Assembly (NCBI GenBank): GCA_013359345.1 | Contig: JABWCA010000006.1 | Location: 1-37,103, forward strand | Length of the DNA stretch: 37,103 bases | Source: Ignavibacteriaceae bacterium | GTDB lineage: Bacteria; Bacteroidota; Ignavibacteria; Ignavibacteriales; Ignavibacteriaceae | Direction of reading: 5' to 3' | Part shown: positions 1 through 37,103 of the stretch, in pieces | Layout: every line of letters begins with the position of its first letter | Numbering within the stretch: the first letter of the stretch is position 1 | Position numbers and translations under genes: made by a program | Notes under the pieces: generated by a model | Database searches by the model: none | What the model was told of the DNA's origin: nothing | The model's input: the letters and a program-made list of their open reading frames with translations, nothing else

Positions 1-164
1 GAACCCGTAGGCGGGGTGCTGTTTTGGATGATCTTTCATGATCATTCTCCCAAAGTTTTAAAGTGGTTAAAAGAGCGGGCGGGCGCAAGAGCCGTGAGCG
101 GATAGTTTTCCCCTATCCGTGCGTCGTCACAAATTAGAAGCGCAAAAAGGCGGGGAAAGGTATC

Positions 165-378
165 ATAAAAATCTCAAATTTTTTGGCGCCGGAAATCGAG
201 CTTGATTTTGCATTCGAAGTTGACCACCGTGGCGAAGAAGTTTATAATGCTTTGGGAAGAACCGAGGCGGGGCGAAAGTTGTCGTTTTTTTTATATCAAA
301 AAACTTGGCAGTCGAGCATTGATCATAACCGCTCGCGACATGAACAAAACCGAAAGAAGACGATAAGCGAGAAAATAA
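165..378 (+). pseudogene. brnT: Decayed BrnT-family toxin (RNase toxin of type II TA)
   Basis: The translation carries the central and C-terminal BrnT/DUF497 signatures, but in two frames. EVYNALGRTEAGRKLSFF is read up to about 291; then YIKKLGSRALIITARDMNKTERRR is read one base later. Removing one T from the T8 run at 285-292 joins them into a normal BrnT C-terminus. There are further lesions. The position expected for the start (165, a few bases after GGGGAAAGG) is ATA, not ATG, and the only other in-frame start before the frameshift is TTG at 183. The N-terminal half looks shorter than in the family. A TAA at 364 stands where the family often has Tyr (ERRRY), with a second in-frame TAA at 376. 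BrnT toxins are ribonucleases neutralised by BrnA, whose gene follows. Family identity is from recognition of motifs. The ATA start and the Tyr-to-stop readings are inference; the frameshift is directly visible. Confidence 0.75.
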
Positions 379-400
379 CAAGCAACCTATTCTTCCCAAG

Positions 401-613
401 ATGACCATCAAAGAGTCTTCAGACTTTTGGGATGAGCACAGCCGGCTTGATTTCGAGGGCACGGAGAAAGCGGAAGTGAAATTCAAACTGACCAAGAAGC
501 GGTATATCGGCTTGGATCGAAAGCTCTTTCAAAAACTCGATGCGTACGCGCGGCGGCAAAATGTAACCGCGGAAGCTTTGTTGGAATCACGGGTAACGGC
601 GAAAGTGCGTTAG
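401..613 (+). CDS. brnA: CopG/BrnA-type ribbon-helix-helix antitoxin
   Basis: 70 residues. The N-terminal DFWDEHSRLDFE is the signature of the CopG-antitoxin family paired with BrnT-like toxins. The C-terminal half (about residues 24-68), with KFKLTKKRYIGLDRKLFQKLDAYARRQNV, fits a ribbon-helix-helix DNA-binding fold. Antitoxins of this kind bind and neutralise the toxin and repress their own operon. The gene lies 22 bp after the broken toxin gene and looks complete, so the antitoxin has outlived its partner. No strong ribosome-binding site precedes the ATG; its ATGA overlaps the stop of the shifted upstream frame, which I regard as coincidence. It converges on the receptor gene with only 13 bp between the stops. 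Confidence 0.75.
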   Translation: MTIKESSDFWDEHSRLDFEGTEKAEVKFKLTKKRYIGLDRKLFQKLDAYARRQNVTAEALLESRVTAKVR

Positions 614-626
614 CGGAATCTCATCT

Positions 627-2999
627 TCAAAACTCCACATCCACCTTCACATTGAACCATCGGCCGCTGAGATTCACGCGCGCAAAGCGGAGCCGGCCTT
701 GCGCATCTTCGAACGCGGAATAGGTCAGCAGGTTTCTGAAATCAAACACATTGAAAATTTCGCAGCTCACCCGGCCGGTAACGTTTGGCTGCGGCGAGAG
801 CGTGTAGCTCACGCCCAGGTCAACGCGGCGATAACGGCCGTAGCTCAAAGCATCGCGCGGCAAATCCGCAGCTGCGCCATTCGTGCTAGAAGAAGAATGC
901 AACGGCGTGGGCGCGAAGGGATAGCCGCTGCCGAGGATCGCGCGAATGTGCAAACGTGAGCCGGCCACGTGCGGCATCTCGTCCTGTAACAACGCCACGA
1001 GCGTGTGGCGTTGATCCGTGGGCAAACGGCTTCTGCCTTCACCCGCAATCTCTTGCCGTCCATCTAAAAAAGCATAAGCCAGCCAACTCGTCCAGCGCGG
1101 CGAAATGCGCAGCTTAAAATAGATACTGCCGCCATACACCCGCGCGGTCGCTTCATGCTCCGGCTCGAAGCGCAGCAGAATATCTTCGACGCGGTAGGGA
1201 ATGTAGTGGGTAATATTTTTGTAGAAGACTTGCACATTCAACTCGTGTTCGGCATCGCGTTGTTGCTGCACGCCGAGCACCAAATGCGTGGCGCGCTGCG
1301 CTCGCACTTCGTCGTGCGGGAATGCCGCGCTCGCACGACGTTCCCAATAGCTTGCCGGCTGCGCATAACGTCCCCACGCTGCGCTGAACACGGTGTTTTC
1401 GCCGCTCTTGTAAGTGAGGCGCGCGCGGGGTTGCAGTATCATTTCGGAAGAAGCTTCGTAATAACTTCCCCGCAAGCCCGCTTCCATACGCAAACGTGTG
1501 TTGAGTTGCCGGCCATAATTTCCAAACACGGCAACTAACTGTGTCGCTTGCTCGCCTTCGGCATTGAGGAGATCGGGAAGGAAAACGGAATCCGGTTTGG
1601 AGGTTTGGGCGGACTCGTTTTGCGAGTCGCTGGCATGCCGCTGCTCATAGCGCACGCCGGCTTCGAAATCTGAAACCGGAGAAAGCGTGTAGCGCAGCAG
1701 CGCGTGATACTGCTCCGAGCGCTCTTTGAAGTAATTGTCGCGCACAAGCGTTTGCGAAGAAAGCGGGGTGAGATAGCGTATCTCTCCCGTGTTATAATCC
1801 ACCGGGCCGGATTCGGCTGCAATGGTTTTGTTCACGTCTTCGTGCTCCTCGCTTCGCGAGAGCGCGAGGCTCTGCCACAGCGAAAGCCGCGGCGTGAACT
1901 GGCTGTTGAGCTGCAACGAGGCGAGCGACAGCCGCTGCGAGAAGTTTTCATAACCGGAGAATGTGGTGCGATAGGCAAGGAAATCCGTCAGGCCGGCTTG
2001 CGCATTCAAGATTTGCGAACGCGGCTGTGAGCGAAAAACGTTTTTGCCGTGCAATCCCAACGCCGTGAGCTCATGCCGCGCCGCGAGTTTGTAGTGCAAG
2101 ATGCCCTGCGCATCATACGCGCGCGGTTGAAATTCGCCTTCGGTCTGCAGCGTGTGCAAGAGCAGGCTGCGATCGGCAAAGCGCCCGGCAATGGCCCAAT
2201 GCAGTTGCGCGTGCGGTTGGCCTTCCAACATTGCGCCCGCGTTCATGAGGCTCAATTCGCCCGCACCGCTGAGTTTGCGTTCGCTGCGTTGGCGATAGCG
2301 CGCGAACAGTACCGAACTCAAACGCTCGCCATAACGCGGCGGAAAGCCGGCCGCGTGAAAATTGAGATTCGATACCAGCATGCCGTTGAGCGGGCTGAAA
2401 TTTTCCTGCGCGCTGCTGCGCACGCGCTGCGGCCGCGTGATTTCGAGGCCTTCGAGCAGAATAAGATTTTCTTCCGGGCTGCCGCCTTGCACGCTGAAGC
2501 CGGAGGTCATTTCATTGTTGGAAGTCACCGCGGGCAAAATCTTCAGCGCCGTGAGCGCATCATTTGCAGAAGCGGGGAGGTCGCGCAGATCGCGCGCTTG
2601 CACGCGCACACTGGTGGCGAGCGGCGGCTCGCGCTCAGCTTCAACTTCGACGAGCGGGAACGCGAGATTTTCGGGAGCAAGCGTAATAGTGAGAACCGTG
2701 TCGCGCACGGTTGCAGGTAAACTAATGCGCGCGACGCTGTAGCCGATGTGCTGAATTTGAAGAAGCGTTTTCGTTGTCGGGATATCCAATGTAAAGCGGC
2801 CGCTGCTGTCGCATGTTGTGCCGTGCGAAGTTCCAACCACGAGAGCATTCGCGCCGCGCAAGGGCTGCAGCGTTTGGGCCTCGCGCACGAAGCCGGAGAC
2901 ATTGCGAGACTGATTTTGAGGTTGTGCTAGACCGTGCACAAAGGGGAAAGAAGTTGTGGCTATGAGCCATATGGAAAAGTAAGAACTCGATGGTATCAT
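627..2999 (-). CDS. TonB-dependent outer-membrane receptor with CarboxypepD_reg-like domain
   Basis: 790 residues. A hydrophobic signal peptide ends near GLA (residues 22-25). Residues 33-108 form a carboxypeptidase-regulatory-like beta-sandwich (SGFVREAQTLQPLRGANALV, then the DSSGRFTLDIP turn). Residues 118 to about 225 are a plug domain, with EGGSPEEN-like QGGSPEENLILLEG at 171-184. The rest is a 22-strand-type barrel ending in VDVEF; a terminal aromatic residue is usual for BAM-assembled barrels. Such receptors import bound substrates across the outer membrane using TonB/ExbBD energy. The substrate cannot be read from the sequence, and there is no SusD partner nearby. The gene starts 230 bp from, and divergent to, a dipeptide epimerase, so a link to peptides is possible but unproven. 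An alternative is a receptor acting in surface signalling rather than import. Confidence 0.9.
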   Translation of the reverse strand: MIPSSSYFSIWLIATTSFPFVHGLAQPQNQSRNVSGFVREAQTLQPLRGANALVVGTSHGTTCDSSGRFTLDIPTTKTLLQIQHIGYSVARISLPATVRDTVLTITLAPENLAFPLVEVEAEREPPLATSVRVQARDLRDLPASANDALTALKILPAVTSNNEMTSGFSVQGGSPEENLILLEGLEITRPQRVRSSAQENFSPLNGMLVSNLNFHAAGFPPRYGERLSSVLFARYRQRSERKLSGAGELSLMNAGAMLEGQPHAQLHWAIAGRFADRSLLLHTLQTEGEFQPRAYDAQGILHYKLAARHELTALGLHGKNVFRSQPRSQILNAQAGLTDFLAYRTTFSGYENFSQRLSLASLQLNSQFTPRLSLWQSLALSRSEEHEDVNKTIAAESGPVDYNTGEIRYLTPLSSQTLVRDNYFKERSEQYHALLRYTLSPVSDFEAGVRYEQRHASDSQNESAQTSKPDSVFLPDLLNAEGEQATQLVAVFGNYGRQLNTRLRMEAGLRGSYYEASSEMILQPRARLTYKSGENTVFSAAWGRYAQPASYWERRASAAFPHDEVRAQRATHLVLGVQQQRDAEHELNVQVFYKNITHYIPYRVEDILLRFEPEHEATARVYGGSIYFKLRISPRWTSWLAYAFLDGRQEIAGEGRSRLPTDQRHTLVALLQDEMPHVAGSRLHIRAILGSGYPFAPTPLHSSSSTNGAAADLPRDALSYGRYRRVDLGVSYTLSPQPNVTGRVSCEIFNVFDFRNLLTYSAFEDAQGRLRFARVNLSGRWFNVKVDVEF

Positions 3000-3152
3000 A
3001 CGTCACCGCCGCGTTGTCATGCAACAATCTGAAAGCTCATTGGAATGGTAACAAATGATACGAGCGAATCCTTTCTAGTGGGAGGTGAGGAGGAGCGCCC
3101 TTCTGAATGACAAAGAGGGCGAGCCGCGCAGTTAGAATCTGTTGTCGCCTGT

Positions 3153-3180
3153 TTGAAATTGACGAATTTTCAACTATACT
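3153..3180 (+). promoter_or_regulatory. Candidate sigma-70 promoter of the dipeptide epimerase gene
   Basis: A -35 TTGAAA (3153-3158) and a -10 TATACT (3175-3180) are separated by 16 bp, 49 bp before the ATG at 3230. A GAGAG stretch follows at about 3220, just before the start. The boxes are good matches to a housekeeping promoter, but this is a visual match only. Confidence 0.5.
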
Positions 3181-3229
3181 GTGCGCACCAAAGTTCCCTC
3201 TGACACTTTGAACTTTAACTGAGAGTCCC

Positions 3230-4249
3230 ATGAAATTGACCATCTCCACTCGCCGGCTTGAGTTGAAACACACGTGGACCATCGCGCGCGGGTCTGCGGA
3301 TCATAAAGAATACAATTACGTCGCGCTCGAACACGAAGGCGTGACCGGTTTGGGCGAAGCGGCGCACAACGTGCGCTACGGTGAAAGCCTCGAAAGCATT
3401 CGCAAATTTCTCGAAGGCGGCCGCGCGCTTCTGCAGACCGCGGAGCCCTGGCAATTTCATGAGCTGGCACTTGCCATTCACCGGCTTGATGAAAAACAAA
3501 ATGCCGCGAAGGCCGCACTCGACATTGCGCTCATGGATTGGATCACAAAGAAACTCGATCTGCCGCTCTACCGCTTTCTCGGCTTAAATCGCGAGAAAAC
3601 GCCGGTGACGAGTTTTTCCATCGGCATTGACAAGCCCAAAGTCATGCAAGAAAAAATTCGCGCCGCGGAAGAATTTCCCATTCTTAAAATAAAACTCGGC
3701 GGCGAGCACGATGAAGAAATCATGCGCGCAGTGCGCGAGGTGACAAATTGCACGTTGCGCGTGGATGCGAACGAAGGCTGGAAGGATCGCCAACAAGCTT
3801 TGGATAAAATTTTTTGGCTCGAACAAATGGGCGTCGAGTTTGTCGAGCAGCCCATGCCCGCGGGCCGCCTCGAAGACGTGGCGTGGCTGTGGGAACGTTC
3901 GCCGCTGCCGCTGGTGGCGGATGAAGACGTGCGCACGGTGGAAGATATTCCGCAATTGGCGCAGGCTTACGACGGCCTCAATATCAAAATCATGAAAGCG
4001 GGCGGCCTGCAAGAAGGTTTACGGATGATTCACGTTGCGCGCAGTCTGGGCATGAAAATCATGCTCGGTTGTATGGTGGAAAGCTCGCTCGGTATCACCG
4101 CGGCGGCGCACCTCTCGCCGCTCGTGGATTGGGCGGATTTGGACGGCAGCTTGTTGATCAAAAATGACCCGTATCGCGGCGTGCAAGTGGAAAAGGGCAA
4201 TTTGATTTTGCCCGAGGGACCGGGACTTGGGGTGGAGGAATTGGAGTAA
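3230..4249 (+). CDS. Dipeptide epimerase (L-Ala-D/L-Glu epimerase type, enolase superfamily)
   Basis: 339 residues, full length for the family. The N-terminal capping domain (1-125) is followed by a TIM barrel carrying the muconate-lactonizing-type signature. This includes the KIK base motif (Lys153 and Lys155 in ILKIKLGG), metal ligands Asp179 (RVDANEGW), Glu206 (VEQP) and Asp231 (ADED), the second base Lys253 (NIKIMKAGG), and the DLDG motif near the C-terminus that marks dipeptide epimerases. These Mg-dependent cytosolic enzymes invert the alpha-carbon of the C-terminal residue in dipeptides, often L-Ala-D-Glu released from murein, for recycling. The exact dipeptide specificity cannot be told from sequence. 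The gene stands alone, divergent from the TonB-dependent receptor, with its own promoter-like boxes. Confidence 0.88.
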   Translation: MKLTISTRRLELKHTWTIARGSADHKEYNYVALEHEGVTGLGEAAHNVRYGESLESIRKFLEGGRALLQTAEPWQFHELALAIHRLDEKQNAAKAALDIALMDWITKKLDLPLYRFLGLNREKTPVTSFSIGIDKPKVMQEKIRAAEEFPILKIKLGGEHDEEIMRAVREVTNCTLRVDANEGWKDRQQALDKIFWLEQMGVEFVEQPMPAGRLEDVAWLWERSPLPLVADEDVRTVEDIPQLAQAYDGLNIKIMKAGGLQEGLRMIHVARSLGMKIMLGCMVESSLGITAAAHLSPLVDWADLDGSLLIKNDPYRGVQVEKGNLILPEGPGLGVEELE

Positions 4250-5038
4250 TGGAGCGCGGGAGTTTTGGGTTTGTGCGAGGAGAGTGGGCACAAGTATGAC
4301 ACTTCATTATCATTCGGGCCAAATGACCTGATTTTTTGTACAGGTGCCACGTACTTCACAAGTGCGTGGCACCTTAATTTGACCCTATTTGAAAATACCA
4401 GTTCGGTGACGCTATGATTGGCTCGGCTTTAAGTCAGATCGCTTGAAAAAAACACTTCGGTAAACAAACGGAGAACGCCCCTCGGTGCAGCAGCGACAGA
4501 ACATAAAAGCGCAAGTTAGGCTAGGCGATGAGTCTCAGAGTCATGCAGAAATGGCTGTGCTACGTTCTCCATCAATGGTCAAGGCGAGCAAAATTTCCAA
4601 TATTCGCGCTTGTGTTTCTAGCAATATTGTCGTATGATGTGTTTTACGGTAACCCTTTCGGGCAGTTTGGAAATGAACGAACTGCGGCAACGTGCGGTTA
4701 CCACGGTGGGCGCGGCGACAAAGACCGGCGCACCGAACAATTTCGTGGTTTTTGCCGAAATTCTTCTCACTTCTCATGCCGGACTTGCGCGAAGTAAGTC
4801 GTAACAGAACTCTCCTGCGGAATCCTACCGAGGCGACGGGACGAGATTTGAACTGAAGACAAAGAGATTCCCGAGCCACTATTCAATTCTTTCGCGGTTG
4901 TTCTCTGCACAGATTTGTGCTTCAAGTTTCATTTGCTGAAATGTGAAGCGTCGCAGAGGAGCGCCGTCATTACGTGATTCTGGAATGCGGAGAACTCTTT
5001 GGCCGTCAGCCAGTTTCAAAAAATTTTCTAGGAGTTTT
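4250..5038. other. Gene-poor stretch of about 790 bp
   Basis: I see no convincing gene here. It holds the palindromic repeat at 4343-4373. Two overlapping small open frames lie at 4528-4797 and 4634-4804 (the latter 56 codons, from MMCF to SKS). Neither has a recognisable domain or a good ribosome-binding site. The end of the stretch is the leader of the helicase gene, with AGGAG at 5030-5034. Degraded coding sequence is possible but not shown. Confidence 0.5.
4343..4373. repeat. Palindromic intergenic repeat (hairpin)
   Basis: GGTGCCACG and CGTGGCACC form a perfect 9-bp outer stem. The inner ACTT/AAGT also pairs across a T-G wobble, leaving a CAC loop, so the whole 31-bp unit folds into a nearly continuous 14-bp hairpin. 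There is no clear T-run after it. It resembles REP-like dispersed palindromes more than an intrinsic terminator, but only one copy is in this window. Confidence 0.6.
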
Positions 5039-6358
5039 ATGTCTTTTCAACAGTTCGGATTGCACCCGGATTTGCTCAAAGTTTTGCACAAAATCGGTTA
5101 TGAGAAGCCGACCCCGATTCAGAGAGAGGCGTTGCCCATCGCACTCACGGGCCGTGATTTGATCGGCTGCGCGCAAACGGGCACGGGCAAAACCGCGGCG
5201 TTCGCGTTGCCCATTCTCAACAAGCTGCACGGGGATTTCAGCGGCAAAACCCGCGCGTTGATTTTGACGCCCACGCGCGAGCTGGCGGCGCAAGTTCACG
5301 ACGTGTTCAAAGCGCTCGCGGCTCATTCCAAACTTTATACTGCGGCGATTTTCGGCGGCGTCGGCCAACCGCCGCAAGAGCGCGCGTTGCGCCTCGGCAC
5401 GGACGTCATCGTTGCCACGCCCGGCCGTTTGCTCGATTTGCTCAAACGCGGCGTGGGCAATTTGCGCGGCGTGGAATTTTTCGTGCTCGATGAAGCGGAC
5501 CGCATGCTCGACATGGGCTTTTTGCCCGACGTGCGCCGCATTCTTGGCTTTCTTCCAAAGAAGCGCCAAACGATGATGTTCTCCGCGACCATGCCGAAAG
5601 AGATTCTTGAACTAAGCCGCCAAATCTTGCACGAGCCGGAAATGATTCATGTGGGCCGGCAATCTGCGCCCGCGGAAGGCGTGAAGCAATCGGCCTATCC
5701 CGTTAATCAACGCCTGAAATTCGATCTGTTGCTGCACTTGTTGCGCGAGTCGCAAATGTCTTCCGTTCTGATTTTTACGCGCACGAAAATGCGCACGGAC
5801 CGCTTGGCGCGGCAGCTCAAAGACTTCGGTTTCGCCGCGGCTTGTTTGCACGGCGACCGTACGCAAGGCCAGCGCATTGCGGCATTGGAAGGTTTTCGCA
5901 GCGGCGATTATCGCATATTGGTGGCGACCGACATCGCCGCGCGCGGCATCGATATCGACGGCATTTCGCACGTGGTGAATTTCGACGTGCCGGTTGCGCC
6001 GGAAGATTACGTGCATCGCATCGGTCGCACGGCGCGCGCACGCGCTCTCGGGGAAGCGTTGACCTTGGTTTCGCCGGAGGAAGAAAGCTTCATTGTCTCC
6101 ATTCAACGCTTGACGAAAATTGAGATACCGCATCTGAAGTTATCCGACTTCGATTATCACCGGCCCGTGACGCCAAGACCGGAAGCGCCGGAGAGATTCC
6201 ATAAGCGGAAAGCAAGTCCGAAATATGAAGAGCGTTCGGCCTCACATGCGAAGCGCAACGGCTCCGCGCCACACTGGCGTCGCCGCAAGTCGCGCAACAC
6301 GGAGGGCGCGAAGCCCAAACGCCGTGTGCATGCGGCAGCTTCGCATTGGGCGAGTTGA
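5039..6358 (+). CDS. rhlE: DEAD-box RNA helicase, RhlE-like
   Basis: The start chosen is ATG 5039 (MSFQQFGLHPDLL), which has AGGAG 5 bases upstream; an in-frame start 96 bases earlier lacks this and adds an unconserved tail. This gives 439 residues with all helicase motifs. They are the Q motif (PTPIQ, about 24-28), motif I (AQTGTGKT, Lys51), PTRELA, TPGRLL, DEAD (151-154), SAT, ATDIAARGID, and HRIGRTAR from residue 326. The C-terminal 60 residues are rich in Arg and Lys (KRKASPKYEERS, then WRRRKSRN), as in RhlE proteins where the tail helps bind RNA. These ATP-dependent helicases remodel structured RNA in ribosome assembly, cold adaptation or decay. A strong intrinsic terminator follows. CsdA or SrmB types are less likely because the extension is short and there is no RNA-binding domain. 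Confidence 0.92.
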   Translation: MSFQQFGLHPDLLKVLHKIGYEKPTPIQREALPIALTGRDLIGCAQTGTGKTAAFALPILNKLHGDFSGKTRALILTPTRELAAQVHDVFKALAAHSKLYTAAIFGGVGQPPQERALRLGTDVIVATPGRLLDLLKRGVGNLRGVEFFVLDEADRMLDMGFLPDVRRILGFLPKKRQTMMFSATMPKEILELSRQILHEPEMIHVGRQSAPAEGVKQSAYPVNQRLKFDLLLHLLRESQMSSVLIFTRTKMRTDRLARQLKDFGFAAACLHGDRTQGQRIAALEGFRSGDYRILVATDIAARGIDIDGISHVVNFDVPVAPEDYVHRIGRTARARALGEALTLVSPEEESFIVSIQRLTKIEIPHLKLSDFDYHRPVTPRPEAPERFHKRKASPKYEERSASHAKRNGSAPHWRRRKSRNTEGAKPKRRVHAAASHWAS

Positions 6359-6436
6359 GCTTCGTGAATTCGTTCCGCCGCGGTTAAACCGCGCCTTTGC
6401 CGTATTCTCTTATCGGCAGAAAATTTTGATTCAAAT

Positions 6437-6472
6437 AAAAACGCCACGTCAAGTATATCACGTGGCGTTTTT
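6437..6472. terminator. Bidirectional intrinsic terminator
   Basis: A perfect inverted repeat has arms AAAAACGCCACGT (6437-6449) and ACGTGGCGTTTTT (6460-6472) around a 10-base loop. The A-run and T-run flank the GC stem, so it can stop transcription from the helicase (+) and from the kinase operon (-), which converge here. Confidence 0.85.
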
Positions 6473-6525
6473 GTTTGATTAACAGATCAAGTCACGGCCA
6501 AGCCGTGGCTGAACAATCACAAGCA

Positions 6526-7887
6526 TCAGAACCGCAGCGTGAAAACCGTCTCGGCGCCCGGAACGGATTGGACGCTGATGGTGCCGCGATGCAGCCGCAT
6601 AATTTGCCGTGACAAACTCAAACCGATGCCCGACCCGCTTTTTTTTGTAGTGAAAAATGGGATGAAGACTTTTTCCAAAACTTCGGGGAGAATGCCCGGC
6701 CCGTTGTCGGCGACCTGCACATTGACCCGCCCTCTTTCATCCAGATTGGCGCGCAGAGCAATGCGCGCATCACTTTGCTGCTCGACCGCTTGAATCGCGT
6801 TCAAGAGCAGATTGATCAACACCTGCTCGATCAAATCCGGATCCGCGGTGATCTCCAAACTCTCCGGCTCGACTTTTACCGAAAGCGCAATCGCTTTGGC
6901 GGCGACTTGTGCGCGCATCAGTTGCCGTACTTGTTCAAACAGCGACTTTACGGGGAAGATATGGAAATTGGGTTTGGGGATGCGCGTGAGATTGCGGTAC
7001 GCGTCGACGAAGTGCAAGAGGCCCTCACTGCGCTTTTGGATGGTCTGCAACGCCTCGCTCAAATCGTTGATCGTCTCCGCGTTCACTTCGTTGACACTTT
7101 TCTCGCCGTTTTCCGCGCGCGCGGTTACGAGCAAATCATTCAAAGTTGAGGCCAGCGAAGCGATGGGCGTGACCGAGTTCATGATCTCATGCGTGAGCAC
7201 GCGAATGAGGTTTTGCCACGCCTCCATTTCCTTTTCTTCCAACTCGCTTTGAATATTTTGCAAAGAGACCAGCGTGAATCTTTGCTCGCGCATTTTGAAC
7301 TCCGTGGCATAGATCGCCAATTGCAGCAGTTCGCTCTTGTCCTCGACCTTGATCAAAGCTCTTTCGCCGGATTTCATCATAAGCAATTTCTCAACGAGCG
7401 GTGTGCTCCAATTTTTAAGCGCGTGAATGTTCTTGAGATGGGGCACGCGCAACAAGCGCCGCGCTGCGGTGTTGATCAGCTCCACTTCGCCGTTTGCTTG
7501 AAAAGAAACGAGACCGATGCCGACATGCTGCATGACGGTCTGCAAATAGCGGAAGTGCTCCTCTTTGTCCGCGCGTGCGCGTTGAAACTTCGTGATCACT
7601 TCGCCGAAGGCAGTTTTCAGCTCGTCGAACGAAGATCCCAGGCCCGCGCCCGTGAAGTTCTGCGAAAAATCACTATGCTTTACGGCATCGAAAAAGCGGC
7701 TGAGATCACGATTGGTCTTTTCGACGTAGTGCAGCAACGAATAGATTTGATACAGGACGAGGGCGCCGACGATGAGGAGCGTGGCGTAGAGCGTGGTTTG
7801 AAAGAGGAGATAAAAAAATCCGAAGAGCGTGCCGCTCAACACCAGCACGCGTGCGAGCACGTTCAAGCGAAAGCGGCTAAAGACCAT
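6526..7887 (-). CDS. NtrB/NtrY-like sensor histidine kinase
   Basis: 453 residues. Two membrane segments lie at about 12-29 and 32-52 with almost no loop between them, so little is exposed outside the membrane. A linker follows, then a PAS-like domain (about 112-210), a HisKA domain with H-box LTHEIMNSVTP (His233), and an ATPase domain with GNG-type boxes (LLLNAIQAV, DNGPGILPE, FFTTKKSGSGIGLSLSRQI). The protein ends shortly after the ATPase, so there is no receiver. Kinases of this NtrB/NtrY/AtoS group phosphorylate sigma-54 activators. The gene overlaps the upstream response-regulator gene by 11 bp, which indicates translational coupling and a cognate pair. The signal is probably cytosolic or membrane-borne and is unknown. 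Confidence 0.9.
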   Translation of the reverse strand: MVFSRFRLNVLARVLVLSGTLFGFFYLLFQTTLYATLLIVGALVLYQIYSLLHYVEKTNRDLSRFFDAVKHSDFSQNFTGAGLGSSFDELKTAFGEVITKFQRARADKEEHFRYLQTVMQHVGIGLVSFQANGEVELINTAARRLLRVPHLKNIHALKNWSTPLVEKLLMMKSGERALIKVEDKSELLQLAIYATEFKMREQRFTLVSLQNIQSELEEKEMEAWQNLIRVLTHEIMNSVTPIASLASTLNDLLVTARAENGEKSVNEVNAETINDLSEALQTIQKRSEGLLHFVDAYRNLTRIPKPNFHIFPVKSLFEQVRQLMRAQVAAKAIALSVKVEPESLEITADPDLIEQVLINLLLNAIQAVEQQSDARIALRANLDERGRVNVQVADNGPGILPEVLEKVFIPFFTTKKSGSGIGLSLSRQIMRLHRGTISVQSVPGAETVFTLRF

Positions 7888-9253
7888 ATTTTTCCAATCG
7901 GCGATAAAGCGAAGTGCGAGTCAATCCCAGTTCGCGCGCGGCCTGGCTGATGTTGCCGCCGTGCTTGCTGATCGTCTTGCGAATGACGGCCTTCTCCACT
8001 TCCTCCAAATTATAATTGTCGAATACCAAGCCGTCTTCCCGGCTTTCCGATGCGACGAGCAGAAAATCCGTGGGCTGCAACACCTGCGTTTCGCCCATAA
8101 TCACCGCGCGCTCGAGCGCGTGTTGCAGCTCGCGCACGTTGCCGGGCCAGTGATATTTTTCAAGCTTCTTCAGCGTGGCCGCATTCACGCGCGGCAACGG
8201 CTTCTGATATTTCTTCGCATAAGCTTTGAGAAAATGTTCGACCAGCAACGGAATATCCTCGGTGCGCTCGCGCAACGGCGGGACGTGAATTTCGACCGTG
8301 TTAATGCGATACAGCAAATCCTGCCGAAATCTTTTCTGCGTTACCATTTCGTGAATCGGCAGGTTCGTCGCACAGATCAAGCGGATATCAATTGGTCGCG
8401 GTTGATTGGAACCCAAGCGCACGATCTGGCGGTTTTGCAGCACGGTGAGCAGTTTGGCTTGCAGGGGTAAAGAAAGATTGCCGATCTCGTCGAGGAAAAG
8501 CGTTCCACCCGAAGCGGCTTCAAATCGGCCGGCGCGTTCCTCCTTCGCGTCCGTGAAAGCACCCTTCATGTGTCCGAACAGCTCGCTCTCAAATAATGTC
8601 TCGCTGAGCGCGCCCATATCGACGCTGATAAAAACTTCCTGCTTGCGTTTCGATTGGCGGTGCAGCTCGCGCGCAATCAGCTCTTTGCCCGTGCCGTTCT
8701 CGCCGAGAATCAGCACGTTCGCCTCGGTCTGCGCCACTTTCTGAATCGTGCTGAAAACCCTTTGCATGGCTGCACACGCACCCACGAAATCTTGAAATTG
8801 CTGATCAAGCTCCGCGCTCAACACCTGCTGCCGCGAGCGCAAGTGATCGACCTCCGCACGCGATTGCCGCAGGTTCATCGCTGCGGAGAGCGTGGCGAGC
8901 AGTTTTTCATTCTGCCACGGCTTGAGCACGAAATCCATCGCGCCTTGTTTGATGGCATTCACAGCCATTTCCACGTCGCCGAACGCAGTGATCAACACCA
9001 CGACCGCGGAAGGATCGATGGTGAGAATTTGATTGAGCCAGTGAAAGCCTTCGGCGCCACCGCTGGCGTCGCGCGTGAAATTCATGTCGAGCAGTATAAC
9101 ATCGTAGCTTTCGTTCTTCAGTAGGGTCAGAATCAATTGCGGATTTTTTTCGGTGTGCACCAGCGCCACATGCTGCTTGAGAAACATGCGCGCCGCCACG
9201 AGCACGTCTTCGTCGTCATCGATAACCAGAATCTTGCCGAGCTTTTTGGTCAT
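7877..9253 (-). CDS. NtrC-family sigma-54-dependent response regulator
   Basis: 458 residues from the ATG at 9253, which has AGGAA 7 bases upstream; an in-frame start 33 bases earlier is less likely. The receiver domain (about 7-125) has phospho-acceptor Asp56 (LLDMNF) and the acidic IDDDED pocket. An AAA+ domain follows, with Walker A GENGTGKE (184-191) and the sigma-54 contact loop GAFTDA (231-236) in place of the usual GAFTGA. LFLDEIG, the Walker B region, and the RxDLLYR arginine-finger region are also present. A Fis-type helix-turn-helix closes the protein (GGNISQAARELGLTRTSLYRRL). It would activate RpoN-dependent promoters on phosphorylation by the overlapping kinase. The targets are not visible, and I saw no clear GG-N10-GC site upstream. 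Confidence 0.93.
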   Translation of the reverse strand: MTKKLGKILVIDDDEDVLVAARMFLKQHVALVHTEKNPQLILTLLKNESYDVILLDMNFTRDASGGAEGFHWLNQILTIDPSAVVVLITAFGDVEMAVNAIKQGAMDFVLKPWQNEKLLATLSAAMNLRQSRAEVDHLRSRQQVLSAELDQQFQDFVGACAAMQRVFSTIQKVAQTEANVLILGENGTGKELIARELHRQSKRKQEVFISVDMGALSETLFESELFGHMKGAFTDAKEERAGRFEAASGGTLFLDEIGNLSLPLQAKLLTVLQNRQIVRLGSNQPRPIDIRLICATNLPIHEMVTQKRFRQDLLYRINTVEIHVPPLRERTEDIPLLVEHFLKAYAKKYQKPLPRVNAATLKKLEKYHWPGNVRELQHALERAVIMGETQVLQPTDFLLVASESREDGLVFDNYNLEEVEKAVIRKTISKHGGNISQAARELGLTRTSLYRRLEKYGL

Positions 9254-9310
9254 GGGAATTTCCTGTGAGCTTACCTCGGAAAACAATCACCATTGCGAGG
9301 TTTGGGTAGC

Positions 9311-9327
9311 GCAGGCAACATGCCTGC
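9311..9327. repeat. Short intergenic hairpin
   Basis: GCAGGCA-ACA-TGCCTGC is a perfect 7-bp stem with a 3-base loop, in the divergent region upstream of the two-component operon. There is no T-run, so it is not a terminator. It may be a fragment of a dispersed repeat. Confidence 0.4.
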
Positions 9328-9458
9328 TAAACTCGCAAGCCGGAAGTCTACGCTCTGCGTTCGAATCGCCTACCAGCAATTTAATCGCACACGGCAAAAA
9401 AGCAATGGCGCTTTGTTAAGGGAAGTGCGAGGCTGTGTACGCACGAAAATCAAAAATT

Positions 9459-9474
9459 CCTCGCGACCGCGAGG
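9459..9474. promoter_or_regulatory. Candidate autoregulatory operator of the vapBC-like module
   Basis: CCTCGCGACCGCGAGG is a 16-bp interrupted palindrome (7-bp arms, 2-base spacer). It ends one base before the -35 box of the promoter that faces the antitoxin gene. TA antitoxin-toxin complexes usually repress their own promoter through such sites. Binding is inferred, and the antitoxin has no obvious DNA-binding motif. Confidence 0.4.
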
Positions 9475-9475
9475 C

Positions 9476-9504
9476 TTGACTATGGCGCACGGGTTGTCTA
9501 TTTT
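9476..9504 (+). promoter_or_regulatory. Sigma-70-type promoter of the vapBC-like module
   Basis: The -35 TTGACT (9476-9481) and -10 TATTTT (9499-9504) are spaced by 17 bp, close to the bacterial consensus, and lie 61 bp upstream of the antitoxin ATG at 9566. Confidence 0.6.
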
Positions 9505-9565
9505 GAGACATAAATAGAGCTCAGAAGGTTGCTGATCTCTTATAACTTTAGTTGAGGTTGTCATC

Positions 9566-9817
9566 ATGTCTACGCTCGTCACCTCTCCACACTACCAACA
9601 CGTTTTGCATCAAATTGCTAATCTATCTTGGGAAGAACAACTGCGCCTGATCGGCGAAATCTCCCTCACGCTGCGCAGAAGAATCCCCACGTTAGCTAGC
9701 CCTCTTTTTCCACAAGCCGACATTGTCACAACGGTAAAGGGAAAGTATGCCTCCATACCGACAAGCAGCGATTTATTCGCGCAAAGAAAAGTCCAGGAAA
9801 TCGAGATGGAACGGTAG
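9566..9817 (+). CDS. Putative antitoxin of a VapBC-like pair
   Basis: 83 residues. No domain is certain. The N-terminal half is a likely amphipathic helix pair (HYQHVLHQIANLSWEEQLRLIGEISLTL, given here as one region, residues 9-36). The short LSWEEQLRLI motif is typical of small antitoxins found beside PIN toxins in cyanobacteria and environmental FCB genomes. The C-terminal half is hydrophilic and probably unstructured when free, as expected for a toxin-wrapping tail. It ends 3 bp before the PIN toxin gene, has a good promoter and a GAGG ribosome-binding site, and appears intact. The role comes from position more than sequence. Confidence 0.6.
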   Translation: MSTLVTSPHYQHVLHQIANLSWEEQLRLIGEISLTLRRRIPTLASPLFPQADIVTTVKGKYASIPTSSDLFAQRKVQEIEMER

Positions 9818-9820
9818 AGT

Positions 9821-10226
9821 ATGATAAAAGTGCTCGATGCTTGTGCTATGATCGCATACTTGCGAGGAGAGCCTGGGGCGGAGATTGTAGAAGCGCTGTT
9901 GCTCGACAAAAGCAACCAATGTTTGGCGCACGTTGTTAATTTGTGTGAAGTCTACTACGATTTTTTACGAGCAAAAGATGAAGCCTCTGCTCTTGGCGCC
10001 ATCGCCTACTTAAACTCGGTCGGAGTCATTGCTCGCGACGATATTGATACACAATTTTGGCAAGACGCAGGCAAACACAAAGCGACAATAAAAAAAGATT
10101 TCTTTTGCGGATTGCTTCGCTCTGACTTTGGCCAATCGGATGCAAGCAGAGCTCGTGAGGTCGGATCATCATGAGTTTGATGCAGTCGTGGAAAAGGGAT
10201 ACTGCCCAGTGCTGTTCATACGTTAA
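9821..10226 (+). pseudogene. vapC: Frameshifted VapC-like PIN-domain toxin
   Basis: The first frame runs from MIKVLDACAMIAYLRGEPGA to KATIKK. From there the PIN fold continues one frame over as ISFADCFALTLANRMQAELV and on to PVLFIR, ending at TAA 10224-10226. Dropping one A from the A7 run at 10090-10096 restores a 134-residue protein. In that protein all four acidic residues of the PIN active site are present: Asp6, Glu43 (NLCEVYY), Asp97 (FADCF) and Asp115 (SDHHEFD). VapC proteins are Mg-dependent endoribonucleases, often cutting tRNA. As written, the protein lacks its last two catalytic acids and should be inactive. The cause could be a true frameshift, slippage at the A-run, or a homopolymer sequencing error. 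The gene sits 3 bp after its antitoxin. Confidence 0.87.
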
Positions 10227-10244
10227 ACCAAGCCGCTTATCGTT

Positions 10245-10481
10245 ATGATCAGAAAACAAATTCCAGATCGCCTCACCGCCCAATCTCTTTCTGAGATTCC
10301 GCAATTCGCCTCCGAAGATGAAGAACGGGAATGGTGGACGACTCATGATTTAGCCCCCGAGCTTGGCGAGGACGTGACGGAGCAAGAGCGCGCTTTGACG
10401 CAAGAGCCCAAAGCCAAGTATCGCTACGTGCCTTCGCAAGTCGGTTCCAAGCAAACTACGAAAGAACTTTTGCAAACCTGA
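10245..10481 (+). CDS. Small hypothetical protein with CopG-antitoxin-like N-terminus
   Basis: 78 residues. IPQFASEDEEREWWTTHDL (residues 18-36) closely resembles the N-terminal motif of CopG-type antitoxins (FKSEDEEREFWxTHD). The ribbon-helix-helix that should follow is missing; instead there is an acidic then basic tail with no recognised fold. It begins 18 bp after the vapC remnant, without a clear ribosome-binding site. It may be a fragment left from a third TA module or a short adaptor. No toxin-like gene follows before the composition change. Confidence 0.45.
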   Translation: MIRKQIPDRLTAQSLSEIPQFASEDEEREWWTTHDLAPELGEDVTEQERALTQEPKAKYRYVPSQVGSKQTTKELLQT

Positions 10482-10570
10482 ACCTCAACGACAACCAATC
10501 ATTCACCGGCACAACTTCGATTCAACCTCTTCGCACGCCTGGTCATGAATCACCCAACGGAGGGAGAAGC

Positions 10571-10615
10571 ATGGCCCGCAAGATTTCTCCGGCCAAAATT
10601 CTCGGCGCGGGCTGA
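10571..10615 (+). pseudogene. Truncated gene start at the composition junction
   Basis: A strong ribosome-binding site, GGAGGG (10559-10564), stands 6 bases before ATG 10571. The frame reads MARKISPAKILGAG and then stops at TGA 10613, just where the sequence turns AT-rich. It looks like the first codons of a longer GC-rich gene cut at the junction. I cannot identify the gene. A genuine 14-residue leader peptide is the less likely alternative. Confidence 0.4.
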
Positions 10616-10749
10616 ATACGGGATAATGTAAAATGATGTCCGTTCTGCCGGCAGGAAGATGCGGTTTTTTATAATACAGAGATGAATTTATTATTGGTGT
10701 TTATGCAGAGCGCCTTTGCAGTGCTTACTTTCTGCGGAGGGCTGATAAC
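10596..10749. other. Composition and gene-style junction
   Basis: Left of about 10,610 the DNA is GC-rich. Right of about 10,620 it is AT-richer and all genes have Ignavibacteria-like features. The interval has no gene of its own apart from the cut reading frame above. A 10-bp palindrome, CTGCCGGCAG, lies at 10645-10654. I see no transposase, tRNA or direct repeat that would explain an insertion. Confidence 0.65.
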
Positions 10750-11169
10750 TCAGATTGAATACATCTGAATAATATCTTCGGGGAGTCTTACGGGTCTTCC
10801 TGATTTAAGGGAGAGCATTGTGTAGTTAAAATGCCCCTCGGCGGCAACTTTCATTCCGTCTTTCTTGTATATAATGAAGTCAACCAGGCACTGGGCCCCG
10901 TTATATGAATTAACTCCTGTTTCAACAACGGCCACATCCTCAAGCCTGAGTTCCCGTTTAAAGGATATCTTCAGATCTGAGACCACCCAGGTGAGATCCC
11001 TTTTCCAGAACTCTTCCATCGACATTTTATAGAACTCCCTCATCTGCATATATCTTGCAGCGAGGACGTAATCAAGGTACTTGGTGAAATGGACATGGTT
11101 GTTGACATCTATGTCATCGGGGCGCACGGTTATTTCGCTTCTGAACCGTGAAAATTTCTGTTCTGACAT
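10750..11169 (-). CDS. Acyl-CoA thioesterase, YbgC/FadM-like hotdog fold
   Basis: 139 residues, the usual single-hotdog length. The active-site segment RPDDIDVNNHVHFTKYLDY (residues 16-34, catalytic Asp21 and the NNHVH turn) and the later VVSDLKISFKRELRLED strand match 4-hydroxybenzoyl-CoA thioesterase-family enzymes. These hydrolyse acyl-CoA or acyl-ACP thioesters in the cytosol. The chain length and the true substrate cannot be predicted. Its ATG overlaps the stop of the upstream response-regulator gene by one base (TAATG), so the two are translated together. The pairing of a thioesterase with a receiver protein is unusual. Confidence 0.85.
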   Translation of the reverse strand: MSEQKFSRFRSEITVRPDDIDVNNHVHFTKYLDYVLAARYMQMREFYKMSMEEFWKRDLTWVVSDLKISFKRELRLEDVAVVETGVNSYNGAQCLVDFIIYKKDGMKVAAEGHFNYTMLSLKSGRPVRLPEDIIQMYSI

Positions 11170-11855
11170 TACTCTGCTTTTTCTCCATGCTCAGGCGGCG
11201 TATCAATATCGATCATTTTGATATCTCTCACGTAATTTGAGATCTGCGGGCGCTGAATCTCCTTGAGCTGATTGAGGATATCATTGACCTCCTCAACTGC
11301 GCTTTCAATGTAGTCAATCCGCTTTTCGTATGATTGTCTTGAAAATTCAGGTTTGCCGAGTTCTCTTCTGAGAGCCGAGATGGCGAGTTTAATAACGGTA
11401 AGGGGTTGTTTTATTTTATGGTTTGCGGTAACCACTGTGGCGGCGTAAATGCTTAGTTTTTCTGATTCTATGATGGCAAGCTGGGCATCGCGGAATCTGA
11501 GGGCAGATCTTATTCTTGCGATGATCTCCACTCTTTCAAACGGCTTTTTAATGTAATCAAAGGCGCCGGCCTGCAGACCCTGTTTTGCCTCTTCGGGTGA
11601 AACCTTTGCGGTTACTATGATAACGGGGATGTTAAGGGTCTGTTCATCCTTTTTAAGAATTTCAAGTACATCAAGTCCGGTCATTCCGGGGAGCATGATA
11701 TCAAGCAGTATCAGGTCGGGTTTTTCATTTCTTGAAATAGTCAGCCCGTCCTCACCGTTCAGAGCAGTGAAAACGTTGTAACCCTCCTTCTTCAGAATGA
11801 GTTCAAGGAACTTGACATTCTGCATATTATCATCCACGACCAGAATTGAGTACAT
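11169..11855 (-). CDS. Response regulator: receiver fused to a HisKA-like dimerisation helix region, no ATPase
   Basis: 228 residues. The receiver (about 1-120) is complete: acidic pocket VVDDN, phospho-acceptor Asp52 (LLDIMLPG), Thr82 and Lys104 (YIKKPF). After a helix (121-135), residues 136-205 resemble a kinase dimerisation/phosphotransfer region. The H-box-like TANHKIKQPLTVIKL contains His146, followed by a long second helix. The ATP-binding domain expected next is absent; the protein ends in a short acidic tail. It could act as a phosphotransfer hub, a kinase-binding decoy or simply a diguanylate-type regulator whose output is protein binding. No DNA-binding domain is present. The gene overlaps the thioesterase gene by one base. 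Confidence 0.8.
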   Translation of the reverse strand: MYSILVVDDNMQNVKFLELILKKEGYNVFTALNGEDGLTISRNEKPDLILLDIMLPGMTGLDVLEILKKDEQTLNIPVIIVTAKVSPEEAKQGLQAGAFDYIKKPFERVEIIARIRSALRFRDAQLAIIESEKLSIYAATVVTANHKIKQPLTVIKLAISALRRELGKPEFSRQSYEKRIDYIESAVEEVNDILNQLKEIQRPQISNYVRDIKMIDIDTPPEHGEKAE

Positions 11856-11948
11856 AGTACCGGGCCTTTGCTATTAAATATTAACTAAAGAACGCACCCG
11901 TTAAATTAAGGGATATCTCACTTAAAAATAACAAAAAAATATTTAAGA

Positions 11949-12797
11949 TCAGTTGACCGCCACAGAAATTTCAACAATTTCGGGCTTGCCTTCCCAGAGA
12001 AGAAGTTTAACCTTTCCCTCTTTCTCATTTATCTCCCAGAGCACCCCATTTTTAACTCTTCCGCCCGGTTTCAGGATGTAAAGCTCGTCATCCTCATTAA
12101 CAAAATGCGCCCCGGCTTCTGAAAATTTAATCAGCGTGAGCCCCGCGGCATCAGGCGGATCCTTGGCAAAGAAGCCATACCCGTAAAAAATATCGGCTGA
12201 TCCCGGAAGTCCTGTGTTAACCGGTTTATAACCGCTTCTGAACTGCTTATAGAGTGAATCATCAACGGCATAAAGTGTGATTCTCCCCTCAAGATAAAGT
12301 CTTGAACTGCTTATCAGGTTATCTTTATTGTCATCTGACTTAATGATGCCAAGTGAATCTGCCGAAATAAGGAACCGGCTCCCTGAAAGATTATCAAGCA
12401 GCGAGAATAATTCCCTGGTCTGTAGTGAGGCTTTGATCCTGAAGGGATAAGTTTTCATAAAACCATGCACAGATGCCTGAAGCGGCACAACTTCATGATA
12501 AGAGGTTACAGGGCTTATGGTCCGCGAGATGATATCCTGAATGAAAGCTGCGGCCTCCTTCCGGTTTCCGCTGAAAAGAAGCGGGGTGTTTGCGGTCTGC
12601 TTCCCGTAATATTTTATATATGCTGCCTGCCTCAGAGATCCGGGATCCAGAACGCCGAACTGCTCTCTTTCTCCCGAAGCAAGCACAAGATTATAGATTC
12701 CTCCTGAAACTGCCGCAAGGCTAAATATTATCAGAGCCGCCAGAATGATAATCAGGTTTCTGCCGCGGGATAAATAATAGCGGGGTAAATTGTTCAT
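11949..12797 (-). CDS. Inner-membrane protein, GspM/PilO-like
   Basis: 282 residues. A short cytosolic N-terminus with Arg residues precedes one membrane helix (about 14-36); the rest is periplasmic. Residues 75-175 (PLQASVHGFMKTYPFRIKAS, then FSLLDNLSGSRFLISADSLG) read like the ferredoxin-like alpha/beta domain of PilO/GspM. The last 50 residues form a small beta-rich module (LKPGGRVKNGVLWEINEKEG) that recalls PilP. These proteins form the inner-membrane platform linking ATPase to pilus or pseudopilus in type IV pili and type II secretion. The call depends on topology, weak motif resemblance and the paired GspL-like gene. The start overlaps the upstream stop (TGATG). No pilin, secretin or ATPase gene is in view. 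Confidence 0.5.
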   Translation of the reverse strand: MNNLPRYYLSRGRNLIIILAALIIFSLAAVSGGIYNLVLASGEREQFGVLDPGSLRQAAYIKYYGKQTANTPLLFSGNRKEAAAFIQDIISRTISPVTSYHEVVPLQASVHGFMKTYPFRIKASLQTRELFSLLDNLSGSRFLISADSLGIIKSDDNKDNLISSSRLYLEGRITLYAVDDSLYKQFRSGYKPVNTGLPGSADIFYGYGFFAKDPPDAAGLTLIKFSEAGAHFVNEDDELYILKPGGRVKNGVLWEINEKEGKVKLLLWEGKPEIVEISVAVN

Positions 12798-13939
12798 CAG
12801 AACTCCCCCGTAAAAAGGAAAAACTCGGTGCCTTCAAATCTGAGAGTCCTGATCTTTGAGATTCTGAAATCAGCAACTTTATCCGTTATTCTGAATATAT
12901 TATCACGTGAGTTTGTGTAGCCCTCCAGCAAAAAGTTATTTCCCGAGCATGAGAGGGTATTGATCCAGGTTGAATCAAACTCAGCAATAACCGGTATGAA
13001 CTGCCTGAGGCGCAGGGCGGTTTCGGTGAGGGAGGTCACCGCGGCTATGGAGTCGGTATATTCAGCCGGAGTCAGGCCTTTTTGTTTGAGCCAGGGGTGC
13101 AGAGTTCTGAGGTCAGTTGTTTCACTCAGAGCGAGTGCCGCCTCGGCGTTATTCTGTTGCACGCTTAAAAGTGAGTTGTATGCTCCGGCCAAAAAGATAA
13201 ATGAAACTGTAAACGCGGCGAGAGCATATTTTATATATTTTATTGTCTGAGACTGTCTGCCAAGAACTTTCTTTAATTCAGCAAAATGAGAGTTCTGATC
13301 AGTTGTGAGCGATGCGCCGGTGATGAAGGATAAAAAAGGAACATAATTATCATTCAGTCCGTTAAAAGACTTTCGGTTAGTCAGAACTTTTATTTTCGGA
13401 GGATTATCAGACGAACTGAATTCAGCATTGATTTCAGCAGCAAGAGATTCATCTGTAATTATAAGATCTGAATGAAATCTCATCAGAAGTGATGAAGCAA
13501 GTCCCGGAGAGTGCACAAGAACTTTTTGCACGGCATGATTTTCGATCAGAAAAACAGCTTTTTCATTAAAATAGATCACGCGGTCATCAGGAAAAAAATT
13601 GAAGAGTTCAATAAGCCTTGATGCAATGACCGATGAAAGATCTGCCTCACCTGATATCTCTGCAAAGGGAATTCTGAGATCACCTGCAAGCTGCAGAACC
13701 GAGGCCGAGATAAAATCTCTGTTCAATTTTATGAGGCCGTTATCAGAGCCGGGCCTGAGGTCATCATAAACAATCAGCAGTTTTGTGCGGGCGCAGCCTT
13801 TAAGCACTTTGGTGTGATCTTTCTGATAGCTTTTATCCTTTATGACGTCATAAGGCACAAAACTTTCGTTAAGCGAACTTTTTCTGAGGCAAAAGACATG
13901 AATCCCTTTTGACGCCGGCAAAAATATTGTTAAATTCAT
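12797..13939 (-). CDS. Membrane protein, GspL/PilM-PilN-like
   Basis: 380 residues. Residues 1-230 are cytosolic and soluble, with alternating strands and helices that could be a reduced actin-like (PilM/GspL cytoplasmic) domain, though nucleotide-binding motifs are not obvious. A single membrane helix follows at about 237-257 (YALAAFTVSFIFLAGAYNSLL). A periplasmic PilN-like coiled segment and a small alpha/beta domain end the protein (WINTLSCSGNNFLLEGYTNS, IRTLRFEGTEFFLF). This cytosolic-TM-PilN order is that of GspL or a PilM-PilN fusion. The next gene, joined by a one-base overlap, looks like the matching GspM/PilO. It starts divergent from the lipoprotein gene with 106 bp between. Function in pili or secretion is inferred. 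Confidence 0.5.
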   Translation of the reverse strand: MNLTIFLPASKGIHVFCLRKSSLNESFVPYDVIKDKSYQKDHTKVLKGCARTKLLIVYDDLRPGSDNGLIKLNRDFISASVLQLAGDLRIPFAEISGEADLSSVIASRLIELFNFFPDDRVIYFNEKAVFLIENHAVQKVLVHSPGLASSLLMRFHSDLIITDESLAAEINAEFSSSDNPPKIKVLTNRKSFNGLNDNYVPFLSFITGASLTTDQNSHFAELKKVLGRQSQTIKYIKYALAAFTVSFIFLAGAYNSLLSVQQNNAEAALALSETTDLRTLHPWLKQKGLTPAEYTDSIAAVTSLTETALRLRQFIPVIAEFDSTWINTLSCSGNNFLLEGYTNSRDNIFRITDKVADFRISKIRTLRFEGTEFFLFTGEF

Positions 13940-14045
13940 TGATCTGTGAGTAATTGCTTTCTTTAACTGAACAAAATATAGTAAATTCAGACACTTATCT
14001 GAAAAAATTAATTATTAATTAAACTAACCTGGAGCACGAAAGATA

Positions 14046-14498
14046 ATGAAAAAAATTTCTCTCGTATTATTCCTCATGCTCGGTCTCTTTATAGGCTGCG
14101 GCAAAAAAGAAAAACCCGAGGAACCGAAGAAAGAACCAGTAAAAACTGAAACCAAAGCTGACAGCGTTGCAAAAGAACCGGAAATGAAATTACCGGTACT
14201 TGAAGGAACCTGGGCAGGCGGTATCGGGCAGTATCCTGTTACCCTTACTCTTAATGCAATCAAGAATGATGAAGAGGTAACCGGTAAAGTCGTTATAAGT
14301 TTCAGAAATCCTGTCTCTTATTCAGTAAAAGGCACATATGCCTATAAGACAGGCCAGATGACCCTCACAGATGCTGACGGAATCAGAAGCGGCGGCAGTT
14401 TCAGCGGCACCGTAAGCGAAGACGGAAAAACTTTTTCAGGCACATATACCGAAACGGTATCAAAGGTGTCTTCAGCTTTTAACTTAACAAAAAAATAA
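14046..14498 (+). CDS. Small lipoprotein of unknown function
   Basis: 150 residues. A signal peptide with lipobox LFIGC (lipidated Cys18) is followed by a Lys/Glu/Pro-rich linker (19-50) and a beta-rich domain (about 52-150). That domain opens with LEGTWAGGIGQYPVTLTLN and repeats GSFSGTVSEDGKTFSGTY-like strands. Such short up-and-down beta domains in FCB lipoproteins often bind small ligands or act as inhibitors, but I recognise no specific family. The next gene, another lipoprotein, begins 20 bp later and is probably co-transcribed. Confidence 0.8.
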   Translation: MKKISLVLFLMLGLFIGCGKKEKPEEPKKEPVKTETKADSVAKEPEMKLPVLEGTWAGGIGQYPVTLTLNAIKNDEEVTGKVVISFRNPVSYSVKGTYAYKTGQMTLTDADGIRSGGSFSGTVSEDGKTFSGTYTETVSKVSSAFNLTKK

Positions 14499-14517
14499 AA
14501 AACACACAGGAGAATAA

Positions 14518-15465
14518 ATGCTTAAAAGATTATTATTAAGCTCAATTTTAATTGCAGCAGGATTTTTTTACACCGGCTGCGATGAAACAAATAACCCCGT
14601 AACCGCAAACAAGGGAAAAGTTTTTATAACTTCAACCCCCTCTGCAGCACAGATTTTTGTTAACGGCGTTAACCAGAGTAAAGTTACACCCGATACTCTT
14701 TCACTTGATGCCGGCACATACCAGATCACACTGAAAAAATCACCCTTTAAGGATACAACATTTTCAGTTACGGTAACAGCAAATCAGACAATCACCAGAG
14801 CCATCACAATGTCAGAAGGCGGTTTTGTTCTGGTTTCAACACCTTCAGGCGCTGCAATTGCACTTGACGGTTCAAACACCGGATTCTCAACTCCTGCAAG
14901 AGTTACACTGGCAGGCACATCAAACTTCACCATCACCCTTACAAAAGAGGGTTATATGGATACAACTTTCACAGTTAATCCTTCAACAGTTGGTGACACA
15001 CTTAAAATTACACTTACCTCCGCTCTCGTTACATACGGACCGGTAAAAATTTATGAATCTGCTGCCCCGCTGGCTTCACAGCCTTCAGGACTTATCTTCA
15101 AGACAGGTCAGGCTTCTTCAATCTCAAGCGGCAACAGACTTCTTGTTGATGTATGGTACAGCACAGCCGGATACCTTATTGCATCAGCTGATCAGTGGTC
15201 AGGACTCTCAAGAGTAACTTACATGAAAGTCGGCGGAAGCACAAATCTTAGTGACGGTGTTGCTTCATCCACCAAAGATAACTCATGGGTTAAGAGTGTT
15301 GCAGATACTCAGAACAATTACATCTTTGCTTATGACAATGACGGTAATTACACCAAGTTCAAAATTGTCGGCAGAGGCGGCGGAACCAGCCTTGCAGATC
15401 CTGCATGGGTTGAAATTCAGCTGATCTACAACAAAAAAGTAAACGATAAAGGTTTTGGTAACTAA
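14518..15465 (+). CDS. Lipoprotein with two PEGA domains
   Basis: 315 residues. The signal peptide ends in a lipobox FYTGC (Cys21). Two PEGA-type beta domains follow. In the first, about 33-98, FITSTPSAAQIFVNG leads to TPDTLSLDAGTYQITLKK. In the second, about 100-165, LVSTPSGAAIALDGSNTG leads to TPARVTLAG. The C-terminal 140 residues are a further beta-rich domain (VDVWYSTAGYLIASADQW, then YIFAYDNDGNYTKFKIVG) that resembles a HmuY-like or ligand-binding fold only weakly. PEGA domains are thought to anchor surface proteins to the cell wall or to carbohydrates. The gene probably forms an operon with the preceding lipoprotein and ends in a strong terminator. Confidence 0.85.
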   Translation: MLKRLLLSSILIAAGFFYTGCDETNNPVTANKGKVFITSTPSAAQIFVNGVNQSKVTPDTLSLDAGTYQITLKKSPFKDTTFSVTVTANQTITRAITMSEGGFVLVSTPSGAAIALDGSNTGFSTPARVTLAGTSNFTITLTKEGYMDTTFTVNPSTVGDTLKITLTSALVTYGPVKIYESAAPLASQPSGLIFKTGQASSISSGNRLLVDVWYSTAGYLIASADQWSGLSRVTYMKVGGSTNLSDGVASSTKDNSWVKSVADTQNNYIFAYDNDGNYTKFKIVGRGGGTSLADPAWVEIQLIYNKKVNDKGFGN

Positions 15466-15475
15466 ACCATTTTAT

Positions 15476-15505
15476 AAAGCCCGCCGCCCGGCGGGCTTTT
15501 TTTTT
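15476..15505 (+). terminator. Intrinsic terminator after the lipoprotein operon
   Basis: AAAGCCCGCCG and CGGCGGGCTTT pair around a very short centre (15476-15499), and the stem runs into an uninterrupted T-run to about 15505. It lies 11 bp after the PEGA lipoprotein stop. Confidence 0.9.
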
Positions 15506-15573
15506 AGTGTTTAAATGGGTATTTTAAATTTTTAATACTTAGCATTAACTGAATTAATTTACCCGCACCGGAT

Positions 15574-17658
15574 ATGAAGCCTTTGTTAAAAGTTATCTGT
15601 CTGCTTATTACCCTTTCTTCTGCTGCGCTGCCTCAGTCACAGGCTTCTGATATTGACAGCCTTCTTAAGGCTCTTCCTCTCAAAGCAGGTGAGGAGAAAC
15701 TGCGAATACTTATTAATATCTGCGCTGAATATCAGTACAAACCTGAGCTTGGCATAGACTATGCAAAGCAGGCTCTTGAGCTTGCAACAAGGGAGAATAA
15801 CGCAAGATACACAGGCTGGGCACTGTTCCAGATGGGGAATATGTATCAGTCATGGGACAGCCTCAAAATTTCGATGGATTATTACATGCAGGCTCTTGAG
15901 TATGCCCATAAAGTGCGTGATTCGGTTCTGATAACCAATGTTTACAATAATTCAGGGGTGATTTATAAAGCCTGGGGCAGCTATAACAGGGCACTTGAAA
16001 GTTATACCAACGTTTTCCGGTTCCAGTTAAAAGGAAGCACGGAAGATGAGCTGATCCCGGTTATGTATAATATCGGTATAGTGCAGTCCCTTATCAAAGA
16101 TTATAACTCAGCCTTAAAATCCTATCTTGAATGCCTCCGCCTCCTTGAAAAATATCCCATACCTTTTGGATTCATTGCCGTGAACACCGCTGTGGGCGAT
16201 ATTAAAAAGGATCTTGCTGATTACCAGTCGGCCGAAAAATATTACAAGGCAGCAGAATCATTCCTTGACGCTGAAAACAATGATTACCTCCGGATAAAGG
16301 TTTATCTGCAGCTTGCAGATCTGTACAGAAAAATGAAGAATAAAGATCTTGCGCTTGATTATGCGGGAAAAGCGCTTAAGATTCAGAATGACAAACCCGA
16401 TGCCGACGGACAGGCAGACCTGACAATGGGGGCTATCTTTAAGGAATTCCGGCAGTTTAAAGAGGCGCTTGTTTATTTCAGAAAATCTCTGGCAACTTAC
16501 GAAAAGCTGGGTTACAATGCCGAGGCTGTTGAGGCCATTGAGTACCTGGCAGATACTTACTATAGTACAGGAGAGTATAAGCTCGCGTATGATTATAAAA
16601 TGAGGGGCGCAGTTCTGAAAGACAGCATTTATAATCAGGACAAGCTGAAAGAAATTGATATTGTGAGGGCACAGTTTGAACTTGATCATAAAAATGAACA
16701 GCTGATTTATCTGCAGCAGAAATCAAGCCTTCAGGAGCTCAGGCTGAATAATCAGTCAAATATTATGACGTTCTTTGCCTTCGGTATTATTATTTTATCC
16801 GGTTTTGTTATTGCGCTGGTGTATTTCAATAATACAAAGAAAAAGCTGAACATCAGACTCGGAATAAAGCAGAAACAGATAGAGACGCATCTTGCCGGGC
16901 TTGAGGAGCAGAATAATCAGATTCAGCTGCAGCATTCAAAGCTTGAAGATTATGCCGCAAAGCTTAAAAAATCAAATCAGGCCAAAGAAAAGTTTCTTTC
17001 AATTATTGCACATGACCTCAAAAATCCCGTCCATTTTATTATGAATGCCTCAGAAATACTTGAAGATGATTACGGAGATTTAACTGATGGTGAGAGAAGT
17101 GACCTGATTCACCGGCTTAAACAGTCAAGCAGACTTAGCGCCGAACTTCTGCAGGATCTCCTTACATGGGCTCAGAACAGTATGGATATGATGGAGTTCA
17201 ATCCCGTTGCGTTTGCCGTTGAAAAAGAAGCTGAATCGATAATCGCACTTCTTGAACATTCTGCAAAAGCAAAAGATATCAGGATCAGTATGAAGGCAGA
17301 ACCCGGAATAACAGCAATGGCAGATACTGCCATGATAAATACCGTTATGAGAAATCTGATAACAAATGCCGTGAAATTTACAAAACCGGGTGGCATTATA
17401 GTTGTTGAAATTAAGAAAATTAATGATTCGGTTCTGGTGAGTGTCAATGATAACGGGGTGGGGATGAGTGATGATGATGTTGATAAGCTTTTCAGGATTG
17501 ACGTAAAGCATAGCAAAAAAGGAACAATGGAAGAGGCCGGCACGGGGCTCGGACTCATAATCTGCAAAGAATTTATTGAAAGAAACGGCGGAGTGCTTTC
17601 GGTAAAAAGCCGGCTCAATGAAGGAACGTCAATCAGCTTTACCCTCCCTTCAGCATAA
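15574..17658 (+). CDS. TPR-containing sensor histidine kinase, copy 1
   Basis: 694 residues. A signal peptide (1 to about 25) is followed by a periplasmic array of tetratricopeptide repeats (about 40-365), such as NVYNNSGVIYKAWGSYNRAL and KVYLQLADLYRKMKNKDLAL. A coiled linker leads to one membrane helix (about 397-418), then a cytosolic coiled coil, a HisKA domain with H-box IIAHDLKNPVHF (His480), and a HATPase domain with N-box NLITNAVKF, DNGVGM and GTGLGLIICKEF. There is no receiver. Such kinases in Bacteroidota-type bacteria sense a protein or peptide partner through the TPR array. No regulator gene adjoins it, so its partner is elsewhere. It is followed 156 bp later by a close paralogue. 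Confidence 0.92.
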   Translation: MKPLLKVICLLITLSSAALPQSQASDIDSLLKALPLKAGEEKLRILINICAEYQYKPELGIDYAKQALELATRENNARYTGWALFQMGNMYQSWDSLKISMDYYMQALEYAHKVRDSVLITNVYNNSGVIYKAWGSYNRALESYTNVFRFQLKGSTEDELIPVMYNIGIVQSLIKDYNSALKSYLECLRLLEKYPIPFGFIAVNTAVGDIKKDLADYQSAEKYYKAAESFLDAENNDYLRIKVYLQLADLYRKMKNKDLALDYAGKALKIQNDKPDADGQADLTMGAIFKEFRQFKEALVYFRKSLATYEKLGYNAEAVEAIEYLADTYYSTGEYKLAYDYKMRGAVLKDSIYNQDKLKEIDIVRAQFELDHKNEQLIYLQQKSSLQELRLNNQSNIMTFFAFGIIILSGFVIALVYFNNTKKKLNIRLGIKQKQIETHLAGLEEQNNQIQLQHSKLEDYAAKLKKSNQAKEKFLSIIAHDLKNPVHFIMNASEILEDDYGDLTDGERSDLIHRLKQSSRLSAELLQDLLTWAQNSMDMMEFNPVAFAVEKEAESIIALLEHSAKAKDIRISMKAEPGITAMADTAMINTVMRNLITNAVKFTKPGGIIVVEIKKINDSVLVSVNDNGVGMSDDDVDKLFRIDVKHSKKGTMEEAGTGLGLIICKEFIERNGGVLSVKSRLNEGTSISFTLPSA

Positions 17659-17814
17659 ACAGGGATCCGTTCTGATATCTTGTGACGTTTAATGCATTAA
17701 TATTTCATCAAAAAAAATCGTGCCGCCGCCTTTCTTCCAGCCCCTTTGATACCTGAAAACTTGTTTTTTCAGTGTTAATTTCTGATCTTATATAAATAAT
17801 CATCCGGTTTTAGA

Positions 17815-19890
17815 ATGTTTTTAATATTAATTTTGCTCGGGCTGTTATTTACCCCCGCTGAGCTTTATCCTCAGGATTCAAAAACGGACTCCCTTCTGAA
17901 GCTTTTGCCCAAAACCTCGGGCGAAAAGAAACTTGAAGTGCTTATCAATCTGTGCGCTGCAAACCAGTATAATCCTAAGGAAGGATTAAAGTACGCAGCA
18001 GAGACCCTGGAATACGCAAAAGATCAAAACAATAAATCATACATAGCCAAAGCACTGTTTCAGCATGGCAATATGTACAATACTCTTGACAGTTTTACCA
18101 CTGCCATGAAATACTATACTGAATCATTGAATATAGCCCGCAGTGTGAATGATTCGGTTACCATGAGTGATAATTATAATAATATGGGGGTGATCTACAA
18201 AATATGGGGAAGCTATACCAAAGCGCTTGAATCATATAATAATGCCTACTACCTGTTAAAAAACCTTGGCCATACAGAAAGACTGCTCCCCATTGTATAT
18301 AATTCGGGATTGATACAGTATAATCTTGGTGATTACGAAGGAGCGAAAAAATCATTCAGCAGATGTTTTGAGATGCTTGAAGTCAGTCCGTCTGATTTCG
18401 GGAATGTGGTCGTAAACCTTGCAATGGGCGATGCCTGCAACCAGAGCGGAGATTATCCGGGTGCCGAAAAATATTACATGGCATCAGAGTCATTTCTTGA
18501 GAAAGCCGGGAATGACTATCTGACAATTAAAGTAAGCCTGCAGCAGGCAGATTTTTACAGGAAGATCAAAAATAAGGATAAGGCTCTTGAGTATGCACGT
18601 AAGGCCCTTGAGCTTAACAGCTCCAAGCCCGGTGCAACGGGGGATGCCGATGCCGTGATGGGGAGCATTTATCTCGATTTCAATGAGCCTGATAAAGCTG
18701 CAGAGTTTTTTCAGAGATCAAAGATGCTCTATGAAAAACTGGGTTACAGTTCCGAGCTCGCAGAAGTGATAAAAAAACTTTCGGAAGCATACAGGCTCAG
18801 GGGTGATTACAAAACCGCTTATGAATATCTCACCAAATACACCGAGATGAGGGATTCAATTCTTTCACAGGATAAACTGAAAGAAATTGATATTGTACGG
18901 GCGCAGTTTGAGCTTGACCATAAAAATGAACAGCTCATCTTTCTTCAGCAGAAATCAGATCTTCAGGAGCTTAAGATTCAGAATCAGTCGAATATAATGA
19001 TGTTTTCCGCCTTCGGTATAATCATATTATCCGGGTTCCTGATTGCGCTCATCTATTTTAATAATACAAAAAAGAAGCTTAACGCCAGACTTGAAGAGAA
19101 AAAGAAGCAGATTGAGTATAACCTGACAGAACTTGAGAACCAGAACATCTATATACAGAATCAGAACCGGAAACTCGGGGAGTATGCTGATGAGCTGAAA
19201 AAATCAAACCAGTCAAAAGAGAAGTTTCTCTCCATAATAGCCCACGATCTTAAAAACCCGGTGCATTTTATAATGAATGCCTCTGAGATACTCGAGGATG
19301 ATTTTGGTGAACTGACTGAAGAGGAAAGATCTGATCTGATACACCGGCTCCGGCAGTCAAGCAGACTTAGCGCTGAACTGCTGCAGGATCTCCTTACCTG
19401 GGCACAGAATAATATGGGGATGATGGAATTTAACCCGACAGAGATTTTGCCCGAAAATGAAATTAATTCTGTGATATCTCTTCTCATGCATTCTGCGGAA
19501 AATAAAAATATCAGCATCAATATTTCAGCAGAACCCGGTATAAAGGTAAGGGGAGATAAATCAATGATTGATACGGTTATAAGAAACCTGATCTCAAACA
19601 GCATCAAGTTCACGAGGCCGGGAGGAAACATTGATGTAATTGTTCAGAGAAGCGGAAATGATGCTCTGATCACGGTAAAAGACAACGGAACAGGAATGGG
19701 ACAGGAAGAAATGTCCAGACTGTTCAGGATAGATGTCAAACAGACCACGAAAGGAACAAATGATGAGGGAGGCACGGGTCTGGGCCTGATTATCTGCAAA
19801 GAGTTTGTTGAAAGAAACGGCGGAACCATATCTGTTAAAAGCAGGAAGAATGAGGGTACCGAAATAAGTTTCACAGTACCGCTCGCATAA
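17815..19890 (+). CDS. TPR-containing sensor histidine kinase, copy 2 (tandem paralogue)
   Basis: 691 residues with the same plan: N-terminal signal segment (MFLILILLGLLFTPAEL), periplasmic TPRs (about 38-365), a membrane helix near 395-415, a coiled coil, HisKA with H-box IIAHDLKNPVHF (His477) and HATPase (NLISNSIKF, DNGTGM, GTGLGLIICKEF). From KLKEIDIVRAQFELDHKNEQ through the membrane helix and the H-box region it is almost identical to copy 1, while the TPR sensor halves share only scattered residues. It therefore arose by duplication, with the input side diverging. Identical dimerisation helices would allow mixed dimers. No response regulator is adjacent. The 156-bp gap from copy 1 has no terminator that I can see. 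Confidence 0.92.
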   Translation: MFLILILLGLLFTPAELYPQDSKTDSLLKLLPKTSGEKKLEVLINLCAANQYNPKEGLKYAAETLEYAKDQNNKSYIAKALFQHGNMYNTLDSFTTAMKYYTESLNIARSVNDSVTMSDNYNNMGVIYKIWGSYTKALESYNNAYYLLKNLGHTERLLPIVYNSGLIQYNLGDYEGAKKSFSRCFEMLEVSPSDFGNVVVNLAMGDACNQSGDYPGAEKYYMASESFLEKAGNDYLTIKVSLQQADFYRKIKNKDKALEYARKALELNSSKPGATGDADAVMGSIYLDFNEPDKAAEFFQRSKMLYEKLGYSSELAEVIKKLSEAYRLRGDYKTAYEYLTKYTEMRDSILSQDKLKEIDIVRAQFELDHKNEQLIFLQQKSDLQELKIQNQSNIMMFSAFGIIILSGFLIALIYFNNTKKKLNARLEEKKKQIEYNLTELENQNIYIQNQNRKLGEYADELKKSNQSKEKFLSIIAHDLKNPVHFIMNASEILEDDFGELTEEERSDLIHRLRQSSRLSAELLQDLLTWAQNNMGMMEFNPTEILPENEINSVISLLMHSAENKNISINISAEPGIKVRGDKSMIDTVIRNLISNSIKFTRPGGNIDVIVQRSGNDALITVKDNGTGMGQEEMSRLFRIDVKQTTKGTNDEGGTGLGLIICKEFVERNGGTISVKSRKNEGTEISFTVPLA

Positions 19891-20049
19891 CAGATTCGTT
19901 CTGTTTGTCATATAGTTCGCTGAAGCCCGGGGTTGCTTCTGATTTTATAATTCACTATTTTTAACTTTCAGTTAAAGATTGCCTGACAATTACCGGGTAT
20001 CTCACAGATCGTTAAAAAGGGTTTATTATCAGAAGAAACGGGAAATAAA

Positions 20050-22032
20050 GTGGAAAAGGATGAAAAAACCAGATTTAAAACCGGATTCCCCTGCAAGGGT
20101 GCTCCTGATCAGTCTGCGGCATCGGTCTGCAGCGCACTCGCATATACAAAACTGCGATTACTAACCATACCATTCTTATTTTTAATCATTTCTGTATCTC
20201 TTACAGCTCAGATTCCGTATGAACCGCCCCACCTTGAACTTAAAAAGGCCTTTAAAGATGCATCCGGTAATTATGTGGTGCTTTACAAGGAAGGTGTCAC
20301 AGTAAACCATGGAAGCGGCATCACAGCTAAAAACACCTGGAGAATAAACCTCCCTGCAACTCTTTCTGATTACATAATTGCGTCAGATTCGGTTGTTTAC
20401 AACACGGAGACCGAGCTATACAGATATACCATTGCCGGCATCGGGTTCTCAGAAAATCATCGGGACAGTTTTTATTTCGGCGGGTATGAGACAGGCCTGA
20501 ACCCCAAAGCATTTATTAAATGGAACGGACATGAGAGGTTTTACCCCGGAGCGAAAATCACCTTTTTTGATGTATCGCTCACCACTCCGGGGAAATTTTT
20601 TCTGGTAATTAATGACACAGTTAAAGTTTCAAACGATTACGGGAGAACATTTGAGATTATCGGGACCGGATACAGGGTGCTTGGTGTAAATCCTGCGGCG
20701 GAAAGTGAAATATTTGGTGAACGGGAGGGAATCCTTTATAAATCGGTTAACGGCGCCCAGTTCCTGCAGGCAAGCAGCCAGCCGTATGAAAAACCCGCCG
20801 GTAATCTGGTGATTTCATCAAACGGGCAGAGATTACTGAGGTCATACTATACGGGCAACAGCACACTGAGAAGTATGATAGTTGGCTCCGAGCAGTCGGG
20901 GAATCCTTTTACCTGGCAGGTTATGGGTGAACTTCAGATGATGTCAGCAGCAGGTGCAGAAAAATCTCCTGACAGCATGTATTATTACACAGACGGGACT
21001 GAGCTTTATAAAGGTGCCGGAATAAATATTTCCGGAGGAATAAGGGTGGCGTTGTTCCACAGGGCGGTAAAAAAACTTATTAATTTTCCTGATTCTTATG
21101 ATCTGTTTGCTGCAACAAACAACAGCATGGTTTTGCAGGGCGCCGGCAATCAGACTGCCTTAAGGTATTTAACACCGGGTGCTGATGCGGGTAAATTTTA
21201 TCCTCTGGCAGTCGGCAATAAATTCATTTACACCAGGTACTATACAGTCACGGGTCCTGAAGGGGTTTATACCGGGCAGAGCAGATCTGCGCACACAATT
21301 ACAGGCGATACTGTGGTTCCGCAGTATGGAAGATTCTTTAAGTGGGACAGCGATCCGCTCGGCGGATATCAGCTTCAGCAGTATGATTCTGTAAAGGGAG
21401 AAGTATACATTTATAATCCTCAGGGAAGTGTTAACGGATCCCGCTATATGCTGAAACATGATATTATTTCACGTGCAGGAGATCTTGAATTACAGTACCA
21501 TTACAGCATTAATCCGTATTTCACTTTCAACACCTCAAATTTTTATTCGGCTAAATTCGGGAAGACGGTTGCCGTAAAGAAATATGAGAATAATGATTAC
21601 AGGTATCAGCGTTTTGTGCTGACCGAAGGATTCGGTTTAGACAGCATTTTTGAGAAGATAAATTTTGACAGCAGCCTTAGTGTTCTCACCGGTGCAGTGA
21701 TTGACGGTGTTGCCTACGGCGATACCACACTCACATCTGTTCAGGATGGCGGCACAGTTCCGGGTGAGTTCAGGCTGCTCGGTAATTACCCGAACCCTTT
21801 CAATGGCAGCACAGTTATTTCTTTCATTCTGCCGGTAAGGAGCAGTGTTAAGTTAGAGATATATAATGTTACCGGGCAAATGCTCAGAAAAGAAGAGTTT
21901 GATTCCCTTCCGCAAGGGTTGAACAGAATTGATGTTGATCTTAATGATGCTGTAAGCGGTGTCTGCTTTTACAGGCTGACAGCAGGTGAAGGGAGCCACA
22001 CCGCAGCAGGCAAACTGCTTTTGCTTAAATGA
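20050..22032 (+). CDS. Exported protein with T9SS type A C-terminal sorting domain
   Basis: 660 residues from a GTG at 20050. The hydrophobic signal core (RLLTIPFLFLIISVSLTAQ) begins only at about residue 36, an unusually long N-region. No in-frame ATG, GTG or TTG lies closer, so the start is uncertain. A nearby ATG at 20060 (MKKPD) is in another frame, so a small indel is possible. The middle has beta-propeller-like repeats with NDYGRTFEIIGTG and SVNGAQFLQASS, similar to BNR/sortilin-type blades. The C-terminal 85 residues are a sorting domain: LLGNYPNPFNGSTVISF, VKLEIYNVTGQ and the final KLLLLK. Such domains direct export through the type IX system and are then cleaved at the cell surface. 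The biological activity of the mature part is unknown. Confidence 0.8.
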   Translation: MEKDEKTRFKTGFPCKGAPDQSAASVCSALAYTKLRLLTIPFLFLIISVSLTAQIPYEPPHLELKKAFKDASGNYVVLYKEGVTVNHGSGITAKNTWRINLPATLSDYIIASDSVVYNTETELYRYTIAGIGFSENHRDSFYFGGYETGLNPKAFIKWNGHERFYPGAKITFFDVSLTTPGKFFLVINDTVKVSNDYGRTFEIIGTGYRVLGVNPAAESEIFGEREGILYKSVNGAQFLQASSQPYEKPAGNLVISSNGQRLLRSYYTGNSTLRSMIVGSEQSGNPFTWQVMGELQMMSAAGAEKSPDSMYYYTDGTELYKGAGINISGGIRVALFHRAVKKLINFPDSYDLFAATNNSMVLQGAGNQTALRYLTPGADAGKFYPLAVGNKFIYTRYYTVTGPEGVYTGQSRSAHTITGDTVVPQYGRFFKWDSDPLGGYQLQQYDSVKGEVYIYNPQGSVNGSRYMLKHDIISRAGDLELQYHYSINPYFTFNTSNFYSAKFGKTVAVKKYENNDYRYQRFVLTEGFGLDSIFEKINFDSSLSVLTGAVIDGVAYGDTTLTSVQDGGTVPGEFRLLGNYPNPFNGSTVISFILPVRSSVKLEIYNVTGQMLRKEEFDSLPQGLNRIDVDLNDAVSGVCFYRLTAGEGSHTAAGKLLLLK

Positions 22033-22040
22033 CAGGATGA

Positions 22041-22104
22041 TTTCCCGATTCCTGATGATTATGCTTACACAAGGCATAATCAGGAGAGAGTGTATCCCGG
22101 GAAA
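22041..22104. repeat. Nested inverted repeat between convergent genes
   Basis: The outer arms TTTCCCG (22041-22047) and CGGGAAA (22098-22104) enclose an inner hairpin. Its arms are CCTGATGATTATGC (22051-22064) and GCATAATCAGG (22074-22084), with a 3-base bulge. There is no T-run. It follows the T9SS-sorted protein and precedes the true terminator, so it may stabilise the mRNA 3' end. Confidence 0.45.
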
Positions 22105-22137
22105 TAAAGAGGAAACAAACCGGATTTCCCCAAAATG

Positions 22138-22172
22138 AAAAAGGCTGCCGGGTTTATGCAGGCAGCCTTTTT
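22138..22172. terminator. Bidirectional intrinsic terminator
   Basis: AAAAAGGCTGCC and GGCAGCCTTTTT flank an 11-base loop. A- and T-runs on both sides allow it to serve the T9SS-sorted protein gene (+) and aspS (-), which converge here. It starts 24 bp beyond the aspS stop. Confidence 0.85.
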
Positions 22173-22195
22173 ACCAAGATTATTAATGACAGGAA

Positions 22196-23962
22196 TTATC
22201 TCACTTTAATGTGAAGCTCTTTAAGCTGGTGATCATCAACCAGTGAGGGGCTGTCATCCATGAGTGATATTGCGCTCGCCGTTTTCGGGAACGCAATGAC
22301 TTCTCTGATAGATTTTTCTCCTGAAAAAAGCATGCAGAGACGGTCAAATCCGAATGCAATGCCACCATGCGGCGGTGCGCCGTACTGGAATGCATTCATC
22401 AGGAATCCGAATTTCTCTTTTGCTTCTTCCTCAGTAAACCCGAGAGCCTTGAACATCTTGCCCTGCAGCTCTGAATCAAATATTCTTATAGAGCCGCCTG
22501 CAATCTCATTTCCGTTAAGAACCAGGTCATAGGCCTGTGCCTTAACTTCACCGGGATCAGTATCCATCAGGAGAATATCCTCTGTTCTGGGCGAGGTGAA
22601 CGGATGGTGCATTGCATAGTAGCGCTGTGTATCGTCATCCCACTCAAAGAGGGGGAAGTCTTTAACCCATAAGAGTTTCGGTTCAGAGTCATCCTTAATC
22701 ATATCAAGGCGTCTTGCCATTTCAAGTCTGAGCGAGCCCATAATGCCGAGGGTTTTATATTTTTTGCCGCTGAGAATGAAGATAAGGTCGCCCGGTTTTG
22801 CACCGAGTTTCTCGACAAGCGCTTTTTTCTCATCATCGGTAAAGAATTTTGCCACCGGAGCTTCAATTCCGTCTTCCTTAACGCGTATCCATACAAGACC
22901 GCCTGCGCCGATTTTCTTAACAAAATCTGTAAGCACATCAAGCTGGTTTCTTGTGTATTCACCGCATCCGGGGGCGAGCAGTCCGGTAATAACACCTTTT
23001 GACTCAACAGCATCTTTAAATACTTTGAATTCCGACTTGCCGAAAACGTCATTCAGGGTTTTCATTTCAAGATCAAATCTGAGATCGGGTTTATCAGATC
23101 CGTATTTTTCCATAGCCTCATCATAGGTGAGTTTAAGGAAGGGGGTCTGAACATCAACTCCAAGCACCTCTTTATAGAGAGTTTTAGTGAGCTTCTCAAA
23201 CATTTCAAACACGAAATCCTGATTGATGAATGACATCTCAACGTCAATCTGAGTGAACTCAGGCTGGCGGTCGGCCCTTAAATCCTCATCTCTGAAGCAC
23301 TTCACGATCTGGAAGTATCTGTCGAAGCCTGCAACCATCAGAATCTGTTTATACTGCTGGGGTGACTGCGGCAGAGCGTAAAACTTTCCTTTATGAAGCC
23401 TGCTGGGAACCAGAAAATCTCTTGCCCCTTCAGGTGTGCTTTTCATAAGTACGGGAGTTTCAACTTCCAGGAAACCATTCTCATCAAAGAATCTTCTTGT
23501 TGCCTGATACATTTTATGACGGAGGATAAGATTTTTCTGAATCTTAGGCCTTCTGAGATCAAGGTAGCGGTATTTTAGTCTGAGTTCCTCAGATGCGTCA
23601 ACGTTATCTGAAATTGCAAAGGGAGGTGTTTTAGCTTCATTAAGGATGATCAGCCGGTCAACCAGAACGTCAACCATACCTGTCGGGAAGGCGGGATTTT
23701 CAGTGCCTTCAGGTCTTTTTCTTACGGTTCCCTCAACAGAAATAACATACTCACTTCTGAGAGCTTTTCCCTCAGCATGAGTCTGTTCGTTATAAGACGG
23801 TTCAAAAACTATCTGAGTAAAGCCAAATCTGTCTCTCAGTTCTACAAAAATAACTCCTCCAAGATCTCTCCTGGTATCAACCCATCCATTTAAAACTACA
23901 CGCTGACCTATATGCGATTCACGTAACTCACCGTTGTTATGTGTGCGCAGGTTAAACTTCAT
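22196..23962 (-). CDS. aspS: Aspartyl-tRNA synthetase, bacterial type
   Basis: 588 residues, the standard bacterial length. The N-terminal OB-fold anticodon-binding domain (1 to about 105, GWVDTRRDLGGVIFVELRDR) is followed by the class II catalytic core. Motif 2 is FRDEDLRADRQPEFTQID, and the ALPQSPQQYKQ stretch binds Asp-adenylate. The GAD-type insertion typical of bacterial enzymes lies between about 285 and 420, and motif 3 is GGIAFGFDRL. It charges tRNA-Asp in the cytosol. Whether it also charges tRNA-Asn cannot be settled here. It is single, convergent with the upstream exported-protein gene and divergent from the FAD oxidoreductase. Confidence 0.97.
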   Translation of the reverse strand: MKFNLRTHNNGELRESHIGQRVVLNGWVDTRRDLGGVIFVELRDRFGFTQIVFEPSYNEQTHAEGKALRSEYVISVEGTVRKRPEGTENPAFPTGMVDVLVDRLIILNEAKTPPFAISDNVDASEELRLKYRYLDLRRPKIQKNLILRHKMYQATRRFFDENGFLEVETPVLMKSTPEGARDFLVPSRLHKGKFYALPQSPQQYKQILMVAGFDRYFQIVKCFRDEDLRADRQPEFTQIDVEMSFINQDFVFEMFEKLTKTLYKEVLGVDVQTPFLKLTYDEAMEKYGSDKPDLRFDLEMKTLNDVFGKSEFKVFKDAVESKGVITGLLAPGCGEYTRNQLDVLTDFVKKIGAGGLVWIRVKEDGIEAPVAKFFTDDEKKALVEKLGAKPGDLIFILSGKKYKTLGIMGSLRLEMARRLDMIKDDSEPKLLWVKDFPLFEWDDDTQRYYAMHHPFTSPRTEDILLMDTDPGEVKAQAYDLVLNGNEIAGGSIRIFDSELQGKMFKALGFTEEEAKEKFGFLMNAFQYGAPPHGGIAFGFDRLCMLFSGEKSIREVIAFPKTASAISLMDDSPSLVDDHQLKELHIKVR

Positions 23963-24099
23963 AAATGTGAATTCTCCAAAAAAAATTAAACTTAAAGATA
24001 CTTAAATCTGTTAGCTTAAACAAAGGAATTTGCGGTGCAGAAATCATTGCTAAAACGGTTATCTGATGCTAAGTTATTATAAAACAAAGAGTTGATTGA

Positions 24100-25569
24100 A
24101 TGTATGATTTTATTGTGATAGGTGCGGGATATGCGGGGCTTTCAGCAGCCGCCCTTCTTGCAAAGGAAAAATTAAAAGTGCTTCTCATTGAGGCTCATGC
24201 CGTATCGGGCGGCTGCGCCTCGTTCTTCAGGCGGGAGGGTTTTCTTTTTGATGCGGGTGCAACAACGCTCAGCGGCATGAATCCTGATCAGCCGCTCGGG
24301 AGGCTTTTCAGGGAGCTTGATACAGAAGTTAAGGCAAAGAAGCTTGATCCCGGAATGATCATAAAACTGGGCGGCGATGAGCTTGTGAGGCACAGTGATC
24401 CCGTAAAATGGAAAAATGAGACTGCAAGGTTTTTCAGGGCATCAGATACACGGAGCTTCTGGGATGAGGTGCACAGCATCAATGATCTGGCATACGCCAT
24501 GGCAGCAGAAAATTACACGGTGCCGCCGCGTTCACTCACCGATTATGTAAAACTTGCGAAGCCGTCAAATCTGAAAGGGGTGAAGCTTTTGCCTCATCTT
24601 TTAACATCAGTTGAAAAAGCTCTGAAAAAACGGGGACTCGGTAACGATACACTATTCAGAAAATTTATAGATGAGCAGCTTCTTATAACAACTCAGAACA
24701 CCGCTGCAGATGCCCCGTTTCTTACCGCCGCAATGGGACTTGCATACCCTTCTGATACCTGGTATCCTTACGGAGGGATGTATGCTCCGGCATTGCTGCT
24801 TGAAGAAAAGATAAGAGCGCTCGGCGGAGAGATCAGATTTAAGGAAAGGGTTTCACAGATTGAAAAAACAGGTGAAGGGTACTCTCTCAGAACGGCCAGA
24901 GGTAATGTATACAATGCAAAAGGGGTGATTACCACAATTCCCGTGTGGAATCTGGAGAAAGTGACCACGGGAGAAATAAAGGAATACTATTCGGGGATAA
25001 CCGGCGGCATAGCAGAACAGCAGATCTGGGGAGCATTTGTTCTTAATTTCGGGATATCAAACAAAGCCGGGTATGAATTCCCCACTTCATATTATCAGAT
25101 ACATTTTGAGGGAGAGGCGCCATACTGCAGCAGCAGCTCATTATTTGTGACTGTTTCTCAGGCCGATGACAGGGAAAAAGCACCTGAAGGATCACATTCA
25201 GTCTCAATATCCCTTCACACAGATGTGAGTGAATGGCTTAATCAGGATAAAGAAGAATATAAGAGGAAAAAGCAGGAAACAACTGATTTTATAATGTCAA
25301 GATTCAGAGAGGCATTTCCTGCTCTTGAACGGGAGGAAACAACCCGCGTTTATTCAGGAACCCCTTTCACCTATATCAGATACACGGGCAGGCATAACGG
25401 TTACGTTGGCGGAATACCTCATTCTGTGAAAAACAGTCTGCTGAAGATGCCGCCCAATGTCACACCCTTCAGAGGGTTTTATAACATTGGCGATACAACA
25501 TTCCCGGGTCAGGGAACTGTTGCAGTATCGTTAGGGGCATACAACACGGTAAGGAGAATTATCTCATAA
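24100..25569 (+). CDS. FAD-dependent oxidoreductase, phytoene desaturase / carotenoid isomerase-like
   Basis: 489 residues. The N-terminal Rossmann motif VIGAGYAGLSAAALLA (GxGxxG at 8-13), with the adenosine-binding Glu in LLIEAHAVSGG and the following FDAGATTLSGM, identifies the amine-oxidase/CrtI superfamily. The C-terminal GFYNIGDTTFPGQGTVAVSLGA is the carotenoid desaturase/isomerase FAD-binding signature. Members desaturate or isomerise carotenes, or oxidise related polyprenyl and retinoid substrates, at the membrane. There is no crtB or crtE neighbour to confirm a carotenoid role, so the substrate is open. The ATG at 24100 is well placed for the N-terminal motif. Its stop is 5 bp from the stop of the convergent hybrid kinase gene. 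Confidence 0.85.
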   Translation: MYDFIVIGAGYAGLSAAALLAKEKLKVLLIEAHAVSGGCASFFRREGFLFDAGATTLSGMNPDQPLGRLFRELDTEVKAKKLDPGMIIKLGGDELVRHSDPVKWKNETARFFRASDTRSFWDEVHSINDLAYAMAAENYTVPPRSLTDYVKLAKPSNLKGVKLLPHLLTSVEKALKKRGLGNDTLFRKFIDEQLLITTQNTAADAPFLTAAMGLAYPSDTWYPYGGMYAPALLLEEKIRALGGEIRFKERVSQIEKTGEGYSLRTARGNVYNAKGVITTIPVWNLEKVTTGEIKEYYSGITGGIAEQQIWGAFVLNFGISNKAGYEFPTSYYQIHFEGEAPYCSSSSLFVTVSQADDREKAPEGSHSVSISLHTDVSEWLNQDKEEYKRKKQETTDFIMSRFREAFPALEREETTRVYSGTPFTYIRYTGRHNGYVGGIPHSVKNSLLKMPPNVTPFRGFYNIGDTTFPGQGTVAVSLGAYNTVRRIIS

Positions 25570-25574
25570 AATCA

Positions 25575-28500
25575 TCAGGTTCTGTTTTCCCCGAGAAGCC
25601 TGATAATCAATTCCTGAAAATGCTTTTTCTCAATCGGTTTGGCGATGTAATGCGTAAAACCTTCAAGCATAAGTTTATTGCGGTCACCTGCCATAGCATA
25701 GGCAGTGAATGCAACGAGGGGAATCTGCCTGTAAAGAGGGATTTTTCTGATCTCATGCACCAGTTCAACACCTGATGACCCTTTCCCGAGATTGATATCA
25801 ATCAGCATGAGAGAATATCTGTTGTGGCTCAGGAGGTTTACGGCAGTTTCCGAATTCAGGGCAACATCAACATCGCCTATATTTTTGAGAACAAGCCGTA
25901 TGATTGTCTGTGTGGGTTTATCATCATCAACGAGCAGAATTCTCGGAAGCCGGTTTTGCACGGATTCAGATTTTGCCTCACCCGGTTTCCCGAAATAATC
26001 AAGAATGGGGGGTATTTCAAATGAGATCGTGAAACTTGAACCTTTCTGAAGCCTGCTCTCCACATCAATTTTACCGCCGAGCTTATCGATAAACTTCCTG
26101 GTCACCGAGAGCCCGAGCCCTGTACCCTCATAAATCCGGCTGAAGCCCTCGCTCCCCTGCCTGAATTCATCAAAAATATAATTCAGCTGATCTTCCGAAA
26201 TACCTATTCCGGTGTCAGAAACTTTTATCCGGCAGAAGTTTTTATCACCTTCAGTCTCTTTATGAACCGATACCGAAATTCCCCCTTCATTTGTGTATTT
26301 GATGGCGTTATTAATCAGGTTATTCAGAACCGTGCTGATGATTTTTGGGTCGCTTTTAAGAAGGACGGGTGATTCAGGCAGATAAGTATTGAGGAATAAT
26401 CCTTTCTGAACTGCAAGCGGATTATGATAATCCGCAACTTTGCTCACTGTTTCCTTAACGTCAACAATCTTGCTGCTGATTTCGATATTGTTTGACTCAA
26501 GCTGGGTGAGTTCAAGAATGAGAGTTAGAGTTTCAGAAAGGCGTGTGCTGCCCTGATGAATTGTATCGATCATTTCCTTATACCGCGGGTCATCAAGAGA
26601 ATCTCTGAGAATCTCAGAAAAACCCATCATCCCGATAAGCGGAGTACGGAGCTCATGACTCATATTGGCAAGGAAATTATTTTTAAGATTATTTGCAATT
26701 TCAGCTTTCTGCCTGGCCGCAACCAGCTCCTCATTGGTCAGATTTCTCTCAATTGAGCCTGCAATTGAAATAGCTGAAGCAGAAAGAAGTGAGATCTCAT
26801 TTTCTGAGTAAATTGATTCATTAGTGCAGTTATCAAATCCGATAAAACCCCAGAAACGTCCGCCTGCAATTATTGGCATCACCAGTATTGCCTTAATTTC
26901 CTGTGATTCAAGAAGGGGAATCTCTGAAGCGGGGAAATCTTTAACTCTGCCTGAGATATTCTCACCGCGGCTCATCACCTCATACCATCTCTCAAAGCCG
27001 TTACTGTATCTGAGGTTCTGGAGATCGGGGTTATCAATCTGGGGTGTAACCGAATCTTTGGTCCATTCCACTTTCTGACTGAGCAGATGCTCTCCCGTGA
27101 GGAGTTCTGTGCTGTTAACAAAAATGTATGCCCTGTCAGCGTGTGCTGCCTGCCCCAGAATACTGACACACTGCAGCAATGCCTGGTCAAAATCCTTTTC
27201 CGTGAGGAGAACCTTGCCTGAGTCAGCTATACCTTTAAGGAGTGTTCTGTTTCTCAGACTCTCGGCTTCAAACAATTTTTCAGGAGTGAAATCTTCTGCC
27301 AGGATAACCCTGTAGATGCTTTCGTTATTTTTATTCTTCACCTCAGATTCATTTACTCTCAGATAAAGGGTCCTGCCGTTATTTATTTTAAGCAGACCTG
27401 TTCTGCTTCCCGGCGTACCCCCTCCGGTTTCAGTGTCGGGTTCAAAAAAATCGCTGAATTTTCTCCCGGCAATTTCGTTTAAAGGCAGACCTGTGAAGTG
27501 TGAGAATGTCGGGTTTACTTCAAGAATCATGTAGTTAAGATCGCAGAGCAGAATACCGTTGCCTGCATTTTCAAATATTGCTTTAAGTCTCTGATCCTTT
27601 TCAAACAGCAGATTATCTTTCATCAGGACATCAGAAAGATCTGTGATTGTTATCAGAATATTTTCCTTGCCTGTAATCGGGAATTTGACCATTCTCCGGT
27701 AAAGCTCTGCCGTAAAGATCTCGCCCGAGGTTTTCCTCATCAGTACAACATCTTTGCCCGGTGATAACTTGAGAATTTCTCTTGCTCCGGTTCCGAGAAG
27801 GTTTCTGTATCTGGTTTCCGATTCAAAGATATCCTCAGCCCTGAAGCCGGTCATCTGCTTCTCCGAATAGCCGAACTGAGCCAGAAACGCATCATTCCAG
27901 TAAGTGGGGGTCATTGAATCGGGGTCAAGAAAGAGAACGGATTCATCAATGTTGGTGAGAATAAGGTTAAAAAGGTCTCTTGACTCCTTTAATTTCTGAT
28001 TTGCCGTGCTTCTTTCGGTCACATCAATGCCGATGGCCCATGATTCCCAGCCTTCAATGGGGAATTCATGCGAGTGATTAGACCAGGATATTCTTTTCAC
28101 AGTGCCGTCTTTGGCATGGAGATCCCACTCGAGATCCTTATAACTGCCGCCGAGCTTATTCCATGTTTCGCGGAGTATTGCCAGATATTTTTTATCCGGA
28201 TAAAGCAGAGAGCTGGGGTCGGGGTGCAGAACCATCTCCTCACGCGTATAACCGGTCACTCTTTCACATTCGTCATTCCACTCAACAAAAAGCCCCTGCC
28301 CGTTCACCGCAACAAGGAGTGCAGGCATATTCCGGAATATATAATCAAGCTTCCGTTCATTTTCACGCAGTTCATTTTCAATTTTTTTCTGCTCTGTTAC
28401 AATTCTTGCTGAGCCCACGGTTCCGAGAAGATTGCCCTCAGGATCAAGAATGGGAGCTTTCTGTATTTCAAGATGAATCTCTTTGCCGCGCACCTTACCC

Positions 28501-29213
28501 GATTCAAAAAACTTATGCGGCCTGAGTGTCCGGTGAACAATTTCATCAGAATCAGGGCAATTCACCCCGAAAGTGTGCCATTCAGGGTTATCGGGATGGG
28601 AATTTATCTGCCGCGAAAAGAAATATTCGTCATTTTTCCCGATCGGTTCATTGAGATTATCTGTGCATAAAACGGTTTCACAGATAGCTTTATTAACGAA
28701 GATGAAATTTTTGTTCAGATCTTTTGCCCAGAGAAGATCAGGCATATTATCTGCGATGAGCCTTATCAGATTTCTGAACCCGAGGTTGTTTTTCTCGAAT
28801 TCTGAATACCCCGGCAGTATTGATGAATGGTTTCCTTCTTCCTCAAAAACAAGGAGATAGTTCCCCGCTTCCTTTGCTGTATCTTCAGGGATTATGAGGA
28901 TTCTGAAATTTGTGCCCTGCTTTAAAACAGAGGGGATTTTGCCGGCAAGGTACGTTCCGTTCAGAGTTGGCTGAGTATCAGAAATGAATGCTGCAAGGTC
29001 AAGCTTTGCAATATCTTTTACTGAAGATATCTTCACCGGATCTGACGGGATGCCAAAATAGTTCTTTGCTGCGGAGTTTATAAAAAGCAGGGTTCCGTTT
29101 TTATCTGCTGCGGTGATGATAAAAGGCATAAAATCAAGCACTGAATAAAAAGAAGCGGCAAGAGAGTTTTCAGCGGGAGATTTTGAATGACTTCTGAGCT
29201 CCATTTCAGACAT
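25575..29213 (-). CDS. Multi-PAS/GAF hybrid sensor histidine kinase
   Basis: 1212 residues, with no membrane segment, so probably cytosolic. Approximate order: PAS at 20-110, 145-270, 285-400, 405-520 and 535-650, each with the N-terminal core repeat (for example FIITAADKNGTLLFINSAA and LLVAVNGQGLFVEWNDECERVTG). A GAF domain follows at about 655-830 (LGQAAHADRAYIFVNS). Next are HisKA with NMSHELRTPL (His853), HATPase (NNLINNAIKY, DTGIGI, GTGLGLSV) and a C-terminal receiver with LLVDDD and Asp1139 (LIDINLG). The receiver would pass phosphate to an Hpt protein, none of which is nearby. It likely integrates several cytosolic signals such as redox or small ligands. No haem or flavin site can be assigned by eye. 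The start sits beside the peroxiredoxin gene, 138 bp away and divergent. Confidence 0.93.
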   Translation of the reverse strand: MSEMELRSHSKSPAENSLAASFYSVLDFMPFIITAADKNGTLLFINSAAKNYFGIPSDPVKISSVKDIAKLDLAAFISDTQPTLNGTYLAGKIPSVLKQGTNFRILIIPEDTAKEAGNYLLVFEEEGNHSSILPGYSEFEKNNLGFRNLIRLIADNMPDLLWAKDLNKNFIFVNKAICETVLCTDNLNEPIGKNDEYFFSRQINSHPDNPEWHTFGVNCPDSDEIVHRTLRPHKFFESGKVRGKEIHLEIQKAPILDPEGNLLGTVGSARIVTEQKKIENELRENERKLDYIFRNMPALLVAVNGQGLFVEWNDECERVTGYTREEMVLHPDPSSLLYPDKKYLAILRETWNKLGGSYKDLEWDLHAKDGTVKRISWSNHSHEFPIEGWESWAIGIDVTERSTANQKLKESRDLFNLILTNIDESVLFLDPDSMTPTYWNDAFLAQFGYSEKQMTGFRAEDIFESETRYRNLLGTGAREILKLSPGKDVVLMRKTSGEIFTAELYRRMVKFPITGKENILITITDLSDVLMKDNLLFEKDQRLKAIFENAGNGILLCDLNYMILEVNPTFSHFTGLPLNEIAGRKFSDFFEPDTETGGGTPGSRTGLLKINNGRTLYLRVNESEVKNKNNESIYRVILAEDFTPEKLFEAESLRNRTLLKGIADSGKVLLTEKDFDQALLQCVSILGQAAHADRAYIFVNSTELLTGEHLLSQKVEWTKDSVTPQIDNPDLQNLRYSNGFERWYEVMSRGENISGRVKDFPASEIPLLESQEIKAILVMPIIAGGRFWGFIGFDNCTNESIYSENEISLLSASAISIAGSIERNLTNEELVAARQKAEIANNLKNNFLANMSHELRTPLIGMMGFSEILRDSLDDPRYKEMIDTIHQGSTRLSETLTLILELTQLESNNIEISSKIVDVKETVSKVADYHNPLAVQKGLFLNTYLPESPVLLKSDPKIISTVLNNLINNAIKYTNEGGISVSVHKETEGDKNFCRIKVSDTGIGISEDQLNYIFDEFRQGSEGFSRIYEGTGLGLSVTRKFIDKLGGKIDVESRLQKGSSFTISFEIPPILDYFGKPGEAKSESVQNRLPRILLVDDDKPTQTIIRLVLKNIGDVDVALNSETAVNLLSHNRYSLMLIDINLGKGSSGVELVHEIRKIPLYRQIPLVAFTAYAMAGDRNKLMLEGFTHYIAKPIEKKHFQELIIRLLGENRT

Positions 29214-29351
29214 GGGTATTCCAAAAAATCTTAATACAATTTTGCGGAAGTTACAAAATAAAATCCGTAATTAACAACGAAACCAAATATTTTTATGTGA
29301 ATCTTACAAATTGCAGAAAATACTCCGCTAAGATAAAAACCAAGAGGTAAT

Positions 29352-30002
29352 ATGGAAAACAGAGGACTGCTGCTGATCGGGGATAAGCTTCCCGAAATGA
29401 CAGTTCAGACTACAAAAGGCATGATCAATATTCCGGGAGATTTTTCCGGGAAATGGATTGTGCTTTTCAGCCACCCGGCTGATTTCACTCCTGTTTGCAC
29501 AACAGAGTTCGTTGCTTTTGCTAAAAGAGATGCTGAATTTAAGAAACTTAACGCAGAACTTATAGGTCTTTCAATAGATCAGGTGTTCTCCCATATTAAA
29601 TGGGTTCAGTGGATCAAAGAGAATGTAAATGTGGAAATACCGTTCCCTGTGATTGCAGATGATATGGGCAAAGTGGCAGGAACACTTGGCATGGTTCACC
29701 CCGGTAAAGCCACAAACACTGTGCGGGCGGTGTTCATTATTGATCCGCAGGCAGTGATCAGGCTGATAATCTATTACCCGCAGGAAATAGGCAGACAGAT
29801 TGACGAGGTGCTTCGTGCGCTGAAAGCCCTTCAGATTGCAGACACACATAAGGTTGCGATGCCTGAAAACTGGCCCAACAATGAACTCATAGGGAGTAAA
29901 GTTATCAATCCCCCTCCCAAGGATGTTGCCATTGCCGAAGAAGTGCTCAAAAAGCATGAAGGCTACGACTGGTGGTTCACATACAGGGAGCTGGAAAAAT
30001 AA
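29352..30002 (+). CDS. 1-Cys peroxiredoxin, Prx6 subfamily
   Basis: 216 residues. The peroxidatic cysteine Cys49 lies in [13 protein letters not shown] (thus TxxC with Pro and Thr in place), and Arg in the active-site pocket is in [10 protein letters not shown]. The Prx6-type C-terminal arm is present ([11 protein letters not shown], then [13 protein letters not shown]). I find no other cysteine, so the enzyme has no resolving cysteine of its own and should need an external thiol. It reduces hydrogen and alkyl peroxides in the cytosol. AAGAGG precedes the ATG at a suitable distance. A clear intrinsic terminator follows, so it is monocistronic. Upstream is the divergent multi-PAS kinase; a link to redox sensing is possible but not shown. 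Confidence 0.95.
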
Positions 30003-30023
30003 CAGCGTCTCTTAAGAATTAAT

Positions 30024-30059
30024 AAAACCGTTTGTGTAAAAGCGCAGACGGTTTTTTTT
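30024..30059 (+). terminator. Intrinsic terminator after the peroxiredoxin gene
   Basis: AAAACCGTTTGTG pairs with CGCAGACGGTTTT across a 6-base loop, with two G-T wobbles and no mismatches. It continues into a run of Ts, 21 bp after the stop. Confidence 0.88.
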
Positions 30060-30115
30060 ATTTTTAGTAACTTGCATCAGTATTAAAATAAATTCAGATA
30101 ATTCAGAACTACCCA

Positions 30116-31489
30116 ATGATAAAGCAATTCAGGTTCCTCCCGGCACTATTTTTTCTTATACTCCCTTTTATAACAACCGCGCAAACGGCTTTGAGTGATA
30201 AAATCGGGCAGATGATCATGGTGAATTTCAGCGGCACCACGGTCCCCGATACGCTCGCGGCAGATCTTTCACAGCGCAATCTGGGGGGAGTGCTGTTTCT
30301 TGGTGCCAATATATCGGGTCCTGTTCAGATTGCCACGCTTGTCAGCTCAATTAAAGGCCTTGCACTAACCCCGCCTTTCATTGCAATTGATCAGGAGGGG
30401 GGCAGAGTTGCCAGAATGGGTAAAAACAACGGGTATGAATCGACCCCCACTCATTACCGGCTCGGCACAATTGTAAACAGGGAAGACACCACCAGATTCT
30501 GGGCTGCTAAAATGGCAGGCTGGCTTAAAGCCGCGGGTATTAATGTGAATTTTGCCCCGGTGGTTGATGTCAATGTTAATCCGCAGAGCCCTGCAATCGG
30601 GGCGCTCAGCCGCAGCTTTTCGGGATCACCCGATACCGTTGCGCGCCACGCGGGATACTTTATAAGTGAATTTAAAAGCAAAAAGATAGCAACTGCCTTA
30701 AAGCATTTTCCGGGGCATGGCAGTGCAACAACTGATTCACACAACGGCTTCACCGATGTTACCCAGACATGGGCCGATTCAGAACTGAATCCTTACAGAA
30801 CGCTTATCAATACAGGCTATGACGGCATGGTAATGACGGGGCACCTGTTTAACTCAAACTGGGATAACACATACCCGGCATCACTCTCCCCGTATGTGAC
30901 AACCACACTGCTTCGCGACAGCCTCGGGTTTCAGGGGGTTGTGGTCACCGATGAATTATTTATGCAGGCAATAACAAATGAATTCACAATAGACACTGCA
31001 ATTGTGCTTGCAGTAAAGGCAGGCGCTGATATCCTCCTGTTTAACAGGAATATTTATGAGGAGAGATCTCTTGTGCAGCGGGTAATTGATCTGATTGAAG
31101 CAAAGGTGCAGAGCGGAGAAATATCTGAGGCGAGGATTGATCAGTCATATAACAGAATAATGAATCTTAAAAACTCGGTTATATCTGATGTGAAGTATGA
31201 AACCGCTTCCGGTGATGAAGTGACACCTGTGAATTACGGACTGCGGAACTATCCGAACCCGTTTAATCCCTCAACACGTCTTGAAATTTCAATACCCGAA
31301 GCCGGAGATATCAGGCTCATTGTTTACAATGAAACCGGCGAAGAGCTGATGACAGTTTATCAGGGCTGGGCTGATCCGGGAAATCACAGTTATGAACTGA
31401 ACCTGCAGAATTATCCTTCAGGAGTTTATTTTGTAAGACTGAGCAGCGGAATCACTAACAAGATGCTGAAAACTGTATTACTGAGATAA
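30116..31489 (+). CDS. Glycoside hydrolase family 3, NagZ-like, with T9SS C-terminal sorting domain
   Basis: 457 residues. The signal peptide is MIKQFRFLPALFFLILPFITTAQ. The GH3 barrel (about 27-360) has IDQEGGRVARMG, the NagZ-type general acid/base loop KHFPGHGSATTDSH (from Lys196, Asp207 and His209 as the dyad) and the nucleophile Asp279 in VVVTDELFMQA. This identifies a beta-N-acetylglucosaminidase-type enzyme rather than a two-domain beta-glucosidase. The C-terminal 85 residues are a sorting domain (NYPNPFNPSTRLEIS, IRLIVYNETGE, final KTVLLR), so the enzyme is exported to the surface by the type IX system instead of working in the cytosol as NagZ does. It likely cuts murein- or chitin-type amino sugars outside the cell. 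A GNAT gene follows after 6 bp. Confidence 0.92.
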   Translation: MIKQFRFLPALFFLILPFITTAQTALSDKIGQMIMVNFSGTTVPDTLAADLSQRNLGGVLFLGANISGPVQIATLVSSIKGLALTPPFIAIDQEGGRVARMGKNNGYESTPTHYRLGTIVNREDTTRFWAAKMAGWLKAAGINVNFAPVVDVNVNPQSPAIGALSRSFSGSPDTVARHAGYFISEFKSKKIATALKHFPGHGSATTDSHNGFTDVTQTWADSELNPYRTLINTGYDGMVMTGHLFNSNWDNTYPASLSPYVTTTLLRDSLGFQGVVVTDELFMQAITNEFTIDTAIVLAVKAGADILLFNRNIYEERSLVQRVIDLIEAKVQSGEISEARIDQSYNRIMNLKNSVISDVKYETASGDEVTPVNYGLRNYPNPFNPSTRLEISIPEAGDIRLIVYNETGEELMTVYQGWADPGNHSYELNLQNYPSGVYFVRLSSGITNKMLKTVLLR

Positions 31490-31495
31490 TATGTA

Positions 31496-32047
31496 ATGAA
31501 GAGAATTCCCACAAAGAGGCTTTGTCTTGTTCCCGCAGGTATTGAACTGACGGAACTTATGCTTGCCGGGAGATCTAAATTTGCCGATAATCTGGAGTTT
31601 ATTGTTCCCGATAACTGGCCTCCCGATTTTCTGGATGAGAATGCCCTTTTGCATGTGCTGAGAGGATATGAAATCAACCCCGAAAACCTGAAATTCCCCC
31701 TCTATCTTATAGTAATCAAAGAGGAAAAAGTTGTGGCAGGTGTGGCGGGTTATAAAAGCGCTCCCGATGAAACAGGTGAGGTTGAAGTCGGCTATTCTGT
31801 GCTTGAACAGTACAGAAGAAACGGGATTGCCACAGAGGCGGTGAATGCGCTTGTTGATAACGCTTTTTCTTTCAGAAACATAGCATCAGTTACCGCAGAG
31901 ACACTTCCGGTTCTTACCGCATCGGTTGGAGTGCTCCTTAAGTGCGGATTTGTTTTTGAGGGAGAGGGATCTGAGCCCGGAGCAATAAAATACAGGATTC
32001 AGAAGGAAGAAAGCAGCAAAGAGGGATCAGAGGGGCAGAGCCTGTAA
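31496..32047 (+). CDS. GNAT-family N-acetyltransferase, RimJ/RimL-like
   Basis: 183 residues. Motif A includes the acetyl-CoA-binding VEVGYSVLEQYRRNGIATEAVNALVDNAF, residues 94-122, with the RRNGIA pyrophosphate-loop. The later segment ETLPVLTASVGVLLKCGFVFEG is the C-terminal part typical of the ribosomal-protein and aminoglycoside acetyltransferase group. The N-terminal 60 residues have the usual RimJ opening (RIPTKRLCLVPA). The acceptor is unknown. The gene starts 6 bp after the GH3 stop and should share its transcript. Confidence 0.88.
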   Translation: MKRIPTKRLCLVPAGIELTELMLAGRSKFADNLEFIVPDNWPPDFLDENALLHVLRGYEINPENLKFPLYLIVIKEEKVVAGVAGYKSAPDETGEVEVGYSVLEQYRRNGIATEAVNALVDNAFSFRNIASVTAETLPVLTASVGVLLKCGFVFEGEGSEPGAIKYRIQKEESSKEGSEGQSL

Positions 32048-32094
32048 GCGGCCTGCGCCGTCTCTGATGCGGTATTATTCAGGGTCAGGAGTTT

Positions 32095-32134
32095 CTGTGA
32101 AGATTTTATTATTGATGAATTATCTTCTTCACAG
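32095..32134. repeat. Inverted repeat between convergent acetyltransferase and rhodanese genes
   Basis: CTGTGAAGA (32095-32103) and TCTTCACAG (32126-32134) pair perfectly over 9 bp with a 22-base AT-rich loop. It could act as an atypical terminator for both genes, but has no T-run. Confidence 0.4.
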
Positions 32135-32167
32135 CCCCTGCTTTATTCATCCGGGATCAGGCTCAAA

Positions 32168-32530
32168 TCAGACCAGCTCCTCAGTGTCAAGGCTCAGGGC
32201 TTTCCATGCGGCTATACCACCGCTGAGTTCACGCACATTATTATAACCTGCTTCCAGCAATGTAAGCTGGGCTTTGGCAGCAAGATTACACCAGGTTTCC
32301 CAGCAGTAAAGCACAATCATCCTGTTACGGTCAATCTGATTCAGGCTCTGCTGAATCCGGTTCTGCGGAATGCTCACCGCACCCCTTATCCTTTCTTTTT
32401 TTATGTTATCAGGAGCATTCCTCACATCAATGATCAGAATATCATCAGGGTGTTTTTTTAATTCAAACAGTAAGTCCATAGGGCTAACCGTTAAGGCCAG
32501 TCTGTTTCTGACAGAATCTGCAAGTGTCAT
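32168..32530 (-). CDS. Single-domain rhodanese-like sulfurtransferase
   Basis: 120 residues. The single rhodanese domain (about 14-115) has LIIDVRNAPD, RGAVSIPQ, the active-site loop VLYCWETWCNLAAKA (catalytic Cys76, second Cys81) and ELSGGIAAWK. Rhodaneses carry sulfane sulfur as a Cys persulfide and pass it to thiol acceptors. The CWETWC loop has a second cysteine five residues on, allowing internal persulfide reduction to a disulfide. The gene follows the marR gene by 50 bp on the same strand, so the regulator may control it. Confidence 0.9.
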   Translation of the reverse strand: MTLADSVRNRLALTVSPMDLLFELKKHPDDILIIDVRNAPDNIKKERIRGAVSIPQNRIQQSLNQIDRNRMIVLYCWETWCNLAAKAQLTLLEAGYNNVRELSGGIAAWKALSLDTEELV

Positions 32531-32580
32531 TATTCCTCACTTTTAATATATTTGATTTTCCGGATCAGCCTTACCTGATC

Positions 32581-33039
32581 TCAGAGGTTTTTTATAATAA
32601 GTTCGTTCATGTTCCAGTGGAAAGATTTTCTGCTTTCTTCCAGTACCCCGAAGTAGTCTTCATCAATTTTCTGCACGGCGGTAAGCGCATGGCTGAGCAT
32701 CTCTGTTCCGTAATTGGTAAGTTTAATTTCCTTTGCCCTGCTGTCATCGGGATGCGGAGCTCTTGTTATAAGTCCCTTTTTTTCAAGTGTGCGCAGAACC
32801 TGAGAAGTCATCATTGGGTCAGTTCTTGCCTCTTCTGCAAGTCTGATCTGTGAAACAGGCTCCTTCTCTTTAAGCAGCCATCCCAGTCCTGCAAGAAGCA
32901 CAAACTGAGTATGAGTAAGTTCAATGGCAGCAAGCGCATTGTTGATTTTCCTGTTCCAGATCATGAAGGTTTGCCAGAGTGAAAACCCTATGCTCTGATC
33001 AGGATGAGGCAGATTTAATTCAGAATTGTTCATTCTCAT
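32581..33039 (-). CDS. MarR-family transcriptional regulator
   Basis: 152 residues. The winged helix-turn-helix occupies about 60-120: ELTHTQFVLLAGLGWL, SQIRLAEEARTDPMMTSQVLRTLEKKGLI, and the wing with TRAPHPDDSRAKEIKLT, in which the DxRxK motif is conserved. The flanking helices form the dimer interface. I see no cysteine in the protein, so redox sensing by OhrR-type chemistry is not supported. Start ATG at 33039 or at 33033; the two differ by two residues. The rhodanese gene follows, and an 18-bp palindrome lies 43 bp upstream, a good site for self-repression. The ligand is unknown. Confidence 0.93.
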   Translation of the reverse strand: MRMNNSELNLPHPDQSIGFSLWQTFMIWNRKINNALAAIELTHTQFVLLAGLGWLLKEKEPVSQIRLAEEARTDPMMTSQVLRTLEKKGLITRAPHPDDSRAKEIKLTNYGTEMLSHALTAVQKIDEDYFGVLEESRKSFHWNMNELIIKNL

Positions 33040-33081
33040 TCTTTAATTTTTTTTATACCTCAAAAATAATATATATACATA

Positions 33082-33099
33082 TAATATGCAAACATATTA
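33082..33099. promoter_or_regulatory. Candidate MarR operator in the divergent region
   Basis: TAATATGCAAACATATTA is a perfect palindrome with 7-bp arms and a CAAA spacer. It lies in the gap between the marR gene (-) and the LytS-like kinase (+), 43 bp from the marR ATG, the size and symmetry expected for a MarR dimer. Binding is inferred. Confidence 0.55.
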
Positions 33100-33184
33100 A
33101 ACTATCTGTTTGGCTGATTATCACTTAAAATTTGGACATTTAAGCGTTATTCTTTAGTATTGCCGGTGAAAAATTGAAAAAAAA

Positions 33185-34273
33185 TTGAAAACCAGTATAA
33201 CCGATAAGCTGAAAAACCCTGCGCTGCTTCTTATTCTGTGGTTAAGTCTGGGGATGATAAGCATCTTTTCTTCCTTTGTTTATTATCTCGATACCGACAG
33301 AACATTTAACTGGAGCGCACATCTGACTGACCGACTGCCTTCATATATTCTTATGTGGGTATTCACCCCCGTTATCTATTTCATTGCAGGACGAATAAGC
33401 CTGACCAGAAACAGATGGCTTTCAGACACAGGAGTGCTCTTAACTGCTGCAGTCTCTTTTTCTTTGACGCACAGGTTCCTGAGCCTCAGCACAGTCCAGT
33501 TTCTCCACTTTTTAATTGACGGCAAAGACTTTGAACCTGTGAAAACGATAATGGAATCAAAGTTTATTTTCCTTTCACTATCGGTTGACAGCTTTTTCCT
33601 TTTCATCATAACCCTGGGTATATCTTATGCGGTGCTGAACTACCTGAGGGTGAGTAAAGAAGAAGCCAGGATAACGGAACTGAATGAAAAGCTTGCCCGT
33701 GCGGAAACAGAAGCGCTTAAAATGCAGCTCCAGCCGCATTTTCTTTTTAACACTCTTAACTCCGTTTCGGCACTGGTTTACACAAATCCACCGATGGCCG
33801 ATGAAATGATCGCAAAGCTTGGCGAGATGCTCAGGCTTACCCTGCGGCAATCAGGCAGGCAGTTTGTAACGCTCCGGGAGGAAGTGGAATTCGTGAATCT
33901 TTATCTTGATATTCAGAAGCTGAGATTCTCAGAAAGATTCACTTTTACTCTGCAGACTGATACATCACTTGAAAATTACGCAGTGCCTAATCTGATATTG
34001 CAGCCGGTTGTTGAAAACTGCTTCAGGCACGGGGTTGAGCGCACCGTGAAAAAAGTTGACATCCTGCTGAAAATTGAAAAAACAGGCTCATACCTGGAAA
34101 TTACGGTTGAAAACACCAACCCGTCTGTGAATGACGGAGGCGAGAAAATGTCGCTCAAAAGCATTTCCGAGAGACTGCGGCAGCATTATGGAGATACTTT
34201 CAGGCTGAACACAGAAATCACTGAAAATAAGTTCGTGTTTGTTCTGATGATTCCGGCGGTTGAATATGCTTAA
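33185..34273 (+). CDS. LytS-like sensor histidine kinase
   Basis: 362 residues from a TTG at 33185, the only reasonable start before the first membrane helix. Four membrane helices occupy about 12-160 (ALLLILWLSLGMISIF, YILMWVFTPVIYFIAG, LLTAAVSFSLTHRF, FIFLSLSVDSFFLFII). A coiled segment leads to the His_kinase domain with LQPHFLFNTLNSV (phospho-acceptor His185), then a HATPase domain with NLILQPVVENCFRHG. This is the LytS/YehU class, which always works with LytTR regulators. The regulator gene overlaps it by 8 bp, so they form a pair. The signal is membrane-related and unknown. Confidence 0.9.
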   Translation: MKTSITDKLKNPALLLILWLSLGMISIFSSFVYYLDTDRTFNWSAHLTDRLPSYILMWVFTPVIYFIAGRISLTRNRWLSDTGVLLTAAVSFSLTHRFLSLSTVQFLHFLIDGKDFEPVKTIMESKFIFLSLSVDSFFLFIITLGISYAVLNYLRVSKEEARITELNEKLARAETEALKMQLQPHFLFNTLNSVSALVYTNPPMADEMIAKLGEMLRLTLRQSGRQFVTLREEVEFVNLYLDIQKLRFSERFTFTLQTDTSLENYAVPNLILQPVVENCFRHGVERTVKKVDILLKIEKTGSYLEITVENTNPSVNDGGEKMSLKSISERLRQHYGDTFRLNTEITENKFVFVLMIPAVEYA

Positions 34274-35018
34274 AATTCTCATAGCAGATGATGAAGAGCT
34301 TGCCCGGCAAAAAATCAGGATGTTTCTCGGTACCAGAAATGATATTTCGGAGATAGCTGAGGCAGCAAACGGATATGAAGCGCTGAAGATTGTTGAGAAG
34401 CTCAGCCCTGATATAATTTTTTTGGATATTGAGATGCCGGAAATGTCGGGTTTTGAATTTCTTGCTGATGCCGGCAAAACCGGTGCTTCTGTGATATTCA
34501 CAACAGCTTATGACCGATATGCCGTGCGGGCATTTGAGGTGAACGCCGCAGATTATCTTCTCAAACCCTTCACTCTCGAACGATTCAATGAAGCGCTTCA
34601 GCGCGTGACTGACCGGAGAAAAAATCCGGAAAGCATTAATCCGGATGAAATACTCAGGTTTCTTAAGGAGAACATCAGTAAAAAATCTCCTTTTATATCA
34701 AGGCTGACAGTAAGGAAAGGCAGCCGCTTCATAATCATTGATGTAAAAGATATACTAATGATTGAAGCAGAAGGGAATTACCTTAAAATAATTACTGCAG
34801 GCGCTTCATTTCTCCACAGATCAACCCTCACAGCTTTTGAGGAATCACTTGATCCCGAAATGTTTATCAGGGTGCACAGATCAGTGATAGTGAAAAAAGA
34901 TGCTGTGAAAGAACTGGAGCCAAAGTTCAATAATGAGTTCACTCTAACCCTCAGCAACGGATTAAAGACAACCTCCTCCAGGAATTATTATTCCGCAATA
35001 AAAACTCTTCTCCCCTGA
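34266..35018 (+). CDS. LytTR-family response regulator
   Basis: 250 residues starting at ATG 34266, which overlaps the kinase stop by 8 bp; the upstream in-frame TTG two codons earlier is not needed. The receiver (1-120) has ADDEELAR, phospho-acceptor Asp54 (FLDIEMPEMSG), the Thr in FTTAYDRYAV and Lys in YLLKPF. The LytTR DNA-binding domain follows (about 145-248): RLTVRKGSRFIIIDVKDI, then EAEGNYLKI, then FIRVHRSVIVKKDAV and the conserved SRNYY. It would bind direct repeats near target promoters. The next gene is 107 bp downstream, and regulation of that surface protein is possible. Confidence 0.93.
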   Translation: MLKILIADDEELARQKIRMFLGTRNDISEIAEAANGYEALKIVEKLSPDIIFLDIEMPEMSGFEFLADAGKTGASVIFTTAYDRYAVRAFEVNAADYLLKPFTLERFNEALQRVTDRRKNPESINPDEILRFLKENISKKSPFISRLTVRKGSRFIIIDVKDILMIEAEGNYLKIITAGASFLHRSTLTAFEESLDPEMFIRVHRSVIVKKDAVKELEPKFNNEFTLTLSNGLKTTSSRNYYSAIKTLLP

Positions 35019-35125
35019 TCATCACAGCTCCTTTTCTTTCTGTCACCTTTTTAATTCGGTCTGACCCATAACTATACTCTCCCGCAGGAAACTGCAGTTT
35101 ATTTGCAGAAAAAAAAGAGAGAAAA

Positions 35126-36871
35126 ATGAAAAATGCAATTCTGTTACTGTTTCTTTTAATTCAGATTCCGGCTGCAACGCAGCAGTTCACAAAAATCACC
35201 ACGGGACCGGCAGTTAATGATGCCGGCGATTCAAGATCTGTGAACTGGATAGATTATGACAATGACGGAGATCAGGATCTGTTTATAACAAACGGACCCC
35301 AGGCAGGCGGGAATAATTTTCTTTATGAGAACAAGGGGGGAGGAGTGTTTGAAAAGATAGATACTCTCATAATTAACAAAGATCTTTCCCCTTCAGACGG
35401 ATCAAGCTGGGGAGATATAGACAATGACGGAGATCAGGATCTGTTTGTAGCTACCTGGTACAATAAAAAGAATTACCTTTATATCAATAACGGAGATAAA
35501 ACATTCACACTTTCAGCAGGCATAATTTCAAACGACCCCTCATATTCTGAGAGCGGTACATGGGGTGATTATAACAATGACGGGCTGCTTGATCTTTATG
35601 TTCTGAACAGTGCCGGTCTGGCAAGAAATTTCCTCTACAGAAATGACGGCAGCGGTAATTTCACAAAGATTTCAACAGGCCCGCAGTCAACCGACCAGTT
35701 TTTGTCAAGAAATGCAGACTGGATTGATATTAACGGCGATGGCTATACAGACCTGTTTGTCGTTAACGAATCAGATCAGGGAGAGAATGTATATCTCAAT
35801 AATAAATCAGGATCTTTCACTAGAAGTCAGGTCCCGGTTCTGACAAGCTCAGCCGGAAATTCAACATCATCTGACTGGGCAGATGTGGATAATGACGGAG
35901 ACCTGGATGTTTTCATAACCAACTATGCGGGACAGCGCAATTACCTGATGCTTAACAACGGGGATAATACCTTCACCAAATCAAATCAGACAGTTTTTGA
36001 AAGCGACCCGGCATACTCTTTCTGCGGCACATTCGGTGATATTGATAATGACGGTGATGCAGATCTTTTTGTGACAAACGCATTTTCTAACAGTGTATCT
36101 CTGACTGATTATCTCTACATAAATGACGGGAATGGCAACTTTACAAGATCATCAGAATTCAGCTCAGTGACAGGCTGGTCATACGGGGCATCGTTCGGCG
36201 ATTATGACGCCGACGGATATCTTGATCTGGCAATTGCAAAATGCCAGGGTGGTAATGAAAATAACGCCCTTTATAAAAACAACGGCGGAAGCAATAACAG
36301 CATACAATTCAGGCTTGAAGGAAAAAGAGTCAACAGATCAGGAATAGGTGCGCTGATAAAAGTTAAAAGTATCATCAACGGCTTTGCCAGATGGCAGATG
36401 AGAAGAATTGCAGGTCAGAACGGTTACTGCAGCCAGAATCTGATTGCTCACTTCGGTATTGGTAATGCAACCGCAATCGACTCCGCCATTATAGTCTGGC
36501 CGAACGGCGCAGTGCAGAATCTCAGCGGTTTACAGATCAATGCGGTCAATACGGTAATTGAAGATACAAATCTTGTGACAGATATCCGCGAAGATGAAAT
36601 CATTCCGGCTGAAATCAGGCTTGATCAGAATTACCCAAACCCCTTTAACCCGGAAACCATAATTTCATTCAGTATTCCGGAAAGAAGCACCATAAAACTC
36701 AGCATTTTTGATATAAGCGGAAAAGAGGTTGAAGTGCTTTATGACGGAGAGATAGCTGCAGGCAGCCACAGGCAGATCTTTAATGCAGCTAACCTGGCAT
36801 CAGGCATATACTTCTGCATGCTCATCACAAAAACGGAAAAAGTCACAATGAAAATGACCTTGCTGAAGTGA
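35126..36871 (+). CDS. FG-GAP/VCBS and ASPIC-UnbV surface protein with T9SS sorting domain
   Basis: 581 residues. The signal peptide MKNAILLLFLLIQIPAATQQ is followed by a seven-unit FG-GAP/VCBS propeller (about 30-390). I count seven calcium-binding-type loops of the form DxDxDGxxDL, such as IDYDNDGDQDLF, DINGDGYTDLF and DYDADGYLDLA. An ASPIC/UnbV domain (about 395-485) carries IQFRLEGKRVNRSGIGALIKV and IIVWPNGAVQNLSG. The C-terminal 85 residues are a sorting domain (RLDQNYPNPFNPETIISFS, IKLSIFDISGK, final KMTLLK). The protein is predicted to be secreted and attached at the surface, possibly for adhesion or binding. AGAGAG lies before the ATG. The mature function is unknown. Confidence 0.92.
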   Translation: MKNAILLLFLLIQIPAATQQFTKITTGPAVNDAGDSRSVNWIDYDNDGDQDLFITNGPQAGGNNFLYENKGGGVFEKIDTLIINKDLSPSDGSSWGDIDNDGDQDLFVATWYNKKNYLYINNGDKTFTLSAGIISNDPSYSESGTWGDYNNDGLLDLYVLNSAGLARNFLYRNDGSGNFTKISTGPQSTDQFLSRNADWIDINGDGYTDLFVVNESDQGENVYLNNKSGSFTRSQVPVLTSSAGNSTSSDWADVDNDGDLDVFITNYAGQRNYLMLNNGDNTFTKSNQTVFESDPAYSFCGTFGDIDNDGDADLFVTNAFSNSVSLTDYLYINDGNGNFTRSSEFSSVTGWSYGASFGDYDADGYLDLAIAKCQGGNENNALYKNNGGSNNSIQFRLEGKRVNRSGIGALIKVKSIINGFARWQMRRIAGQNGYCSQNLIAHFGIGNATAIDSAIIVWPNGAVQNLSGLQINAVNTVIEDTNLVTDIREDEIIPAEIRLDQNYPNPFNPETIISFSIPERSTIKLSIFDISGKEVEVLYDGEIAAGSHRQIFNAANLASGIYFCMLITKTEKVTMKMTLLK

Positions 36872-37103
36872 CTTATTCAGGAATATCTTCTTACTCCGGG
36901 GAGGGGCGATTACCGGCCGCTGCACTTTCTTTCACCCCCCCGGGTAAGATGATACAATCAAAAAACAGTTAAATATCAGAATTTCTGATAAGGACTCAGA
37001 TCAGCGTATATAATCATAAAATAGGGTTACCGAAAAAACAAGAGAAGTAAAGACTGCATCAAAAAAACGGGTTACCAAATTTAGTAATAAAAAATCAAGA
37101 ATA
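36872..37103. other. Terminal intergenic stretch
   Basis: No gene is visible in the last 232 bases. An imperfect GC-rich inverted repeat (TACTCCGGGG at 36893 region with CCCCCCGGGTA near 36944) could fold with one mismatch but has no T-run. The rest is AT-rich and may be the leader of a gene beyond the window. Confidence 0.3.

Follow-up and report, generated by a model that had tools for sequence, protein, structure and literature searches.

An Ignavibacteria contig that very probably joins DNA from a KSB1-like bacterium to a native segment

Misassembly is named as one of the principal though rarer types of error in metagenome-assembled genomes (MAGs) in the GUNC paper's account of chimeric contigs, where fragments from multiple sources are wrongly assembled and one contig comes to carry two lineages (PMC8201837). 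The window analyzed here, which is the entire 37,103-bp contig C445 of a draft Ignavibacteria genome (G000; 4.26 Mb in 454 contigs), resembles such contigs in carrying two lineages. It also resembles genomic islands and integrative elements with direct repeats, with which it shares foreign DNA and a short repeat at the boundary. In C445, unlike in the chimeras of that account (PMC8201837), the true neighbor that was displaced and the short overlap where the arms meet could both be identified. Unlike a genomic island or integrative element, its foreign arm has no mobility gene or second boundary among the sequences searched and carries ordinary KSB1-like chromosomal genes. We conclude that C445 is very probably a chimeric contig, in which a 10.6-kb piece of KSB1-like bacterial DNA was joined onto 26.5 kb of Ignavibacteria sequence, and that the switch is an artifact rather than biology (Table 1). 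Bin statistics for the draft genome (99.4% complete, 1.35% contaminated) gave no hint of it.

Table 1. Features of contig C445 on either side of the join and across it
Feature	Position	Strand	Basis or remark
Foreign left arm, KSB1-like bacterium	1..10607	.	Composition (see text); proteins matching those of KSB1 or KSB1-like MAGs best
Start of left-arm ORF, ribosome-binding site and ATG, MARKISPAKILGAG then stop	10572..10616	+	Cut by the join; stop codon within right-arm sequence
Junction overlap with the terminal 46 bp of G000:C70	10584..10629	+	41/46 identical; last 22 (10,608-10,629) exact
Native right arm (Ignavibacteria MAG G000), continuing into C70 and not into the left arm	10608..37103	.	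Composition (see text); thioesterase and AspRS best in family; synteny
Acyl-ACP thioesterase / 4HBT-family protein, first gene right of the join	10750..11169	-	Pfam PF01643/PF13279
Response regulator, synteny marker	11169..11855	-	Pfam PF00072; 61% identity; order kept in L069 and L070

The initial annotation had proposed an abrupt switch of composition and lineage near 10.61 kb, and this was confirmed by the composition of the two arms and by the lineages of the proteins on either side. GC content was 53.8% at positions 1-10,600 compared to 43.1% at 10,631-37,103. As a baseline for the genome we used sampled contigs (17 stretches besides the window, C70 included), 16 of which had ~41-46% GC and the remaining one 38.4%. 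Tetranucleotide (TUD) signatures separated the arms as well, with a correlation of r = 0.12 between the left arm and the rest of the genome, r = 0.86 between the right arm and the genome's other contigs and r = 0.02 between the two arms. Stretches of up to 10.6 kb from other contigs reached r = 0.57-0.76 against the genome, and C70 carries the genome's signature (r = 0.74). To place the change-point without using genes, we computed order-3 and order-4 Markov log-odds, with the genome's other contigs as one training set and the left arm plus two KSB1-lineage loci as the other, and both maxima fell at 10,609. Based on GC alone, the best change was at 9,493, with 10,610 nearly equal; because the final 1.3 kb of the left arm (9,300-10,600) is already down to 48.8%, GC by itself is a blunt locator of the switch. 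The earlier description of a GC-rich style ending at ~10,610 needs one correction, in that the style is already fading from ~9.5 kb.

The left arm encodes a TonB-type outer-membrane protein, an Ala-Glu-epimerase-like enzyme, a DEAD-box helicase, a histidine kinase, an NtrC-type regulator, a VapBC remnant and the truncated ORF. In a scan of a genome collection, the histidine kinase matched Bin_13 (L079) at 70% identity, a MAG labeled Latescibacterota (L080) at 69% and candidate division KSB1 (L081) at 68%, and the adjacent NtrC regulator reached 79-81% identity at each of these three loci. The helicase was 73% identical in the genome of L081 and 70% in that of L079, compared to 39% in two genomes of the Ignavibacteria family, and the epimerase was 64% identical in the genome of L081 compared to 44-45% in family genomes. 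The draft genome has its own helicase on C167 and its own epimerase on C206, whose identities to their left-arm counterparts are 49% and 45%, respectively. The fading stretch from ~9.5 kb also belongs to the left lineage, because 450 bp of it (9,731-10,181, within the VapBC region) match the KSB1 genome of L081 at 70% DNA identity. This was the only good match found when we sought the arm's native continuation in KSB1 genomes, and the final 400 bp did not match well there.

Two observations concern the genes themselves. The VapBC-like pair (9566-10226) consists of an antitoxin-like ORF at 9566-9817 and a PIN toxin from 9821, whose reading frame is interrupted near 10,100; its probable C-terminal part lies at 10,128-10,226 in a different frame, through either a frameshift or a sequencing error. 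The kinase and NtrC-type regulator (6526-9286) are adjacent across many phyla, including KSB1, Latescibacterota, Calditrichia, Cloacimonadota and some Ignavibacteria, and the top NCBIfam model was PEP-CTERM response regulator, with a score under the cut-off.

Both arms could in principle belong to one genome, with the switch reflecting natural heterogeneity such as an old genomic island. The occurrence of the kinase-regulator pair in some members of the same order (kinase identity 47-56%) would fit this, but these resemble the left-arm pair less closely than the KSB1 copies do, the tetranucleotide signature is wholly different between the arms and the native neighbor C70 is displaced; we regard a single origin as extremely improbable.

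On the right of the join, the thioesterase and AspRS matched best in the Ignavibacteria family, so that the comparison of taxa suggested by the initial annotation separated the two sides. The thioesterase had same-family matches of up to 63% identity (G008, G034 and G024). AspRS was 73-79% identical in four family members compared to 53-63% outside the family, where the values included 63% in the genome of L100 (labeled Ignavibacteriales) and 57% in the KSB1 genome G104/L081.

The right arm's neighbor could be recognized from gene order. C70, a 6,132-bp contig from the bin of C445, has a CxxCH cytochrome gene as its final gene. In the relatives G008 (six contigs) and G034 (~20 contigs), at loci L069 and L070, the cytochrome gene lies ~90 bp from the thioesterase gene in convergent orientation and is followed by the same response regulator, with homologues of the window genes at 14,046 and 14,518 further along. 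These relatives share one genus, and the synteny evidence therefore counts as one lineage. Because the order of cytochrome, thioesterase and response regulator is kept in them, C70 natively leads into the window at 10,630, and C445 carries the left arm where C70 belongs.

As first described, a ribosome-binding-site-like stretch and an ATG are present just left of the join, in a frame that stops after 14 codons. A DNA search of the same genome with the junction recovered one other site, the final 46 bases of C70 (L051, 6087-6132). Upstream of the exact 22-mer, 19 of 24 bases also agree, which would have P ~4e-8 by chance if the 22-mer alone had been selected; a pure 22-mer collision is therefore an incomplete explanation. 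The 46-bp similarity would be explained by a mismatch-tolerant overlap of ~46 bp or by an element truly common to both organisms. Further copies of the junction sequence were absent from two KSB1-lineage genomes and the 22-mer from viral contigs; the join had no match in phage records, and there were no repeats within 10,400-10,900. No RNA fold at the join was more stable than those of shuffled sequences, and no Rfam family matched. We also considered a dispersed repeat or REP-like element and rejected it, since the sequence has two copies in the genome, with no third, and did not recur in 394 further genomes of the phylum. The similarity beyond the 22-mer corresponds to no known repeat family, and the version on C70 holds a perfect palindrome, TTCAGCCCGGGCTGAA.

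What is found at C445 is what marks a chimera: the two parts of the contig come from different lineages, the real neighbor of the right arm is on a separate contig that ends at the join and a short common sequence (22 bp exact, 41/46 overall) lies there. A repeat copy on C70 is, however, compatible with integration as well as with a chimera, and only one boundary of any island lies within the window. If KSB1-derived DNA had truly integrated at an intergenic site of the Ignavibacteria chromosome, the attachment or target site would now be present twice, as the 22-bp exact (46-bp imperfect) repeat, with C70 as the left flank and 10,608 onward as the right flank, and the resulting geometry (C70, repeat, then repeat, right arm) is that left by site-specific integration. 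We nonetheless consider real integration very unlikely. No tRNA was found in the left arm, and no integrase, transposase or relaxase Pfam family was detected among the left-arm proteins scanned, in agreement with the initial annotation, which had seen no transposase, tRNA or integrase at the edge. All placed left-arm genes are ordinary KSB1-like genes that in part duplicate functions the genome has, and the signature of the arm has not ameliorated toward that of the host. Any island would have its other end outside the contig; no contig of the bin was found to overlap the left arm at its far end, hence no other boundary was seen. A recent transfer between phyla, by which the Ignavibacteria chromosome received 10.6 kb or more of KSB1-type chromosomal DNA at an imperfect 46-bp site, would call for a recombination system of unrecognized kind, and we give it a very slim chance. 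The initial annotation had preferred an assembly chimera to a recent insertion of foreign DNA, a preference strongly supported by the change-point, the tetranucleotide signature, the lineages on each side and, foremost, C70 and the gene order in two relatives.

The wrong join was presumably made during assembly. In the real genome, C70 would run into the 46-bp stretch and on through window positions 10,630 to 37,103. A 10.6-kb KSB1-like piece, presumably from the same sample, would have ended in sequence that shares 41 of 46 positions with the terminus of C70, and this short match may have been entered from the wrong side, by the assembler or when contigs were merged later, so that C70 came to a dead end. 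Alternatively, the chimera could stem from a library molecule produced by ligation or template switching rather than from assembler error, and similarity local to the join would favor template switching. We consider this unlikely, since a lone chimeric molecule seldom out-competes true reads in assembly and the end of C70 exactly where the shared 22 bp stop bears a closer resemblance to a branch in the graph or overlaps. The significance of a chimeric C445 is for quality control only: this Ignavibacteria genome should not be taken to encode the genes at 1-10,607, and, provided that reads agree, C70 should be reattached at position 10,630. Unless corrected, the contig would resemble a striking inter-phylum gene transfer.

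Finally, the proposal that T9SS-sorted proteins are confined to the right of the join was borne out in the proteins tested, as three proteins of the right arm and one of C70 carry the T9SS sorting domain TIGR04183, which was absent from the single left-arm outer-membrane protein tested. Elsewhere in the right arm, the ORFs at 15574-17658 and 17815-19890 are adjacent and similar, with histidine-kinase-like C-terminal parts and repeat-rich N-terminal halves, apparently the result of tandem duplication.
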